NCBI RefSeq assembly: GCF_024662235.1
Contig: NZ_CP096276.1
Coordinates: forward strand, 5,580,001-5,644,000
Direction of reading: 5' to 3'
DNA length: 64,000 nt
Source: Pimelobacter simplex
GTDB lineage: Bacteria; Actinomycetota; Actinomycetes; Propionibacteriales; Nocardioidaceae
Both the position numbers and the translations under genes were made by a program. The notes under the pieces were generated by a model. That model made no database searches. It was not told the DNA's origin and was given only the letters and a program-made list of their open reading frames with translations. Numbering within the stretch: position 1 is the first letter of the stretch; every line of letters starts with the position of its first letter. Positions 1 through 64,000 of this stretch are shown in pieces.

Positions 1-1470
1 GGTGGCCAGCTCGAGGTTGACGAAGAACGTGTTGACCGAGTTGCGGGTGCCCTCGTAGAGGTTGGGGTTGGCCGACGAGCTCGTGGAGTTCTTCGGGTCC
101 CAGATCTCGCTGCTCTGGTAGGGGCCGTCGCAGGTCTCGAACTTGTTGAGGGGGAAGTAGCCCGGGTTGGGCGCCGGGAAGGTCTTGGTCAGCGGGATGC
201 CCTGGCTGATCGCGGCGGCGAGGACGAACGCCTTGAACGTCGAGCCGGCCTGGACGCCGTTGGCGTCGCCGTACTTCTTGGGGACGACGTAGTTGAGGAA
301 CGTCTCGCCTTTGTTCTTCTTGGTGCCCATCGGGCGGGACTGGGCGAGCGCCTTGACGTTGCCGGTGCCGGGCTCGATCAGGGCGAGGGCGCCGACGGCC
401 TGGTCGCCCTTGTAGACCTGGCCGGAGACGCCCTGCTGCGCGGCGCGCTGGTAGCGCATGTCGATGGTCGTGCGGATCGTGAGGCCGCCGTTGAAGATGA
501 GTCGCTTGCGGTCCTGGGGCGTGGCGCCGAGGGCGTCGTCGGTCATCAGCCAGCGCACGACGTAGTCGCAGAAGAACTGGGCACCGGAGTTGAGGCAGCC
601 GTTGGGCTCGTTCTTGACCTTGAGGCCGAGCTTCTTGGCCTTGGCGGCGTCGGCGGCCTGGTCGGTGATGACGTTGAGCTGGGCCATCCGGTCGAGGACG
701 ATATTGCGGCGGACGGTGGCCTGGGCCGGGTTCTTGGTCGGGTTGTACGCCTCGGGGCTCTGCACGAGGCCGCCGAGGAGGGCCGACTGGCGCAGGTTGA
801 GGTCCTTGGCGTTGACGCTGAAGTAGTGCTGGGCCGCGGCCTGGACGCCGTAGGCGCCGTCGCCGAAGTAGGCGGTGTTGAGGTAGCGCTCGAGGATCCA
901 GTCCTTGCTGTGGCGCTTCTCGAGGGCGATCGCGTAGCGCAGCTCGCGCAGCTTGCGGCCGTAGGTGTCGTCGGTGGCGGCCTTGCGCTCCTCGTCGGTG
1001 TCGGCCTGGTTGAGCAGGGTCAGCTTGACCAGCTGCTGGGTGATCGAGGAGCCACCCTGGGCGACGCCGCCGGAGGCCTGGTTGGTGAGCAGGGCGCGCA
1101 TCGTGCCCTTGAGGTCGAGCGCGCCGTGCTGGTAGAAGCGGAAGTCCTCGATCGCGACGATGGCCTCGACCATCGTGCGCGAGATCTGGCGGAGCGGGAC
1201 GTTGACCCGGTTCTGGTCGTAGAGCGTCGCGATGGTCTTGCCGTTGACGTCCTCGATCTCGGTCCGCTGGGGGAGCTGCTCGGTCTCGAGCTCCTGGGGG
1301 AGGTCGTCGACCGACTCGGCCACGTTGCGGGCCGAGAAGCCGACCACGCCGGCGAACGGGATCGCGAGACCGGCCACGACGACGCCGAGAACGGCGGCGA
1401 CGAGGAACATGACGCCGAGGTGAGAGGCGATCTTTCCGGGCGGCAGACCGTCGAACCGGGTGCGGGACAT
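1..1470 (-). CDS. ponA2: Class A penicillin-binding protein (transglycosylase/transpeptidase), C-terminus cut by window edge
   Basis: Bifunctional peptidoglycan synthase that polymerises and cross-links the wall outside the membrane. Visible are 490 residues from an ATG start: a short cytoplasmic tail, one membrane anchor at about residues 17-40, then the glycosyltransferase domain with the catalytic EDFRFYQHG motif (E108) and GGSSITQQLVK (139-149). The transpeptidase domain follows, with STFK (S410-K413) and SVN (478-480). The KTG motif and any PASTA domain lie beyond the window. It is divergent from whiB, as ponA2 and whiB4 are in M. tuberculosis. Function is certain; the ponA2 assignment rests on gene order. 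Confidence 0.95.
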   Translation of the reverse strand, partial: MSRTRFDGLPPGKIASHLGVMFLVAAVLGVVVAGLAIPFAGVVGFSARNVAESVDDLPQELETEQLPQRTEIEDVNGKTIATLYDQNRVNVPLRQISRTMVEAIVAIEDFRFYQHGALDLKGTMRALLTNQASGGVAQGGSSITQQLVKLTLLNQADTDEERKAATDDTYGRKLRELRYAIALEKRHSKDWILERYLNTAYFGDGAYGVQAAAQHYFSVNAKDLNLRQSALLGGLVQSPEAYNPTKNPAQATVRRNIVLDRMAQLNVITDQAADAAKAKKLGLKVKNEPNGCLNSGAQFFCDYVVRWLMTDDALGATPQDRKRLIFNGGLTIRTTIDMRYQRAAQQGVSGQVYKGDQAVGALALIEPGTGNVKALAQSRPMGTKKNKGETFLNYVVPKKYGDANGVQAGSTFKAFVLAAAISQGIPLTKTFPAPNPGYFPLNKFETCDGPYQSSEIWDPKNSTSSSANPNLYEGTRNSVNTFFVNLELAT

Positions 1471-1533
1471 GCGCCTCAGGGTACGGGACGGGCCCTCATC
1501 GCTCCGAGTCGTGGAGCACGCTCACCCCCGGGC

Positions 1534-1555
1534 GCCTAGTCCGTTGTGACTAGGC
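1534..1555. promoter_or_regulatory. Inverted repeat between divergent ponA2-like and whiB genes
   Basis: Perfect 7-bp arms, GCCTAGT and ACTAGGC, are separated by 8 nt. The repeat lies in the 207-bp region between the two divergent genes, about 125 nt upstream of the whiB ATG and 65 nt upstream of the ponA2-like ATG. This is where an operator for either gene would sit. No regulator is known for it, so the operator role is inference. Confidence 0.35.
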
Positions 1556-1677
1556 AGGTTGGGCCCAATGAGCGGTGTCGGTATTGGCGATCCTCCTTTA
1601 CTTTGATTCGGTCGAGGAGAACCAAGCGCTGTGGGGGTGCTGGCTCCTCGGATGTGGGAACCATTCAGGGGACAACT

Positions 1678-1959
1678 ATGTGGGTAGATGACTGGGCGCC
1701 TCGCGCTGCCTGTCGGGACCAGCAGCCCGACCAGCTCTTCGTCCGTGGGGCGGAGCAGAACAAGGCCAAGCAGGTCTGCGCCGGCTGTGCCGTGCGCACC
1801 GAGTGCCTCGCGGAGGCGCTCGACAACCAGATCGAGTGGGGTGTCTGGGGCGGGATGACGGAGCGGGAGCGCCGTGCGCTCCTGCGACGCCGCCCTCAGG
1901 CCTCGTGGCGCAAGGTCCTCGAGGACGCGCGGGACCGTCAGGACCCCGCGACCGTCTGA
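1678..1959 (+). CDS. WhiB-family iron-sulfur transcriptional regulator (WhiB4-like by context)
   Basis: Small redox-sensing regulator of 93 residues. Four cysteines (C12, C34, C37, C43) in the WhiB spacing C-x2-C-x5-C after the first Cys should hold a [4Fe-4S] cluster. The GVWGG turn (residues 55-59) and a basic C-terminal helix (RRALLRRR) form the DNA or sigma-factor binding part. The ATG is chosen because AGGGGA lies 5 nt upstream and the family N-terminus begins here; the frame stays open further upstream. Its 3' end overlaps the convergent ArsA-like gene by 22 nt. Position next to a ponA2-like gene and two ArsA-like ATPases matches whiB4 of M. tuberculosis. Confidence 0.93.
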   Translation: MWVDDWAPRAACRDQQPDQLFVRGAEQNKAKQVCAGCAVRTECLAEALDNQIEWGVWGGMTERERRALLRRRPQASWRKVLEDARDRQDPATV

Positions 1960-3134
1960 CCGAGGAGCGCACCGACGGTGCGCAGGCCGTCGAGGTCGTG
2001 GACGTCGCCGGCCAGTGCCGGTACGACGGCCGTCGCCACCTGCGGGTGCGCGGTCGCGAACCGGTCGCGCAGCGCGCGCTCGCGCTGGACCATGCGGACC
2101 CGGTCGGCGTGGAGCCGGAGCAGTCCGGCGGTCAGCGACCCCGGGTCGGTACGACGCAACCGCTCGGCCGCGGTCATCGCCTCGTCGGCGGACAGCTCGC
2201 CGCCGGGGTCGGGGCTGGCCCGGTTGACGACCAGCCCGGCCAGCGGCATGCCGTCCTCGCTGAGCCGCTCGACGAAGTAGGCGGCCTCGCGCAGGGCGTC
2301 CGGCTCGGGGGCGGCGACGACGAGGAACGCCGTGCCGTCGGCCTTGAGCAGCGAGTAGGTCTGCTGCGCGCGCTGGCGGAAGCCGCCGAAAACGGTGTCG
2401 AGCGCGGTGACGAAGGTCTGCAGGTCCTTGAGGAACTGCGCGCCGAGCACCTTGGTGAGCGCGTTGGTGATCAGCCCGAGCCCGGCCGTCATCAGCTTGG
2501 CCGGGCCCTTCGCGGGCATCAGCAGCAGCCGCACGAACCGGCCGTCGAGGAAGCTCGAGAGCCGTTCGGGCGCGTCGAGGAAGTCGAGCGCGGAGCGCGA
2601 GGGCGGGGTGTCGACGACGATGAGGTCGTAGGTTCCGGTGGCCTGTGCGTCCCGGTGAATCTGGCCGAGCTTCTCCATCGCCATGTACTCCTGCGTGCCC
2701 GCGAACGAGCTCGACAGCGCGATGTAGAACGGGTTGGCCAGGATCTGCTGGGCCTTCTCGGGGCTGGCCTGCGAGAGCACCACCTCGTCGAAGGTGCGCT
2801 TCATGTCGAGCATCATCGCGTCGAGGTGACCGGTGCCTTCGACGCCGGTGACGGGACGCGGGGTGTTGTCGAGCTCCTCGATGCCCATCGACTGGGCGAG
2901 CCGGCGGGCCGGGTCGATGGTGAGGACGACGACCTTGCGGCCCCGCTCGGCGGCCCGCAGGGCGAGGGCGGCGCTGGTCGTGGTCTTGCCCACGCCGCCG
3001 GAGCCGCAGCACACGATGATGCCGGTGGTCGGGTCGTCGAGGAGGGCGTCGACGTCGAGCGCGCCGGCCCGCTGACCGGGCGCGGTGGCGGGACCGACCC
3101 GGGACGGGTGCTGGGTCGAGCTTCGTGCCGCCAT
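1938..3134 (-). CDS. ArsA/Get3-family anion-transporting ATPase, second of a tandem pair
   Basis: SIMIBI-class P-loop ATPase of 398 residues. The Walker A GSGGVGKT (44-51) lacks the extra signature lysine of the ArsA/Get3/MinD deviant P-loop, which the partner gene retains. The switch region VVDTPPS and the FLDAPERLSSFLDGRF stretch are typical of the family. A 35-residue low-complexity N-terminal extension precedes the core. It starts 2 nt after the upstream ArsA-like gene ends, so the two are co-transcribed and probably form a heteromer, like Rv3679-Rv3680. The family couples ATP hydrolysis to metalloid efflux or to client-protein targeting. The substrate here is unknown, and no arsB-type pump is nearby. 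Confidence 0.88.
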   Translation of the reverse strand: MAARSSTQHPSRVGPATAPGQRAGALDVDALLDDPTTGIIVCCGSGGVGKTTTSAALALRAAERGRKVVVLTIDPARRLAQSMGIEELDNTPRPVTGVEGTGHLDAMMLDMKRTFDEVVLSQASPEKAQQILANPFYIALSSSFAGTQEYMAMEKLGQIHRDAQATGTYDLIVVDTPPSRSALDFLDAPERLSSFLDGRFVRLLLMPAKGPAKLMTAGLGLITNALTKVLGAQFLKDLQTFVTALDTVFGGFRQRAQQTYSLLKADGTAFLVVAAPEPDALREAAYFVERLSEDGMPLAGLVVNRASPDPGGELSADEAMTAAERLRRTDPGSLTAGLLRLHADRVRMVQRERALRDRFATAHPQVATAVVPALAGDVHDLDGLRTVGALLGQTVAGS

Positions 3135-3136
3135 CG

Positions 3137-4135
3137 CTACGCCATCCCCTGCTCTCGGAGGAGTCCGGCGAGCTCGTAGAGCCCGCCGAGGTCGATGCCG
3201 CCCGCGAACCGCGGCAGCTCGTACGACGGCACGTCCAGCCCGGCGACCAGGTCGCGCTGGGAGTCCTCGAGCGCCCGGCGCTCGGCGTGGTCGGCGGCCT
3301 CGCCGAGCAGCCCGTCGACCAGGCCGGGGCCGATCTCGACCCCGCCGTCGACGAGGTCCTGCTCGATCCGGGCGCGGTCGAGGGCGCCGGTGCGCGCGGC
3401 GGCGAGCTGCTCGTCGGTGAGGTCGCGCGGGCGGACCTGGTTGACGACGACGCCGCCGACGGGCAGGCGCGCGGCGCGCAGCTCGGCGATGCCGTCGGCG
3501 GTCTCCTGGACCGGCATCTCCTCGAGCACGGTGACCAGGTGCACGGCCGTGCGGGGGGAGCGGAAGAGCGTCATCATCGTGTCCGACTGGGACTTGATGG
3601 GGCCGACCTTGGCCAGCCCGGCCAGCTCGTTGCTGACGTTGAGGAACTGGGTGATCCGGCCGGTGGGCGGGGCGTCGAGCACGACGGCGTCGTACTCGAT
3701 GGCGCCCTTGTTGCGGCTGTTGCGCTGCACCGCCTCGTAGACCTTGCCGGTGAGCAGGACGTCGCGGACGCCGGGCGCGATGGTGGTCGCGAACTCGATG
3801 ACGCCGAAGCGGTCGAGGGCCTTGCCGGCCCGGCCGAGCCGGTAGTACATCGAGAGGTACTCGAGCAGCGCGGCCTCGGCGTCGATGTGCAGCGCGTGGA
3901 CGACGCCCCGGCCGCCGTCGGCGTCGGGGAGCCCGGTGGTGAGCCGGCGCTCCTGGTAGGGCAGCGGGTCGACGTCGAACATCCGGGCGATGCCCTGGCG
4001 GCCCTCGACCTCGCAGAGCAGGACGTTCTTGCCGCGGGTGGCCAGTGCGAGGGCGAGCGCGGACGCGACGGTGGACTTGCCGGTGCCACCCTTGCCGGTG
4101 ACCACGTGCAGGCGGACCTTCCCCCAGTCGCTCAC
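3137..4135 (-). CDS. ArsA/Get3-family anion-transporting ATPase, first of a tandem pair
   Basis: ATPase of 332 residues from a GTG start. The deviant Walker A GKGGTGKS (14-21) keeps the signature lysine K15. A VVLDAPPTGRITQFL segment holds the switch II aspartate. It opens the two-gene unit whose second member lacks the signature lysine, so the pair is catalytically asymmetric. The arrangement beside whiB follows the mycobacterial locus. No transmembrane segment is seen, so it acts in the cytoplasm or on a membrane partner. Client or ion is not deducible from sequence. Confidence 0.9.
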   Translation of the reverse strand: MSDWGKVRLHVVTGKGGTGKSTVASALALALATRGKNVLLCEVEGRQGIARMFDVDPLPYQERRLTTGLPDADGGRGVVHALHIDAEAALLEYLSMYYRLGRAGKALDRFGVIEFATTIAPGVRDVLLTGKVYEAVQRNSRNKGAIEYDAVVLDAPPTGRITQFLNVSNELAGLAKVGPIKSQSDTMMTLFRSPRTAVHLVTVLEEMPVQETADGIAELRAARLPVGGVVVNQVRPRDLTDEQLAAARTGALDRARIEQDLVDGGVEIGPGLVDGLLGEAADHAERRALEDSQRDLVAGLDVPSYELPRFAGGIDLGGLYELAGLLREQGMA

Positions 4136-4175
4136 GAGGGCAGAGCCTAGCGAGCAACTGGGGGAACCGGGGGTG

Positions 4176-6614
4176 CTACTCCAGAGCGAGACCCGCCGCG
4201 GGGGTGACCTTGGCCGCCCGTCGCGAGGGGACGACCGCGGCGAGGAGTCCGGCCAGGGCCGAGGTTGCGATGACCAGGGCGAGCTGCCCCCAGGGCAGGA
4301 CGACGTGCGCGCCGTCGACCGCCGGCTCGACGAGCGCCCGTACGCCGGCCCAGGCGAAGAGCACGCCGAGCGTGGTGCCCACGAGGGTCGCGACCACGGC
4401 GAGCAGGACCGCCTCGGCGGCGAGCATCCGGCGTACCTGGCGCCGGGTCAGGCCCAGCGCCCGCAGCAGGGCGTGCTCGCGGCCGCGCTCGAGGACCGAG
4501 AGGCCCAGCGTGTTGGCGATGCCGACGAGCGCGATCACCACGGCGATGCCGAGCAGGCCGACGACGCCGCCGGTGACGACGTCGAGCTGGACGTCGACGT
4601 ACGAGCGCCGGGCGAGACCGTTCTGCAGGCTCGCGTCGACCGGGGAGCCGATCGCCTCGACCGAGCCGGCCAGGTCCTGCGGGTCGGCGCCGTTCGCGGC
4701 GCGGAGCCAGACCGCCTGGGTGGCGGCGTCGGGTGCGAGCCGGTGCAGGGTCGGGATGCTGACCAGGGCGGCATCGCCCCAGCCCTCGCCGCCGACCACC
4801 CGCAGCCGCACGCTGCGCTCGCCGACGGTGACCGCGACCCGGTCGCCCTCCTCGACGCCGTCGCCGAGCAGGTCCCACGGGACGACGACCTGGCGGGTGC
4901 CGACCGACGGCAGGTCGCCGTGCAGCACCGGGCGGACGCCGGTGCCCGCGCCGGCGGGCTCCGCGACGACGGGGACCTTGCCCAGACCGGCGATCTCGGC
5001 GGGAGTGCCGGGCACGCTCACCGCACCGTCGACGCCGTCGATCTCGCCGAGCCGGGTGACGACGTCCGGCGGGAGGGCGGTGGCGCCGGTGACGGCGAGG
5101 TCGACGGGGTACTGGTCGTCCATCTCGGCGGTGAGCGCGGAGCGCGAGCTCGCCATGCCGGTCAGGACCGCGGTGGTGAGGGTGACGCCGATGAGCAGCG
5201 AGGCCGCGGTCGCCGCCGTACGACGGGGGTTGCGGACCGCGTTGCCCGCGGCGAGCCGGCCGACCGGACCGAGGATCCCGTGCCCGAGCCGGCCCGCGGT
5301 GCGGATCAGGCCGGGGACGAGGACCGGTCCGAGCAGCAGCACGCCGACGAACGTCGCGGCGCCGCCGACGACGAGCACGGGCGGGCTGGAGGCGGCGATC
5401 GCCACGGCGAGACCGGCGGCGCCGAGCAGGACGACGGCCAGGCCCAGCGCGACGCGCACCCGCCCGGCCCGGGTCGTCACGCGGGTGCTGTCGTCGGGGC
5501 GCAGCGCGGCGAGCGGGCTGACCCGCACCACACGGCGGGTCGGCAGCCAGGCCGCGACCAGCGTGACGCCCAGACCGACGGCCGCCGCGGCGACCAGCCA
5601 GCGCGGGTCGACGTCGGCCGGGCCGAGCCGGGCGCTGGGCCACTGGTGGCGCACGAAGGCGACGAGTCCGTGGCCGAGCCCGAGCCCGCCGAGGACGCCG
5701 ACCACCGCGGCGAGCACGCCGAGCGCGAGCGACTCCAGGCGTACCGAGCGGACGAGCTGGCGCCGGGTCGCGCCGACGCAGCGCAGCAGCGCGAAGTCCC
5801 GGGCCCGCTGGGCGAACAGGATCGCGAACGTGTTGTTGATGACGAGCACCGCCACCAGGAGCGCGATCGCGGCGAACAGCAGCACCACGATGGCGATCAC
5901 GTCGACGCCGTTGTTGACGTCCTTCTGGAGCTTCTGGACGTAGGCGCCGACCGACACCGTGTCCGCGTCCGGTACGACGTCCTCGATGGCGCTCGTGGCG
6001 GCGGCGAGGTCGCCGGACCCGCTCCAGGCCAGGCTGGTGACGTACATCCGGTCGGTCCAGCGGGCGAGGTCGCTCCAGAGCAGGTAGACCGACGCCACCG
6101 AGTACGTCGACGGCGAGTCGACGAGCCCGGTGACCGTGACGTCGAGCGCGCCGGCGCCGGTGCCGACGCGCAGGTGGTCGCCGACGGCGATCTTGTCCAC
6201 CTTGGCGGCGTTGGCATCGACGACGGCCTCGCCCGGCGCGCTGGGGAAGGTGCCGTCGACGAGCTTCTGCCAGCGCAGCTCGGGACGGTCCGGCACCTGG
6301 CCGACGTCGGCGCTGCTGTCGACGACCTTGCCGTCGCGGGCGACCTGCTGGGTGGTCCAGCCGATCAGCCAGGCGTCGGCGCCGGTCGTGGGGGCGGCCT
6401 CGATGAGCCGGGCCGCGTCCTCGGGCGAGGGGTCGTCGACGACGGCGTCGGCGCCCTCGTACGGCTCGCCGATGCCGGCGCTCAGGCCGCTGCGCACCGA
6501 GGACGAGAGCGCCGCCGTGACCACGATGAACACCACGCCGACGACGATCGCGAGGAGCGCGGCGCCGTACCGGCGGGTGTGGGTGCGGAGGGAGGCGAGC
6601 AGGACGGTACGCAT
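4176..6614 (-). CDS. FtsX/MacB-type ABC transporter permease
   Basis: Membrane subunit of 812 residues, in the size range of actinobacterial double-FtsX permeases. An N-terminal membrane helix (about 17-37) is followed by a long extracytoplasmic MacB-like periplasmic core domain. Two FtsX-like three- or four-helix bundles lie around residues 240-360 and 690-800, with further helices between. It overlaps the ATPase gene by one base (TGATG), so the two are translationally coupled. Family members export peptides, lipids or lipoproteins, or act as mechanotransmitters. No accessory membrane-fusion protein is present and the cargo is unknown. Confidence 0.9.
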   Translation of the reverse strand: MRTVLLASLRTHTRRYGAALLAIVVGVVFIVVTAALSSSVRSGLSAGIGEPYEGADAVVDDPSPEDAARLIEAAPTTGADAWLIGWTTQQVARDGKVVDSSADVGQVPDRPELRWQKLVDGTFPSAPGEAVVDANAAKVDKIAVGDHLRVGTGAGALDVTVTGLVDSPSTYSVASVYLLWSDLARWTDRMYVTSLAWSGSGDLAAATSAIEDVVPDADTVSVGAYVQKLQKDVNNGVDVIAIVVLLFAAIALLVAVLVINNTFAILFAQRARDFALLRCVGATRRQLVRSVRLESLALGVLAAVVGVLGGLGLGHGLVAFVRHQWPSARLGPADVDPRWLVAAAAVGLGVTLVAAWLPTRRVVRVSPLAALRPDDSTRVTTRAGRVRVALGLAVVLLGAAGLAVAIAASSPPVLVVGGAATFVGVLLLGPVLVPGLIRTAGRLGHGILGPVGRLAAGNAVRNPRRTAATAASLLIGVTLTTAVLTGMASSRSALTAEMDDQYPVDLAVTGATALPPDVVTRLGEIDGVDGAVSVPGTPAEIAGLGKVPVVAEPAGAGTGVRPVLHGDLPSVGTRQVVVPWDLLGDGVEEGDRVAVTVGERSVRLRVVGGEGWGDAALVSIPTLHRLAPDAATQAVWLRAANGADPQDLAGSVEAIGSPVDASLQNGLARRSYVDVQLDVVTGGVVGLLGIAVVIALVGIANTLGLSVLERGREHALLRALGLTRRQVRRMLAAEAVLLAVVATLVGTTLGVLFAWAGVRALVEPAVDGAHVVLPWGQLALVIATSALAGLLAAVVPSRRAAKVTPAAGLALE

Positions 6615-7309
6615 CAGGCCGCGACCCGGCTGGCGATCTGGCCGTCGGTGAGTACGACGACGTCGTCGGCGTAGCGCGCGGCCTCGTTCTCGTGGGTGAC
6701 CATGACGACGGTCTGGCCCAGCTCGCGCACCGACCGGCGCAGGAACGCCAGCACCTCGGCCGACGTGGTGCTGTCGAGGTTGCCGGTGGGCTCGTCGGCG
6801 AAGACGATGGCCGGCGCGTTCACGAGCGCCCGGGCGATCGCGACCCGCTGCTGCTGGCCGCCGGACATCTCCGCCGGGCGGTGGGTGAGCCGCGCGCTGA
6901 TGCCGAGCGTGTCGACGACCTGCGCGAAGCGCGCCGCCAGCTCGGGGTCGCGACGGTCGCGGCCGGCGAGCTCGGTGGGCAGCCAGATGTTCTGCTCGGC
7001 GGTCAGCATCGGCAGCAGGTTGAACGCCTGGAAGACGAAGCCGAGGTGGTCGCGGCGGAACCGGGTGAGCCCGTCGTCGTCCAGGCCGGCCAGCTCGCGG
7101 CCGGCCACCGTGACGCTGCCGGAGGTCGGCTGGTCGAGCCCGGCCAGGCAGTGCATCAGCGTGGACTTGCCGGAGCCGGAGGGCCCCATGATCGCGGTGA
7201 AGCGGCCGGCCGGCAGGTCGAGGTCGACGCCGCGGAGCGCGTGGACCAGGGTGTCGCCGTGGCCGTAGGACTTGGTGAGGCCGCGGGTGCTGGCGGCGAG
7301 TTCGGTCAT
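6614..7309 (-). CDS. ABC transporter ATP-binding protein, LolD/MacB type
   Basis: ATPase of 231 residues for the adjacent FtsX-like permease. It has Walker A GPSGSGKS (about 42-49), Q-loop FVFQAFNLLPMLTAEQN, signature MSGGQQQR, Walker B IVFADEPTGNLD and the H-loop VTHE. The NLLPMLTAEQN segment and the DEPTGNLD variant are typical of MacB/LolD/FtsE ATPases. It is the first gene of a two-gene unit. About 80 nt separate it from the upstream inositol-monophosphatase-like gene on the same strand, so read-through from there is possible. Confidence 0.95.
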   Translation of the reverse strand: MTELAASTRGLTKSYGHGDTLVHALRGVDLDLPAGRFTAIMGPSGSGKSTLMHCLAGLDQPTSGSVTVAGRELAGLDDDGLTRFRRDHLGFVFQAFNLLPMLTAEQNIWLPTELAGRDRRDPELAARFAQVVDTLGISARLTHRPAEMSGGQQQRVAIARALVNAPAIVFADEPTGNLDSTTSAEVLAFLRRSVRELGQTVVMVTHENEAARYADDVVVLTDGQIASRVAA

Positions 7310-7391
7310 GGCACCGAGCCTGGTCGAGCGGGCGCCCCGAAGCGTCAGGCCGCGGGTTGATCCGGTGTCCGACGTGGGGTGGACGGCGGCG

Positions 7392-8147
7392 TCAGCCCAG
7401 GTGCGGACGGAGCAGGGCGAGGAGCGCGGTGTGGGTGGGCTCGTCGGCGGCGGCGAGGAGGCCGCGCCCGGTCTCGACGGCGCCGCCGTGCAGGTCGGTG
7501 ACGACGCAGCCCGCCGCGCGGCAGACGGCGATCCCCGCCGCGAAGTGGACGCTGTCGTGCAGCGTGCCCGGCGCCCCGTCGGTCACGTAGCCCGCGCGCC
7601 GGCCGTCGGACACGCACGCCAGCGCCAGCGTCGTCGACAGCACCCGGGGCCCGAAAGCCCGGCGGAACGCGGGATCCGCGATCAGCTGGGCGCCGGCGAA
7701 CGGGCCGTCGAGGGGGCCGTCGGCGTTGACGTCGACCAGCCCCGAGGCGGACGACGGCGTGGGCGGGTCGTCGGTCGACCAGGTCTGCCGGGCGATCGGG
7801 TCGACGACCGCGGCGGCGGTGGTCCGGCCGCCGACCTGGAGCGCGACGTTGACGGCGACCAGGGGAGTGGTGGCGGCGAAGTTGAGCGTCCCGCACAGGG
7901 GGTCGACCAGCCAGCGCCGGGACGCGTCGCGGTCGCCGGTGGCGCCGAGCTCCTCGCCGACCACCAGGTCGCCGGGACGCTCGCGGGTGAGGACGTCGAG
8001 GATCGCCCGCTCGGCGGCGAGGTCGGCGTCGGTGGCGAAGTCGAGGCCGTCCTTGGCGTGGCGGACCAGCGTGCCGCCGTACCGGGCGCGGACGACGGCG
8101 GCGCCCGCCTCCGCGGCCGCGCGGGCGACCCGGGCGTCGTCGCTCAC
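7392..8147 (-). CDS. Inositol-monophosphatase-fold protein with altered metal-site residues
   Basis: Protein of 251 residues with the IMPase/FIG superfamily layout: DFATDAD near residues 37-42, GEELG (64-68), WLVDPLCGTLNF (79-90) and a late VHFAAG (200-205). In active family members the second motif reads DPIDGT and the late motif WDxAAG, and both second aspartates bind metal. Here they are Cys85 and His201, while E65, E66 and D82 are retained. It may therefore be a pseudoenzyme or use a different metal. The GTG start overlaps the response-regulator stop (GTGA), making it the third gene of a two-component operon. Confidence 0.8.
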   Translation of the reverse strand: MSDDARVARAAAEAGAAVVRARYGGTLVRHAKDGLDFATDADLAAERAILDVLTRERPGDLVVGEELGATGDRDASRRWLVDPLCGTLNFAATTPLVAVNVALQVGGRTTAAAVVDPIARQTWSTDDPPTPSSASGLVDVNADGPLDGPFAGAQLIADPAFRRAFGPRVLSTTLALACVSDGRRAGYVTDGAPGTLHDSVHFAAGIAVCRAAGCVVTDLHGGAVETGRGLLAAADEPTHTALLALLRPHLG

Positions 8148-8833
8148 GGCCGGACCAGGCCGGTCTCGTAGGCGAGCACCACCAGCTGGACCCGGTCGCG
8201 CGAGCCGGTCTTGGCCAGCAGCCGCCCGATGTGGGTCTTGACGGTCGCCTCGGAGACGACGAAGTCCGCGGCGATCTCGGCGTTGGAGAAGCCGCGGCCC
8301 ACCAGGACGAGCGTCTCGCGCTCGCGCTCGGTCAGCGCGGCGAGGCGGTCGGCGTCCGTGCCGTCGGGGGAGCCCGCGGTCGCCGGCAGCGCGGCGGCGA
8401 AGTGCTCCAGCAGCCGGCGGGTGGTGCTGGGCGCGACGACGGAGTCGCCGGCGTGGACCGTGCGGATCGCGCCGAGCAGGTTCTCGGGAGTCGCGTCCTT
8501 GAGCAGGAAGGCGGCCGCGCCTGCGCGGATGGCGGCGAAGGCGTACTCGTCGAGGTCGAACGTGGTCAGCACGATCACCTGCGGGGGATCGGCCTGCTCG
8601 GTGAGGCGGCGGGTGGCCTCGACGCCGTCGAGGCGCGGCATCCGCACGTCCATCAGGACGACGTCGCAGCGCGTCACCGCCAGTCGCTCGAGCGCCTCGC
8701 CGCCGTCGCCGGCCTCGCCGACGACGGACAGGTCGGGCTGGCTGTCGATGAGCATCCGGAACCCGGCGCGCACCAGCTCCTGGTCGTCGACGAGGAACAC
8801 GCGGATCGGCTCTCCCTGGGTCCCTGGGCTCAC
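8144..8833 (-). CDS. NarL/LuxR-family response regulator
   Basis: Transcription regulator of 229 residues. The receiver domain has the acidic pair DD (16-17), phosphoacceptor D62 in LMDVRMP and a conserved Lys in FLLKDA. The C-terminal LuxR-type helix-turn-helix contains LTERERETLVLVGRGFSNAEIA. The GTG start is chosen because it overlaps the kinase stop as GTGA, the same pattern as at its own 3' end; an ATG 18 nt upstream is possible. It pairs with the adjacent HisKA_3 kinase. Targets are not evident, although the divergent small-protein operon or the nearby ABC exporter are candidates. Confidence 0.93.
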   Translation of the reverse strand: MSPGTQGEPIRVFLVDDQELVRAGFRMLIDSQPDLSVVGEAGDGGEALERLAVTRCDVVLMDVRMPRLDGVEATRRLTEQADPPQVIVLTTFDLDEYAFAAIRAGAAAFLLKDATPENLLGAIRTVHAGDSVVAPSTTRRLLEHFAAALPATAGSPDGTDADRLAALTERERETLVLVGRGFSNAEIAADFVVSEATVKTHIGRLLAKTGSRDRVQLVVLAYETGLVRP

Positions 8834-9990
8834 AAGGGGATCCTCGCGCACAGGGCGAACCCGCCGTCGGGCGCGGGGCCCGCGTCGAGCGTGCCGTCAT
8901 GGGCCGCGACCCGCTCCCGCATGCCGGTCAGGCCGAGCCCCCGGCCGTCGTTGGTGGCCGCGGCGCCGCGGCCGTCGTCGGTGACGGTGATCTCGAGCGC
9001 GCCGCGATCGACCCGGACGCCGACCGTCGCCGCGGCCCCGGGACCGGCGTGCTTGCGGACGTTGCTGAGCGCCTCCTGCACGATCCGGTACGCCGTCAGC
9101 GCGACGCCGTCGGAGACCGGGATGTCCGCCCCGGGGAGCTGGGCGCTGACCGATGTCCCCGCCGCCTGCGCCTCGGCGACGAGATCGGTCAGGTCGGTGA
9201 GCCGCGGCTGCGGCGTCGTCGGCGCCCCCTCGGCACGCAGGATGCCGAGCATCCGGCGCAGCTCGGCGATCGCCTCGCGCCCGGTCGCCGCGATCGTGCC
9301 CAGCGCCGGCCCGGTCACCGACGGGTCGTGCGCCGCCGCGGCCCGCGCCCCGTCGGCCTGGACCACGATGGTGGTCAGCCCGTGCGCCACCACGTCGTGC
9401 ATCTCGCGGGCGATCCGGTGCCGCTCCTCGATCGCGGCCAGTGCCGCCTGCTGGGCGGCCTCGCGCTGGAGCCGCTCGCCGCGCTCCACCAGCGCGTCGA
9501 CGTACGCCTGGCGGGTGCGGCCGAGGGTGCCCAGCGTCCAGGCCACGACGACGAAGAGCGCGATGGTGATGAAGTAGGCCGTCACGTTCTCGGGCGTGGT
9601 CATCTCGTTGCCGAACCCGCGCAGCCAGTCCACGGCCGCGATCGCGGCGCCGACCACGCCGGTGCCGAGCGCGGCGAGCGCCCACCGGGGGCCGGCGTAC
9701 CGGGCGACGGAGTAGGTCGCCACCGGGAACGCGAACTGGCTCCACAACGGGGTGTCCGTGAGCACCGCCTGCGCGGCGCAGCCGAGCGCGACCGCGGTGA
9801 ACACCGCGACCGAGTGCCGGCGGCGCCACAGCAGCGGCGTGATCTGGACGACCATCAGCAGGCCGTCGACCACGTCGACGAAGAAGACGTAGGGCACCGC
9901 CGGCAGCAGCAGGAACACGACGAGCCCGAGGTCGAACCACCGCTCGCCGCGCGGGCCCAGCCGCCACGGCTGTCGGTCGGCTCGGGTCAC
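8830..9990 (-). CDS. Sensor histidine kinase, HisKA_3 (NarL-type) family
   Basis: Membrane kinase of 386 residues. Four or five hydrophobic helices occupy residues 20-155, with no large extracellular sensor domain, so it probably senses within or near the membrane. The dimerisation helix carries REMHDVVAHGL with phosphoacceptor H198. The HATPase_c domain shows QEALSNVRKHA, VTDDGRG and GLGLTGMRERV. A GTG start is chosen; the frame stays open further upstream but those residues do not look membrane-kinase-like. It is the first gene of the kinase-regulator-IMPase-like operon, divergent from the small-protein genes. Confidence 0.93.
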   Translation of the reverse strand: MTRADRQPWRLGPRGERWFDLGLVVFLLLPAVPYVFFVDVVDGLLMVVQITPLLWRRRHSVAVFTAVALGCAAQAVLTDTPLWSQFAFPVATYSVARYAGPRWALAALGTGVVGAAIAAVDWLRGFGNEMTTPENVTAYFITIALFVVVAWTLGTLGRTRQAYVDALVERGERLQREAAQQAALAAIEERHRIAREMHDVVAHGLTTIVVQADGARAAAAHDPSVTGPALGTIAATGREAIAELRRMLGILRAEGAPTTPQPRLTDLTDLVAEAQAAGTSVSAQLPGADIPVSDGVALTAYRIVQEALSNVRKHAGPGAAATVGVRVDRGALEITVTDDGRGAAATNDGRGLGLTGMRERVAAHDGTLDAGPAPDGGFALCARIPL

Positions 9991-10110
9991 CGGGCCACCG
10001 TAGACGGCGCGGCCCGCCAGGACGTCAGCCCACGGGTGGATCCCGGCGTCCTTCCGTCCGACCGTGCGGCGACCTACGATCGAGCCATCGAGGTACCGGA
10101 AGGAGTCGCC

Positions 10111-10263
10111 ATGGCCGAGCAGCCCAGGTCCGAGCGCTACCGCCACCTGCCCCCGCCCGTCGATCCGGCGTCGCTGCGCACCGCGCAGGACATCGACCCG
10201 CCGCCTCCGGAAGAGGACGATCGCTACCGCGAGCTGCTCTGGGTCGTGAACCGCTACGGCTGA
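10111..10263 (+). CDS. Small hypothetical protein, 50 residues
   Basis: Very short acidic, proline-rich protein (VDPASLRTAQDIDPPPPEED) ending in a WVVNRYG tail. The ATG has a good ribosome-binding site, GGAAGGAG, 6 nt upstream, and the codon use is like that of its neighbours, which supports it as real. No membrane segment or known domain. It precedes the DUF4177-RidA-NUDIX-MBL genes by 29 nt and probably heads that operon. Function unknown. Confidence 0.65.
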   Translation: MAEQPRSERYRHLPPPVDPASLRTAQDIDPPPPEEDDRYRELLWVVNRYG

Positions 10264-10292
10264 GCCCGGCGGCGCTGAGTAAGGTGCCGGGC

Positions 10293-10448
10293 ATGACCAA
10301 GTGGGAGTACCAGGTGGCGCCCGTCCTCAACCATGTCGCGGCGCAGATCCTCAACAACTTCGGCCAGGACGGGTGGGAGCTCGTCACGCTCATCCCCGGC
10401 CAGGGCGGCAACGACATCGCCTACTTCAAGCGTCCGGCCGAGGCCTGA
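10293..10448 (+). CDS. DUF4177-like small protein (Rv3678A-type)
   Basis: Protein of 51 residues beginning MTKWEYQVAPV and containing LNNFGQDGWELVTLIPG. The W-E-Y start and the G-x-DGWELV core are characteristic of DUF4177. It ends one nucleotide before the RidA GTG, so translation is coupled. In M. tuberculosis a small gene of this type sits at the same place next to the RidA homologue. Biochemical role unknown. Confidence 0.82.
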   Translation: MTKWEYQVAPVLNHVAAQILNNFGQDGWELVTLIPGQGGNDIAYFKRPAEA

Positions 10449-10449
10449 G

Positions 10450-10917
10450 GTGCCGACCCCCGAGGAGCGCCTCGCCGCGCTCGGCCTGAGCGTCCCCGAC
10501 GTCGTGCCGCCGGTGGCGGTCTACGTGCCGGCGGTGCGCAGCGGTGACCACGTCTACACGGCCGGCCAGCTGCCGATGCGCGACGGTGCCCTGATGGCGA
10601 CCGGCAAGGTCGGTGCCGAGGTGAGCGCCGAGGACGCCTACGCCTGTGCGCGGCAGTGCGCGCTCAACGCGATCGCGGCGATCCGCTCGATCGCCGGCGA
10701 CCTGAGCAACGTGCGCATCGTCAAGGTGGTCGCGTTCGTCGCGTCCACGCCCGACTTCACCGGTCAGCCGGGGGTCGCCAACGGCGCCTCGGAGCTGCTC
10801 GGCGAGGTGTTCGGCGACGCGGGTGTGCACGCGCGCTCCGCGGTCGGCGTACCGGTGCTGCCGCTCGACGCGCCCGTCGAGGTCGAGGTGATCGCCGAGA
10901 TCGTCGGCGCTGCCTGA
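10450..10917 (+). CDS. RidA/YjgF/UK114-family enamine/imine deaminase
   Basis: Protein of 155 residues. RidA-family enzymes hydrolyse reactive enamine/imine intermediates such as 2-aminoacrylate released by PLP enzymes. The YTAGQLPMRDG strand, the GGA-like turn and the conserved substrate-carboxylate arginine R129 in HARSAVGVPVLPL are present. It belongs to the longer actinobacterial subgroup (about 150 residues), like Rv3678c. It starts at a GTG one nucleotide after the DUF4177 stop and overlaps the NUDIX gene (TGATG). Confidence 0.9.
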   Translation: MPTPEERLAALGLSVPDVVPPVAVYVPAVRSGDHVYTAGQLPMRDGALMATGKVGAEVSAEDAYACARQCALNAIAAIRSIAGDLSNVRIVKVVAFVASTPDFTGQPGVANGASELLGEVFGDAGVHARSAVGVPVLPLDAPVEVEVIAEIVGAA

Positions 10918-11897
10918 TGTCCGGCAGCGCGGCGGGAGGCGGTGCCGCCGGTCGGGAACCGCGAGCCGACAGCGGTCTGCGGGGATCCGGCGGTGCCGCC
11001 GGAGACGCGCGCGGACCGAGGGGACGGATCCCGTTGCCGCCGGTCCCGCTGCCCGCGCACCTCGCCGACCTCGCCGCGGAGTACGCCGACGGCCGGCGCG
11101 AGCCGGCCGCCCCGCGTGATGCCGCGACGGTCGTGCTGCAGCGGGCCGGGGCCGACGGCCGGCCCGAGATCTACCTGCTGCGCCGGCACACGACGATGGC
11201 GTTCGCCGGGGGCATGTGCGTGTTCCCCGGCGGCGGCGTCGACCCGCGCGACTACGACCACACGGTCGCCTGGGCCGGGCCCACGCCGGCGGAGTGGGCG
11301 GCGCGGCTCGGCACCAGTGAGGACGTCGCGCGGGCGCTGATCTGTGCGGCGGTGCGCGAGACGTTCGAGGAGTCCGGCGTGCTGCTCGCCGGCACCTCGG
11401 CCGACAGCGTGGTGGCCGACACGACCGGCGACGACTGGGAGGCCGACCGGGTCGCGCTGGAGTCGCGGGAGCTGTCGATGACCGACTTCCTCGACCAGCG
11501 CGGGCTCGTGCTGCGCACCGACCTGCTGGGCATCTGGAGCGGCTGGCTGACGCCGGTCTTCGAGCCGAAGCGCTACCGGACGTGGTTCTTCGTGGCCCGG
11601 CTGCCCGAGGGGCAGGTGACGCGCGATGTCTCCAGCGAGTCCTCCGAGGTGGTCTGGATCCCGGCCGCCGACGCTGCCGACCAGGCGGACCGGGGCGAGC
11701 TGGCGATGCTGCCGCCGACGTACCTGACCTGTCTCGAGGTCGGCACCCACGCCACGCCCGAGGCGGTCCTGGCGGCCAGCACCGGTCGCTCGGTCGAGAT
11801 GTTCACGCCGTCGGTCGAGCCGCTCGGTGAGGGCTTCACCCTCTCGATGCCCGATGGGCTGCGCCCGCTCGTGGCCCAGCGGCGGTCGGGCTCGTGA
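10917..11897 (+). CDS. NUDIX hydrolase, long NUDT19/NUDT8-like form
   Basis: Protein of 326 residues with a Gly/Ala/Arg-rich N-terminal 40 residues and a NUDIX fold. FPGGGVD is followed by an insertion before the catalytic helix RETFEESGVLL, so the NUDIX box is split as in NUDT19-like acyl-CoA or nucleotide diphosphatases. The metal-binding REXXEE glutamates are intact. The ATG overlaps the ridA stop and its own stop overlaps the MBL start (GTGA). The substrate cannot be told; a CoA or nucleotide pyrophosphate is likely. Confidence 0.85.
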   Translation: MSGSAAGGGAAGREPRADSGLRGSGGAAGDARGPRGRIPLPPVPLPAHLADLAAEYADGRREPAAPRDAATVVLQRAGADGRPEIYLLRRHTTMAFAGGMCVFPGGGVDPRDYDHTVAWAGPTPAEWAARLGTSEDVARALICAAVRETFEESGVLLAGTSADSVVADTTGDDWEADRVALESRELSMTDFLDQRGLVLRTDLLGIWSGWLTPVFEPKRYRTWFFVARLPEGQVTRDVSSESSEVVWIPAADAADQADRGELAMLPPTYLTCLEVGTHATPEAVLAASTGRSVEMFTPSVEPLGEGFTLSMPDGLRPLVAQRRSGS

Positions 11898-12718
11898 GCG
11901 AGCCCTGGTCCGGCGGCCCGTACGGCGACCGCGGGCGCTGCGTCCTCGCGCCCAACCCCGGGATCATGACGCTCGACGGCACCAACACCTGGATCCTGCG
12001 CGAGCCCGGCTCGGACCGCTCGATCGTCGTCGACCCCGGCCCCCTGGACGACGGCCACCTCGACGCCGTCGCCGCGGTGGCCGGCCAGGTGGACGCCGTC
12101 GTGGTCACCCACCACCACTACGACCACACCGAGGCCGCCCGCTCGTTCGCCGAGCGGATGGGCTGCGGGGTGCGCGGTCTCGACCCGGCGCAGTGCTGGC
12201 GCTCGGACCCGCTCTCCGACGGTGAGGTGCTCTCCGTGGGTGGTCTGGACATCGAGGTGCTCACCACGCCCGGTCACACCACCGACTCGATCTCGCTGCT
12301 CGTCGAGGCCGACGGCGCCCTGCTGACCGGCGACATGGTGCTCGGCCGCGGGACGACGGTCATCGTGCACCCCGACGGCGACCTCGGCTCGTACTTCGAC
12401 TCGATCGCCCGCATGCGCGCGCTCGTCACCGAGGGCCGGGTCGGCTCGCTGTGGCCCGCGCACGGGCCGGTGCTGCCCGATGCGGCCGGCGTCCTGGACC
12501 ACTACGTCGTGCACCGGCGCGACCGGCTCGCCCAGGTCGAGGCCGCGCTGCCCCGGCTCGGCCTCACGCCGACCGACCTGCCGCCCGACGTCGCCGAGCA
12601 CCCCACGCTGCCGCGCCAGGTGGTCGAGGTGGTCTACGCCGATGTCGACGAGTCGCTCTGGGGAGCGGCGGAGTCGTCGGTCCGCGCGCAGCTGGCCTAC
12701 CTGGCCCGCCGGCGCTAA
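11894..12718 (+). CDS. Metallo-beta-lactamase-fold hydrolase, LACTB2/Rv3677c-like
   Basis: Protein of 274 residues. The THHHYDH motif supplies the dinuclear zinc ligands (H73, H75, D77, H78). Further ligands lie in TPGHTTDS and TGDMVLG, and the C-terminal WPAHGP motif ends the fold. A C-terminal winged-helix-like segment after residue 200 recalls LACTB2-type RNases and glyoxalase II relatives. GTG start overlapping the upstream stop. It closes the DUF4177-RidA-NUDIX-MBL operon. Hydrolase activity is secure; the substrate is not. Confidence 0.9.
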   Translation: MSEPWSGGPYGDRGRCVLAPNPGIMTLDGTNTWILREPGSDRSIVVDPGPLDDGHLDAVAAVAGQVDAVVVTHHHYDHTEAARSFAERMGCGVRGLDPAQCWRSDPLSDGEVLSVGGLDIEVLTTPGHTTDSISLLVEADGALLTGDMVLGRGTTVIVHPDGDLGSYFDSIARMRALVTEGRVGSLWPAHGPVLPDAAGVLDHYVVHRRDRLAQVEAALPRLGLTPTDLPPDVAEHPTLPRQVVEVVYADVDESLWGAAESSVRAQLAYLARRR

Positions 12719-12782
12719 GAAGAATTGGCGGCAGTTCGCCGAAAAGCGGGACGCAGCGAGAGCGCTCGCTGACCATGGAGGG

Positions 12783-14672
12783 ATGCTCCCTCCCCCCGAA
12801 AGACCCCGTTCTCGGCATGCCCGGCTCCTCGCCGCCGCTGCCTTCCTGCTGGCCGGCGTGCTCGTCGCGCCGCCCTCGTACGCCGACGGCGCGGTCGAGC
12901 CCGCCCCCGCCCCGGCCCCGCCCGTGACCGAACCCGAGGTCACCCCGACCCCCGAGCCCACTCCGGAGCCCGAGCCAGCCCCCGAGCCCGAGCCCGAGCC
13001 CGCGCCGACCCCGACCCCGGAGCCGGCCCCCGAGCCCGAGCCCGCGCCGGCACCCCCGGCCAAGACCCCCGGCAAGGCCAAGCAGGCCGCCCCGCAGGCC
13101 GTACCCCAGGCGGCCCCGCAGGCCGCCCCCGGCCCGGTGATCGAGGGCGAGAACCCGATCCTCCGCACCGCCACCAGCGTCAACGGCGCGCAGGTCGACG
13201 TGGACTTCACGATCAGCGGCGGCTGGGCGAGCCAGAGCATCGTCGCGGGCGCCTGCGTGGTCAGCCCGGTCGAGGTGAACAGCCCCCAGGACCTGCTGGG
13301 GATCCAGTTCCTCGGTGCCACCGGCACCCGGTTCTTCCACGCCACCAAGCAGTTCCCGATCGGCACCACCTACGGCGCGTGCCTGTGGGGCCGGTTCAGC
13401 CTGCTCAACCCGATCGACTTCAAGTTCCAGAAGTTCACCGTGGTCGTCAACGACCCGGCGCCGACGATCACCGTTCCCGCCGACCAGGAGATCGAGGCGA
13501 CGAGTGCCGCGGGCGCCGCGGTCCCGTTCACGGTCTCGGCCAACGACCCGATCGACGGGGCGCTGAGCGCGAGCTGCGTGCGCCCGGGCGACGTACCGGT
13601 GGCGTCGGGTGACACCTTCGCGATCGGTACGACGACCGTCACCTGCACGAGCGCGCTCAACTCGCGCGGCAAGCGGGCCACGGACTCCTTCGAGGTCACC
13701 GTGGCCGACACGACGGCGCCGACGATCGACGTACCCGAGGCGGTCTACGACCCGGTCACCGACAGCCGCGGCTTCGTGCTCACCGCCACCAGCGCGGACG
13801 GCGCGGTCCTCACCTACACGACGACCACGACGGACGCCGTCGACCCGGCACCACAGGTCACCTGCACCCGGGCCTCCGGCAGCGTCGCACCCATCGGGAC
13901 GGGCACCTTCACCTGCCGCGCCAAGGACGCGGCGGGCAACGAGAGCGACCTGCTCTCGCTCTCGGTGCGGGTCCTGGCGCCGGCGCCGACCATCAGCGTC
14001 CCCGACGACCTCGTGGCCGAGGCCACTGGTCCGGACGGTGCGCCGGTGGACTTCGCGGCCGGCGGCCGCGACTTCGTCGACACCGCCCTGCCGGCCGAGT
14101 GCCGCACCGGCGCCGACGGCTCCGGGCCCGTGGTGGCCTCGGGCGCGACGTTCGCGCTGGGGACCACGACGGTGCGCTGCGCGGTCGAGGACCAGTGGGG
14201 CGGCACCGCGAGCGACACGTTCACGGTGAGCGTCGAGGACACCACCGCCCCGGTGATCACCGTCCCCGCTGACTTCAGCGTCGACGCGACCGGTGACGAG
14301 GGTGCCGTGGTGACCTACCAGGCCACCGCGACCGACCTGGTCCACGGCGAGGTGCCGGTGAGCTGCACGCCCGCGTCGGGCACCACCTTCGCGATCGGTA
14401 CGACGACCGTGACCTGCACGGCGTCCGACCCGGCGACCGTGGTCGCCCGGGCCGGCACGTCCAGCGCCACCTTCACGGTGACCGTCGTCGCCGAGGTCGA
14501 GGGTGAGGTCGGCGGTGAGGTCGACAACGGGGCCGGTACCGGCGGCGGTACGCCGACCGCGGCCGCGCTGCCCGACACCGGTGCCCCCGCGCTGCTCGGC
14601 CCGAGCGTGCTCGGTGCCCTGCTGCTGATGCTGGGCGGCGGTCTGCTGCTGGTTCGGCGTCGCGAGGCCTGA
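12783..14672 (+). CDS. LPXTG-type cell-wall surface protein with HYR repeats
   Basis: Exported protein of 629 residues. The signal peptide (about 1-35) ends in PPSYADGA. A long Pro-Glu-Ala stalk follows (about 40-110), rich in PEPEPAP units and suited to crossing the wall. After a 100-residue unique domain come about four HYR/Ig-like repeats, each with a FAIGTTTVTC-type strand carrying a Cys. The C-terminus is a sortase signal: LPDTG (596-600), a hydrophobic helix, then VRRREA. Only the ATG fits the frame, though GGAGGG abuts it closely. No sortase gene lies nearby. It sits within an otherwise conserved block. Probably an adhesin or matrix protein. Confidence 0.87.
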   Translation: MLPPPERPRSRHARLLAAAAFLLAGVLVAPPSYADGAVEPAPAPAPPVTEPEVTPTPEPTPEPEPAPEPEPEPAPTPTPEPAPEPEPAPAPPAKTPGKAKQAAPQAVPQAAPQAAPGPVIEGENPILRTATSVNGAQVDVDFTISGGWASQSIVAGACVVSPVEVNSPQDLLGIQFLGATGTRFFHATKQFPIGTTYGACLWGRFSLLNPIDFKFQKFTVVVNDPAPTITVPADQEIEATSAAGAAVPFTVSANDPIDGALSASCVRPGDVPVASGDTFAIGTTTVTCTSALNSRGKRATDSFEVTVADTTAPTIDVPEAVYDPVTDSRGFVLTATSADGAVLTYTTTTTDAVDPAPQVTCTRASGSVAPIGTGTFTCRAKDAAGNESDLLSLSVRVLAPAPTISVPDDLVAEATGPDGAPVDFAAGGRDFVDTALPAECRTGADGSGPVVASGATFALGTTTVRCAVEDQWGGTASDTFTVSVEDTTAPVITVPADFSVDATGDEGAVVTYQATATDLVHGEVPVSCTPASGTTFAIGTTTVTCTASDPATVVARAGTSSATFTVTVVAEVEGEVGGEVDNGAGTGGGTPTAAALPDTGAPALLGPSVLGALLLMLGGGLLLVRRREA

Positions 14673-14686
14673 GCGTCATCGGACGA

Positions 14687-14728
14687 ACGAGACCCCGCCG
14701 CCCGAGATATCGGACGGCGGGGTCTCGT
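14687..14728. terminator. Bidirectional intrinsic terminator between convergent genes
   Basis: Perfect 14-bp arms (ACGAGACCCCGCCG and its complement) flank a 14-nt loop that is itself nearly palindromic. A short T-containing stretch (TTGTT) follows on the plus strand. It sits between the surface-protein stop and the crp stop, so it can serve both strands. Confidence 0.8.
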
Positions 14729-14750
14729 CGTTGTTCGTCAGGTGCGCCGG

Positions 14751-15428
14751 TCAGCGGGCGCGGCGCGACATCCGCTCCATGTCGAGGATGACGACTGAGC
14801 GCGGCTCGAGCCGCAGCCAACCCCGCGAGGCGAAGTCGGCGAGCGCCTTGTTGACCGTCTCGCGGGAGGCGCCGACCAGCTGGGCGAGCTCCTCCTGGGT
14901 GAGGTCGTGGTGCACGTGGACGCCGTCGTCGGCGGTGCGGCCGAAGCGCTCGGCGAGGTCGAGCAGCGCCTTGGCGACGCGGCCGGGCACGTCGGAGAAG
15001 ACGAGGTCGGCGACGACGTCGTTGGCCTTGCGCAGGCGCGCGGCCAGCTGGGCGAGCAGGCCGCGGGCCACGACGGGGCGGCCCTCGAGCCAGCGCAGCA
15101 GGTCCTCGTGGGACAGCGAGGCGAACTCGGCGTCGGTCACGCAGGTGACCGTGGCCGAGCGCGGGCCCGGGTCGAAGAGCGAGAGCTCGCCGAACATCTG
15201 GCCCGGTCCCATGATCGCGAGCAGGTTCTCGCGGCCGTCGGAGGACGTGCGGCCGAGCTTCACCTTGCCCTCGAGGACGACGTACAGCTTGTCGCCGCTG
15301 TCGCCCTCGTGGAACAGCACCTCACCGCGGCGCAGCCGCGTGGTGGCCAGCGACGTGCGCAGCGCTGCCATGGCCTCGTCGTCGAGGGCACTGAACAGTG
15401 GCGCCTGACGGAGTACGTCGTTGTCCAC
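14751..15428 (-). CDS. crp: Crp/Fnr-family cAMP receptor protein (Rv3676/GlxR type)
   Basis: Global regulator of 225 residues. The N-terminal cyclic-nucleotide domain has FGELSLFDPGPRSATV (79-94), with G80, E81, R90 and S91 as the cAMP phosphate/ribose contacts. The long dimer helix (about 112-140) precedes a winged helix with recognition segment VGASRETVNKALADF (185-199). GTG start with GGAGG 6 nt upstream. Close to mycobacterial Crp and corynebacterial GlxR in sequence and neighbourhood. A good Crp-type site lies 46 nt upstream of its own start, suggesting autoregulation. Confidence 0.94.
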   Translation of the reverse strand: MDNDVLRQAPLFSALDDEAMAALRTSLATTRLRRGEVLFHEGDSGDKLYVVLEGKVKLGRTSSDGRENLLAIMGPGQMFGELSLFDPGPRSATVTCVTDAEFASLSHEDLLRWLEGRPVVARGLLAQLAARLRKANDVVADLVFSDVPGRVAKALLDLAERFGRTADDGVHVHHDLTQEELAQLVGASRETVNKALADFASRGWLRLEPRSVVILDMERMSRRAR

Positions 15429-15473
15429 GCTTCCTCCAAAGTTGCGTAAAACCCGGTCTGCGGCATCCTAGCC

Positions 15474-15489
15474 AGTGCGACATGTCACA
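15474..15489. promoter_or_regulatory. Candidate Crp/GlxR operator between crp and nth
   Basis: AGTGCGACATGTCACA matches the Crp/GlxR consensus TGTGA-N6-TCACA at 8 of 10 fixed positions, with an intact GTG-N8-CAC core and a perfect right half. It lies in the divergent crp-nth spacer, 46 nt from the crp GTG, and could control both genes. Binding is inferred, not shown. Confidence 0.6.
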
Positions 15490-15565
15490 CCTAACAGGCG
15501 CGCGGGTCCGCAGCCTGCGGACACGCCGCCCGAGGCTGTCGGAGGCACACCGTAGGGTGGCCTCC

Positions 15566-16282
15566 GTGCGGCCGATCGACACCAGCGACGAGACGTCGAC
15601 CCAGCTCGTCCGCCGGGCGCGCAAGATCGACCGGGTCCTCGCCGAGACCTATCCCGACGCCAAGGCCGAGCTCGACTTCGACAACGCCTTCGAGTGTCTG
15701 GTCGTCACCGTGCTCTCGGCCCAGACCACCGACAAGCGGGTCAACGCGGTGCGCCCGACGCTGTTCGCGGCCTATCCCGACCCGGCGTCGATGGCCGCGG
15801 CCGACCGCGCCCACCTGGAGCAGATCGTCGGGCCGCTGGGCTTCTTCCGGGCCAAGACCGAGTCGCTGCTCAAGCTGAGCGCCGCCCTCGTCGAGACGTA
15901 CGACGGCCAGGTCCCCGGCCGCCTCGAGGACCTCGTGACGCTGCCCGGGGTCGGCCGCAAGACCGCCAACGTGGTGCTCGGCAACGCCTTCGACGTCCCC
16001 GGCATCACCGTCGACACCCACTTCGGCCGGCTGGCCCGCCGGCTCGGCTTCACCGACGAGACCGATCCGGTCAAGGTCGAGCACGCGGTCGGCGCGCTCT
16101 TCCCCAAGCGCGACTGGACGATGCTCTCCCACCACCTGATCTGGCACGGCCGGCGCCGCTGCCACGCCAAGAAGCCCGCGTGCGGGGCCTGCCCGGTGGC
16201 GCGCTGGTGCCCGTCCTACGGCACCGGCCCGACCGACCCGGTCGAGGCGGAGAAGCTGGTCCGGACCGAGGGGCCCAACTGA
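15566..16282 (+). CDS. nth: Endonuclease III (DNA glycosylase/AP lyase)
   Basis: Base-excision repair enzyme of 238 residues that removes oxidised pyrimidines and cleaves the AP site. The helix-hairpin-helix LPGVGRKTANVV contains the lyase lysine K132, and the catalytic aspartate D150 is in TVDTHFGRL. The [4Fe-4S] ligands follow C199-x6-C206-x2-C209-x5-C215. GTG is chosen as the start since it gives the family length; another GTG lies 9 nt upstream. Its stop overlaps the next ATG by one base, placing it in an operon with the thioredoxin lipoprotein, NUDIX and marP genes. Confidence 0.96.
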   Translation: MRPIDTSDETSTQLVRRARKIDRVLAETYPDAKAELDFDNAFECLVVTVLSAQTTDKRVNAVRPTLFAAYPDPASMAAADRAHLEQIVGPLGFFRAKTESLLKLSAALVETYDGQVPGRLEDLVTLPGVGRKTANVVLGNAFDVPGITVDTHFGRLARRLGFTDETDPVKVEHAVGALFPKRDWTMLSHHLIWHGRRRCHAKKPACGACPVARWCPSYGTGPTDPVEAEKLVRTEGPN

Positions 16283-16917
16283 TGGCCCGACGCCTCTCCG
16301 CCCTCTTCGTGGCGCTGGTGGCGGCGGGAGTCCTGCTCACCGGCTGCGACAGCGTCGCCCCGGCGTTCGCCTGCAAGGTCGACGCCACGACGCCCGACCT
16401 GGTCAAGGACCGCGAGGCGGCCGGCATCGCCGACTGCGTGCCGGGCGACTGGTCGACGGGCGACGGAGCGGCGGCCGAGCTGCCCGACCTCCGGCTCGAC
16501 TGCCTCGGCGGCGAGAAGGGCGCGTCCCTCTCCGAGATCCACGGGCCGGCGTTGATCAACTTCTGGGCGTCCAACTGCGCCCCGTGCCGCAAGGAGATGC
16601 CGGCGCTGCAGAAGTTCTACGAGAAGTACGGCGACCAGGTCACCGTGATCGGCGTCAACTACCTCGACACCTACCCGGGCGCGGCGATCGACCTGGCCCG
16701 GATCAGCGGCGTCACCTATCCCTCGCTCGCCGACGGCTGCGGGGACCTCCAGGACACCAAGACCGAGCTCGGCGCCGGGCTGCCGTTCTTCCTGTTCGTC
16801 CACGAGGACGGCACGATCTCCCGGCCCCACGCGGGCGGGGTGTCCTCGCCCGACGAGGTGGTCGAGCTCGTCAAGGAGAACCTCGGCCTCGACCTCACCG
16901 CCAAGGCCGCGTCGTGA
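16282..16917 (+). CDS. TlpA-like thioredoxin-fold lipoprotein (Rv3673c type)
   Basis: Membrane-anchored extracytoplasmic disulfide oxidoreductase of 211 residues. The signal peptide ends in the lipobox VLLTGC with lipidated C22. The TlpA/ResA-type domain has the active site WASNCAPC (C99, C102), followed by VIGVNYLD and the cis-proline region GLPFFLFV. Extra cysteines at 31, 52 and 74 may form a structural disulfide. It is the second gene of the nth-marP operon, with one-base and GTGA overlaps on either side. Likely reduces or resolves disulfides in exported proteins or apocytochromes. Confidence 0.9.
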   Translation: MARRLSALFVALVAAGVLLTGCDSVAPAFACKVDATTPDLVKDREAAGIADCVPGDWSTGDGAAAELPDLRLDCLGGEKGASLSEIHGPALINFWASNCAPCRKEMPALQKFYEKYGDQVTVIGVNYLDTYPGAAIDLARISGVTYPSLADGCGDLQDTKTELGAGLPFFLFVHEDGTISRPHAGGVSSPDEVVELVKENLGLDLTAKAAS

Positions 16918-17639
16918 GCGCCCTCCCCGACGGCCTTCCCGAGTGGCTGGTGCCCGTCGCCGAGGGCGCGCGGGCGATCGAGGGCAGCGACCTCACGGCG
17001 TTCCTGCCTCCCAAGGACCGTCCGGTACGACGCGGCGCGGTGCTCATGCTCCTCGGCGAGCACGACGTCCTGCTCACCGAGCGCGCCCACGACATGCGCT
17101 CGCACCCGGGCCAGGTCTCCTTCCCCGGCGGCAGCATCGACCCCGGCGAGACCGCGGTCGAGGCGGCGCTGCGCGAGGCGCAGGAGGAGATCGGCGTCGA
17201 CCCGGCCGGGGTCGAGGTCTTCGCGAGCCTGCCCGAGCTGTGGCTGCCGCCGTCCAACTTCGCGGTCACGCCGATCCTGGGCTGGTGGCGCGAGCCCGGC
17301 CCGATCCGGGTGGCCTCGCCCCAAGAGGTGCACGCGATCCACCGGGTGCCGCTGTCCGAGCTGTTCGACCCCGAGCACCGGATCCAGGTCCGCCACCCCG
17401 GCGGCTGGACCGGTCCGGGCTTCCTGATCGGCCCCGACAAGGACGTCATCCTGTGGGGATTCACCGGCGGCATCCTGACCCGATTCTTCGACTTCCTCGG
17501 GTGGCTCCCCCCGGTGAGCGACCCGCCGGTGCATGATCTCCCGGAGTACATGCTCGCCGAGTACGTCCGTCGTACCGCTCGGGCAGCCGACGACGACGAC
17601 GCGGGAGACGGCATGGACCTCCTGGAGCCGAACGAGTGA
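16914..17639 (+). CDS. CoA pyrophosphatase, NUDIX family (NudL/UPF0035-like)
   Basis: Protein of 241 residues. The UPF0035 signature LLTERAHDMRSHPGQVSFPGG (start about residue 53) precedes the NUDIX box, with GGSIDPGETA and the catalytic helix REAQEEIGV (87-95). Together they identify the CoA-pyrophosphatase subgroup, which cleaves CoA to 4'-phosphopantetheine and 3',5'-ADP. The GTG start overlaps the thioredoxin gene stop (GTGA). It lies 4 nt before marP. The acidic C-terminus (DDDDAGD) is an extension of unknown role. Orthologue position: Rv3672c. Confidence 0.92.
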   Translation: MSALPDGLPEWLVPVAEGARAIEGSDLTAFLPPKDRPVRRGAVLMLLGEHDVLLTERAHDMRSHPGQVSFPGGSIDPGETAVEAALREAQEEIGVDPAGVEVFASLPELWLPPSNFAVTPILGWWREPGPIRVASPQEVHAIHRVPLSELFDPEHRIQVRHPGGWTGPGFLIGPDKDVILWGFTGGILTRFFDFLGWLPPVSDPPVHDLPEYMLAEYVRRTARAADDDDAGDGMDLLEPNE

Positions 17640-17643
17640 GCCA

Positions 17644-18819
17644 GTGAACCTGCTCGACTGGCTGCTCCTGCTGCTGGTCGCTGCCTACGCCCTGTCGGGT
17701 TACTGGCAGGGCTTCATCACCGGCGCCTTCGCCACCATCGGCCTGCTCTCCGGCGGCCTGGGCGGCATCCTGCTCGCGCCCCTGGTGCTGGGCGGGCTGG
17801 AGCCCTCGCTGGCGGTCTCGCTCGGGGCGCTGTTCATCGTCATCCTGTGCGCCTCGCTGGGCCAGGCGCTGCTCCAGTACGCCGGCGCGCGGGTCCGCGA
17901 GCGGATCACCTGGCAGCCCGCGCGGGCCGTCGACGCGATCGGCGGCGCGCTGCTGAGCGCCCTGGCGGTGCTGCTGGTGGCCTGGGCCCTCGGCGTCGCG
18001 ATCTCCGGCACCCGGATCGGCCCGATCACCTCGATGGTGCGCAGCTCGGCGGTCCTGGCCAAGGTCAACGGCGTGCTGCCCGAGTCGGCCCCCAACGCCC
18101 TCCAGGCCTTCAACAACGTCGTCGGCACGGGCTTCTTCCCGCGCTACCTCGAGCCGTTCGCCCCCGAGCAGATCGTCGAGGTCGCGCCGGGCCCGTCCGA
18201 GCTGCCCGGCACGGCCAAGGTCAAGGCGACCCGGTCGAGCGTGGTCAAGATCCGCGGCGCCAACCGCTGCGGGCGCGGCGTCGAGGGCACCGGCTTCGTC
18301 ATCGCCCAGGACCGCGTGATGACCAACGCCCACGTCGTCGCCGGCGTCGAGGACCCCGAGGTCAGCATCGGCGGCGGCACCGAGCTCGCCCGCGTCGTCC
18401 ACTACGACCGCAAGCTCGACATCGCCGTACTCGCCCTCGAGACCGAGGACACCCCGGTGCTCCCGTTCGACAAGGGCGTCGGCGCCGGTGACCCGGTCGC
18501 GATCGTCGGCTACCCCCAGGACGGGCCGTTCGACGTCCAGACCGCGCGGGTGCGCGCCAAGCAGAACCTCCGCTCGCCCGACATCTACGGCGACGGCACC
18601 GTCGTGCGCGAGGTCTACTCGCTGCGCGGACTGGTCCGCCCCGGCAACTCCGGCGGACCGATCGTCACGCCCCAGGGCAAGGTCGCCGGCGTGGTCTTCG
18701 CCGCCTCGGTCACCGATCCCGAGACCGGCTACGCGCTGACCGCCCAGCAGGTCTCGGCCAGCGCCCGGGCGGGTGTCGCCGCCGACGCCGAGGTCAACAC
18801 CGGCGCCTGCGCCTCCTAG
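17644..18819 (+). CDS. marP: MarP-like membrane serine protease
   Basis: Protein of 391 residues. Four N-terminal membrane helices (about 4-20, 25-50, 58-80, 98-120) form a CvpA-like domain. An external chymotrypsin-fold protease follows with the triad H230 (TNAHVV), D259 (KLDIAV) and S336 (GNSGGP). Cys209 and Cys389 match the disulfide that controls activity of M. tuberculosis MarP, required there for acid and oxidative stress survival. GTG start, since an overlapping alternative runs into a stop. It ends the nth operon, as in mycobacteria. Confidence 0.93.
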   Translation: MNLLDWLLLLLVAAYALSGYWQGFITGAFATIGLLSGGLGGILLAPLVLGGLEPSLAVSLGALFIVILCASLGQALLQYAGARVRERITWQPARAVDAIGGALLSALAVLLVAWALGVAISGTRIGPITSMVRSSAVLAKVNGVLPESAPNALQAFNNVVGTGFFPRYLEPFAPEQIVEVAPGPSELPGTAKVKATRSSVVKIRGANRCGRGVEGTGFVIAQDRVMTNAHVVAGVEDPEVSIGGGTELARVVHYDRKLDIAVLALETEDTPVLPFDKGVGAGDPVAIVGYPQDGPFDVQTARVRAKQNLRSPDIYGDGTVVREVYSLRGLVRPGNSGGPIVTPQGKVAGVVFAASVTDPETGYALTAQQVSASARAGVAADAEVNTGACAS

Positions 18820-18841
18820 CGCTTAGGCCATAGTGGGGCCC

Positions 18842-20107
18842 ATGACCGGCCCGTCTCCCATGTACCCGGCCTATGCGGCCCCCAGCGACCAGGCCGTGCG
18901 CCTGTACGACGAGCTGAAGCGCTTCCTCGCTGACGAGGTGTTCCCGGCCGAGGAGGCCTACGAGCGCCACCGCGACGAGGCGGGCGCCGACGACCACACC
19001 GTGCCGCCGGTGGTCGAGGAGCTCAAGGCCAAGGCGCGCGAGCGCGGCCTGTGGAACCTCTTCCTGCCGAGCGAGTCGGGGCTGACCCAGCTGGAGTACG
19101 CGCCGCTGGCCGAGCTGTCCGGCTGGAGCCTCGAGCTCGCCCCCGAGGCGATGAACTGCCAGGCGCCCGACACCGGCAACATGGAGCTGCTGCACCTCGT
19201 CGGCACCCCCGAGCAGCAGGACCGTTGGCTGCGGCCGCTGCTCGACGGTGAGATCCGCTCGGCGTTCGCGATGACCGAGCCGGCGGTCGCCTCGTCCGAC
19301 GCGACCAACATCGAGACCCGCATCGAGCGCGACGGCGACGAGTACGTCATCAACGGCCGCAAGTGGTGGATCACCGGTGCCGCCGACCCGCGCTGCCAGG
19401 TGCTCATCGTGATGGGCAAGACCGACCCGGACGCCGCCACGCACCGCCAGCAGTCGATGGTGATCGTGCCGGTCGACACCCCGGGCGTGACGATCGGGCG
19501 CTCGTACCCGGTCTTCGGCCGGCAGGACCAGCACGGGCACACGATCATCGAGTTCACCGACGCCCGGGTGCCGGTCGGCAACCTGCTCGGCGAGGAGGGT
19601 GGCGGCTTCGCCGCGGCCCAGATGCGGCTGGGGCCGGGCCGGATCCACCACGTGATGCGGGCGCTCGGCGCCGGCGAGCGGGCGCTGGCGATGATGGTCG
19701 AGCGGGCCAAGACGCGCACGGCGTTCGGCGGTCTGCTCGCCGAGCAGTCCGCGGTGCGCGAGAAGATCGCCGAGTCGCGGGTCGAGCTCGACCAGGCGCG
19801 GGCGCTGTGCCACCTGGCTGCGCACACCGTCGACACCGAGGGCAACAAGGGCGCCCGGCACCTCATCGCGGCGGCCAAGATCGCCGTACCGCGGGCGGTG
19901 CTGTCGGTCATCGACCGCGCCATCCAGCTGCACGGCGCGGCCGGCATCAGCGATGCGACGCCGCTCGCCTCGCTCTGGGGCTGGCACCGCGCGATGCGGA
20001 TCTTCGACGGCCCCGACGAGGCCCACCTGACCACGCTGGGCCGCGCGGAGCTGACCCGCGACCCGCTCTTCGACCTCCCGCCCACCCTGCACGACCAGTT
20101 CCGCTGA
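18842..20107 (+). CDS. Acyl-CoA dehydrogenase, ACAD10/11-like
   Basis: Flavoprotein of 421 residues that oxidises an acyl-CoA thioester at C2-C3. FAD/substrate motifs AFAMTEPAVASSDATN and YVINGRKWWITGA lie in the beta domain. The C-terminal helical domain has FGGLLAEQSAVREK, and RIFDGPDEAH, where the general base of this subgroup lies. An in-frame GTG lies 9 nt upstream of the chosen ATG. Sixteen bases separate it from the crotonase-family gene, so both probably act on one acyl-CoA. Chain length or substrate is not evident. Confidence 0.92.
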   Translation: MTGPSPMYPAYAAPSDQAVRLYDELKRFLADEVFPAEEAYERHRDEAGADDHTVPPVVEELKAKARERGLWNLFLPSESGLTQLEYAPLAELSGWSLELAPEAMNCQAPDTGNMELLHLVGTPEQQDRWLRPLLDGEIRSAFAMTEPAVASSDATNIETRIERDGDEYVINGRKWWITGAADPRCQVLIVMGKTDPDAATHRQQSMVIVPVDTPGVTIGRSYPVFGRQDQHGHTIIEFTDARVPVGNLLGEEGGGFAAAQMRLGPGRIHHVMRALGAGERALAMMVERAKTRTAFGGLLAEQSAVREKIAESRVELDQARALCHLAAHTVDTEGNKGARHLIAAAKIAVPRAVLSVIDRAIQLHGAAGISDATPLASLWGWHRAMRIFDGPDEAHLTTLGRAELTRDPLFDLPPTLHDQFR

Positions 20108-20123
20108 TCCCGAGGACTCCCTG

Positions 20124-20900
20124 ATGACCGACACCTTCGTCCGCTACCAGTACGACGCCGGGATCGCCCGGATCACCCTCGCCGACGGCGACCGGGGCAA
20201 CCCGGTCCACCCCGGCTCGGTGGCCCAGCTCCACGACGCCGTCCGCGCCGCCCACCGCGACGGCGCCCGGGTGATCGTCCTCGCCGCCGAGGGCCGCTTC
20301 TTCTCGGTCGGCGGCGACCTCGGCGCCTTCTCGGCCGCCGACGACGTCACCGCCTTCATCGACGACCTCGCCGACGCGCTGCACCGGGTGGTCAGCGAGC
20401 TGGTCCGCTCCGACGCGATCGTCGTCAGCGCGGTCCAGGGCACCGCCGCCGGCGCGGGCTTCCCGCTCGCCGCCGCGGCCGACGTCGTCGTCGCCGCCGA
20501 GGGCGCGAAGTTCAGCCTCGCCTACACCAAGGTCGGCCTCTCGCCCGACGGCGGCAGCTCGCTCCTCGTGCACACCCTCGGCCTGCACCGGGCGCTGCGC
20601 CTGGCCCTGCTCGGTGACCTGCTCACCGCCCAGGACGCGTACGACGCCGGCTTGGTCGCCCGCGTCGTCCCGGCCGACGAGCTGGCGGCCACCGTCGACC
20701 AGCTCGCCGCGAGCCTCGCGGCCGGTTCGGCGAGCGCTCAGGCTGCCGCGAAGCACCTGCTCCGCGATGTCGCCGCGCCCGCGCCCGAGACCGCGCTGCG
20801 CGCCGAGACGCTGTCGATCCGCAGCCTGGCCGGCACGCCCGACGGGCAGGAGGGCGTCACCGCGTTCGTCGAGAAGCGGGCGCCTCAGTTCGGCGCCTGA
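20124..20900 (+). CDS. Enoyl-CoA hydratase/isomerase (crotonase) family, isomerase-like
   Basis: Protein of 258 residues with the oxyanion-hole strand GRFFSVGGDLGAF and the second loop QGTAAGAGFPLA. The two catalytic glutamates of true hydratases are absent: the loops read GAGFPL and SLAYTKVGL. An aspartate (D142 in LSPDGGSS) stands where PaaG-like and delta3-delta2 isomerases have theirs. This favours an isomerase role over hydration. It pairs with the acyl-CoA dehydrogenase upstream and overlaps the next ATG by one base. Confidence 0.88.
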   Translation: MTDTFVRYQYDAGIARITLADGDRGNPVHPGSVAQLHDAVRAAHRDGARVIVLAAEGRFFSVGGDLGAFSAADDVTAFIDDLADALHRVVSELVRSDAIVVSAVQGTAAGAGFPLAAAADVVVAAEGAKFSLAYTKVGLSPDGGSSLLVHTLGLHRALRLALLGDLLTAQDAYDAGLVARVVPADELAATVDQLAASLAAGSASAQAAAKHLLRDVAAPAPETALRAETLSIRSLAGTPDGQEGVTAFVEKRAPQFGA

Positions 20901-21769
20901 TGGCCGCGGACCGCCTCCTCGTCGGCGCGCTGACCGCCCCGGTCGACCGGGCCGACCTCCCGCCGCGGACCTCGCGCGAGCTGGGCATGGAGCTGGCCGG
21001 CTGGCTGATCGTCAGCCTGCTGTCGTGGCTGTTCTTCGGTGCGATCGCGCTGGGGCTCTCGTTCCTCCCGCCGCGGCCGTGGTGGGCGCTGCTCCCGGCC
21101 GGGATCGCCACGGTGATCACGCTCGGCCTGCTCCGGTCGGCGGTGCGCCCGAACCCGGCGTACCGGGTCCGGCTGGTGCGCCTGGGCCGGTTCGCGGCGG
21201 CCAACGGCATGACGTTCACCCCGCGGCCGGACGCGCCGCACACCGGGCCGGGGCTGATCTTCAACCAGGGCGTGGGGCCGTTGACCCGCGACGTCGTGCG
21301 GATGTCCGAGCCGCGCGAGATCGAGCTGGGACTGCACCACTTCGGCTACGGCCGGAGCGTCTCCGGGTCGAGCGACTGGGCCTATGCGACCACCCCGATC
21401 TCGGACCAGCAGCTGCCGCACCTCGTGCTGCGAGCGCGGGGCCCGTGGACCGACGTCAGCCTGCCCGCCTCGGACGACCAGTCGCTCGGCACGCCCGAGC
21501 TGGAGGGGCCTGGCGCCGAGGCATACCTCGTCCAGGCGCCGATCGGGCGCACCGGCACCGTCGGTCCGCTCCTCGACGCGACCCTCTTCCGCCCCGACGT
21601 GCTCGCCCGGCTGACCGAGCGGCCGGTGCACGTCGAGGTCGTCGACGGGCGGCTCTACCTCTACCGGCGCGAGTCGCTGGTGACCGAGGACCCGGACACC
21701 TGGCGCTGGATCCTCGCGCTCGTCGACGACGTCGCCGCCGTGCTCGAGGATCCAGCGACCGAGCGCTAG
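20900..21769 (+). CDS. Unrecognised two-helix membrane protein
   Basis: Protein of 289 residues that I do not recognise. Two hydrophobic helices (about 32-54 and 60-76) are followed by a soluble, probably cytoplasmic, domain rich in beta strands and containing FGYGRSVSGSSDWAYA. The general layout recalls DUF3137-like proteins. TGATG overlap couples it to the crotonase gene, so a link to the same operon is likely, though no enzymatic motif is visible. Its stop overlaps the convergent aldehyde dehydrogenase stop by 4 nt. Confidence 0.75.
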   Translation: MAADRLLVGALTAPVDRADLPPRTSRELGMELAGWLIVSLLSWLFFGAIALGLSFLPPRPWWALLPAGIATVITLGLLRSAVRPNPAYRVRLVRLGRFAAANGMTFTPRPDAPHTGPGLIFNQGVGPLTRDVVRMSEPREIELGLHHFGYGRSVSGSSDWAYATTPISDQQLPHLVLRARGPWTDVSLPASDDQSLGTPELEGPGAEAYLVQAPIGRTGTVGPLLDATLFRPDVLARLTERPVHVEVVDGRLYLYRRESLVTEDPDTWRWILALVDDVAAVLEDPATER

Positions 21770-23361
21770 CGGACCAGCGCGCCGTCGACCCGGGCCGGCA
21801 GGCCCCACGGGTTGGCGTCCGCGACGGCCGGCGGCAGCAGCGCGTCGGTGAAGCCCTGGTAGGCGACCGGCCGCTGGAAGCGCAGGATCGCCGCGCTGCC
21901 GACCGAGGTGGTGCGGCTGTCGGAGGTCGCCGGGAACGGTCCGCCGTGGACCATCGCGTCGTTGACCTCGACGCCGGTGGGCCAGTCGTTGAGGATCAGC
22001 CGGCCGGCGCGCCGCTCCAGCGTGGGCAGCAGCGCGGCGACGGCGGCGTGGTCGGCGGGCTCGGCGTGGACGCTGATGGTCAGCTGGCCCTCCAGCCCGT
22101 CGAGGGCCGTGCGCAGGGCGTCGACGTCGTCGTAGGTGACGATGAGCGAGGCGGCGCCGAAGACCTCCTCGCGCAGCGCGTCGTCGGTCGCGAAGTCCGC
22201 CAGGTCCGCGGCGTAGACCGCGGGGGCGGGGGCGTTGCGGGTCGGGCCCTCGGCGCCGACGGCGACCAGGGTGGTCCGGTCCGAGGCGTCGAGACGGCCG
22301 ATGCCGTCGGCGTAGGCGCTGCTGATGCTGGGGGAGAGCATCGTCTGGCCGGGGCGGTCGCGCAGCTCGGCAGCCACCGCGGCCCGTACGTCGTCGGCGT
22401 GCGCCGTCGGCACGAACAGCAGGCCGGGGTTCGTGCAGAACTGGCCCGAGCCGAGGGTCAGCGAGCCGACGAAGCCGGTCGCGATCGCCGCGCCGCGCTC
22501 CGCCCAGGCGCCGGGGAGCAGGACGACCGGGTTGACCGAGGACATCTCGGCGTACACCGGGACCGGCTCGGGGCGGGCCGCGGCGGTGCGCATGAGCGCG
22601 GTGCCGCCGCCCTGGGAGCCGGTGAAGGCGATCGCCTTGATGCCGGGGTCGGCGGCGAGGCGCTGGCCGACCGTCGTACCGGGGCCGTAGACGAGGGAGA
22701 AGACGCCGGCCGGCATGCCGCAGGCACGGGCCGCGTCGACGATCGCCCAGCCGGCCAGCTCGGCGGTGCCGGCGTGGGAGTTGTGCGCCTTGACGATCAC
22801 CGGGCACCCGGCGGCGAGCGCCGAGGCAGTGTCGCCGCCCGCGGTGGAGAAGGCGAACGGGAAGTTGCTGGCGCCGAAGACCAGGACCGGGCCGAGCGGC
22901 ACCTGCCGCTGGCGCAGGTCCGGCGCGGGGGCCGGCTGGCGCTCGGGCTGGGCGTGGTCGATCCGGACGCCCTGGTGGTCGCCGAGGTCGAGCTCGCGGG
23001 CGAAGAGCCGCAGCTGGTTGGTGGTGCGGCTCAGCTCGCCGTTGAGGCGCGCCTCGGGCAGGCCGGTCTCGGTGCCGGCGCGGGTGACCAGCGCCTCGCG
23101 AGCGGCCTCCAGGTGGTCGGCGATCGTGCGGAGGAAGGCGGCGCGGACGGCGGGCGTGGTGGCCCGGTAGTCGTCGAAGCAGGCGGTCGCCGCGGCCACG
23201 GCCCGGCCGACCTCGTCGTCGGTCGCCGGGTGGAAGACCGGCTCGACGAGCGCGTCGGTGGCGGGGTCGGTGGCGCGGAACGGCGTCCCGGTCCCGTCGG
23301 GGGCGCCGACCTCGCCGGCGATGATCGAGAGGCCGTGGGGTCGTGCGGTCGAGGGCGTCAT
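21766..23361 (-). CDS. Aldehyde dehydrogenase, 2,5-dioxovalerate (2-oxoglutarate semialdehyde) type
   Basis: NAD(P)-dependent enzyme of 531 residues, longer than usual ALDHs and typical of the 2,5-dioxovalerate dehydrogenase group. It has the cofactor segment VFGASNFPFAFSTAGGD (161-177), catalytic E272 in VYAEMSSVNPVVL and nucleophile C309 in GSGQFCTNPG. The group oxidises 2-oxoglutarate semialdehyde to 2-oxoglutarate at the end of oxidative pentose and aldarate pathways. The start overlaps the SDR stop as ATGA. It is the last gene of the leftward operon; its logical partner, a XylX-type dehydratase, lies in the divergent operon. Confidence 0.88.
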   Translation of the reverse strand: MTPSTARPHGLSIIAGEVGAPDGTGTPFRATDPATDALVEPVFHPATDDEVGRAVAAATACFDDYRATTPAVRAAFLRTIADHLEAAREALVTRAGTETGLPEARLNGELSRTTNQLRLFARELDLGDHQGVRIDHAQPERQPAPAPDLRQRQVPLGPVLVFGASNFPFAFSTAGGDTASALAAGCPVIVKAHNSHAGTAELAGWAIVDAARACGMPAGVFSLVYGPGTTVGQRLAADPGIKAIAFTGSQGGGTALMRTAAARPEPVPVYAEMSSVNPVVLLPGAWAERGAAIATGFVGSLTLGSGQFCTNPGLLFVPTAHADDVRAAVAAELRDRPGQTMLSPSISSAYADGIGRLDASDRTTLVAVGAEGPTRNAPAPAVYAADLADFATDDALREEVFGAASLIVTYDDVDALRTALDGLEGQLTISVHAEPADHAAVAALLPTLERRAGRLILNDWPTGVEVNDAMVHGGPFPATSDSRTTSVGSAAILRFQRPVAYQGFTDALLPPAVADANPWGLPARVDGALVR

Positions 23362-24143
23362 GAGGCGAGCCATCCTCCATCTACGTTGAGCAGCTGTCCG
23401 GTGATGTACGACGAGGCGTCGCTCAGCAGGAAGACCGCTGCCGTGCCGACGTCCTCGGGGGCGCCGAGGTGACCGGCCGGGATCCGGCCGAGGATCCGCT
23501 GCGCGTGGGCCGGCTCGGCGAGCAGGCCCTCGGTCATCTCGGTGCGGAAGTAGCCGGGCCCCACGATGTTGGCGCGCAGGCCGCGGGCGGCCCACTCGGT
23601 CGACAGGGCGCGGGTGATGCCGACGAGCGCGGTCTTCGAGGCGACGTACGGCGAGACGTTGGGCAGCCCGAGGCTGCTGTTGAGCGAGCCGATGAAGACG
23701 TGCGAGCCGCGCTGCTCCGCCGCGAGCTGGCGGCGGGCGAGCGCGGTGCTCAGGAAGTACGGCGCGTCGACGTTGAGCGCCTGGACCCGGCGCCAGCCGG
23801 CCACCTCGACCTCGACCGCCGGCCCGCGCAGCTGGACGCCCGCCGCGTGGACGACGCCGTCGACCGGGGCGATCTCCCAGAGCCGCTCCGCGAGGGCGTC
23901 GAGGCTCTCGGTGTCGGTCAGGTCGTGGGCGACGCTCGTGCAGGTGCCGCCGGCGGCGCGGACCTCGTCCGCGGCGTCGTCGAGCTGCTCCTGCGAGCGG
24001 GCGACGAGGGTGACCCGGGCGCCGCCGGCGGCGGCGCAGAGCGCGATCGCGCGCCCGATCCCGCGGCCACCGCCGGTCACCACGACGTGCCGGTCGTGGA
24101 GGCCGAAGGCCGCGGGGAGGGGGCGCTGGGTGGTCAGGTCCAT
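23358..24143 (-). CDS. SDR-family sugar/gluconate-type dehydrogenase
   Basis: Classical short-chain dehydrogenase of 261 residues. It has TGGGRGIG (23-30) for NAD(P), NNAG-like HAAG, catalytic Ser in FIGSLNS and the YVASK active-site motif, ending in ITGQLLNVDGGW. Closest in feel to 2-deoxy-gluconate 3-dehydrogenase and gluconate 5-dehydrogenase. Within this operon it would oxidise a sugar or sugar acid. It is coupled to the aldehyde dehydrogenase by ATGA and lies 30 nt downstream of the GntR gene. Confidence 0.88.
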   Translation of the reverse strand: MDLTTQRPLPAAFGLHDRHVVVTGGGRGIGRAIALCAAAGGARVTLVARSQEQLDDAADEVRAAGGTCTSVAHDLTDTESLDALAERLWEIAPVDGVVHAAGVQLRGPAVEVEVAGWRRVQALNVDAPYFLSTALARRQLAAEQRGSHVFIGSLNSSLGLPNVSPYVASKTALVGITRALSTEWAARGLRANIVGPGYFRTEMTEGLLAEPAHAQRILGRIPAGHLGAPEDVGTAAVFLLSDASSYITGQLLNVDGGWLAS

Positions 24144-24173
24144 CGAGGTCCTCTCAGGAGGGGAGGGGCGGTG

Positions 24174-24875
24174 TCAGTCGAGCAGCGCGTCGGTGTCGGC
24201 GAGGACGCGCAGGAGGTGCTGGCGGGCGTGGCGCCCGGCCGCGGTGACGTCGCGGGCGAAGACCGCATCGGCGATCTCCTGGTGCTCGCGCAGCGTGTTG
24301 TCGCGCGCGGCCTCGTAGCCGAGCGTGGGCCGGTAGGCCCCGCGCAGGTAGTCGTTGATCGGGTTGATGATGTGGGTGAAGAACGGGTTGTGCGAGGCCT
24401 GGGCGAGCGCGGAGTGGAACTCCAGGTCGGCCTCGAGCGCGGTCGCGTGGTCGACCTCGTGGCCCTCGAACGAGCGCAGGGCGTCCTCGATGTGGCGCTT
24501 GTCGTCGGCGGTGTAGCGCTCGGCGGCGTGCTCGATCATCCCGACCTCCAGGGCCAGGCGCATCTCCATCAGCTCGCGGAAGCTGCCGCGCTTCATCTGC
24601 AGCAGGAGCTCGAACTGGCGGGCGAAACCGGTGCCGTCGAAGTCGGCGACGACCATGCCGCGGCGCGGCCGGATCTCGACCAGGCCGCGCTCGACCAGGA
24701 TCCGGCTGGCCTCGCGGATGACCGTGCGGCTGACGTCGAATTGCTCGACGAGCTCGGGCTCGGTGGGCATCCGGTCGCCCGGCTTGAGCTCCTGGGCGAC
24801 CACCTGCTGGATCAGCGCGTCCGCGACCTGCTCGGAGAGCCGGGTCTTGCGCGGGCCGGACGTGGACGTGGTCAT
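24174..24875 (-). CDS. GntR-family regulator, FadR/FCD subfamily
   Basis: Repressor-type regulator of 233 residues. The N-terminal winged helix contains LKPGDRMPTEPELVEQF and VSRTVIREASRIL. The all-helical FCD domain has the metal/ligand residues D and H in LEADLEFHSAL, and His in REHQEI and GRHARQHL. FCD regulators usually bind sugar acids or other organic acids, which fits the enzymes around it. ATGA-coupled to the 2-hydroxyacid dehydrogenase upstream. A palindrome in the divergent promoter region is its probable operator. Confidence 0.93.
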   Translation of the reverse strand: MTTSTSGPRKTRLSEQVADALIQQVVAQELKPGDRMPTEPELVEQFDVSRTVIREASRILVERGLVEIRPRRGMVVADFDGTGFARQFELLLQMKRGSFRELMEMRLALEVGMIEHAAERYTADDKRHIEDALRSFEGHEVDHATALEADLEFHSALAQASHNPFFTHIINPINDYLRGAYRPTLGYEAARDNTLREHQEIADAVFARDVTAAGRHARQHLLRVLADTDALLD

Positions 24876-25867
24876 GCGGTCGCTCCTTGGGTCACGGTCC
24901 CGGCGACGGGGCATCGCAGGGGCTCGCCCCGCAGCGCACGGCCGGCTTCCTCGCTGGCCAGGCGCTGCAGCCGGTCGAGGGAGTCGGTCGCGTAGAACGC
25001 GGCATGGGGGGTGAGCACGAGGTGAGGAGCATCTCGCAGCGGGGAGTCGCTCGCCCAGGGTTCGGGGTCGGTGACGTCGAGCGCCGCCGCCGCGAGGTGA
25101 CCGTCGATCAGCGCGGCCGCGAGGGCCGCCTCGTCGACGAGTCCGCCGCGCGCGGTGTTGACCAGGATCGCGCCGGCGGGCAGCGCCCGGAGGAAGTCCG
25201 CGTCGACCAGGTGCCGGGTGTCGGGGGTGAGCGGGGCGTGCAGCGAGACCGCGGACGAGCGCGCCAGCAGCTCGGGCAGCGTGACCGGCTCGACGCCGTG
25301 GGCGGTGACGACCTCGGCGGGGCAGTGCGGGTCGTGGGCGATGATCGTGCAGCCGAAGGGCGCCAGGCGCCGGGCGACCTCCTGGGCGATCCGGCCGAAG
25401 CCCACCAGGCCGACGGTCATCTGGGCCAGGCCGGGCAGCGGACCCACGTCGCCGGGCCGGGCCCAGCCGTGGCGCCGCACCAGGGCGTCGTACGACGTCA
25501 GGCGGCGCGCGAGCGAGAGCACGCTCGCCGCGGCGTGGTCGGCCACGGTGCTGACGCCGTAGTCGGGGACGTTGGCGACGCGCACCCCCAGCTCGTCGGC
25601 GGCCGCGACGTCGACGTTGTCGTAGCCGATGCCGTAGCGGACCACCGTCGCCCCGGGCGCCATCGCGGCCAGCACCGCACGGGTGACGGGCGCGAAGTTC
25701 ACGAAGGCGACGTCCGCGCCGGTGACCGCCGCGACGGTCTCGGCCTCGTCGGTGCACGCGTGGACGGCGAAGGCGCAGTCGAGCTCGGCCGCCACCCGCT
25801 CCTCGTGGGCGGTGTCGACGAACGCGTGATCGGTGACGACGACGCGGCGGGAGTGCTCGGCGGCCAT
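24872..25867 (-). CDS. D-2-hydroxyacid dehydrogenase family protein
   Basis: NAD(P)-dependent oxidoreductase of 331 residues, CtBP/phosphoglycerate-dehydrogenase-like. It has the Rossmann motif GLVGFGRIAQE (about 153-163), the catalytic arginine in VNTARGGLVDE, glutamate in DVTDPEP and histidine in TPHAAFY. It would interconvert a 2-keto acid and a 2-hydroxy acid, consistent with a sugar-acid pathway. First gene of the leftward operon; its 131-bp upstream region is shared with the divergent transporter operon. Substrate not predictable. Confidence 0.9.
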   Translation of the reverse strand: MAAEHSRRVVVTDHAFVDTAHEERVAAELDCAFAVHACTDEAETVAAVTGADVAFVNFAPVTRAVLAAMAPGATVVRYGIGYDNVDVAAADELGVRVANVPDYGVSTVADHAAASVLSLARRLTSYDALVRRHGWARPGDVGPLPGLAQMTVGLVGFGRIAQEVARRLAPFGCTIIAHDPHCPAEVVTAHGVEPVTLPELLARSSAVSLHAPLTPDTRHLVDADFLRALPAGAILVNTARGGLVDEAALAAALIDGHLAAAALDVTDPEPWASDSPLRDAPHLVLTPHAAFYATDSLDRLQRLASEEAGRALRGEPLRCPVAGTVTQGATA

Positions 25868-25917
25868 GCGGTCTCCAGTCGGCTGGGAGGGGATCCTCGA
25901 TTTGAGGGGTTGATCGT

Positions 25918-25927
25918 ATCATATGAT
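25918..25927. promoter_or_regulatory. Palindrome in divergent promoter, candidate GntR operator
   Basis: ATCATATGAT is a perfect 10-bp palindrome inside an AT-rich patch that stands out from the surrounding GC-rich DNA. It lies between the divergent 2-hydroxyacid dehydrogenase and BMP lipoprotein genes, where the encoded FadR-type regulator would control both operons. Short AT-rich palindromes are typical of this subfamily. Role inferred. Confidence 0.6.
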
Positions 25928-25997
25928 GATTGATATGTTCCGGATCACAGCCGCCGCAGCACCGTGCTCGGCAGCGTGCTCGACCGAGGAGATTCCG

Positions 25998-27038
25998 ATG
26001 ACCACGAAACTTCCGTTCTTCGCCTCCGCGACCCGGCGCCCGTTCGTCAAGCGCGCGAGCGTGGTGGCGAGCGCGGCCGTTCTCGCTGTCGGTCTGACGG
26101 CGTGCGGAGGAGCCAAGCCCAAGGCCTCGGGGTCCGACGACGAAGGCCTCTCGGTCGGCATCTTCGTCGACAACGCCTTCGGTGACGGCGACTTCTTCGA
26201 CCAGGCCGCGGCCGCCGAGAAGCCCCTGGAGTCCGACCTGGACGCCAAGGTCAACACCTACGAGGGCCAGCTGCAGGCCCAGAACTTCGAGCCCCTCCTG
26301 CAGGATGCGGCCGACGCCAACGACATCGTCTTCGTGCTCGGCTTCGAGGCGATCGACGCGCTCGTCAAGGTGGCCGACGAGAACCCCGACACCCAGTTCG
26401 TGTTCGTCGACGGCACCGTCGACAGCCCCAACGTGGTCTCCGCGGAGTTCCGCACGGCCGAGGGCTGCTACATGGCCGGCGCGCTGGCCGCGACCGTCAA
26501 CGCAGCCGCGGGCGCCAAGGCCGCCGGCTTCGTCGGCGGCATCGACGCCCCGGTGATCAAGAACTGCGAGTCCGGCTACACCCAGGGTGTCGCCGAGGTC
26601 GACCCGGCCCAGAAGGTCACCCCCCAGTACGCCGGCTCGTTCGTCGACCCTGCCAAGGGCCGCGAGATCGCGCTCGCGCTGCAGCAGAAGGGCGCCCACT
26701 CGATCTTCGCCTACGCCGGCCTGACCGGCGCCGGCATCTTCGACGCCGCCAAGGCCGACGGCAAGATCGCGCCGATCGGCGTGGTCGCGGACAAGAGCTC
26801 GCTGGCCCCCGGCAAGACGTCGGGCAGCCTGGAGATGGGTGTCGACACGGTCCTGCTGGCGCTGGTGAAGGACTACCAGGGCGGCGACCTGGAGCAGGGC
26901 AGCCAGCACACCTACGGTTTCGCCGAGGGTGGTTGGAAGATGGTCTACGACGAGGCCCTGGTCGGTGCCGACGGCATCGCGCAGCTCGACGCCCTCCAGG
27001 AGCGGATCTCCTCCGGGGAGCTCAAGATCAGTGAATGA
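25998..27038 (+). CDS. BMP-family substrate-binding lipoprotein of an ABC importer (Nup/Pnr type)
   Basis: Lipoprotein of 346 residues. The signal peptide ends in the lipobox VGLTAC (C36), then a Gly/Ser/Asp linker and a BMP domain with VGIFVDNAFGDGDFFDQAA, a FVDG turn and VGGIDAPVIKNCESGY. BMP proteins such as PnrA and NupN bind nucleosides in most characterised cases. The ATG is preceded by GAGGAG at 6-11 nt; earlier in-frame ATGs give a poor leader. First gene of the rightward operon, facing the GntR operon. Nucleoside specificity is a family inference. Confidence 0.9.
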   Translation: MTTKLPFFASATRRPFVKRASVVASAAVLAVGLTACGGAKPKASGSDDEGLSVGIFVDNAFGDGDFFDQAAAAEKPLESDLDAKVNTYEGQLQAQNFEPLLQDAADANDIVFVLGFEAIDALVKVADENPDTQFVFVDGTVDSPNVVSAEFRTAEGCYMAGALAATVNAAAGAKAAGFVGGIDAPVIKNCESGYTQGVAEVDPAQKVTPQYAGSFVDPAKGREIALALQQKGAHSIFAYAGLTGAGIFDAAKADGKIAPIGVVADKSSLAPGKTSGSLEMGVDTVLLALVKDYQGGDLEQGSQHTYGFAEGGWKMVYDEALVGADGIAQLDALQERISSGELKISE

Positions 27039-28581
27039 GACGACGAGGCCGGACGCCCCGCTGCTCGAGGCGTCCGGCATCACCAAGCGGTTCGGCCCGG
27101 TGGTCGCCAACGAGGACGTCCACCTGGACCTGCGCGCCGGTGAGGTGCACGCCCTGGTCGGGGAGAACGGCGCGGGCAAGACGACGCTGATGCGGATGCT
27201 CTTCGGGATGTACCAGCCCGATGCCGGCGTGATCCGGGTCCGCGGCGAGGAGCGGCACTTCCGCCGTCCCCAGGACGCGATCGACGCCCAGATCGGCATG
27301 GTGCACCAGCACTTCATGCTGGTGCCCACGTTCACCGTGGCCGAGAACATCACGCTCGGCGCGGAGCCGGGCGGGCCCGGGCTCTACAGCAAGGACCGGG
27401 CCAAGGAGGCGATCGCCGAGCCGATGCGGCGCCTGGGGGTCGACATCGACCCCGAGGCGGTGACCGGCAAGCTCAGCGTCGCCACCCAGCAGAAGATCGA
27501 GATCGTCAAGGTCCTCTACCGCGGCGCGCGGGTGCTGATCCTCGACGAGCCGACCGCCGTACTGACGCCGCAGGAGACGACCGAGCTCTTCGAGCTCCTG
27601 CGTCGCCTGGCGGCCGAGGGCTCGGCGATCGTGTTCATCTCGCACAAGCTGGGCGAGGTCTTCGCGGTGGCCGACCGGATCACCGTGCTGCGCCGCGGCC
27701 GCACCGTCGGCACGTACGACGCCGCGGCCACCGACGCCGCCGAGGTGGTCGCCGCGATGACCGGTCGCAGCGACGTCAACCTCGGCCGGGTCGAGCGGGT
27801 GGTCCCCGAGGAGCAGCCCCCGGTGCTCCTCGTCGACGCCATCAGCACCGAGAAGCCCGGCCACGACGCGGCCCTCGACGCGGTGTCCTTCACCGTGCGC
27901 GCCGGCGAGATCCTCGGGATCGCCGGCGTCGAGGGCAACGGCCAGACCGCCCTCGCCGAGGCGCTGGTCGGCACGCTCGCCCTCACCGGCGGCACGGTGT
28001 CGATCTCCGGCACCGACGTCGGCGGCATGGACGTCGCGACCCGGCGCGACCGCGGCCTGGGCTACGTCCCGGAGGACCGGCACCACGAGGGACTGCCGAT
28101 CAACGGCACGGTCCTCGAGGCGATCGCGCCGTGCGAGGTGCGCAAGCGCACCGGGCTCGGCGTCCTCGCCAGCGCGCTGAGCGCCAAGGTCCGGGCCACG
28201 GCGACCGGCCTGGTCCGTGAGTACGACATCAAGGCCGCCGGCGTCGACGCCGTCTGCAGCACGCTCTCGGGCGGCAACCAGCAGAAGATCGTCGTCGCCC
28301 GCGAGCTCGAGGAGCAGCCTGCCTGCCTGGTGCTGGCGCAGCCGACGCGCGGCGTCGACCTGGGCGCCATCGAGTACCTCTACGGCCGGATCGCCGAGGC
28401 GACCGCCCGCGGGTGCGCGGTGCTGCTGGTCTCGGCCGACCTCGACGAGATCCTGCGCCTCTCCGACCGGGTGCTGGTGATGTACCGCGGCCAGGTGGTC
28501 GCGGAGAAGCGGACCCTCGACACGACCCGCGAGGAGCTGGGCATGCACATGATGGGCGCGACCACGGGAGGTGCCTCATGA
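27031..28581 (+). CDS. ABC importer ATPase with two nucleotide-binding domains (NupO/RbsA-like)
   Basis: Fused double ATPase of 516 residues. The first domain has GENGAGKTT, LSVATQQKIEIVKVL and LILDEPTAVLTPQE. The second has a degenerate Walker A, GVEGNGQTA, signature LSGGNQQK, and LAQPTRGVDLGA where Walker B would read DEPTRG. Such asymmetry is standard in RbsA/NupO proteins. GTG start, overlapping the lipoprotein stop by 8 nt, with GGGGAG upstream. It energises the two permeases that follow. Confidence 0.94.
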   Translation: MNETTRPDAPLLEASGITKRFGPVVANEDVHLDLRAGEVHALVGENGAGKTTLMRMLFGMYQPDAGVIRVRGEERHFRRPQDAIDAQIGMVHQHFMLVPTFTVAENITLGAEPGGPGLYSKDRAKEAIAEPMRRLGVDIDPEAVTGKLSVATQQKIEIVKVLYRGARVLILDEPTAVLTPQETTELFELLRRLAAEGSAIVFISHKLGEVFAVADRITVLRRGRTVGTYDAAATDAAEVVAAMTGRSDVNLGRVERVVPEEQPPVLLVDAISTEKPGHDAALDAVSFTVRAGEILGIAGVEGNGQTALAEALVGTLALTGGTVSISGTDVGGMDVATRRDRGLGYVPEDRHHEGLPINGTVLEAIAPCEVRKRTGLGVLASALSAKVRATATGLVREYDIKAAGVDAVCSTLSGGNQQKIVVARELEEQPACLVLAQPTRGVDLGAIEYLYGRIAEATARGCAVLLVSADLDEILRLSDRVLVMYRGQVVAEKRTLDTTREELGMHMMGATTGGAS

Positions 28582-29705
28582 CGACGGCGCCCACGACGTC
28601 CGCGACCGAGCCGGCGGCTCCGGCCCCGGCGCCGCCGGACAAGCCGGGCTGGCGCTCGGTCGCCGGCCGCCAGGCGGCCGCGATCGGCTACACCGTGGTG
28701 ATCGGCCTGGTGCTGGCCTCGGTGCTGATCTACAGCCAGGGCTACGCGCCGTTCGCGACGATCCAGAGCGGCCTCCAGTACGCCGTCGGCGACCCCACCC
28801 AGGTCGCCCGGACGTTCGCCTGGGGCCTGCCGCTCTACGTCGCCGCGCTCGGCGTCGCGATCGCCTTCCGCTCCGGCATGTTCAACATCGGCGCCGAGGG
28901 CCAGATGTACGCCGGCGCCCTCGCCGCCGCGCTCACCGGCGCCTACCTCGGCCCGCTGTTCTCGCCCGCGCACCTGCTGCTCTGCACGCTGGCGGCGGGT
29001 CTGGCCGGTGGCCTGATCGCGGCCGGCCTCGGCTGGCTGCGCGCCGCCTGGGGCGTCGACGAGGTGCTCTCGACGCTGCTGTCGAACTACATCGTCATCC
29101 TCTTCTGCGCCTACCTCGCGATCGGTCCCCTGCGCGACACCACGCGCCAGAGCGGCACGACCAAGGAGGTCGCCGACACCGCCCGCTTCGACGAGATCGT
29201 GTCGCGCAGCGGCCTGACCACGGCCGTGTTCGTGGTGGTCGTCGTCGCGATCGTGATCTGGTGGCTCAGCGAGCGCTCGGTGCTCGGCTACCGCTGGCGG
29301 ATGACGGGGGAGAGCCCCGCCTTCGCCTCGTCCGTCGGCATCGACGTCTTCCGGGCGCGGGTCTCCTCGATGGCGCTGAGCGGCTTCGTGTGCGGTGTCG
29401 CCGGCTCGCTGCTGGTCACCGCCTCGCAGGGCCGGTTCTGGACCGAGATCGCCTCGGGCATCGGCTGGGACGGCGTGCTCATCGCGCTCGTCGCCCGCTC
29501 CCGTCCCGTGGCCACGGTCATCTGGGTGAGCGTCTACTGCGTGATGCGCTCGGCCGCCCGCGGCATCGAGCAGGCCTCCGACGTCCCCTCGGAGCTCTCG
29601 CTGGTGCTCATCTCGGCCATCATCATCGCGGCTGCCGCCCAGGCGCGCGTGTTCCACCAGTTCGCCCAGCTGCGTCACCGCCTGGGCTCGTTGCGGAGGT
29701 CGTGA
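28578..29705 (+). CDS. ABC importer permease, NupP/YufP-like
   Basis: Membrane permease of 375 residues in the BPD_transp_2 family. An Ala/Pro-rich cytoplasmic N-terminus precedes about eight to ten helices. The family stretches FRSGMFNIGAEGQMYAGAL and GVDEVLSTLLSNYI are clear. It is paired with the second permease one nucleotide downstream and coupled to the ATPase by ATGA. This is the nucleoside/sugar-type branched permease pair used with BMP binding proteins. Confidence 0.93.
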   Translation: MTTAPTTSATEPAAPAPAPPDKPGWRSVAGRQAAAIGYTVVIGLVLASVLIYSQGYAPFATIQSGLQYAVGDPTQVARTFAWGLPLYVAALGVAIAFRSGMFNIGAEGQMYAGALAAALTGAYLGPLFSPAHLLLCTLAAGLAGGLIAAGLGWLRAAWGVDEVLSTLLSNYIVILFCAYLAIGPLRDTTRQSGTTKEVADTARFDEIVSRSGLTTAVFVVVVVAIVIWWLSERSVLGYRWRMTGESPAFASSVGIDVFRARVSSMALSGFVCGVAGSLLVTASQGRFWTEIASGIGWDGVLIALVARSRPVATVIWVSVYCVMRSAARGIEQASDVPSELSLVLISAIIIAAAAQARVFHQFAQLRHRLGSLRRS

Positions 29706-29706
29706 C

Positions 29707-30630
29707 ATGGATTGGCTCGACGCATTTCTCGGATCGGGGATGCGCTTCACCACCCCGATCCTGCTGGCCGCGCTCGGCTGCCTGGTCACCTCCTGGACCA
29801 GGGACCTGAACGTCGGCCTGGAGGGCGCCATGATCTTCGGCGCCTTCTTCGGGGTCGCGTTCGGCCTCGAGCTCGGCTCGGGGCTGGGCGCGATCCTGGT
29901 CACGCTCCTCGCCGCGGCCGTGGCCGGGCTGCTGTTCGGCATCCTGATCACGACGTACCGGGTCAACGTGTTCGTCGCAGGCATCGTGCTCAACGTCTTC
30001 GGCGCCGGCGCGACGGTCTTCCTGCTGCGCTCGATCTACGGCGTCAAGGGCGCCCTGGCCGACGACGGCATCCCGCGCCTGGCCCGGATCGAGATCCCCG
30101 TCATCAAGGACATCCCGATCCTCGGCGGGCTCGTCTCGGGCCACACCGTGCTCACCTACCTCGCGTGGGTGCTGGTCGGCGTGACCGTCTGGGCGGTGCG
30201 CAACAGCGTCGTCGTCCGGCACCTCAAGGCGGCCGGTGAGCACCCCGAGGCGCTGGAGACCGCCGGCGGCAACGTCCAGCGGATGCGGATCCTCGCCCAG
30301 GTGTGGTGCTTCATGCTCTGCGCCCTGGCCGGGGCCCAGATGAGCATCGGCCAGCTCTCCCTCTTCACCGAGGGGATGACGAGCGGGCTCGGCTTCGTCG
30401 CGGTCGCCGCGGCGATCTTCAGTCGCGGCAACGTGCTCTGGCTCGCCGCGATCTCCACCGTGTTCGGCCTCTCGTCGGCGGCCGGCGTCCAGATCAACGA
30501 GGAAGTCATGCCCCCACAGTTCGCCCAGATGATCCCGTACGTCGTGGCCCTCGTCGGGCTCGTCGTCCTGGCCCGCACCTCCAAGGTCGACCAGGTCCGG
30601 ATCGCCACGCCCCAGCTGCAGGCCGACTGA
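29707..30630 (+). CDS. ABC importer permease, NupQ/YufQ-like
   Basis: Second BPD_transp_2 permease, 307 residues with about eight helices. Conserved segments are DLNVGLEGAMIFGAFFGV and the late GLGFVAVAAAIFSRGN. The ATG lies two nucleotides after the previous stop, and its stop overlaps the deaminase-like gene (TGATG). Together with the lipoprotein, ATPase and first permease it makes a complete importer. Confidence 0.93.
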   Translation: MDWLDAFLGSGMRFTTPILLAALGCLVTSWTRDLNVGLEGAMIFGAFFGVAFGLELGSGLGAILVTLLAAAVAGLLFGILITTYRVNVFVAGIVLNVFGAGATVFLLRSIYGVKGALADDGIPRLARIEIPVIKDIPILGGLVSGHTVLTYLAWVLVGVTVWAVRNSVVVRHLKAAGEHPEALETAGGNVQRMRILAQVWCFMLCALAGAQMSIGQLSLFTEGMTSGLGFVAVAAAIFSRGNVLWLAAISTVFGLSSAAGVQINEEVMPPQFAQMIPYVVALVGLVVLARTSKVDQVRIATPQLQAD

Positions 30631-31073
30631 TGCGCGCCGTACCGCTGGAGCCCGAGGACGTCGCCCTCTACGAGCGCGCCGTCGAGGTCCTCGCCGCGTC
30701 CTTCGACCCGGTCGTGCACCAGGTCGCGGCCGCCGCCCGTACGGCGAGCGGCGAGGTCTTCCCCGGCCTGCACGTCGGCTCGCGCCGGGTCAACGTGTGC
30801 GCCGAGGCCTCGGCCATCGCCAACGCCGAGATGCACAACGCCGGCCAGGTCGTCGCGATGGTCGCGGTCTGCCGCGACGAGAACGGACGCACGGTCGTCA
30901 CCAACCCGTGCGGCCTGTGCCGCGAGCTGATGGGCCACTACGGCCCCGACGCGTGGGTGCTGATCGACCGCGGCGGCGAGGTGGTCAAGGTCCGCTCCGG
31001 CGACCTGATGCCCTCGCCGTGGAACTTCCCCCACGAGAACGACTGGGACGTCGCCGACCCGACCGCTCCCTGA
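30630..31073 (+). CDS. Cytidine deaminase-like protein
   Basis: Protein of 147 residues with the CDA zinc site: C57-A-E59 (VNVCAEASAIANAEM, with E59 the proton shuttle) and P93-C94-G-L-C97 (TNPCGLCREL). Tetrameric CDAs convert cytidine or deoxycytidine to uridine derivatives. The C-terminus (LMPSPWNFP, then an acidic tail) differs from the usual LLPxxF ending, so the ligand may differ. Its TGATG coupling to a nucleoside-type importer supports a nucleobase-containing substrate for the pathway. Confidence 0.83.
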   Translation: MRAVPLEPEDVALYERAVEVLAASFDPVVHQVAAAARTASGEVFPGLHVGSRRVNVCAEASAIANAEMHNAGQVVAMVAVCRDENGRTVVTNPCGLCRELMGHYGPDAWVLIDRGGEVVKVRSGDLMPSPWNFPHENDWDVADPTAP

Positions 31074-31109
31074 CCCACCCGCCTTCCACCGCACCCCAGG
31101 AGGATCCCC

Positions 31110-31535
31110 ATGCCCGGACTCCAGCTCACCGACATCTGCCTGGTCACCCGCGACCTCGACGCCGCGGTCGACTTCTACACCGACAAGCTCGGCTACCAGC
31201 TCAAGTCGCGGATGCCCGGCTTCGCCGACTTCACCCGCAACGGCGTCATCCTCGCGCTGTGGGACGCGAGCGCGATCCGCGATTCCACCGGCGTCCCGGC
31301 CGCCGTCGAGGCCCCGACCGGGCACGGCGTGATGATGGCCGTCGAGGTCGAGAGCCCCGACGAGGTCGACCGCGAGCACGCCCGGCTCACCGCCCTGGGC
31401 GTCGAGTTCTACGCCCCGCCCAAGGACTACGCGTGGAACGCCCGGTGCGCCTACTTCGCCGGCCCGTGCGGCGAGTTCTGGGAGCTCTTCGCCTGGCACG
31501 AGGGCGGCGCCCCCGGTGCCGTCGACCCGTCCTGA
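31110..31535 (+). CDS. VOC-superfamily (glyoxalase/dioxygenase fold) protein
   Basis: Small protein of 141 residues with paired beta-alpha-beta-beta-beta modules. DICLVTRDLDAAVDFYTDKL opens the fold, and CGEFWELFAW supplies the glutamate expected as a metal ligand near the C-terminus. The VOC fold covers glyoxalase I, epimerases, dioxygenases and resistance proteins, so the reaction is not predictable. It lies 36 nt after the deaminase-like gene and 48 nt before the FAH-family gene, with GGAGGA before the ATG. Confidence 0.85.
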   Translation: MPGLQLTDICLVTRDLDAAVDFYTDKLGYQLKSRMPGFADFTRNGVILALWDASAIRDSTGVPAAVEAPTGHGVMMAVEVESPDEVDREHARLTALGVEFYAPPKDYAWNARCAYFAGPCGEFWELFAWHEGGAPGAVDPS

Positions 31536-31583
31536 CCGTCCCTTCCTTCCCCTGAACGAACCTGCCGAGAACGAGGAGCACCT

Positions 31584-32762
31584 GTGCTGACCATGGACCG
31601 ACTGCTGCCGAACGACCGGGAGCGCGCCACGCTCGTGGGCCGGGTCTGGGACCCGGCCGAGCGCGGACCCGTGCTCGTCGTGGTCGCCGGCGACGACGCG
31701 GTCGACGTCACCGACCTGGGCCCGACCTGCTCGACGCTGCTGGAGCGGCACGACGCCGCCGCGCTGCGCGCCGCCGCAGCCGACCCGACCCGGCGTCGCT
31801 GGTCGCTGGCCACGCTGATCGAGGCGTTCGGCGACGAGCGCGACCCCGAGGTGGCGCGGCTGCTGTCGCCGGTCGACCTCCAGGTGCTCAAGGCCGCCGG
31901 CGTGACCTTCGTCGAGAGCATGGTCGAGCGGGTCATCGAGGAGCGTGCCCAGGGCGACCTGCAGCAGGCCGAGGCGATCCGCGGCCAGCTCGCCGACGCC
32001 ATCGGCGGCGCGATCTCCCAGGTGAAGCCGGGCTCCGAGGCCGCCGAGAAGGTCAAGCAGATCCTCGTCTCCGAGGGTCTCTGGTCGCAGTACCTCGAGG
32101 TCGGCATCGGCCCCGACCCGGAGATCTTCACCAAGGCGCCGGTCCTCTCGTCGGTCGGCGTCGGCGCCACCATCGGCGTCCTGAGCCGCTCGGCGTGGAA
32201 CAACCCCGAGCCCGAGGTCGCCCTCGTCGCCCGGGCGGACGGCACGCCCGTCGGCGCGATGCTCGGCAACGACGTCAACCTGCGCGACTTCGAGGGCCGC
32301 AGCGCGCTGCTGCTCACCGAGGCCAAGGACAACAACGCCTCGTGCGCGCTGGGCCCGTTCATCCGGCTCTTCGACGAGGACTTCGGCATCGACGACGTCC
32401 GCGGGCTCGACGTGCACCTGACCGTCGAGGGCCCCGAGGGCTTCCGGATGGACGGCGTCAGCTCGATGAGCAACATCAGCCGCGACCCGCTCGAGCTGAT
32501 CGGCCACACCTGCGGCGCGCACCACCACTACCCGGACGGCTTCGTGCTGCTCACCGGCACGCTCTTCGCGCCCACCCAGGACCGGCACGGTCCCGGCCAG
32601 GGCTTCACCCACGTCGTCGGTGACGTCGTCCGGATCTCGGCCGACCGGCTCGGCGAGCTCGTCAACGTCGTCGATCACGCCGAGACCGCACCGCCGTGGA
32701 CGTTCGGCATCTGGGACCTCGTCGAGAGCCTCAACCGGCGCTCGCTGCTGGCCGCCGGCTGA
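31584..32762 (+). CDS. FAH-family 2-keto-3-deoxy-pentonate dehydratase-like protein (XylX type)
   Basis: Protein of 392 residues, the length of Caulobacter XylX, which dehydrates 2-keto-3-deoxy-xylonate to 2-oxoglutarate semialdehyde. A variable N-terminal half is followed by the FAH core. Matching features are GIGPDPEIFTKAP, WNNPEPEVAL with metal-binding glutamates, GNDVNLRDFEGRSALLL, and the C-terminal PPWTFGIWDLVESLNRRSLL. The GTG start is preferred over an ATG 9 nt later because GAGGAG lies 5 nt upstream. Its expected product is the substrate of the dioxovalerate-type dehydrogenase in the facing operon. Confidence 0.83.
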   Translation: MLTMDRLLPNDRERATLVGRVWDPAERGPVLVVVAGDDAVDVTDLGPTCSTLLERHDAAALRAAAADPTRRRWSLATLIEAFGDERDPEVARLLSPVDLQVLKAAGVTFVESMVERVIEERAQGDLQQAEAIRGQLADAIGGAISQVKPGSEAAEKVKQILVSEGLWSQYLEVGIGPDPEIFTKAPVLSSVGVGATIGVLSRSAWNNPEPEVALVARADGTPVGAMLGNDVNLRDFEGRSALLLTEAKDNNASCALGPFIRLFDEDFGIDDVRGLDVHLTVEGPEGFRMDGVSSMSNISRDPLELIGHTCGAHHHYPDGFVLLTGTLFAPTQDRHGPGQGFTHVVGDVVRISADRLGELVNVVDHAETAPPWTFGIWDLVESLNRRSLLAAG

Positions 32763-32790
32763 CCCGACCCACGACCCGAAGGAAACCCCC

Positions 32791-34158
32791 ATGTACGCCA
32801 CCGTCAACCCCGCCACCGGCGAGCTCGTCGAGTCCTTCGAGCCCGCCACCGACGCCGAGGTCGAGGCCGCGCTGAGCGGCGTCGCCGGCTCGTTCGCCAC
32901 CTGGTCCGCCCGCCCGCTCGCCGAGCGCGCCGCGATCGTGCACCGGGTCGCCGACCTCTTCGAGGAGCGCGCCGACGAGCTCGCCGCGATCATCACCCTC
33001 GAGATGGGCAAGCGGCTCGAGGAGTCGCGCGGCGAGATCGACATCGTCGCCGCGATCTTCCGCTACTACGCCGACAACGGCGCGACCTTCCTCGCCGACC
33101 AGGAGCTCACCATCGAGGGCGGCCGCGCCCTGGTGCAGAAGCGCCCGATCGGCGCGGTGCTCGGGATCATGCCGTGGAACTACCCGTACTACCAGGTCGC
33201 CCGGTTCGCCGCGCCCAACCTGGTGCTCGGCAACACGATCGTGCTCAAGCACGCCCCGAGCTGCCCCCGTACGGCGCTCGCCATCGCCCGCGTGATGGCC
33301 GACGCCGGCGTCCCCGAGGACGTCTACGTCAACCTGCTCGCCACCAACGACCAGGTCGCCACGATGATCGACGACCCGCGCATCCAGGGCGTCTCGCTCA
33401 CCGGCAGCGAGCGGGCCGGTGCCGCGGTCGCCGCCCGCGCGGGCCAGAACCTCAAGAAGGTCGTCCTCGAGCTCGGCGGCTCCGACCCGATGATCGTGCT
33501 CGACAGCGCGGACGTCGCCGCCACGGCCCGCGAGGCCGTCGCCTCGCGGATGGGCAACATGGGCCAGGCCTGCAACGCGCCCAAGCGGATGATCGTCCTC
33601 GCCGACCTGTACGACGACTTCCTGGCCGGTCTCGTCACCGCCATGGGCGAGTTCGTGCCCGGCGACCCGGCCGACCCGGCGACCACCCTCGCCCCGCTCT
33701 CGTCGCTGGCCGCGGCCGACAAGCTCGTCGACCAGCTCGAGCGCGCCGTCGCGCAGGGTGCCACCGTGCACACCGGCGGCGGCCGGGTGGACCGCCCCGG
33801 CGCCTTCGTCGAGCCGACCGTGCTCACCGGCGTCGTCCCCGGCACGGACGCCTACCGCGAGGAGCTGTTCGGTCCCGTCGCGATCGTCTTCCGCGCCGAG
33901 TCCGAGGAGGAGGCCGTGGCCCTGGCCAACGACACCCCCTTCGGCCTGGGCTCCAGCGTGTTCAGCACCGACCTCGAGCGCGCCCAGCGCGTGGCCGACC
34001 GGATCGACGCGGGCATGGTCTACCTCAACGCGGCCGGCGGCTCGCAGCCCGACCTGCCCTTCGGCGGCACCAAGCGCTCCGGCATCGGCCGTGAGCTCGG
34101 CCCGGTCGGCATGGACGAGTTCGCCAACCACCGGGTGCTGCGCATCCCGGCCTCCTGA
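32791..34158 (+). CDS. NAD(P)-dependent succinate-semialdehyde-type aldehyde dehydrogenase
   Basis: Aldehyde dehydrogenase of 455 residues. It has the cofactor segment IMPWNYPYYQVARFAAP (126-142), catalytic E227 in LELGGSDP, nucleophile C261 in MGQACNAPKRM and FGPVAIVF. MYATVNPATGE at the N-terminus and overall length fit the short GabD/Sad group, which uses succinate semialdehyde and similar omega-acid aldehydes. It may act on 2-oxoglutarate semialdehyde or on a different intermediate from the longer ALDH in this island. Last gene of the rightward operon, before a strong terminator. Confidence 0.9.
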   Translation: MYATVNPATGELVESFEPATDAEVEAALSGVAGSFATWSARPLAERAAIVHRVADLFEERADELAAIITLEMGKRLEESRGEIDIVAAIFRYYADNGATFLADQELTIEGGRALVQKRPIGAVLGIMPWNYPYYQVARFAAPNLVLGNTIVLKHAPSCPRTALAIARVMADAGVPEDVYVNLLATNDQVATMIDDPRIQGVSLTGSERAGAAVAARAGQNLKKVVLELGGSDPMIVLDSADVAATAREAVASRMGNMGQACNAPKRMIVLADLYDDFLAGLVTAMGEFVPGDPADPATTLAPLSSLAAADKLVDQLERAVAQGATVHTGGGRVDRPGAFVEPTVLTGVVPGTDAYREELFGPVAIVFRAESEEEAVALANDTPFGLGSSVFSTDLERAQRVADRIDAGMVYLNAAGGSQPDLPFGGTKRSGIGRELGPVGMDEFANHRVLRIPAS

Positions 34159-34174
34159 CGTCGATCGCGGCCAT

Positions 34175-34208
34175 GAGCCGCGGCGCCGGGTCCCCGGCGC
34201 CGCGGCTC
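34175..34208. terminator. Strong hairpin terminator between convergent genes
   Basis: Perfect 16-bp inverted repeat (GAGCCGCGGCGCCGGG and its complement) around a 2-nt centre, almost all G-C. It lies between the semialdehyde dehydrogenase stop and the LVIVD-repeat gene stop. No T-tract is present on either side, which is common in actinobacterial terminators. It can act for both strands. Confidence 0.75.
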
Positions 34209-34212
34209 ACGC

Positions 34213-35748
34213 CTAGTAGGACGTCTGCGACTGCACGTTGAGCTCGTCGACCTTGACCCGCTGGGCGCCGGCGATCCGCCGGTCACGCAGCCGGAAGACG
34301 TCGAAGCCCTGCTGGATGTCGCTGGAGTAGATGTGGCCGTTGTACCAGTACGCCGACCACGAGCCGCCCAGCACGAGCCGCTCGGTCGACAGCGGCCCGC
34401 GGTCGAAGTACGCGATCTCCTGGGGACGGGCCGAGTCGGTGAAGTCCCACACCGAGATGCCGCCCTGGTACCAGGCCTGGACCATGATGTCGCGCCCGCG
34501 CACCGGGATCAGCGAGCCGTTGTGGGCCACGCAGTTCTCGGTGTTGGCCTGGGTCCGCGGGATCTTGAAGTAGGAGCGGAAGACCAGCTTGCCGCGGCGG
34601 ATGTCGTAGATGCCGTCGGCGCCCTTGACCGAGCCGACCGTCGGGTTGCAGGTCGGGCCGCCGCCCCCGCCGAGCTCGTCGGTGAAGACCACCTTGGTGC
34701 CGGCGTTGTTGAAGGTCGCGGAGTGCCAGAACGCGAAGTTCTCGGTGTCACGGACCCGCTCGGTGACCACCGGGTGCTCGCGGTCGGAGATGTCGACCAG
34801 GATGCCGTCGCCCATGCAGGCGCCCGCCATCACGTTCTTGCGGGCGTACGCCGTGAGGTCGTGGCAGCCGGAGGTGGTCGAGGAGTAGCCGCCGCTCGGG
34901 TTGCCGCCGTCGGGGAAGAGCACGGGCGTGCTGACCACGCGGGCGTCCTGGGGCCGGCGCAGCGGCACCTTGACCACGCTGACCTGGTCGTGCGGCGGCT
35001 GGCAGTCGGGGAAGCTCGCGTTGGGTGAGTACGACGAGACGTAGACGTAGAGGTCGCGCCGGTTCTTCGACGGCGCGAGCGTGTGGGTGTGCGAGCCGCA
35101 CGCGGTCTCGACGGCGGCGACGTAGCGCGGCGCCCGCGGGTTGCTGATGTCGAAGACCCGGATGCCCTCCCACGACTCCTTGATCGTGGCCGACTGGGGC
35201 ACGTTGGCGCAGCTGTCGTTGCTGCGGCTGGAGTCGACGCTCAGCACCAGGACGTCGCCGTAGACGGAGATGTCGTTCTGGGAGCCGGCGCAGAGCACCT
35301 GGGTGACGATGCGGGGACGCTGCGGCTTGCGGATGTCGTAGACGGTGAAGCCGTCGTAGTTGCCCTGGAAGGCGTAGTCGCCCTGGAACGCCAGGTCGGT
35401 CTCGAACGACGTCTCGCCCGCGAACGCGCCGGACTTCGGCAGGTTGGCCAGGAGCGTGATGTTGCGGCTCTTGTCGATCTCGCCGGGGGCGAGCACCGCG
35501 TCGGTGTCGTCGAGCCGGGCCAGGTCCTGGCCGGGCAGGCAGGCGTCGTCGAAGTTGTCGCCCGCCCGCTCGGCCTGGCGCAGCAGGCCCGGTGGGCACG
35601 GGGACGACGCGGTCGCGCCCGGCGCGTTGTCGTGGTCGTGGTCGTCGTGCGCGTCGGCCGGCACGGTCAGTGCCGAGATGCCGAGGGCCAGGGTGCCCAG
35701 CGCGGTGAAGCAGAGGGCACGCAGCCCTGAGGGGGCGAGTTTCGCCAT
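34213..35748 (-). CDS. Secreted LVIVD-repeat (beta-propeller-like) protein
   Basis: Exported protein of 511 residues. A signal peptide (about 1-35, ending VPADA) is followed by a His/Asp-rich stretch, HDDHDHDN, that could bind metal. The body holds LVIVD-type repeats: GFTVYDIRKPQRPRIV, GIRVFDISNPRAPRYV and GILVDISDREHPVV. About eight cysteines suggest disulfides outside the cell. No enzymatic motif. GGGAG precedes the chosen ATG; a GTG two codons earlier is possible. Divergent from a DUF305 lipoprotein gene, so the pair may share a promoter region and a metal-related role. Confidence 0.85.
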   Translation of the reverse strand: MAKLAPSGLRALCFTALGTLALGISALTVPADAHDDHDHDNAPGATASSPCPPGLLRQAERAGDNFDDACLPGQDLARLDDTDAVLAPGEIDKSRNITLLANLPKSGAFAGETSFETDLAFQGDYAFQGNYDGFTVYDIRKPQRPRIVTQVLCAGSQNDISVYGDVLVLSVDSSRSNDSCANVPQSATIKESWEGIRVFDISNPRAPRYVAAVETACGSHTHTLAPSKNRRDLYVYVSSYSPNASFPDCQPPHDQVSVVKVPLRRPQDARVVSTPVLFPDGGNPSGGYSSTTSGCHDLTAYARKNVMAGACMGDGILVDISDREHPVVTERVRDTENFAFWHSATFNNAGTKVVFTDELGGGGGPTCNPTVGSVKGADGIYDIRRGKLVFRSYFKIPRTQANTENCVAHNGSLIPVRGRDIMVQAWYQGGISVWDFTDSARPQEIAYFDRGPLSTERLVLGGSWSAYWYNGHIYSSDIQQGFDVFRLRDRRIAGAQRVKVDELNVQSQTSY

Positions 35749-35840
35749 GGTCACTCCCGAGATTGAATGAACACGCTGGCCTGATGCTCGCCTATGGTGA
35801 GCCAGGTCACAACCCCTCGGGGGGAGAAGGAGTGTTCTCG

Positions 35841-36545
35841 GTGTCTCGGTCTCGGTCCAGTCTTCGTCGTGCCCGCGTGGCGGCGGTGGTCGCCTTCCTC
35901 GCGGTGCTCTCCAGCGCCTGCCAGGCTCAGTCCGACGACCCGCCCGGGTCCAGGCCCCGGACGGCGCTGACGCCCTCGTCGGCGCCGCCGGTCCTTCAGC
36001 CGGGCGCGCCCGGTGAGGCCGGTACGACGGCCGACGCGGGGACGACGGCCGAGCAGGCCGGCGCCGCCCACGACGACATCGCGTTCCTACAGATGATGAT
36101 CCCGCACCACGCGCAGGCGCTGACCATGTCGCGGCTGGCGCCGCGGCGTGCGGCCTCGCCCGAGGTCAAGGCGATGGCGCGCCGGATCCTCGGCGCGCAG
36201 GGGCCCGAGATCCTCACCATGGCGGCGTGGCTGCGCGACCGGAACCTCGCCGTACCGACCGCCGAGGACGACCCCGACGCGTACGACCACGGCAAGCACG
36301 GCCACGCGACGATGCACGGCATGCTCACCGCGGCCGAGCTGCGCGCGCTGCGCCGGGCCCGTGGTGCGGCCTTCGACCGGCTCTACCTGACCGGGATGAT
36401 CCGGCACCACGAGGGGGCGATCGCGATGGCGGACGTGGTCGCGGTCAAGGGCACCGACGTGCTCGTCGCCGAGCTCGCCGGCGACATCGTGGTCGGCCAG
36501 CAGGCCGAGATCGACCGGATGCGGGTGCTGCTCGCGGACCTGTGA
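35841..36545 (+). CDS. DUF305 lipoprotein
   Basis: Lipoprotein of 234 residues with lipobox AVLSSAC (C27), a Pro/Ala/Thr-rich linker, then the four-helix DUF305 domain. The duplicated motif is FLQMMIPHHAQALTMS and YLTGMIRHHEGAIAMA, giving paired histidines. The middle DHGKHGHATMHGM adds a His/Met cluster that could bind copper. The GTG is chosen because AAGGAG lies 8 nt upstream and the signal peptide starts there. DUF305 proteins often occur with copper-handling genes, but none is present here. Confidence 0.88.
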   Translation: MSRSRSSLRRARVAAVVAFLAVLSSACQAQSDDPPGSRPRTALTPSSAPPVLQPGAPGEAGTTADAGTTAEQAGAAHDDIAFLQMMIPHHAQALTMSRLAPRRAASPEVKAMARRILGAQGPEILTMAAWLRDRNLAVPTAEDDPDAYDHGKHGHATMHGMLTAAELRALRRARGAAFDRLYLTGMIRHHEGAIAMADVVAVKGTDVLVAELAGDIVVGQQAEIDRMRVLLADL

Positions 36546-36554
36546 CCCGGGGGA

Positions 36555-37448
36555 TCAGGCCTCGGCCGCCGTGGAGTGCCGGACCGGGCAGCCGCCCACG
36601 CCCGGCACCGGGAAGGTGCCGAGGTCGGCCAGCCGGTAGCCGTCCGGGTAGCTCTTGATCCGCGGCAGGTCCGCGGTGAACGTCGGGCGCCGGTTGGACG
36701 GCGTGTGCCGCAGCACGCGCGCCCGGGCCCGCATCGCGGCCAGGCTGAGCCGCTTGGCCAGCGGAGGTGCCGGGGCGTAGCCGAAGGCGTCGAGCAGCGG
36801 CTCGTCCATCAGGGCGCGGCTGAACACCTCGACCGGCTTGCGGACCACGCGCGGGTAGAACGTGGTGAGCAGGTCGAGCGTGGAGTCGGCGACGCGGCGT
36901 CCGCCCTCGTCGAAGGCGAAGTGCGCGCGCTCGTAGTCGTCCATGAGGTGCATGAACCCGTCGTAGGTCTCCGGCACGTCCTTGATGGCCATGTGCCGCC
37001 CGAGCGCGCGGTAGTAGTTGACGCTCGCGCGCAGCTCGTGGTCGGTCAGCGGGCGCCAGCCGTAGGCGTCGAGCCACCGCTTCGGTACGACGACGAAGGT
37101 CGACAGCACGTAGCGGAAGTCGTCGTTGGCGATGTCGTAGGCGCGGTGCATCTGGTTGATCCGGCGCAGCGCGGTCCTGCCGGCCTCGGAGTCGAAGCCG
37201 TGCACGAACGGGGCTTCGAGCAGGAGCGCCGTGTCGTCGTACCGCTGCTGGACGGCGCCCGTGAACGCGCCGGTCTCGTCGAGCAGGCGCCCGACGCTCG
37301 GCACGGCGTAGGTGCGGAAGAGCGCGAAGCTCAGCGCCTGGGTGATGTCCCAGCTGAACTCGTAGAGCGCGAGGTTCTGGTAGATCTCGACGTAGTCGGT
37401 CTCGGCGTCGAGGGCCGCGTTGCGGTCGCGCCAGAGCGTCTTGGCCAT
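36555..37448 (-). CDS. Oxygenase MpaB family (DUF2236) protein
   Basis: Protein of 297 residues, alpha-helical, of the family that includes MpaB-type and latex-clearing (Lcp) haem oxygenases. Candidate motifs are FVHGFDSEAGRTALRRINQMH, in which conserved His residues fall, and YRALGRHMAIKDVPETYDGF. A KstR-type box lies 27 nt upstream of the ATG in the spacer shared with the old-yellow-enzyme gene. This implies a role in steroid or related isoprenoid oxidation. Substrate unknown. Confidence 0.83.
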   Translation of the reverse strand: MAKTLWRDRNAALDAETDYVEIYQNLALYEFSWDITQALSFALFRTYAVPSVGRLLDETGAFTGAVQQRYDDTALLLEAPFVHGFDSEAGRTALRRINQMHRAYDIANDDFRYVLSTFVVVPKRWLDAYGWRPLTDHELRASVNYYRALGRHMAIKDVPETYDGFMHLMDDYERAHFAFDEGGRRVADSTLDLLTTFYPRVVRKPVEVFSRALMDEPLLDAFGYAPAPPLAKRLSLAAMRARARVLRHTPSNRRPTFTADLPRIKSYPDGYRLADLGTFPVPGVGGCPVRHSTAAEA

Positions 37449-37474
37449 GTGCCGACGATAGGGCCTCGGGGGGG

Positions 37475-37488
37475 TAGAACAGGTTTCA
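37475..37488. promoter_or_regulatory. KstR-type operator between MpaB-like and OYE genes
   Basis: TAGAACAGGTTTCA fits all eight fixed positions of the KstR consensus TNNAACNNGTTNNA, a TetR-family operator of actinobacterial cholesterol catabolism. It lies between two divergent genes, 27 and 24 nt from their start codons. Regulation is inferred from the match and from a second box in the same region. Confidence 0.7.
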
Positions 37489-37511
37489 GTTCGAGGGCTA
37501 GAGTGCGCCGC

Positions 37512-38705
37512 GTGAGCGCTCCTGACGTCTTCGCCCCGGCCGACCTCGGGCCGGTGCGGCTGCGCAACCGGACCGTCAAGGCGGCGACCTTCGAGGGCCG
37601 GACGCCGGACGGCCTGGTCACCGACGAGCTCATCGCCTACCACCGCGCGCCGGCCGCGGGCGGCGTCGGGCTGACCACGGTCGCCTATCTCGCCGTCGCG
37701 CCCGACGGGCGCACCCACGGCGAGCAGATCGTCGTCGGGCCGCGCGCGCTGCCCGGCCTGACCCGGCTCGCCGACGAGATCCACGCGACGGGCGCGGCGA
37801 TCGCCGGCCAGGTCGGTCACGCCGGACCGGTCGCCAACGGGCGCTCCAACGGCGTGCCCGCGATCGCGGCCAGCGCGATGCCGAGCCCCCTGTCGATGCA
37901 GATGATCCGCGCGGCGTCCGAGAAGGACCTGACCCGGGTCACCCGCGCGTACGCCGACACGGCCCGCCTGCTCGTCCGCGCCGGCTTCGACGTGCTGGAG
38001 CTGCACATGGCGCACTCCTACCTGATCTCGTCGTTCCTCGCTCCCGGGCTCAACCGCCGCCGCGACCGCTGGGGCGGGCCGCTGGAGCGGCGGGCCCGGC
38101 TCGCGCGCCAGGTGGCGCGCGTCGTGCGCGAGGAGGTCGGCGACGCCGTCGCGGTGACCGCGAAGGTGTCGGTCTCCGACGGCTTCACCGGCGGGGTGAC
38201 GACCGCGACGAGCATCGAGCTCGCCCAGCTGTTGGAGGCCGACGGCCACCTCGACGCGCTCCAGCTCTCGGGCGGCTCGTCGCTGATGAACCCGATGTAT
38301 CTCTTCCGCGGCGGGGCGCCCGTCGCGGAGTTCGCCGCGACGATGCCGCCGCTGGTGCGGTGGGGGATGAAGACGCCGGTGGGACGCGGCTTCATGAAGC
38401 AGTACGACTTCGAGGAGGCCTACTTCCGGCCCAAGGCGCTCGAGGTGCGCGGTGCGGTCGCGATGCCGCTGATGCTGCTCGGCGGGATCAACCGGGTCGA
38501 GACGATGCGTCAGGCGATGGCCGACGGCTTCGACTTCGTCGTGATGGGCCGGGCGCTGCTGCGCGAGCCGGACCTCGTCAACCGGCTCCAGGCCGGGATC
38601 GTGCGGGAAGGGATCTGCATCCACTGCAACCGGTGCATGCCGACCATCTACTCGGGGACGCGGTGCCCCGAGTGGGCGCCGGGACAGGTGATCCCGGCGC
38701 CCTGA
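37512..38705 (+). CDS. NADH:flavin oxidoreductase, old yellow enzyme family
   Basis: FMN-dependent ene-reductase domain of 397 residues. It has LRNRTVKAATFEGRTPDG, the QVGHAG strand, the substrate histidine region ELHMAHSYLISSFL and RRDRWGGPLERRARL. The C-terminus ends with four cysteines (369, 372, 375, 385), as in 2,4-dienoyl-CoA reductases that carry a [4Fe-4S] cluster. The spacing differs slightly, however, and the FAD/NAD domains are missing. GTG start. Expressed from a spacer with a KstR-type box, so a steroid-ring or enoyl substrate is plausible. Confidence 0.9.
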   Translation: MSAPDVFAPADLGPVRLRNRTVKAATFEGRTPDGLVTDELIAYHRAPAAGGVGLTTVAYLAVAPDGRTHGEQIVVGPRALPGLTRLADEIHATGAAIAGQVGHAGPVANGRSNGVPAIAASAMPSPLSMQMIRAASEKDLTRVTRAYADTARLLVRAGFDVLELHMAHSYLISSFLAPGLNRRRDRWGGPLERRARLARQVARVVREEVGDAVAVTAKVSVSDGFTGGVTTATSIELAQLLEADGHLDALQLSGGSSLMNPMYLFRGGAPVAEFAATMPPLVRWGMKTPVGRGFMKQYDFEEAYFRPKALEVRGAVAMPLMLLGGINRVETMRQAMADGFDFVVMGRALLREPDLVNRLQAGIVREGICIHCNRCMPTIYSGTRCPEWAPGQVIPAP

Positions 38706-38708
38706 GCG

Positions 38709-39005
38709 TCACTTGGTGACGCAGTCGGCGCTGGCCTTGGAGATGACCTCGCTGGCGTCGTTGAGCTCCTTGCTGGAGCCCTTGTCGTTGTCGACCATCT
38801 TGTTGAGGGTGTCGTCGGAGAGGTCGGAGTCGACGACGGCCTTGGCGATGCAGTCGATGACGTCGTCGGTCAGCACCGAGGAGTCGCCGGGGATCTGGTC
38901 CTTGATCGCGTCCGCGACGTCGGACTGCGACGGCCGGCCCCCGCCACCGCAGGCGGTGAGCGTGACGGCGAGAGCGGCGGCGGTGGCGACGAGCTTGAGC
39001 TTCAT
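38709..39005 (-). CDS. Small putative lipoprotein
   Basis: Protein of 98 residues with a signal peptide and lipobox VTLTAC (C19), then a short acidic domain. Two further cysteines, in DVIDCIAKAVVDSDL and ADCVTK, probably form a disulfide. No known enzymatic motif. The fragments of the pseudogene near 56.5 kb have the same kind of Cys-containing segments, so the two may belong to one family. It is monocistronic and ends 3 nt from the convergent OYE gene. Confidence 0.75.
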   Translation of the reverse strand: MKLKLVATAAALAVTLTACGGGGRPSQSDVADAIKDQIPGDSSVLTDDVIDCIAKAVVDSDLSDDTLNKMVDNDKGSSKELNDASEVISKASADCVTK

Positions 39006-39169
39006 GTGGGGGTGTCTCCTGGATCGTTGTGCGGGCGCGCGGATGTGCGCCCCCCATCGGTAGAGGGCTCCCTGCCCCGTTCCTTACGCGGTCACACCTG
39101 TTTTCGGCGGGACCCGCGGAATCCGCGGGGCGAGCGGGGGTCAGTGCGCCGCGAACCCTTCCCAGAAAC

Positions 39170-39183
39170 TAGAACTCGTTCTA
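39170..39183. promoter_or_regulatory. KstR-type operator upstream of the DapB-like gene
   Basis: TAGAACTCGTTCTA is a symmetric 14-mer with perfect 6-bp arms that matches every fixed position of TNNAACNNGTTNNA. It ends 11 nt before the ATG of the following gene, so a bound repressor would block transcription start or early elongation of the three-gene operon downstream. Confidence 0.78.
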
Positions 39184-39194
39184 CATTGACCCGC

Positions 39195-40310
39195 ATGTCA
39201 CAGGTCATCCCCGAGAAGCCGCTGCGCGTCGTCGTCTGGTCGACCGGGACCATCGGCCGGCACGCGATCGCCGGCGTCGACGCCCATCCCGACCTCGAGC
39301 TGGTCGGGGTGTGGACCTCCACCCTCGAGAAGCACGGCCAGGACGCCGGTCTGCTCGCCGGCCTCGGTCGCGAGCTCGGCGTCAAGGCGACGACCGACCG
39401 CGACGAGCTGGTCGCGCTGCGCCCCGACTGCATCGTGCACGGCGCGATGACCGACGACCGGGTCTTCGAGTCCATCGCCGACCTCACCGAGCTGATCCGC
39501 GACGGCATCAACGTGGTCTCGTCCGGACCGGTCATCCTGCTCCACCGCGACGGCACGCTGCCGCCGGAGATGATCGACCAGATCGACCAGGCCGGCTTCG
39601 AGGGCAACGCCAGCCTGCACGTCAACGGCATCGACCCCGGGTTCGCCAACGACGTCCTGCCGCTGGTGATGACCAGCCTCAGCCAGCGCATCGACCACGT
39701 CACCGTCAGCGAGATCGCCGACTACTCGACGTACTACCAGCCCGTGGTGATGCGCGACCTCTTCGGCTTCGGGCAGCCGATGGACGCCACGCCGCTGCTG
39801 TGGGAGCCCGGCATCCTCACCACCGCCTGGGGCCCCGTGGTCCGGGTGATCGCGGCCGGCCTGGGCGTCACCCTCGACGAGCCGCTGGTCGAGGAGGTCG
39901 AGCGCCGTCCGGCGCCGCGCGACACCAAGACCGTCTCGCTCGACGTGCCCGAGGGCACCATGGGCGCCGTGCGGTTCCGGGTGATCGGCACCGTCGACGG
40001 CGTCCCGCGGATCACGCTGGAGCACGTCACCCGCACCGCGGCCGACCAGGAGCCCGGCTGGCCCAAGCCCGCCGAGGGCGACGGCTGCTACCGGATCGAG
40101 ATCACCGGCGAGCCCTGCCTCAAGGTCGAGTTCACCCACCACGGCGAGAACGGCGACCACAACGTCTCGGGGATGATCGTCACCGCCCAGCGCCTCATCA
40201 ACGCGATCCCCGCCGTCGTCGCGGCCCGCCCGGGCCTGATCTCCGCGCTGGACCTGCCGCTGGTCACCGGCCGCGGCCTGGTCACCGGCACGAACGGCGG
40301 CGGCCGGTGA
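39195..40310 (+). CDS. DapB-like NAD(P)-binding oxidoreductase
   Basis: Protein of 371 residues with an N-terminal Rossmann fold ([17 protein letters not shown], residues 12-28). A large C-terminal domain resembles dihydrodipicolinate reductase and 2,4-diaminopentanoate dehydrogenase relatives. Such proteins are common in actinobacterial lipid and steroid clusters, with unknown substrates. The ATG lies just downstream of a KstR-type box. The stop overlaps the SDR start (GTGA), and a beta-lactamase-fold hydrolase follows. Confidence 0.82.
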
Positions 40311-41131
40311 GCATCCTCGACCGCTTCACCGTCACCGACCACGTCGCCGTCGTCACCGGCGCCGGCCGGGGCATCGGCGCCGCCACCGCGATCGCGCTCG
40401 CCGAGGCCGGCGCGGACGTCGTCATCTCCGCGCGCACCGAGGCGCAGCTCGAGGAGGTCGCCGTCCGCATCGAGGCGCTCGGTCGCCGCGCGCTCGTCGT
40501 CCCGGCGAACCTCGCGCACACCGAGGAGGTCGCCGGCCTCGCCGCCGCGGCCCACGAGGAGTTCGGCCGCCTCGACATCGTCGTCAACAACGTCGGCGGC
40601 ACCATCCCCAACGCCTTCCTCGACACCGACGTGGCGTACCTGGAGGAGGCCTTCCACTTCAACGTCGCGACCGCGCACGCGCTGAGCCGCGCGGCCGTGC
40701 CGTTCATGCTCGCCTCGGCGGGGGAGGGCCGGCAGAAGTCGATCACCTCGATCTCGTCGGCGATGGGCCGGCTGGCCGGGCGCGGCTACCTCGCCTACGG
40801 CACCGCGAAGGCGGCGCTCGCGCATTGGTCGCGGCTCGCGGCGACCGACCTCAACCCGGAGATCCGGGTGAACGGGGTCTTCGTCGGCTCGGTCATGACG
40901 AGCGCGCTGGAGTTCGTCGCCGGGGTGCCGGAGATGAAGACCCAGCTCGAGGAGGCGACCCCCCTCGGCCGGATCGGCGAGGCCGAGGACATCGCCGCCG
41001 CCGTGGTCTACCTGAGTTCCGCGGCAGGCAAGTACGTGACCGGCAAGATGCTCGAGGTCGACGGCGGCATCCAGGAGCCCAACCTCGACTTGCACCTACC
41101 CGATCTACGACCGGAAGTGAACTCTTCCTAG
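40307..41131 (+). CDS. SDR-family oxidoreductase
   Basis: Classical short-chain dehydrogenase of 274 residues. It has [11 protein letters not shown] for the cofactor, NNVGG, catalytic Ser in SISSAMG and the YGTAK pair of Tyr and Lys. [13 protein letters not shown] ends the fold. It resembles the hydroxysteroid or hydroxyacyl-CoA dehydrogenases found in KstR-controlled operons. GTG start coupled to the DapB-like gene, 9 nt before the MBL gene. Confidence 0.9.
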
Positions 41132-41140
41132 AGTGGGCAC

Positions 41141-42217
41141 ATGACAACGGGAGGGATCGCCACCGGACACGCCGTCTCGCCGGACTCGGGCCGTCACTGG
41201 GCCGACGAAGGTGCCTGGCAGGTGGCGGAGGGGATCCATCGGATCCCGCTGCCCCTCCCGATGGACGCGCTCAAGGCCGTCAACATCTATGTCGTCGCCG
41301 GTGACGACGGGCTCACCCTGATCGACGGCGGCTGGGCGATCCCGGTCGCGCGCGAGCTGCTCGACAAGAGCCTGCGCTCGATCGGCTCCGGCTTCGGTGA
41401 CATCAAGCGCTTCCTGGTCACCCACGTGCACCGCGACCACTACACGCTCGCCACCGTCCTCGGCCACGAGTTCGGCGCCGAGGTCGCCCTCGGCGCCGGC
41501 GAGCAGCCGGCCCTCGAGCTCCTCCACCGGGCCGGCCTCGACGGCCTCGACGAGAGCCCGTTCCTCGCCGTCCTGCGCACCGCCGGCGCCGCCGAGATCG
41601 CCGACCTCTGGGCCTCCGGCCACAACGGCGAGCTGCCCAACCCCGTCGACTGGGCCTTCCCCGACGTCTGGATCGAGGGCGACCGGCAGTTCGACGTCGG
41701 GCACCGCACCCTCGACGCCGTCCACACGCCCGGCCACACGCCCGGCCACTACGTCTACGCCGACCAGGCCGAGGGCGTGCTCTTCTCCGGTGACCACGTG
41801 CTCCCCACGATCACCCCGTCCATCGGCTTCACCGTGCCTCCGGCCGAGCAGCCCCTCGGCCAGTTCATGGCCTCGCTGGCCCGCGTGCGCGAGCTCCCCG
41901 ACCTGCGCGTCCTCCCGGCCCACGGCCCGGTCGCCCCGTCGTCGTACGAGCGGGTGGACGAGCTGCTCGTGCACCACGAGGAGCGCCTCACCCAGTGCCT
42001 CGCGTCGCTGCGCGAGCGCGGCTCGGTGACCTCGCTCGTCGTCGCCCGCGACCTCGGCTGGACCCGGCACGAGCGGGCCTTCGGCGAGCTCGACGTGTTC
42101 AGCCAGGGCATGGCGGCGATGGAGACCAAGGCGCACCTGGAGCTGCTGGTGGCGCGCGGGCAGGCTACCGAGGTGGTCGAGGCCGATGGCGTGGTCTTCA
42201 CGGCCGTCGGGGTCTGA
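41141..42217 (+). CDS. Metallo-beta-lactamase-fold hydrolase
   Basis: Protein of 358 residues with the zinc motif THVHRDH (H95, H97, D99, H100), later ligands in HTPGHTPGHYVY and FSGDHVLPTITP, and the LPAHGP motif. A C-terminal helical region after about residue 270 recalls the winged-helix tail of LACTB2-like hydrolases. It may cleave a thioester or lactone in the pathway of this operon. Third gene under the KstR-type box upstream of the DapB-like gene. Confidence 0.88.
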   Translation: MTTGGIATGHAVSPDSGRHWADEGAWQVAEGIHRIPLPLPMDALKAVNIYVVAGDDGLTLIDGGWAIPVARELLDKSLRSIGSGFGDIKRFLVTHVHRDHYTLATVLGHEFGAEVALGAGEQPALELLHRAGLDGLDESPFLAVLRTAGAAEIADLWASGHNGELPNPVDWAFPDVWIEGDRQFDVGHRTLDAVHTPGHTPGHYVYADQAEGVLFSGDHVLPTITPSIGFTVPPAEQPLGQFMASLARVRELPDLRVLPAHGPVAPSSYERVDELLVHHEERLTQCLASLRERGSVTSLVVARDLGWTRHERAFGELDVFSQGMAAMETKAHLELLVARGQATEVVEADGVVFTAVGV

Positions 42218-42236
42218 GGGCCTCTGGGAGCTGCGC

Positions 42237-43391
42237 TCAGGCCGCGTCGGCTGTTGATGCCGCCTCGTCGAGAAAGACGAGGAGGCTTGTGACGAAGAGA
42301 ACGGCCTGGACGGCATTGCGTCGAGAGAACTGCCTTCGGCTCACGCCGTGGACCGACGCGTGTCGGCTGAATGTGCTGGGAACGGGGTCTCCGTCCTCTT
42401 GCCGGTACCTCTGGTACGCGCTCCAGAGCGGTGCGAAGGCGATGAATTCTCGCACGGTCAGGTCCTCATACGCGGTAGCTGTGGTGGTTCTGCGATTGGG
42501 AGTGAGCGCGAAGCGCCTGCCGCCGAAGTGGCTGTTGATGACGGTGTCGAGCACGGCGGCAGCCATCGCCTGCGCGGCGCTCGGGTTGCCGGAGTCAAGG
42601 GCGTCAAGTGCGTTCAGGGCGAACTCTGCGTATGCAGCCACGTCGCTCGAGGTGCACGCGGCAAGAACTTTGCGGCAATCGATGGAGATGGCCTTCCAGC
42701 GACGTCCGAGGATCTCCCGTCGGGCGGCGCTTGTGTCGGCTCGAATGATCTTCTCGGCGATCTCGCTCCGCGGTACGCCGTACAGAGCGATGCCGTCGAG
42801 CATCACCACCGCTTCGACCTCCTCGAAACCCAGGCCGACGATGCTTCGAAGGTTGGCGGGGTAGAAGCCGGTGCGCGCTGCCTCGAGGAGCGGTGCGATG
42901 CGGTCAAGAAACGACTTCTGGTTGGCGGCGAACCTCGTGAGTTTCCTCGAAACGGTGGTACTGACGCCGAAGTCGGCATTCCTCGACAGGACGGAGCCGA
43001 AGGCCGTCAGGTTCGCTCGACCGATACCCGCCAGCTTGTAGGCATCACTGTTGATGAGGTTCGGTCTCTTCGCCCAGGCGGTTCCTCCTCCGACGCCGCC
43101 GAAACCCTTGCCCAGCAGGTTCTGTGATGCGAAGCGGGGCAAGCCGCCGTTGGTCATTGCTTTGAAGCCGAGCTCGAGGCCAATCGGGCGGGGAAACCGA
43201 CGGTTGAAGTTGGTCGCGAGGGTGCGTGCGCCAACGACACCGGAGAGGCTGCGATCGAGCTTGGGTCTCACCATGACCGGGGTGCGCGCCGTCAACTGTC
43301 TCGATGGCGCTGGATCATCGGTCGCGCGGTCGGCCTTCCCCCGCGCGTCTACAGGCATTTCGGGGCTAGCGCTGGACGGCTCTCCGGTCAC
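42237..43391 (-). CDS. Orphan hypothetical protein of lower GC with a HEPN-like Rx4H motif
   Basis: Protein of up to 384 residues that I do not recognise. Codons such as TCA, AAG, GAA and TTG are frequent and the GC content is visibly lower than the genes on both sides, a sign of transfer. The first 60 residues are disordered, followed by a helical body. Near the C-terminus, SRHASVHGVS (R343, H348) followed by a hydrophobic helix resembles the catalytic Rx4-6H motif of HEPN-type RNases. The GTG start has no clear ribosome site; ATGs 33 and 117 nt further in are alternatives. No toxin-antitoxin partner is adjacent. Confidence 0.7.
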   Translation of the reverse strand: MTGEPSSASPEMPVDARGKADRATDDPAPSRQLTARTPVMVRPKLDRSLSGVVGARTLATNFNRRFPRPIGLELGFKAMTNGGLPRFASQNLLGKGFGGVGGGTAWAKRPNLINSDAYKLAGIGRANLTAFGSVLSRNADFGVSTTVSRKLTRFAANQKSFLDRIAPLLEAARTGFYPANLRSIVGLGFEEVEAVVMLDGIALYGVPRSEIAEKIIRADTSAARREILGRRWKAISIDCRKVLAACTSSDVAAYAEFALNALDALDSGNPSAAQAMAAAVLDTVINSHFGGRRFALTPNRRTTTATAYEDLTVREFIAFAPLWSAYQRYRQEDGDPVPSTFSRHASVHGVSRRQFSRRNAVQAVLFVTSLLVFLDEAASTADAA

Positions 43392-43506
43392 TCAGGGAGG
43401 CTAGCGAGGGGGACCGACAGATCGTTTCGGGACGGCGGACGGAGCGCGACCGCGTTGTCCAATCCCCCGCGCAGCGGCCGCCCGCGGGCTCGCTAGACTG
43501 GCGCGG

Positions 43507-43595
43507 TCAGACAGGGGAGCACCACGGGGTGCTGAGAGTGCGGACCGCCGCAGACCCTCCGAACCTGATCCGGTTAGCACCGGCGAAGGGAGTCA
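43507..43595 (+). ncRNA. TPP riboswitch (THI element)
   Basis: The leader contains the conserved parts of the thiamine pyrophosphate aptamer: ACAGGGGAGC, the GGGTGCTGAGAGTGCGG helix with CTGAGA, and GAACCTGATCCGGTTAGCA followed by CCGGCGAAGGGAG. The last GGGAG overlaps the ribosome-binding site of thiB, 7 nt before its GTG. Ligand binding should therefore sequester translation initiation. A TAGACT element at 43494-43499 may be the -10 box. High TPP would switch off the thiBPQ importer. Confidence 0.96.
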
Positions 43596-43599
43596 TCCA

Positions 43600-44664
43600 G
43601 TGCGTACGCGCCTGCTCACCGGCCTCACGGCCCTCACCACCACGGTCGTCCTCGTCAGCGGTTGCTCGATGCTCGGCGCCGAGGACGACGGCGCGCGCGC
43701 CGACGACAAGGTCGTCACGCTCGTCACCCACGAGTCGTTCGCGCTGCCCGACGAGCTCGTGGCGAAGTTCGAGAAGGACACCGGCTACGACCTCAAGATC
43801 AGCAAGCTCGAGGACGCCGGTGCCCTGACCAACCAGCTCGTCCTCACCAAGGACGACCCGGTCGGCGACGTCGTCTTCGGCATCGACAACACGTTCGCGA
43901 CGCGGGCGGTCGACGAGGGCGTCTTCGCGCCCTACCGCGCGACGCTGCCCGAGGGCGCGAAGCAGTACGCGCTGGCCGGGGACGACGCCGGGGCGCTGAC
44001 GCCGGTCGACACCGGCAGCGTCTGCGTCAACGTGGACGACGCGTGGTTCGCCGCCCAGGGCGTCCCGAAGCCGACGAGCCTCGACGACCTCACCAAGCCC
44101 GCCTACAAGGACCTGTTCGTCATCCCGGGGGCGAGCACGAGCTCGCCGGGGCTGGCGTTCCTGCTCGCCACCATCGACCAGTACGGCGACGGGTGGCCGG
44201 CGTACTGGACCGCGCTGATGAACAACGGTGCCAAGGTCGTCAAGGGCTGGTCGGACGCCTACTTCACCGACTTCACGTTCTCCGGCGGCGACCGGCCGAT
44301 CGTGGTGTCCTACGACTCCTCGCCGGCCTTCACGCTCAACAAGGCGGGCACCAAGACGTCGACCAGCGCCTTGCTCGGCGACTGTTTCCGCCAGGTCGAG
44401 TACGCCGGCGTGCTGCGCAACGACAAGGGCACGACCAACGTCTCCGGCGCCCACGCGGTGATCGACTGGCTGGTCTCGCCCGAGGTCCAGGCGGCGCTGC
44501 CCGACTCGATGTACGTCTTCCCGGTCGCGAGCGAGACCCCGCTCCCCGCGGCCTGGTCGCAGTTCGCCCCCCGGGCCGAGGACCCCGCGCAGGTCGACCC
44601 CGCGCGGATCACGGCGGAGCGCAAGAGCTGGCTCGAGAAGTGGACCGAGATCGTGTCGCGATGA
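43600..44664 (+). CDS. thiB: Thiamine ABC transporter substrate-binding lipoprotein
   Basis: Binding protein of 354 residues. The signal peptide has lipobox VLVSGC (C22). The periplasmic-type fold contains VTLVTHESFALPDELVAKF, GDVVFGIDNTFATRA and SPGLAFLLATIDQYG, typical of ThiB/TbpA. The C-terminal FAPRAEDPAQVDPARI also matches. GTG start directly after the riboswitch. ATGA-coupled to thiP. Captures thiamine or its phosphates at the cell surface. Confidence 0.94.
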   Translation: MRTRLLTGLTALTTTVVLVSGCSMLGAEDDGARADDKVVTLVTHESFALPDELVAKFEKDTGYDLKISKLEDAGALTNQLVLTKDDPVGDVVFGIDNTFATRAVDEGVFAPYRATLPEGAKQYALAGDDAGALTPVDTGSVCVNVDDAWFAAQGVPKPTSLDDLTKPAYKDLFVIPGASTSSPGLAFLLATIDQYGDGWPAYWTALMNNGAKVVKGWSDAYFTDFTFSGGDRPIVVSYDSSPAFTLNKAGTKTSTSALLGDCFRQVEYAGVLRNDKGTTNVSGAHAVIDWLVSPEVQAALPDSMYVFPVASETPLPAAWSQFAPRAEDPAQVDPARITAERKSWLEKWTEIVSR

Positions 44665-46319
44665 CCGCGTCCGGCGGCTCCGGCCGGATCGCGGGGCGAG
44701 CGGCGTACGTCGCGCTCGCCGCGGTCCCGGTCGCGGTCGTCGCGGTCTTCTTCGTGCTGCCGGTCGGCGCGATGCTCCAGCGCGGGGTGTGGCCCGACGG
44801 GCACTTCGACCCGGGTGCGGTGCTCGACGTGCTGGCGCGCCCGCGCACCGGGCGGGTGCTGTGGTTCACGGTGTGGACCAGCACGGTCGCGACGGTGGCG
44901 GCGGTGCTGCTGGGCCTGCCGGCGGCGTACGTCCTGCACCGGCTGCGGTTCCCGGGCCGCGGCCTGGTCCGCACGGCGCTGCTGGTGCCCTTCGTGCTGC
45001 CCACGGTCGTGGTGGGGCTGGCGGTCCGCCAGCTCATCACGTCGTCGGGACCCCTGGGCTTCCTGGGCCTCGACGGGACGCCCGTGGCGATCCTCGTCGG
45101 CCTGGTGTTCTTCAACGTCGCGGTGGTCATCCGCACCGTCGGCGTCGCCTGGGAGGGCCTCGACCGGCGGCCGTCCGAGGCCGCGGCGGCGCTCGGCGCG
45201 ACGCCCGCCCAGGTCTTCCGGACGGTGACCTTCCCCGCGCTGCGCCCGGCGATCGTGTCCGCGGCGAGCGTGGTGTTCCTGTTCTGCGCGACGGCTTTCG
45301 GCGTCGTCCTCGTGCTCGGCGGGGTGCGCTACTCGTCCGTGGAGACCGAGATCTACCTGCTCACCGCCGACCTGCTCGACCTGCCCGCGGCCGCGGCGCT
45401 CTCGCTCGTGCAGATGGTCGCCGTGGTGGCGCTGCTGGTCGTCGTGGGCCGGCTGCGCGCCGTGCCGGACCCGACGGTGCGACGCGTCCTCGCGCCGGCC
45501 GCGCGACCGCAGCGGCGCGACCTGCCGGCGATCGGGGCGACCGCGCTGACGCTGGGGTTCGTGGCGCTGCCGATCCTCGCCCTCGTCCTGGGCTCGGTAC
45601 GGCGCGAGGGCGGCTGGAGCCTCGACTTCTACCGCGCGCTCGGCGGCTCAGGCGAGGGCTTCCTCCAGGTGTCGGTCGTCGACGCGCTGCTGGCCTCGCT
45701 GCGGATCGCGGTCGACGCCACCTGGATGTCGCTCACGCTCGGGCTGATCGTCGCGTTCGTCGTCACCCGTCGTACCCGCAGCCGGGCCGGCCGCCGCGCC
45801 CGCACCGTGCTCGACGGCTTCTTCATGCTGCCCCTCGGCGTCTCCGCGGTGACGCTGGGCTTCGGCTTCCTCATCGCCCTCGACCAGCCGCCGCTGGACC
45901 TGCGGGCCAGCCCGGTCCTCGTCCCCATCGCCCAGGCCCTGGTGGCGCTCCCGCTCGTGGTCCGCACGCTCGTCCCGGTCCTCGCGGGCATCGACGACCG
46001 GCAGCGCCAGGCCGCCGCCTCGCTCGGCGCCGGTCCGCTCCGCGCCCTGCTGACCGTCGACCTCGCCGTGGTGTGGCGCCCGGTGCTCGCCGCGGCGGGC
46101 TTCGCGTTCGCCGTGTCGCTGGGGGAGTTCGGCGCGACGTCGTTCATCGTGCGGCCCGCGGAGCCGACGCTCCCGGTCGTGATCTACCGCCTGCTCGGGC
46201 ACCCGGGCGCGCTCAACTACGGCACCGCGATGGCGGCCTCGGTGGTGCTCGCCGCCGTGACCGCCGGTGTCATCCTCGTCGTCGAACGGCTGCGCGTGCC
46301 GGGAACAGGAGCCTGGTGA
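44661..46319 (+). CDS. thiP: Thiamine ABC transporter permease
   Basis: Fused double permease of 552 residues with about 12 membrane helices. Each half carries an EAA loop for ATPase contact: RRPSEAAAALGATPAQVFRT and DDRQRQAAASLGAGPLRALL. This tandem BPD_transp_1 layout is normal for ThiP. Overlaps on both sides (ATGA with thiB, TGATG with thiQ) indicate one transcript under the TPP riboswitch. Confidence 0.95.
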   Translation: MTASGGSGRIAGRAAYVALAAVPVAVVAVFFVLPVGAMLQRGVWPDGHFDPGAVLDVLARPRTGRVLWFTVWTSTVATVAAVLLGLPAAYVLHRLRFPGRGLVRTALLVPFVLPTVVVGLAVRQLITSSGPLGFLGLDGTPVAILVGLVFFNVAVVIRTVGVAWEGLDRRPSEAAAALGATPAQVFRTVTFPALRPAIVSAASVVFLFCATAFGVVLVLGGVRYSSVETEIYLLTADLLDLPAAAALSLVQMVAVVALLVVVGRLRAVPDPTVRRVLAPAARPQRRDLPAIGATALTLGFVALPILALVLGSVRREGGWSLDFYRALGGSGEGFLQVSVVDALLASLRIAVDATWMSLTLGLIVAFVVTRRTRSRAGRRARTVLDGFFMLPLGVSAVTLGFGFLIALDQPPLDLRASPVLVPIAQALVALPLVVRTLVPVLAGIDDRQRQAAASLGAGPLRALLTVDLAVVWRPVLAAAGFAFAVSLGEFGATSFIVRPAEPTLPVVIYRLLGHPGALNYGTAMAASVVLAAVTAGVILVVERLRVPGTGAW

Positions 46320-47323
46320 TGCTGGATCTCAAGGGCATCGAGGTCGCCTTCGACGGGACCGTCGCGGTCGACGGCGTCGACCTCGACGTGGCCGACGGCG
46401 ACGTGCTCGCCGTGCTCGGTCCCTCGGGCTGCGGCAAGTCCACCCTGCTGCGCGCCGTGGCCGGCCTGGAGCCGCTGCGCGCCGGCCGGATCGCCTGGGA
46501 CGGCACCGACCTCGGGACGACGCCCACCCACCGCCGCGGGTTCGCGCTGATGTTCCAGGACGGCCAGCTCTTCGACCACCTCACCGTCGGCCGCAATGTC
46601 GGCTACGCGCTGCGCCTCCAGGGGGAGTCGCGCGCCGCCGTACGGACCGCCGTGGACGAGCTGCTCGCCCTCGTCGGCCTGGAGGGCTACGGCGCCCGGC
46701 TGCCCCGCACCCTCTCCGGCGGCGAGCGCCAGCGGGTCGCGCTGGCCCGCTCCCTGGCCGGCCGCCCCCGCCTGCTGCTGCTCGACGAGCCGCTCAGCGC
46801 CCTCGACGCGAGCCTGCGGGTCCGGCTCGCCGCCGACCTGCGCCGGATCCTCACGGAGGCCGGTACGACCGCCCTCCTGGTCACCCACGACCAGGCCGAG
46901 GCCTTCGCCGTCGCTGACCGGCTCGCCGTGATGCGCGCCGGCCGGATCGTCCAGGAGGGCGCGACCGCCGCGGTCTGGTCCGCGCCGGCGGACGCCGGGA
47001 CGGCGCTCTTCCTGGGCTACTCACGGGTGCTCGAGGGGGCTGCGGCGGCCGAGCTGCTGCGGCTCACCGGACGGCCGGCGGCGCCCGCGGTCGCCGTACG
47101 GCCGACGGCGGTGCTGGCCGGCCCCGCGGCGGACGGCGTACCGGCCGAGGTGCGCTCGGTACGGCTCACGCCCGACGGGGCGCGGCTGGTGGTCGCGGTC
47201 GCCGGGATCGGCGAGCTCGACGCCGCCGGCGTCCAGGGGTGGGCCCCGGAACCCGGCCAGAAGGCGACACTCCGGCTCGACCCGGGCGGCCTCGCCGCGG
47301 TACCCGCTTCCCCGGTCTCCTAG
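46319..47323 (+). CDS. thiQ: Thiamine ABC transporter ATP-binding protein
   Basis: ATPase of 334 residues, with Walker A GPSGCGKST (36-44), Q-loop LMFQDGQLFDHLTVGRN, signature LSGGERQRVALARSL, Walker B LLLLDEPLSALDASL and the H-loop VTHDQAE. A C-terminal TOBE-like domain (about 240-334) makes it longer than enterobacterial ThiQ, as in other actinobacteria. The position after thiP under a TPP riboswitch settles the substrate. Confidence 0.94.
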   Translation: MLDLKGIEVAFDGTVAVDGVDLDVADGDVLAVLGPSGCGKSTLLRAVAGLEPLRAGRIAWDGTDLGTTPTHRRGFALMFQDGQLFDHLTVGRNVGYALRLQGESRAAVRTAVDELLALVGLEGYGARLPRTLSGGERQRVALARSLAGRPRLLLLDEPLSALDASLRVRLAADLRRILTEAGTTALLVTHDQAEAFAVADRLAVMRAGRIVQEGATAAVWSAPADAGTALFLGYSRVLEGAAAAELLRLTGRPAAPAVAVRPTAVLAGPAADGVPAEVRSVRLTPDGARLVVAVAGIGELDAAGVQGWAPEPGQKATLRLDPGGLAAVPASPVS

Positions 47324-47333
47324 ACTCCGTCGG

Positions 47334-48419
47334 GTGTATCGCCGCGCCTACACCCTCCTCATCGGCACGGCCGCGCTCATGCTGGGCCTCGCGGTGTTCG
47401 CGGCGATCAGCCTCGACCGGCGGCTGCTCGACCCGGAGGGCAGCTTCCTCGGACCCTCGTACATCCGGCTTCCCCTGCTGCTCCTCGGCGCGCTCCTGCT
47501 CGACCTGCTGCCGCTGACCCTGTGGAAGGCACGCGCCCGGCCGAGCCGGGTGATCCCGATCGTCAAGCACCGGCTGCGCACCCACTGGACCAAGGAGCGC
47601 GCCACCCTCGTCGGCATCGGCGTGATCGCGTTCTACCTGACCTACGTCAGCTACCGGAACCTCAAGTCGTTCCTGCCGTTCGTCCGCTCCGACCCGAACG
47701 CCGCCCCCGGCGAGGTCAAGGCGCTGTCGTACGACCGCGAGCTGCACATCATGGACAAGGTCATCTTCTTCGGCCACGACCCCAGCGACGTGCTCCACGG
47801 CCTCCTCGGCAAGACCTTCACCGCCGAGATCCTCTCGCCGATCTACCTGATGTTCCTGCCGCTGGTGCCGCTCGCCGTCACCGCCTGGCTCGTCTGGTCG
47901 CGCAACATGTCCTTCGGCTACTGGTTCGTCACCTCCCAGTGCCTCGCCTGGTCCCTCGGCACGCTGTCGTACTACCTGCTCCCGACCCTCGGCCCCGGCA
48001 TCGCCTACTCCTCGGAGTACTACGGCGTCGGCGGCCTCGCCCACACCGGCACGACCGACCTGATGAACTCGATCGTCAGAGCCAGAGGCAACGTCTTGTA
48101 CGGCGGGGTCACCGAGTCGGTGAACTCCATCGCCGGCTTCGCCAGCCTGCACACCGCCATCACGCTGCTGTTCGCGCTGATGGTGCAGTACACGCTGCGC
48201 TCGAAGCTCCTCAAGATCATCTTCTGGGTCAACTTCGGGCTGACCGTCGTGGCCACGCTCTACTTCGGCTGGCACTACGTCGCCGACGACCTGGCGGGCG
48301 TCGCGATCGCGGTGGTGTCGTTCTACATCGGTGGGATCGCCAGCGGGCAGAAGTTCGACCGACATCTGCACTCGCATCCGACCACGACGACCTCGAAGGT
48401 CCCGGTCGACGCGGACTGA
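47334..48419 (+). CDS. PAP2-superfamily membrane protein (phosphatase/inositol-phosphotransferase-like)
   Basis: Integral membrane protein of 361 residues with about six helices. The three PAP2-like catalytic regions are present in the Aur1/IPT-like form: SYYLLPTLGPG, NSIAGFASLHTA with the first His, and YFGWHYVADDLAGV with the second His and Asp. Relatives transfer inositol phosphate or hydrolyse lipid phosphates on the outer face. GTG start, 10 nt after thiQ, so it may be partly co-transcribed with the thiamine genes, but no functional link is evident. Confidence 0.85.
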   Translation: MYRRAYTLLIGTAALMLGLAVFAAISLDRRLLDPEGSFLGPSYIRLPLLLLGALLLDLLPLTLWKARARPSRVIPIVKHRLRTHWTKERATLVGIGVIAFYLTYVSYRNLKSFLPFVRSDPNAAPGEVKALSYDRELHIMDKVIFFGHDPSDVLHGLLGKTFTAEILSPIYLMFLPLVPLAVTAWLVWSRNMSFGYWFVTSQCLAWSLGTLSYYLLPTLGPGIAYSSEYYGVGGLAHTGTTDLMNSIVRARGNVLYGGVTESVNSIAGFASLHTAITLLFALMVQYTLRSKLLKIIFWVNFGLTVVATLYFGWHYVADDLAGVAIAVVSFYIGGIASGQKFDRHLHSHPTTTTSKVPVDAD

Positions 48420-48447
48420 GCCGCAACGGCCGGGCGCGTTTCGGCCG

Positions 48448-49452
48448 CTACGGGGCCGCCGGGGCGGCGCGCAGCGCCGTGCCGAGCAGGCTGTCGACCT
48501 CAGTCGGCTCGGGCCCGCCGCGGCGGGCCAGCACGTCGAGCGCAAGGTCGCGCAGCGCCGCGGTGAGCTGCCCGGTCACCTTGATCTCGGCGAACGCGGC
48601 GCCGAGCACCAGCGCGTCGTGGAGGTACTCGTCGTCCGCCGCCGCCTCGTCGAGGGTGTCGTACCCGCACTCCCGCGCCTGGGCGGCGAGGAACGCCATC
48701 GGGTCGTCCGGTCGTCGGGCGAGGTAGTCGGCGAGCAGGTCGGCGCCCTCGTCGTTGCCGTGCGGCGCCTCGTCGTCCGCGGGATCCCAGAAGAACGGGT
48801 CGTCGAGCAGGGCGCGCGCCGAGGGTGTGTAGCGCGTCCAGTCGACGTCGAGCCGCTCCCAGGGCGACATCGCCAGCCACCGCGCGTGCTGCTGCGCTCG
48901 GAGGTCGGTCTCCGCGGCGGCGAGTGCCTCGGCGGATGGGGGCAGGTCACCGAGGCGGGCGGTGAGGTGGGCCCGCACGCGCGGCCAGTCGATGTCGTCG
49001 TCCGGCTTGACCCGCCGGTCGAGGCCGGCGAGCGCGGTGACGATCTCGTGGGCCGCCGCGGCGAAGACCTCGGGTCGCCCGCCGGGGCCGAAGACGTCGA
49101 GCTCCGACAGCTCGCTGACGATCCGGATCCGGACCGTCCCCGCCTTCCGGCGGAAGACGAGCTGCGGGCCCTTCTGGCGCTCGACCTCGTGCGAGTCCCC
49201 CCACTGGGGGTGGCCCGGCCAGATCCCGTGGCCGTCGAGCCCGGCCTGGAGCGCCGCGAGGGCGTCGGGGTCGGTGTCGTCGTCCGCGGTGTCACGGGGC
49301 GCCTCGGGCGCGGCTCTCAGCAGGACGGAGACGTCGACCGTGCGCACCGCGGACCCGGCCGCGGGAAGGCCGGCGACGAGGAAGTCGCCGACGAGCTCGA
49401 TGGTCCCGGCGCCGCCATAGGTGGGTGAGGTGGCCATGACGTCGATCCGCAT
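48448..49452 (-). CDS. Unrecognised hypothetical protein
   Basis: Soluble acidic protein of about 334 residues without signal peptide or membrane helix. It has normal GC and codon use for the window. Segments such as GIWPGHPQWGDSHEVE, MSPWERLDVDWTRYTPSARALL and a long helical C-terminus look well folded, but I recognise no family. The start is uncertain: ATGs also occur 14 nt downstream and 15 nt upstream, and none has a good ribosome site. It is monocistronic and convergent with the PAP2-like gene. Confidence 0.7.
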   Translation of the reverse strand: MRIDVMATSPTYGGAGTIELVGDFLVAGLPAAGSAVRTVDVSVLLRAAPEAPRDTADDDTDPDALAALQAGLDGHGIWPGHPQWGDSHEVERQKGPQLVFRRKAGTVRIRIVSELSELDVFGPGGRPEVFAAAAHEIVTALAGLDRRVKPDDDIDWPRVRAHLTARLGDLPPSAEALAAAETDLRAQQHARWLAMSPWERLDVDWTRYTPSARALLDDPFFWDPADDEAPHGNDEGADLLADYLARRPDDPMAFLAAQARECGYDTLDEAAADDEYLHDALVLGAAFAEIKVTGQLTAALRDLALDVLARRGGPEPTEVDSLLGTALRAAPAAP

Positions 49453-49584
49453 GGAGGAGAGCATGCCGGACCTGGCCGCGGCCGTCCGGCACAAATTACA
49501 ACGGTGTAGTTCGTCAAGGCGACACGCCGGTGACTCGTGAGATTTCTGAGATTTTTGTTTCCAATGTGACGAAAGAGCACTACG

Positions 49585-50868
49585 GTGACGCGAGTGCGTT
49601 CACCAAGCCTCGGGACCGGAGCCCTCGCCCTCGTGCTGACCGTGGGGATCTGTCTCCCGTCCGCGCAGGCCGATCCGGGCACCGACCCGACGTCGCCGGC
49701 GACGCCGTCCGTGGGGGAGGTCCAGGCCGCCGAGGGGCGGGCCACGGCCGCTCAGGGGGCGGTCGGGCGGATCCAGGAGCAGCTCGATGCCGCCAACGCC
49801 TCGCTCGACGCCGCGGCGGTCCGGGCGGCGCGGGCGGCCGAGGCGTGGAATGGCGCTCGGTGGACCGCGCAGCAGGCCCGGATCGCGGCCCGGGAGGCGG
49901 CGACCGCGTCGGTCGAGGCCGACCGTGAGCTCGTCGTCCAGGAGGGGCAGTACCGCGACGCGGTGATCATCGCGACCAACGCCGGGCTCGAGGTCAACGC
50001 GGTCGACGCGTTCATCTCCGCCGACGGCATGGAGTCGCTCCTGGAGCGCTCGGCGGCGACCGACTACGTCCAGGCCCGGTTCGACCAGCGCCGCGACGAG
50101 TACGTCGCCGCGGCCGACACCGCCGACGAGGCCGAGGCCGCCGCCGCGGACACCGCGGAGGACGCCGACCGTGCCCTGCGCGAGGCCAAGGAGGCGCGGG
50201 ACACCGCCGATGCCGCGGCCGCGTCCGCTGCCGCGCAGAGCGCGCGGATCGAGGACCGCAAGGCCCGGCTGGTGCGCAAGCTCGCCCGGCTCCAGGGGAT
50301 CAGCGTCCGGCTCGCCCGGACCCGCCAGGACGCGCTGGAGGCCGAGCGGGAGCAGGCCCGCGCCGCCGCGGCCGCCCAGCCGACGCCCGGCCCGGCTGCG
50401 GCCGACCCGAAGCCCGCCGACCCCAAGCCGGCGGACCCGAAGCCCGCCGATCCGAAGCCCGCCGATCCGAAGCCGGACCCGGACCCTGCCCCGCCCGCTC
50501 CGGGCAACGGCGCCCAGGCCGCCATCGCCTTCGCCCGCGCCCAGCTCGGCGAGCGCTACGTCTGGGGCGCGGCCGGCCCCAACAGCTGGGACTGCTCCGG
50601 CCTGACCTCGCAGGCGTGGGCCGCCGGCGGCAAGAGCCTGCCGCACTACTCCGTCGCGCAGTACCAGCAGTCCACGCCGATCAGCCCCGGCGACCTGCGC
50701 CCCGGCGACCTCGTCTTCTGGGGCGACAACGGCAGCCCGTCGTCGATCTTCCACGTCGCGCTGTACGCCGGGAACGGCAAGATCATCCACGCCCCGCGCA
50801 CCGGACGCCCGGTGACCGAGGAGTCGATGTACTACTGGCGCACGCCCGACTTCTACGCCCGGCCTTGA
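49585..50868 (+). CDS. Secreted NlpC/P60 peptidoglycan endopeptidase
   Basis: Exported hydrolase of 427 residues. The signal peptide (about 1-30) ends in PSAQA. A long coiled-coil region (about 45-260, Ala/Glu/Arg-rich) resembles the N-terminal domain of RipA-like hydrolases. A linker repeats ADPKP five times. The C-terminal NlpC/P60 domain has catalytic C337 in WDCSGLTSQAW and histidines 390 (FHVALYAG) and 402. It cleaves D-Glu-mDAP (or LL-DAP) stem peptides during growth or division. The 132-bp upstream region is unusually AT-rich for this window and shows no recognised riboswitch. Confidence 0.92.
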   Translation: MTRVRSPSLGTGALALVLTVGICLPSAQADPGTDPTSPATPSVGEVQAAEGRATAAQGAVGRIQEQLDAANASLDAAAVRAARAAEAWNGARWTAQQARIAAREAATASVEADRELVVQEGQYRDAVIIATNAGLEVNAVDAFISADGMESLLERSAATDYVQARFDQRRDEYVAAADTADEAEAAAADTAEDADRALREAKEARDTADAAAASAAAQSARIEDRKARLVRKLARLQGISVRLARTRQDALEAEREQARAAAAAQPTPGPAAADPKPADPKPADPKPADPKPADPKPDPDPAPPAPGNGAQAAIAFARAQLGERYVWGAAGPNSWDCSGLTSQAWAAGGKSLPHYSVAQYQQSTPISPGDLRPGDLVFWGDNGSPSSIFHVALYAGNGKIIHAPRTGRPVTEESMYYWRTPDFYARP

Positions 50869-50888
50869 TCGTCCACTAGGTTCGGCGC

Positions 50889-52862
50889 ATGGCCGAGGAC
50901 TCCACCGCGACCGAGCCCCGGGCGCTGACCGTCGACGTCGCCGCCCTGACCGACCTGCTCGACGGCGCGTACGCCGACGTCCGGCGCTCCGTGCGCGACC
51001 TGCTGCCGGCGTACGCCTCCGTGCTGGAGGACGCCGAGACGATGCCGCGCGCGGAGTTCCGCGAGCGGGTCAAGGAGGTCGTGCTCGAAATCGCCGAGTC
51101 CGGCGCCGCGGCCCGCGGCTTCCCCCCGGAGTACGGCGGCGGGGGCGACATCGGCGCCTCGATCGCCGCCTTCGAGACCCTCGCGTACGGCGACCTGTCG
51201 GTCCTGGTCAAGGTCGGGGTCCAGTTCGGCCTCTTCGGCGGCGCGCTGCTCCAGCTCGGCACCCAGCGCCACCACGACGCCTACCTGGCCGACGTGGTCA
51301 GCGGCCGGCTGCTCGGCTGCTTCGCGATGACCGAGACCGGCCACGGCAGCAACGTCCAGGCGCTCGGCACGGTCGCGTCCTACGACCCCGCGACCGCCGA
51401 GTTCGTCGTCACCACGCCCACCGAGCAGGCGGGCAAGGACTACATCGGCAATGCCGCCGCCCATGCGCGGGTCGCGGTGGTCTTCGCCCAGCTCGAGGTG
51501 GCCGGCGAGCGGCACGGCGTCCACGCGCTCGTCGTCCCGCTGCGCGACGAGGCGGGCGCGACGCTGCCCGGCGTCCGGATCGGGGACGACGGCGCCAAGA
51601 TGGGCCTCAACGGCGTCGACAACGGCCGGATCTGGTTCGACGGTGTCCGGGTGCCGCGCGAGGCGCTGCTCAACCGCTTCGCCGACGTCACCGAGGCCGG
51701 CGAGTACGTCAGCGACATCGAGAGCCCGGGACGCCGGTTCTTCACGATGCTCGGCACCCTCGTGCAGGGCCGGGTCTCGGTCGGCGCCGCGGGCGTGAGC
51801 GCGGCCAAGGTCGCGCTGACCATCGCGGTCCGCTACGCCCTCCAGCGCCGCCAGTTCGAGACCGGCACCGGCGACGAGGGCGAGGAGCAGCTGCTCCTCG
51901 ACTACGGCCTGCACCAGCGCCGCCTGCTGCCCCGGGTCGCGCGCACGTACGCCCTCCACTTCGCCCAGCAGGTGCTGGCCTCGCGCCTGCACGACGTCTT
52001 CTCCGGGATCACCCCCGACGAGGAGTCCCGTCGGCTGCTCGAGTCGCGTGCCGCCGGCACCAAGGCGCTGTCGACCTGGCTGGCCACCGATGTCGTTCAG
52101 GAGTGCCGCGAGGCGTGCGGGGGAGCGGGCTACCTCGCGGTCAACCGGTTCGCCGCACTCAAGGCCGACACCGACGTCTTCACGACGTTCGAGGGCGACA
52201 ACCACGTGCTGCTCCAGCTCGTCGGCAAGGGCCTGCTCACCGACTACGCCAGCGACTTCTCGGACCTCGACCAGCTCGGCATGGTCAAGTTCGTCGCCGG
52301 TCTCGCGGTCGACACGGTGCTCGAGCGGACCCGGGTCCACAAGCTGTTCGAGCAGATCCGCGACGTCCTGCCGGGCGGCAGCGACGACTGGCACACCGAC
52401 AGCGGGCTGCGCGACCCGAGCTACCACCTGGCGATGTTCCGGTTCCGCGAGGAGCACCGGATCGGCGGGGCCGCACGCCGGCTCAAGCGCGGTGTCGACG
52501 CCGGGATGAACCCCGGCGAGGTCTTCTCCCGGGTCCAGGACCACGTCATCTCCGCGGCCCGCGCGCACGTCGAGCGGCTCGTCCTGGAGGCCTTCGTCGA
52601 GCAGGTCGAAGCACTCGAGGACGGCGACCTCAAGCTGACCCTCAACGCGCTGTGCGACCTCTACGCGCTCAGCGAGATCGAGCGGGACGCCGCGTGGTTC
52701 ATCGAGCACGGCCGGCTCAGCGACCAGCGGTCCAAGGCGATCACCCGCGAGGTCGGCGACCTGTGCCGGCGGATCCGGCCGGTCGCCCGCGAGCTCGTCG
52801 ACGGGTTCGCCGTACCGGTCGCGCTGCTGCGGGCACCGGCACTCATCGGAGGAGAGTCATGA
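50889..52862 (+). CDS. Acyl-CoA oxidase/dehydrogenase-like flavoprotein
   Basis: Flavoprotein of 657 residues, longer than acyl-CoA dehydrogenases and close to the acyl-CoA oxidase layout with an extra C-terminal helical domain. FAD and substrate motifs are CFAMTETGHGSNVQALGT, GMNG-like KMGLNGVDNGRIWF, and ACGGAGYL followed by FTTFEGDNHVLLQL, which contains the catalytic glutamate. It could pass electrons to oxygen, giving peroxide, or to ETF. ATGA-coupled to a methyltransferase and then a TetR gene. Confidence 0.88.
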   Translation: MAEDSTATEPRALTVDVAALTDLLDGAYADVRRSVRDLLPAYASVLEDAETMPRAEFRERVKEVVLEIAESGAAARGFPPEYGGGGDIGASIAAFETLAYGDLSVLVKVGVQFGLFGGALLQLGTQRHHDAYLADVVSGRLLGCFAMTETGHGSNVQALGTVASYDPATAEFVVTTPTEQAGKDYIGNAAAHARVAVVFAQLEVAGERHGVHALVVPLRDEAGATLPGVRIGDDGAKMGLNGVDNGRIWFDGVRVPREALLNRFADVTEAGEYVSDIESPGRRFFTMLGTLVQGRVSVGAAGVSAAKVALTIAVRYALQRRQFETGTGDEGEEQLLLDYGLHQRRLLPRVARTYALHFAQQVLASRLHDVFSGITPDEESRRLLESRAAGTKALSTWLATDVVQECREACGGAGYLAVNRFAALKADTDVFTTFEGDNHVLLQLVGKGLLTDYASDFSDLDQLGMVKFVAGLAVDTVLERTRVHKLFEQIRDVLPGGSDDWHTDSGLRDPSYHLAMFRFREEHRIGGAARRLKRGVDAGMNPGEVFSRVQDHVISAARAHVERLVLEAFVEQVEALEDGDLKLTLNALCDLYALSEIERDAAWFIEHGRLSDQRSKAITREVGDLCRRIRPVARELVDGFAVPVALLRAPALIGGES

Positions 52863-53542
52863 TCCGTTCCGCGCTGACCCGCGTCCCCGGCATCGGCGGG
52901 TGGTCCGACGACCCCCTGTGGGCGACGTTCTACGACTGGACCGTCGAGCACCCGCGGGCCGGCGGTGCGCTGTGGAAGGTCGGCATCAACAGCGACCTGC
53001 GCCTGCTCTACCGCGCGGCCGACGAGATCGGCCGGCAGCCCGCGGGCGCCCGGATCCTCGACATCCCCTGCGGCGGCGGGGTGGCGCTGCGCGGGCTGCG
53101 TCCCGGCCAGGGCGTCGAGTACGTCGCCGCGGACATCGCGCAGACCATGCTCGACCGCACGCTGCGGGTCGCCGAGGAGCGGCGCGTCGCCGACCAGGTG
53201 GTGCCGCGGGTGGCCGACGTCGGCGACCTGCCGTTCGAGGACGCGTCGTTCGACCTCGTCGTCTCCTTCACCGGGCTGCACTGCTTCCCCGACCCCGGTC
53301 GCGCGGTCGTCGAGATGGCGCGGGTGCTGCGTCCCGGCGGCGTGCTCACCGGCAGCGCCCTGCTCAACGACACCGGGTTCCGCTTCGAGCCGCTGCGCCA
53401 GGTCGGCCGGGTCGCCGGCCTGCTCGGCCCCGGCTGCTCGGCCAGCGACCTGGAGGTGTGGTTCGCCGACGAGGGCATCGCCGACGTCGTCATCGAGCGC
53501 AGCGGCGCCATCGCCTACTTCCGCGGGGTCAAGCGGACGTGA
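52859..53542 (+). CDS. SAM-dependent methyltransferase
   Basis: Class I methyltransferase of 227 residues with the SAM motif ILDIPCGGGVALRGL, an acidic YVAADIA strand, and FDLVVSFTGLHCFPDP followed by MARVLRPGG. These are typical of UbiE/Methyltransf_11 proteins. The N-terminal DDPLWATFYDWTVEH stretch is shared by small-molecule methyltransferases. It overlaps the acyl-CoA oxidase-like gene (ATGA) and the TetR gene (GTGA). Substrate unknown, perhaps a lipid. Confidence 0.88.
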   Translation: MIRSALTRVPGIGGWSDDPLWATFYDWTVEHPRAGGALWKVGINSDLRLLYRAADEIGRQPAGARILDIPCGGGVALRGLRPGQGVEYVAADIAQTMLDRTLRVAEERRVADQVVPRVADVGDLPFEDASFDLVVSFTGLHCFPDPGRAVVEMARVLRPGGVLTGSALLNDTGFRFEPLRQVGRVAGLLGPGCSASDLEVWFADEGIADVVIERSGAIAYFRGVKRT

Positions 53543-54108
53543 GCGCCGCCGCGGAGCGTCGTACGGCCGTCTTCGCGGCGCTGCGCTCGCTCCTGCTGGA
53601 GCACCCCTGGGGCGACGTGACGCTCGAGGCGGTCGCCCGCGACGCCGGGGTGAGCCGGCAGACGCTCTACAACGCGTTCGGCTCGCGCTACGGGCTGGCC
53701 CAGGCCTACACCGTCCACCTCGCCGACGCGCTGTGCGACGTGATCGCCCAGACCCTCGCCGAGCACCCCGGGGCGCCGCGTGCGGGCCTGGAGCACGGTC
53801 TGCGGCTCTACCTCGAGACCGCCGCCGGTGACCCGCTCATCCAGCGGGTCCGGGCGGGCGATGCTCACCACGACCTGGTCCGGATCGTCACCGTGGATGC
53901 CGGCCCGCTGCTGGTCCGGGTGGCCGAGCGGCTCGAGGCCGCCGCGCTGGCGGCCTGGCCCGGGCTCGACCCGGACGGCGTACGGGCGCTGAGCCGGACG
54001 CTGGCCCGGCTGGCGCTCAGCTATGTCACCATGCCGCCCGAGTACGACGACAGCCCCGCGGCGATCGCCGCAGGGCTGTCGGTGCTGCTGGCTCCGAAGC
54101 ACATGTAA
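53539..54108 (+). CDS. TetR-family transcriptional regulator
   Basis: Regulator of 189 residues with the N-terminal helix-turn-helix LEAVARDAGVSRQTLYNAFGSR. A helical ligand-binding domain with WPGLDPDGVRALSRTLARLAL follows. It is the last gene of the oxidase-methyltransferase operon and probably represses it in response to a fatty or aromatic ligand. The final codons and stop lie inside a 17-bp arm of a large inverted repeat. Confidence 0.9.
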   Translation: MSAAAERRTAVFAALRSLLLEHPWGDVTLEAVARDAGVSRQTLYNAFGSRYGLAQAYTVHLADALCDVIAQTLAEHPGAPRAGLEHGLRLYLETAAGDPLIQRVRAGDAHHDLVRIVTVDAGPLLVRVAERLEAAALAAWPGLDPDGVRALSRTLARLALSYVTMPPEYDDSPAAIAAGLSVLLAPKHM

Positions 54109-54175
54109 CTACGTGTTAGATCCGCTACCCGGGTGCTGTGGCACCCGAATTCGCGACGTAACACGTAGTTACATG
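54102..54175. repeat. Nested inverted repeat between convergent TetR and ppa genes
   Basis: Two perfect 17-bp arms (CATGTAACTACGTGTTA and its complement) enclose 40 nt. The interior contains a second perfect hairpin, GGGTGC-TGTG-GCACCC (54131-54146). Each outer arm is also a dyad, TAAC-N5-GTTA, of TetR-operator size. The element covers the TetR stop and ends one base before the ppa stop, so it may be a bidirectional terminator, a pair of operators, or both. Confidence 0.75.
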
Positions 54176-54176
54176 G

Positions 54177-54668
54177 TCAGTGGCCGCTGGTCTTGAAGCG
54201 CTCGAACGAGGCGTTGATCTCGGCCTCGGCCTCGGTCCGGCCGACCCAGTCGGCGCCCTCGACGGACTTGCCGGGCTCGAGGTCCTTGTAGACCTCGAAG
54301 AAGTGCTGGATCTCGAGCCGGTCGAAGTTCGGCACGTGGTTGATGTCGCGCAGGTGCTCCATGCGCGGGTCGCCCGCCGGGACGCACAGGACCTTGTCGT
54401 CGCCGCCGGCCTCGTCGGTCATCCGGAACATGCCGATCGCGCGGCACTTGATGAGGCAGCCCGGGAAGGTCGGCTCCTGGAGCAGCACGAGCGCGTCGAG
54501 CGGGTCGCCGTCCTGGCCGAGGGTGTCCTCGATGTAGCCGTAGTCGGCCGGGTACATCGTGGAGGTGAAGAGGAAGCGGTCGAGGCGCATGCGCCCGGAC
54601 TCGTGGTCGACCTCGTACTTGTTACGGCTCCCCTTGGGGATCTCCACGAGGACGTCGAACTCCAGCAC
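54177..54668 (-). CDS. ppa: Inorganic pyrophosphatase, family I
   Basis: Soluble enzyme of 163 residues that hydrolyses pyrophosphate from biosynthetic reactions. The metal-binding signature DGDPLD (D53, D55, D58) sits after [13 protein letters not shown], and [10 protein letters not shown] carries the active-site Lys/Arg region. The GTG is chosen because GGAGG lies 7 nt upstream and the family starts with a short strand, [12 protein letters not shown]. Divergent from dacB as in M. tuberculosis. Confidence 0.96.
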
Positions 54669-54753
54669 TGGCTTCCTCCACAATCGTCGGCCCGGATCGG
54701 GTCTGGCGCGGGGTGTGGCGCAGGCTCGCTGGCCTTCCCGACGCCGATGTTCG

Positions 54754-54776
54754 GGACATTGTCACGCACAATGTCC
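54754..54776. promoter_or_regulatory. Inverted repeat between divergent ppa and dacB
   Basis: Perfect 9-bp arms, GGACATTGT and ACAATGTCC, with a 5-nt centre. It lies 28 nt from the dacB start and about 85 nt from the ppa start. A further ATGT-N5-ACAT dyad overlaps its left arm. The geometry suits an operator for a dimeric repressor or activator affecting dacB. No regulator is assigned. Confidence 0.5.
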
Positions 54777-54803
54777 TCGAACGCGCAGTCGGGGAGGAGA
54801 ACC

Positions 54804-56276
54804 GTGGCCAAGTCGGACCGGGAGCCGGGTGGCCGGCGTACCCTCCGGGTGCTCGTCGGGATCGTGGTCGTGGCCCTGCTCGCCGGTGGCGGCGTGGCCT
54901 GGCGGACCGGCTGGGCCGAGGAGCAGTGGCACGCGCTGCGCGGTGACGCGTCCGGCCCGCCTGCCGACCCCGCGGCCGTGGCGCCGCCGCCCGAGGTGGA
55001 CGCCGCCCCGGTCGCCGTACCGGGGGCGCTGGCGCCGCCCGCCGACGGATCCGCCGCCCTCGACCGCGCCGAGCTGCGCAAGGCGCTCTCGCCGCTGTCC
55101 GACCGCGACCTCGGCAAGCACGTGATCGCCGCGGTCGGCCCGATCGACGGCACCGGCCTGTCCTACCGCCTCACCGAGGGCGCTCCCGTCGCGATCCCGG
55201 CCTCGACGACCAAGATCGTCACCTCGGCCGCCGCCCTGTTCCTGCTGGGCCCGGACCGGGTGTTCTCGACGACGACGGTGCTCGACCGCTCCGGCGCCGG
55301 TACGCCGCCCCGGCTGGTGCTCGTCGGCGGCGGCGACCCCTTCCTGGCCCGGGCGCCCGAGCCTGCGACGGCCGCCGCGACGTACCAGCCGGTGCGCGCC
55401 GACGTCCGCACCCTCGCCCAGCGCACCGCCCGCGCGCTCAAGGCCGACGGCGTGCGCAAGGTCGCGCTCGGCTACGACGACAGCCTGTTCTCCGGGCCGG
55501 CCCTGCATCCCACATGGCGGCCGGACTACGTCCCCGAGGAGATCAACCCGATCAGCGCCCTGTGGGTCGACGAGGGCCGCCCCCTGCCGGGCCAGGGCCC
55601 GATCGCGGACCCCTCCGCCGAGGCCGCCCGCGTGTTCCGCGACGCCCTCGCCGCCCGCGGCATCACCGTCACCGGCGCCACCACCCGTACCCAGGCCCCC
55701 GCCTCCGCCACCCCGGTCGGCGAGGTCACCAGCGCGACCGTCGCCCAGATCGTGCAGCGCCTGATCGAGGTCAGCGACAACGCCGCCGCCGAGATCCTGC
55801 TCCGCCACGCGGGCGTCGCGGACCAGGGCGAGGGCTCCTTCGCCGCCGGCCAGGAGGCCGTCCGCCGGGTGCTCTCGGCCAACGGCATCGCGATGCGCGG
55901 CTCGGTCCTCCACGACGGCAGCGGGCTGTCCCGCGCCAACCGGCTCTCGCCCGTCGTACTGGTGGACGTGCTGCGGCTCGCCGCCTCCCCGGACCACCCC
56001 CAGCTGCGCGGCCTCCTCGCCGCCCTCCCGGTCGCCGGCTACACCGGCTCGCTCGCCAGCCGGATGGACCTCGGCCCCGACGCCGGCCGCGGCCGGGTCC
56101 GCGCCAAGACCGGCACGCTCACCGGCGTCACCTCGCTCGCCGGCATCGCGGTCGACCGCGACGGGCACCTGATGGCCTTCGCGCTGATGGCCGACCGGGT
56201 CAAGAAGCCCAAGTCGCTGCTCGCGCGGGTGGCGATGGACAACGCCGCCGCGGCGCTGGGGGCGTGCGCCTGCTGA
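54804..56276 (+). CDS. dacB: D-alanyl-D-alanine carboxypeptidase/endopeptidase (DacB, class C low-mass PBP)
   Basis: Exported peptidoglycan hydrolase of 490 residues. A short basic N-terminus is followed by a membrane/signal helix (about 14-33), a Pro/Ala linker and the PBP4-type domain. It has S134-T-T-K137 (PASTTKIV), SDN in EVSDNAAAEIL and KTG in RAKTGTLTG. GTG start with a strong GGGAGGAGA site. It trims the terminal D-Ala or cuts cross-bridges. The locus position equals Rv3627c. Confidence 0.95.
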   Translation: MAKSDREPGGRRTLRVLVGIVVVALLAGGGVAWRTGWAEEQWHALRGDASGPPADPAAVAPPPEVDAAPVAVPGALAPPADGSAALDRAELRKALSPLSDRDLGKHVIAAVGPIDGTGLSYRLTEGAPVAIPASTTKIVTSAAALFLLGPDRVFSTTTVLDRSGAGTPPRLVLVGGGDPFLARAPEPATAAATYQPVRADVRTLAQRTARALKADGVRKVALGYDDSLFSGPALHPTWRPDYVPEEINPISALWVDEGRPLPGQGPIADPSAEAARVFRDALAARGITVTGATTRTQAPASATPVGEVTSATVAQIVQRLIEVSDNAAAEILLRHAGVADQGEGSFAAGQEAVRRVLSANGIAMRGSVLHDGSGLSRANRLSPVVLVDVLRLAASPDHPQLRGLLAALPVAGYTGSLASRMDLGPDAGRGRVRAKTGTLTGVTSLAGIAVDRDGHLMAFALMADRVKKPKSLLARVAMDNAAAALGACAC

Positions 56277-56283
56277 CTGACGC

Positions 56284-56693
56284 TCAGTCGGCCGCGGCCT
56301 CCTTCTCGCACTGCTTCCAGGCCTTCTCGAATCGCGCCTCCGCGTTCGCCGGGACCTCCTCCTGCCGGCTCATCCGAGCGAGCAGGTCCTCGGGGTAGGC
56401 CTGCTCGAGGCAGGGGTCATCCGCGACCAGTAGGCGTCGTCGGCAGTCACCGCCTTCTCCTCGTCGGTGTCGGCGACCCCCCGCTGCCACGCGCCGGACG
56501 CGCACCATCGACTCGGTCGGTCCGATGCAGGCGTCGACGGCCTTGGCCACGGCGACGTGGAACCCTGGGGCGTCGGCCTGCTTCGTCGACGACCTTCGTG
56601 GCGACGCACTCCGCCTCGCTGCGGCTCAGGATCGAGTCGGTGGACTTTCGTCAGCCCGCGCACGACGACAAGAACGCGCAGCAGGCGAGTCAC
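56284..56693 (-). pseudogene. Frameshifted remnant of a small exported Cys-rich protein gene
   Basis: No single frame makes a sensible protein, but pieces in different minus-strand frames do. They are a hydrophobic start (VTRLLRVLVVVRGL), then SILSRSEAECVATKVVDEAG, then VAKAVDACIGPTES, then GVADTDEEKAVTADDAYW, and finally DPCLEQAYPEDLLAR running to a stop. At least four frame changes are needed. The Cys-containing segments resemble the small lipoprotein gene near 38.8 kb. It is either a decayed gene or a cluster of base-call errors; one shift lies near a run of six C. Confidence 0.65.
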
Positions 56694-56742
56694 AGCCGGA
56701 CAACCTAGCGGTCCCTGTGGACGCACGTCCTAGGCTTCGACC

Positions 56743-57792
56743 ATGAGCGGACCCGCGACCGATCTCCCGCAGATGATCGACTGGGGCCTCGCCGTGTCGC
56801 TGGGCTCCCGGCTGGCCGGGGAGGGCCCCGAGGTCACCCGCGCCGAGGCGAACGAGGCCGTGGACGAGCTGCGGGCGGGGGCGAACCGGTCGACCGGGCT
56901 CGTCCGTGAGTTCACCGGGCTCGACGCGCCCGACGGGACGGCGCCGATCCTCGTGGTCGACCGGCCGGGGTGGGTGCAGGCCAATGCCGAGGCGTTCGCG
57001 GTGGCGACCCGGCCGATGGTCGAGAAGCTCGTGACGACCAAGCCGCCGAGCGGGTTCGGGCAGCGGTTCGGGGCCAAGGTGACCGGGGCCGAGGTCGGGG
57101 GGCTGCTGGGGTTCCTGGCGGGCAAGGTGCTGGGGCAGTTCGACCCGTTCCACGAGCCGTACGGCCGGCTCCTGCTCGTCGCGCCCAATATCGTCCACGT
57201 CGAGCGTGAGCTCGGGGTCGACCCGCACGACTTCCGGCTCTGGGTCTGCCTGCACGAGGAGACCCACCGGGTGCAGTTCACGGCGGTGCCGTGGATGCGC
57301 GAGCACCTGTTCTCCGAGATCCGCGCGATCAGCGAGACCGTCGAGCCGGCCAGCATCCTCGAGGGTGGCGTCGAGCGGATCTCCGAGGCGATCAAGGCCG
57401 GCCGCAACGGCGGCAGCATCGTCGAGATGTTCAGCGCGCCCGAGCAGCGCGAGGTGATCGACCGGGTGACCGGGATGATGTCGCTGCTCGAGGGCCATGC
57501 CGACGTCGTGATGGACGACGTGGGCCCGACCGTGATCCCCAGCGTCGGCGCCATCCGCAAGAAGTTCACCCAGCGCCGCCAGGGCGTCGGCGCCCTCGAC
57601 CGGGTGCTGCGCCGGCTGCTGGGGCTGGAGGCCAAGATGGCGCAGTACCGCGACGGCGCGCAGTTCGTCCGCGCGGTCGTCGACAAGGTCGGAATGGAGG
57701 AGTTCAACGCCGTGTGGGCCGGACCCGAGAACCTCCCCAGCAAGGCCGAGCTGAGCGACCCCGAGGGCTGGGTCAAGCGCGTCCTGGCCTGA
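56743..57792 (+). CDS. Zincin-like metalloprotease, DUF2342 (Rv3626c type)
   Basis: Protein of 349 residues with the zinc motif HEETH (H171, E172, H175) in WVCLHEETHRVQF. A downstream MMSLLEGHADVVMD supplies a probable third ligand. The N-terminal RPGWVQANAEAF segment is typical of the family. No signal peptide. Its stop overlaps the tilS ATG. Members are nearly universal in Actinobacteria, but the substrate is not known. Confidence 0.9.
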   Translation: MSGPATDLPQMIDWGLAVSLGSRLAGEGPEVTRAEANEAVDELRAGANRSTGLVREFTGLDAPDGTAPILVVDRPGWVQANAEAFAVATRPMVEKLVTTKPPSGFGQRFGAKVTGAEVGGLLGFLAGKVLGQFDPFHEPYGRLLLVAPNIVHVERELGVDPHDFRLWVCLHEETHRVQFTAVPWMREHLFSEIRAISETVEPASILEGGVERISEAIKAGRNGGSIVEMFSAPEQREVIDRVTGMMSLLEGHADVVMDDVGPTVIPSVGAIRKKFTQRRQGVGALDRVLRRLLGLEAKMAQYRDGAQFVRAVVDKVGMEEFNAVWAGPENLPSKAELSDPEGWVKRVLA

Positions 57793-58772
57793 TGGGCCTC
57801 CACCCCGCGGTCGCCGCCGTCCGCCAGGGCGTACGCCGCACGCTCGCCGACCGGGAGCCGGGTGCCACCGTCGTGGTGGCCTGCTCGGGCGGCGCCGACT
57901 CCCTGGCGCTGCTCAGCGCCGCGGTCTTCGAGGGCCGCAAGGCCGGGCACCGGGTGATCGGCGCGACGGTCGACCACGGCCTGCAGGAGGGCTCCGCCGA
58001 GCACGCGGCCCACGTGGTCGCGCAGATGGCCGAGCTGGGCGCTGACGAGACGGCGTCCGCCCGGGTCCAGGTCGACCCGGCCGGGCTGGGGCTCGAGGCG
58101 GCCGCCCGCCGCGCCCGGTACGCCGTCCTGGAGCAGCTGCGCGAGCACTTTGGCGCCGCCGTGGTCCTCCTCGGGCACACCCGCGACGACCAGGCCGAGA
58201 CCGTGCTGCTGGGGCTGTCCCGGGGCTCGGGCGCGCGCAGCATCGCCGGCATGCGCCGCTCCTTCGACCGCTACGCCCGGCCGCTGCTCGACGTCGCCCG
58301 GGCCGACACCGTCGCGGCCTGCCTGGCCGAGGGCATCGCGTTCTGGGACGACCCCCACAACAGCGATCCCGGCTTCGCGCGGGTCCGGGTCCGGCAGCGC
58401 GTGCTGCCGGTCCTGGAGGACGAGCTCGGCCCGGGCATCGCCGCCACGCTCGCCCGCACCGCCGACCAGGTCCGGGCGGACGTCGAGGCGCTCGACGCGC
58501 TCGCCGCGACGGCGTACACCGGTCTAGCCCGGCCCGAGGGCCTCGCGCTCGACGGCCTCGACGGCCTGCTGCCGGCCCTCGCCACCCGCGTCCTGCGGCT
58601 CGCCGCGCTCGATGCCGGGGCCCTCGACGCCGAGCTCTTCCACGTCCACGTCACCGCCCTGCACCGGCTCGCCCAGGGGGCGATCAGCGGCGAGGTGCAG
58701 CTGCCGGGACACGTGACGGCGTACCGGGACCGCGCCCACCTCCGGTTCCGCCCGACGGCTGTGGCAGGCTGA
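57792..58772 (+). CDS. tilS: tRNA(Ile)-lysidine synthetase
   Basis: Enzyme of 326 residues that converts C34 of the CAU-anticodon tRNA-Ile to lysidine. The PP-loop ATP-pyrophosphatase motif SGGADS lies at residues 32-37 and GHTRDDQAETVLLGLSRGSG contains the family signature. The short form lacks the long C-terminal domains of E. coli TilS, as is usual in actinobacteria. It lies between the DUF2342 gene and hpt, the conserved order. Confidence 0.95.
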   Translation: MGLHPAVAAVRQGVRRTLADREPGATVVVACSGGADSLALLSAAVFEGRKAGHRVIGATVDHGLQEGSAEHAAHVVAQMAELGADETASARVQVDPAGLGLEAAARRARYAVLEQLREHFGAAVVLLGHTRDDQAETVLLGLSRGSGARSIAGMRRSFDRYARPLLDVARADTVAACLAEGIAFWDDPHNSDPGFARVRVRQRVLPVLEDELGPGIAATLARTADQVRADVEALDALAATAYTGLARPEGLALDGLDGLLPALATRVLRLAALDAGALDAELFHVHVTALHRLAQGAISGEVQLPGHVTAYRDRAHLRFRPTAVAG

Positions 58773-58777
58773 CGCTC

Positions 58778-59329
58778 ATGCATGCGAGCGACGTCGCGGA
58801 CGACCTGGTCGAGGTGCTCTTCACCGAGGAGCAGATCCAGGCCCGGGTGGTCGAGATGGCGGCCGAGATCGAGCGCGACTACGAGGGCAAGGACCTCGTC
58901 ATCGTGGGCGTGCTCCGGGGCGCCGTGATGATCATGGCCGACCTCGCCCGGGCCCTGAACAAGCACGTCGAGATGGACTGGATGGCGGTGTCGTCCTACG
59001 GCTCCGGGACCAAGTCCTCGGGCGTGGTGCGGATCCTCAAGGACCTCGACGCCGACATCACCGGGCGCCACGTCCTCATCGTCGACGAGATCATCGACAC
59101 CGGTCTGACCCTGTCGTGGCTGACCTCGAACCTGGGCTCGCGCGGCCCGGCCAGCGTCGAGATCGCGACCCTGCTGCGCAAGCCCGAGGCGCTGCAGATG
59201 CCGGTCGAGGCGCGCTACGTCGGCTGGGACATCCCCAACGAGTTCGTCGTCGGCTACGGCCTCGACTACCGCGAGCGCTACCGCAACATGCGCGACATCG
59301 GGACCCTCGCTCCCTCGGTCTACAGCTGA
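58778..59329 (+). CDS. hpt: Hypoxanthine(-guanine) phosphoribosyltransferase
   Basis: Purine salvage enzyme of 183 residues. The PRPP-binding motif VLIVDEIIDTGLTL is clear, together with GVLRGAVMIMADL and the flexible loop SSYGSGTKSSGVVR. The C-terminal VVGYGLDYRERYRNM closes the active site. It makes IMP and GMP from free bases. Five nucleotides after tilS, so co-transcribed. Confidence 0.96.
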   Translation: MHASDVADDLVEVLFTEEQIQARVVEMAAEIERDYEGKDLVIVGVLRGAVMIMADLARALNKHVEMDWMAVSSYGSGTKSSGVVRILKDLDADITGRHVLIVDEIIDTGLTLSWLTSNLGSRGPASVEIATLLRKPEALQMPVEARYVGWDIPNEFVVGYGLDYRERYRNMRDIGTLAPSVYS

Positions 59330-59494
59330 GCAGGACCCGGCCGGGGAACCCGTGAGGGCCCCCAGCCGTTGGGCACAGGGGCCGCCGCGGGCGTGCTCCG
59401 GGAGCCGGTCACCATGGACCGGCCAGAATGGGAGGGTCGGCGGCCGTGTACCGTCGTCTGATCCTGATCGTGGAAATGGGGAGCGGGTAAGTAC

Positions 59495-61561
59495 GTGAAG
59501 CGAGTTCTCAGGGGCCCTTGGCTCTGGATCCTGGTGGCGGTGGCGGCCGTCGTCCTCGCTCTCCAGCTCGTCGCGCCCGGAGGAGGGTACGACGAGATCC
59601 CCACGTCGCAGATGGCGAAGTACGTCGACCAGGGCAAGGTCAAGGAGATCACCTTCATCGACGGCGACCAGTCGATCGAGGCGACGCTCGAGAAGGGCAC
59701 CCGTGACTCCGGTGACAAGGTGCTCTCGTACTACGTCAACGGCGCCCAGGAAGGCCTGATCGACAAGGTCGAGGCCCAGGAGTCCGCCGGCAAGCTCGCC
59801 AAGTACGACTTCAAGAACCCCAAGCCGAGCTTCCTCAGCTCGCTGTTGATCACGCTGCTGCCGTTCGCGCTCATCATCCTGCTGTTCGTCTTCTTGATGA
59901 ACAACGTCCAGGGCGGTGGCCGGGGCGTCATGCAGTTCGGCAAGTCCAAGGCCAAGATGATCAGCAAGGACATGCCCAAGACCACCTTCGCCGACGTCGC
60001 GGGCTGCGACGAGGCGATCGAGGAGCTCGGCGAGATCAAGGAGTTCCTCCAGGAGCCCGCCAAGTTCCAGGCCGTCGGCGCCAAGATCCCCAAGGGCGTG
60101 CTGCTCTACGGTCCTCCGGGTACCGGCAAGACCCTGCTCGCGCGCGCCGTCGCCGGCGAGGCGGGCGTCCCGTTCTACTCGATCTCCGGCTCGGACTTCG
60201 TCGAGATGTTCGTCGGTGTCGGTGCCTCCCGCGTGCGCGACCTGTTCGAGCAGGCCAAGGAGAACGCCCCCGCGATCGTCTTCATCGACGAGATCGACGC
60301 CGTCGGCCGCCACCGTGGCGCCGGCATGGGCGGCGGTCACGACGAGCGCGAGCAGACCCTCAACCAGCTCCTCGTCGAGATGGACGGCTTCGACGTGCGC
60401 GGCGGCGTCATCCTCATCGCCGCGACCAACCGTCCCGACGTGCTCGACCCGGCGCTGCTGCGCCCGGGCCGCTTCGACCGCCAGATCCAGGTCGACGCGC
60501 CCGACCTGGCCGGCCGCAAGCGCATCCTCGAGGTCCACTCGCGCGGCAAGCCGCTCGGTGAGGACGTCGACCTGCTCTCGACCGCGCGCCGCACGCCCGG
60601 CTTCTCCGGTGCCGACCTGGCCAACGTGCTCAACGAGGCGGCGCTGCTCACCGCGCGGAGCAACCAGAAGGTCATCACCGCGACGATGCTCGACGAGGCG
60701 ATCGACCGCGTGATCGCGGGCCCGCAGCGCCGGACCCGTCTGATGACGGAGAAGGAGAAGCTGATCACCGCCTACCACGAGGGCGGCCACGCCCTCGTCG
60801 CGGCGGCGCTGCCGGGCACCGACCCGGTCCACAAGATCACGATCCTGCCGCGCGGCCGGGCGCTGGGCTACACGATGGTGCTGCCCGACGAGGACAAGTA
60901 CTCCCAGACCCGCAGCGAGATGCTCGACAAGCTCGCCTACATGCTGGGCGGCCGGGCGGCCGAGGAGCTCATCTTCCACGACCCGACCACCGGTGCCGGC
61001 AACGACATCGAGAAGGCGACCTCGCTGGCGCGCGCCATGGTCACCCAGTACGGCATGACCGAGCGCCTCGGCGCGATCAAGCTCGGCGAGAACAACTCCG
61101 AGCCGTTCCTGGGTCGCGACATCGGCCACGCGCGCAACTACTCCGAGGACGTCGCCGCGATCGTCGACGAGGAGACCAAGAACTTCCTCACCTCCGCTCA
61201 CCAGGAGGCGTTCGACATCCTGGTCGAGAACCGCGACGTGCTCGACGCGCTCGTGCTCGCGCTGCTCGACAAGGAGACCCTCGACAAGGAGCAGGTCGCC
61301 GAGGTCTTCACCGCGCTGCGCCTGCGTCCCGAGCGGCCCGCCTGGACCGGCTCGCCGACCCGGGTGCCGTCCACGATCCCGCCGGTGGAGATCCCCGAGG
61401 AGATCCGCCGCCGCGCCGAGCAGAACGGCCAGCCCCTCGACCAGCAGGGCGAGGGCGGCCAGGTGCTGACCCCGCCGGGACCCGGTGGCGACGTCTACGG
61501 CGGGACGCCCGTCGTACCGCCGACGGACCCGCAGCCGCCGGCTCCCACGCCGGGTACCTGA
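59495..61561 (+). CDS. ftsH: ATP-dependent zinc metalloprotease FtsH
   Basis: Membrane AAA+ protease of 688 residues. Two helices (about 8-27 and 114-136) flank a small external domain. The AAA module has Walker A GPPGTGKT (206-213), Walker B IVFIDEID and the second region of homology [20 protein letters not shown]. The peptidase site is HEGGH (428-432), with the third ligand in [10 protein letters not shown]. The Pro/Gly-rich tail after residue 620 is variable. GTG start. The 165-bp upstream spacer is probably its own promoter region. Degrades misfolded and regulatory membrane proteins. Confidence 0.97.
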
Positions 61562-61571
61562 GGCCCCGCGC

Positions 61572-62192
61572 GTGACCGATCCGATCACCGTGCCCGATCG
61601 CGGGCCGCAGGACGTCCCCGCGTTCGACCACGACCGCGCCGAGGCCGCCGTACGGGAGCTCCTCGCCGCGATCGGTGAGGACCCCGACCGCGAGGGTCTG
61701 CGCGAGACGCCGGCCCGCGTGGCCCGGGCGTACGCCGAGCTGACCGCGGGACTGCGGATGGCCCCCGAGGACGTGCTCACCACGACCTTCGACCTCGGGC
61801 ACGACGAGATGGTCCTGGTCCGCGACATCGAGCTGTGGTCGATGTGCGAGCACCACCTGGTGCCGTTCACCGGCGTCGCCCACGTGGGCTACATCCCGGC
61901 CGAGACCGGCAAGATCACCGGGCTGTCCAAGCTCGCGCGGCTCGTCGACCTCTACGCCAAGCGCCCCCAGGTCCAGGAGCGGCTCACCACCCAGGTCGCC
62001 GACTCCCTCATGGACATCCTCGGCGCCCGCGGCGTCATCGTCGTGATCGAGGCCGAGCACCTGTGCATGACCATGCGCGGCGTGCGCAAGGCCGGCGCCC
62101 GGACCATCACCTCGGCCGTGCGCGGCCTGATGCTCTCCAACGCGACGACCCGCGCCGAGGCGATGGCGCTGATCCACAGCCCCCGGGGCTGA
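61572..62192 (+). CDS. folE: GTP cyclohydrolase I
   Basis: First enzyme of tetrahydrofolate synthesis, 206 residues. Zinc ligands are Cys and His in [10 protein letters not shown] and Cys in [10 protein letters not shown]. The [18 protein letters not shown] stretch is the family core. The GTG start lies 10 nt after ftsH, the order seen in many actinobacteria. Here the rest of the folate operon (folP, folB, folK) does not follow; rhamnose genes on the other strand do. Confidence 0.97.
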
Positions 62193-62207
62193 GCGGATCC
62201 CCTCGGC

Positions 62208-64000
<1,793 letters not shown>

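Follow-up and report, generated by a model that had tools for sequence, protein, structure and literature searches.

A conserved divergent island in Pimelobacter simplex suggests that a diverged nucleoside-type importer and deaminase are joined to a 2-oxoglutarate ending

What kind of substrate would call for an importer and a deaminase from the families of nucleoside salvage next to enzymes that could complete an oxidative pentose route? The question is raised by a divergent island of 12 genes at 21766-34158 of the window, by which we mean the whole stretch of 64,000 nucleotides of Pimelobacter simplex DNA that was analysed. Open reading frame calls and Pfam searches found every gene where the original prediction had placed it, and Pfam backed a family assignment for each of the 12 island proteins. 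The minus-strand wing comprises four genes: an aldehyde dehydrogenase (ALDH1; 21766..23361; PF00171) that is a candidate 2-oxoglutarate-semialdehyde dehydrogenase, an SDR oxidoreductase (23358..24143) whose nearest NCBIfam model, KduD, scores below its cut-off, a GntR regulator with an FCD domain (24174..24875; PF00392 and PF07729), and a D-2-hydroxyacid dehydrogenase (HADH; 24872..25867; PF02826 and PF00389) whose relatives are annotated as 'C-terminal binding protein'. The eight genes of the plus-strand wing encode a BMP-family lipoprotein, the binding protein of the importer (25998..27038; PF02608), a double ABC ATPase (27031..28581; two PF00005 stretches), two permeases (28578..29705 and 29707..30630; both PF02653), a CDA-like zinc deaminase (30630..31073), a VOC-fold protein (31110..31535), a FAH-type protein (31593..32762; PF01557) that is a candidate 2-keto-3-deoxypentonate dehydratase of XylX/COG3970-like type, and a short SSADH-type aldehyde dehydrogenase of 455 residues (ALDH2; 32791..34158; PF00171, PDB 3vz0). 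With the start codons chosen in this analysis, five of the junctions overlap by 1-8 bases. Long antisense reading frames, such as one of 1059 aa at 24174-27353, were taken as mechanical products of the high GC content.

Whether the two wings travel together in other genomes was one of the points on which the original prediction had been staked beforehand, and they do: all 12 genes are collinear in seven of nine homologous BMP-type loci, which come from six genera, and chance juxtaposition of the wings is thereby ruled out. The other two loci are less complete. One (L011) keeps 10 of the 12 genes, with both ALDHs absent from the stretch compared, and a Streptomyces locus (L017) keeps six, without FAH and the entire minus wing; the 2-oxoglutarate ending is thus not obligatory for the core of importer, CDA and VOC protein. 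Among 96 relatives, the BMP protein (E<=1e-60) occurs in exactly two, and a CDA of more than 60% identity only in those same two. FAH relatives at 56-61% identity are also found in three of the 96 that lack the island, which means that the presence of FAH does not by itself mark the island.

The divergent spacer carries a palindromic box (25910..25932, with the core ATCATATGATGAT at 25918-25930) that is present in all nine spacers compared, namely those of the window and of eight loci, L017 being left out as it has no minus wing. The exact 10-base core is kept in six of these nine, and a variant occurs in the three from Leucobacter. Given this conservation across divergent spacers, the box is probably an operator, through which the GntR protein would act on both wings. 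A scan of the same spacer for sigma-70-type promoters found nothing. We also considered that genes missing from the island might lie elsewhere under the same regulator. When up to one mismatch is allowed, the 13-base box matches the genome at this one place only. At that stringency it is therefore unlikely that the regulator controls unlinked genes as well, which leaves room for weaker operators or constitutive genes.

For the importer and the deaminase the genome itself holds a built-in control, a separate canonical nucleoside locus (L080) with BMP, Cdd and thymidine phosphorylase. BMP-type nucleoside import systems go by the name Nup, and the PF02608 protein, double ATPase and two BPD_transp_2 permeases of the island are all present as in BMP nucleoside-salvage operons. 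The island and the canonical locus share a BMP lipoprotein, a double ATPase (49% identical), permease homology and a CDA-family deaminase, but the island BMP and CDA proteins are only 24% and 29% identical to their counterparts, the phosphorylase is missing, and sugar-acid enzymes are attached. Moreover, the island BMP protein and its nine orthologues have V and M at the two positions that are D and K in BmpD and in the 6yab lipoprotein, presumably a nucleoside binder; these positions, as in PnrA, we take to be ribose contacts in BMP nucleoside binders, and the genome's BMP paralogue at C1:340531 retains both. The N-x-E motif, which we take to be the ribose-binding motif of cytidine deaminase, is likewise kept in the Cdd of the canonical locus (CNVENAAYG), whereas it is absent from the aligned segment of the island CDA (LHV--GSRR), in the window and in all nine loci. 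The nucleoside of the original prediction is therefore supported in part: both proteins lack the presumed ribose-contacting residues, which weakens the case for an ordinary nucleoside; most likely, importer and deaminase have diverged from nucleoside salvage.

These residues bear directly on ordinary pyrimidine nucleoside use, in which cytidine or deoxycytidine would be imported and deaminated, an unlinked nucleosidase would free the ribose, and a Weimberg-like oxidation would follow. A BMP importer and a CDA do occur together in the canonical locus too, and the genome has one ORF of the nucleoside hydrolase family and eight enolase-type matches elsewhere. However, the canonical locus, with D, K and N-x-E in place, already serves such use, the island proteins lack all three throughout, and with up to one mismatch allowed the genome contains the spacer box just once; we regard this explanation as unlikely.

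The deaminase belongs to a subfamily with the motifs GLHxGSRRxNVCAE and PCGxCRE. The zinc motifs CAE and PCxxC, as well as the S-R-R block beside them, are invariant in the 26 CDA sequences aligned (A1). The model of the island CDA comes closest to blasticidin S deaminase, and one could accordingly imagine the handling of a nucleoside antibiotic: a blasticidin-S-like aminopyrimidine would be taken up, the deaminase together with the VOC protein would inactivate it, and the cell would consume its sugar acid. The identity is only 27%, though, and a common fold is no proof of function; the island enzyme differs from blasticidin S deaminase in its conserved block GLHxGSRRxN and in its catabolic setting, and resistance alone needs neither an importer nor so many oxidoreductases, so that we hold antibiotic handling to be quite improbable. 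More distant relatives of the CDA occur in seven more genomes from a class sample of 394 and in two further ones (G008 and G047), nine in all; in the eight of them that were compared (all but G137), the matches besides the CDA were limited to weak ones of ABC or SDR type. On plasmids, 25 records match, all below 60% identity, and among the 20 listed, nine are named cytidine deaminase and the others are otherwise named or nameless.

How, then, might the carbon skeleton be used? FAH matches 9kkt with 405 bits and 2q18 with 64.5 bits, the latter with the EIF, PEPE and DV..RD blocks aligned, and it is the only copy in the genome; its assignment as a 2-keto-3-deoxypentonate (KDP) dehydratase is credible from these alignments. 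For the aldehyde dehydrogenases of the island, and of an Arthrobacter locus treated below (L019), all NCBIfam scores fall under the curated cut-offs. ALDH1 had been predicted to be of dioxovalerate type, of which a weak similarity stands (109.7 bits), far under the curated cut-off of 750; among solved structures it comes nearest to the ALDHs 3v4c, whose name includes NADP+, and 1eyy. ALDH2 reaches 489 bits against a cut-off of 730. Four contexts, a selection, were examined from 321 plasmid records with FAH matches, and in two of them, C. deserti and R. opacus, a FAH relative clusters with an enolase-type protein and adjoins an 'aldehyde dehydrogenase (NADP(+))' 43-46% identical to ALDH1. In Variovorax, FAH is accompanied by another kind of ALDH as well as by an altronate-dehydratase-type gene; the R. 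leguminosarum stretch examined has neither an ALDH nor a dehydratase.

The dehydrogenases of the minus wing also have company elsewhere. HADH is 55% identical to a gene in FAH-HADH-SDR clusters on two Paracoccus plasmids, and in Paracoccus kondratievae an SDR gene next to FAH and HADH encodes a protein 36% identical to the SDR of the island. Three of 2712 plasmid records with HADH matches were examined, the last being unannotated and without a FAH or SDR match; no FAH or SDR match lies near the R. opacus HADH relative (48%). In one Paracoccus cluster (L062; the same order recurs in L063), FAH, HADH, SDR and an ALDH are 50%, 55%, 36% and 36% identical to their island counterparts, the last value referring to ALDH2, but a sugar ABC importer, xylulokinase, RpiA and an RpiR-type regulator take the place of BMP, CDA and VOC.

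According to PMC6336799, the oxidative pentose pathway of Weimberg (Route II) ends with a FAH-type dehydratase (XylX/COG3970, the KDP dehydratase) and an ALDH (KGSA dehydrogenase), to which the candidate dehydratase and the ALDHs of the island would correspond. Unlike that pathway, the island has no lactonase, acid-sugar dehydratase or assigned sugar dehydrogenase; it contains a D-2-hydroxyacid dehydrogenase, and a deaminase and a BMP importer are attached to it. Indeed, Pfam found among the 12 proteins no nucleosidase (nucleoside phosphorylase or hydrolase), no lactonase and no acid-sugar dehydratase of the IlvD/EDD, enolase or UxaA type, in agreement with the original prediction; elsewhere, besides the enolase-type proteins, the genome has one IlvD/EDD match. 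The earlier proposal that a pentose is oxidised to 2-oxoglutarate thus gains from the clustering of FAH and ALDH1 relatives and from two KDP-dehydratase families beside one deaminase family, and loses by the lack of a sugar-acid dehydratase in the island; on these comparisons, pentose oxidation is plausible.

The second dehydratase family comes from Arthrobacter-type loci, where the same deaminase family occurs with a DHDPS-type protein and an ALDH in 21 of 21 cases, the query source L019 included. The second PDB match of the L019 DHDPS protein is an L-2-keto-3-deoxyarabonate dehydratase, and the best NCBIfam model of its ALDH, below cut-off, is 2,5-dioxovalerate dehydrogenase. For the dehydration of D- and L-KDP, PMC9795676 names the families FAH and DHDPS. 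These pairings suggest that the 2-oxoglutarate ending is indicated twice, by unrelated enzymes beside one deaminase family. The two kinds of locus are bridged by L017, where the BMP importer, CDA and VOC are accompanied by a protein related to the XRE-cupin regulator found in the Arthrobacter cluster.

The Arthrobacter locus also speaks to a substrate that is not an N-heterocycle at all, in which case the CDA-like enzyme would have been recruited for another amidine or imine (a cyclic amidine acid, for instance) and a small zwitterion would be what the importer takes up. Its transporter fits best, below cut-off, the metabolite:H+ symporter subfamily TIGR00883 (264.6 of 443 bits), and the S-R-R block of the CDA could bind a carboxylate, although the L019 enzyme has S-K-R. 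The VOC relatives, in contrast, recur beside heterocycle-type importers, in three of the four contexts examined from 144 records in one search and 112 in another, and we consider such a substrate improbable. In S. meliloti pSymA (L061), a VOC protein 50% identical to that of the island directly follows a BMP importer; the alignment of its BMP protein with that of the island covers no more than half of the latter, at 30% identity. On the other side of the VOC gene lie a RihA-like nucleoside hydrolase, a pairing that would suit ordinary nucleoside use, and, two genes on, an ATZ/TRZ triazine/purine-type deaminase; this amidohydrolase-family enzyme, the hydrolase and a GMC oxidoreductase replace the CDA, FAH and HADH of the island. 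In R. johnstonii, a VOC relative adjoins an NMT1/THI5-type importer, and the exception is Paracoccus marcusii, where a more distant VOC (28%) has no such importer beside it.

We hypothesize, from sequence and gene neighbourhood, that a diverged importer and deaminase of nucleoside salvage are most likely joined to a Weimberg end for an amino-heterocycle whose sugar or acid part is not ordinary ribose. The importer, made up of the BMP lipoprotein, the double ATPase and both permeases, would take up an amino-substituted N-heterocycle whose carbon chain or sugar is not recognised as ordinary ribose, the CDA-like enzyme would deaminate the ring, and the VOC protein may bind or act on the ring compound. 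SDR and HADH would then convert the liberated C5 portion to a 2-keto-3-deoxy acid, which FAH would dehydrate to 2-oxoglutarate semialdehyde, and ALDH1, ALDH2 or both would oxidise this to 2-oxoglutarate. Taken as a whole, with enzymatic steps, their order, the operator role and the substrate class as we infer them, the chances are slightly better than even that the well-bounded and conserved island is one co-regulated catabolic unit from import to 2-oxoglutarate. A more specific version, which we advance as a rather long shot, is that the compound taken up is an N-glycoside with a sugar that has no 3'-hydroxyl (3'-deoxynucleoside-type) or has a carboxylate replacing the ribose hydroxyl pattern: SDR would oxidise the freed 3-deoxy sugar, and HADH would lead from 3-deoxypentonate straight to 2-keto-3-deoxypentonate, with no need for an acid-sugar dehydratase. 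Such a substrate would explain the missing dehydratase, the presence of HADH and the lost sugar contacts of BMP and CDA alike. If this N-glycoside version is true, it would be, to our knowledge, the first pathway dedicated to turning a deoxy- or modified nucleoside into 2-oxoglutarate.

No description of the gene set was found in the titles and abstract openings that searches of the open literature listed; the parts of the island are familiar, whereas as a conserved catabolic unit it is apparently undescribed. The island suggests that families of importers and deaminases have shifted away from ribonucleosides and become connected to 2-oxoglutarate via two unrelated dehydratase families. For the VOC protein, structure matches are scattered over binding, resistance and enzyme members, and we therefore claim no chemistry for it; one VOC structure, 4mym, whose title states no function, gains a genomic setting from the island.

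Each of the twelve genes that the original prediction had assigned to the divergent island was found within 21766-34158 with Pfam support. Outward from the central spacer, the minus wing encodes a D-2-hydroxyacid dehydrogenase (HADH), an FCD-type GntR regulator, an SDR and a first aldehyde dehydrogenase (ALDH1, 21766-23361, minus strand), while the plus wing encodes, in order, a BMP lipoprotein, a double ATPase, permeases 1 and 2, a CDA-like zinc deaminase, a VOC protein, an FAH protein as candidate 2-keto-3-deoxypentonate (KDP) dehydratase, and the short, 455-residue ALDH2 (32791-34158, plus strand). With the start codons adopted, ALDH1/SDR, GntR/HADH, BMP/ATPase, ATPase/permease 1 and permease 2/CDA overlap by 1-8 bases. 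The FAH gene is the sole copy of its kind in the genome, which is a close match to Pimelobacter simplex (family Nocardioidaceae). Pfam analysis of the 12 proteins also bore out that the island encodes neither a nucleosidase nor an acid-sugar dehydratase; elsewhere in the genome there are eight enolase-type hits, together with a single ORF of the nucleoside hydrolase family and a single IlvD/EDD protein. Just past the island, the product of 34213-35754 has a weak match, at 50 of 100 bits, to the choice-of-anchor B model, and divergent from it lies a gene (35763-36545) for a small protein which we take to be DUF305-like.

When the 84,980 species of the genome_contigs collection were scanned with a pattern from the CDA alignment, 30 loci were obtained. 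Seven of them (L010-L016) share, ordered as in the window, the genes for BMP, ATPase, both permeases, CDA, VOC, FAH, HADH, GntR and SDR; six of these carry both ALDHs as well, with neither seen in the Leucobacter locus L011 within the stretch examined. The Streptomyces violaceusniger locus (L017) comprises BMP through VOC only, 21 loci (L018-L038, all Arthrobacter but for one Pseudarthrobacter bin) place CDA in a different cluster, and L039 showed none of the island's genes apart from CDA. With another complete island in the genome G032, the co-occurrence of both wings that the prediction called for was seen as all 12 genes in 7 of 9 BMP-type loci, and the island is a conserved unit. L010, whose CDA is 99% identical to the window's, represents nearly the same organism and does not make an independent case. 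The complete islands come from six genera: Pimelobacter, Nocardioides, Microtetraspora, Arthrobacter, Paeniglutamicibacter and Leucobacter. In a set of 96 relatives, the same two have both the BMP protein (E<=1e-60) and a close CDA, two further ones have CDA matches at 37-44%, and five have FAH (E<=1e-60), three of them without the island. The L017 ATPase gene (6473-8036), matched as two pieces in tblastn and with an ORF of just 274 aa, may be broken or mis-sequenced, and a 56% FAH relative with one internal TGA (G052:C21:155419-156561) is possibly a decayed copy.

The HADH-BMP spacer spans 130 bases and contains TTGATCGTATCATATGATGATTG at 25910-25932. When the spacers of the window and eight loci were compared (L017, having no minus wing, was left out), six of the nine had the exact core ATCATATGAT, the three Leucobacter loci had ATCATAGTATGAAT in its place, and 15 of the 17 invariant alignment columns fell within 25910-25931. 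The 13-base core occurs once genome-wide at up to one mismatch; at up to two, the expected count in the window is 0.03. This box is probably the operator of the GntR protein, serving both wings.

A canonical locus of the same genome (L080, C1:333000-351000) serves as internal control for the island. There, BMP-ATPase-permease genes diverge from a cytidine deaminase (above the PRK05578 and below the TIGR01354 cut-off), with a thymidine phosphorylase, above its cut-off, two genes on. Its BMP protein retains the D and K common to BmpD and the 6yab lipoprotein, whereas the island BMP and nine orthologues have V and M at these positions; likewise, N-x-E is kept in the L080 cytidine deaminase but missing from the island CDA. 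These residues are presumably ribose contacts. Of the predicted import of a nucleoside-like compound, the BMP importer and the CDA family stood; these replacements weaken the case for an ordinary nucleoside and suggest that the island substrate is probably something else. BmpD is reported to bind the ribose moiety as PnrA does (PMC7093131), and since AtzT, likewise a BMP-family match, binds guanine and hydroxyatrazine (PMC6834077), the family is not confined to nucleosides.

The strongest argument for a 2-oxoglutarate ending is the link of one deaminase family to two candidate dehydratases that are unrelated to each other but would act at the same step. With queries all drawn from one locus, L019, itself among the 21, the CDA family was accompanied by a DHDPS-family protein, an ALDH, an SDR and an enoyl-CoA-hydratase-like protein in 21/21 Arthrobacter-type loci, and by an FAD oxidoreductase (PF12831), an XRE-cupin regulator and an MFS transporter in 20/21. 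The first PDB hit of the L019 DHDPS protein is named merely dihydrodipicolinate synthase and the second, at 72.6 bits, is L-2-keto-3-deoxyarabonate dehydratase; the best NCBIfam model for its ALDH is 2,5-dioxovalerate dehydrogenase (495 of 750 bits, under cut-off). Among structurally solved KDP dehydratases, those acting on D-KDP are reported to be FAH proteins and those acting on L-KDP to be DHDPS proteins (PMC9795676), and for a Herbaspirillum COG3970 FAH protein the dehydration of D-KDP to 2-oxoglutarate semialdehyde was demonstrated (PMC6336799). L017 bridges the two cluster types, with a relative (53%) of the Arthrobacter XRE-cupin regulator preceding its BMP-CDA-VOC operon.

The surroundings of FAH relatives (55-58% identity) were examined on four plasmids. 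An ALDH1 relative (43-46%) and an enolase-type protein adjoin FAH in Corynebacterium deserti and Rhodococcus opacus, Variovorax has another kind of ALDH and an altronate-dehydratase-type gene, and neither ALDH nor dehydratase was found in the Rhizobium leguminosarum stretch examined. In the latter species (L042:4044-8119), two Gfo/Idh/MocA oxidoreductases and a VOC protein at 30% identity to that of the window diverge from a XylX-type FAH and adjoin urea carboxylase and allophanate hydrolase. On two Paracoccus plasmids, FAH, HADH and SDR are contiguous, near an ALDH, a sugar ABC importer, xylulokinase and RpiA, and these stretches contain no annotated acid-sugar dehydratase; such FAH/SDR neighbours were not found beside an R. 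opacus HADH relative.

Most likely, a compound would be imported and deaminated, its C5 part released and a 2-keto-3-deoxy acid formed, which FAH would dehydrate before oxidation to 2-oxoglutarate. In a more speculative reading, a 3-deoxy sugar as part of the substrate would make an acid-sugar dehydratase needless. Every protein family in the island is already known; for the combined gene set, no description was found among the open-access papers listed, as judged from titles and abstract openings. We file the island as a probable catabolic assembly that shares its end part with the Weimberg route and its importer and deaminase types, here diverged, with nucleoside salvage.

For the VOC protein, a Nocardioides relative has already been solved (4mym), followed among structure matches by binding, resistance and enzyme members. 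A VOC gene also lies on S. meliloti pSymA (L061:4416-14884), where genes for a UDG-annotated protein (no Pfam match), a GMC oxidoreductase, a NIPSNAP protein and a BMP importer come before it and those for a nucleoside hydrolase and an amidohydrolase come after it; this cluster resembles a distinct unit for N-glycoside catabolism.
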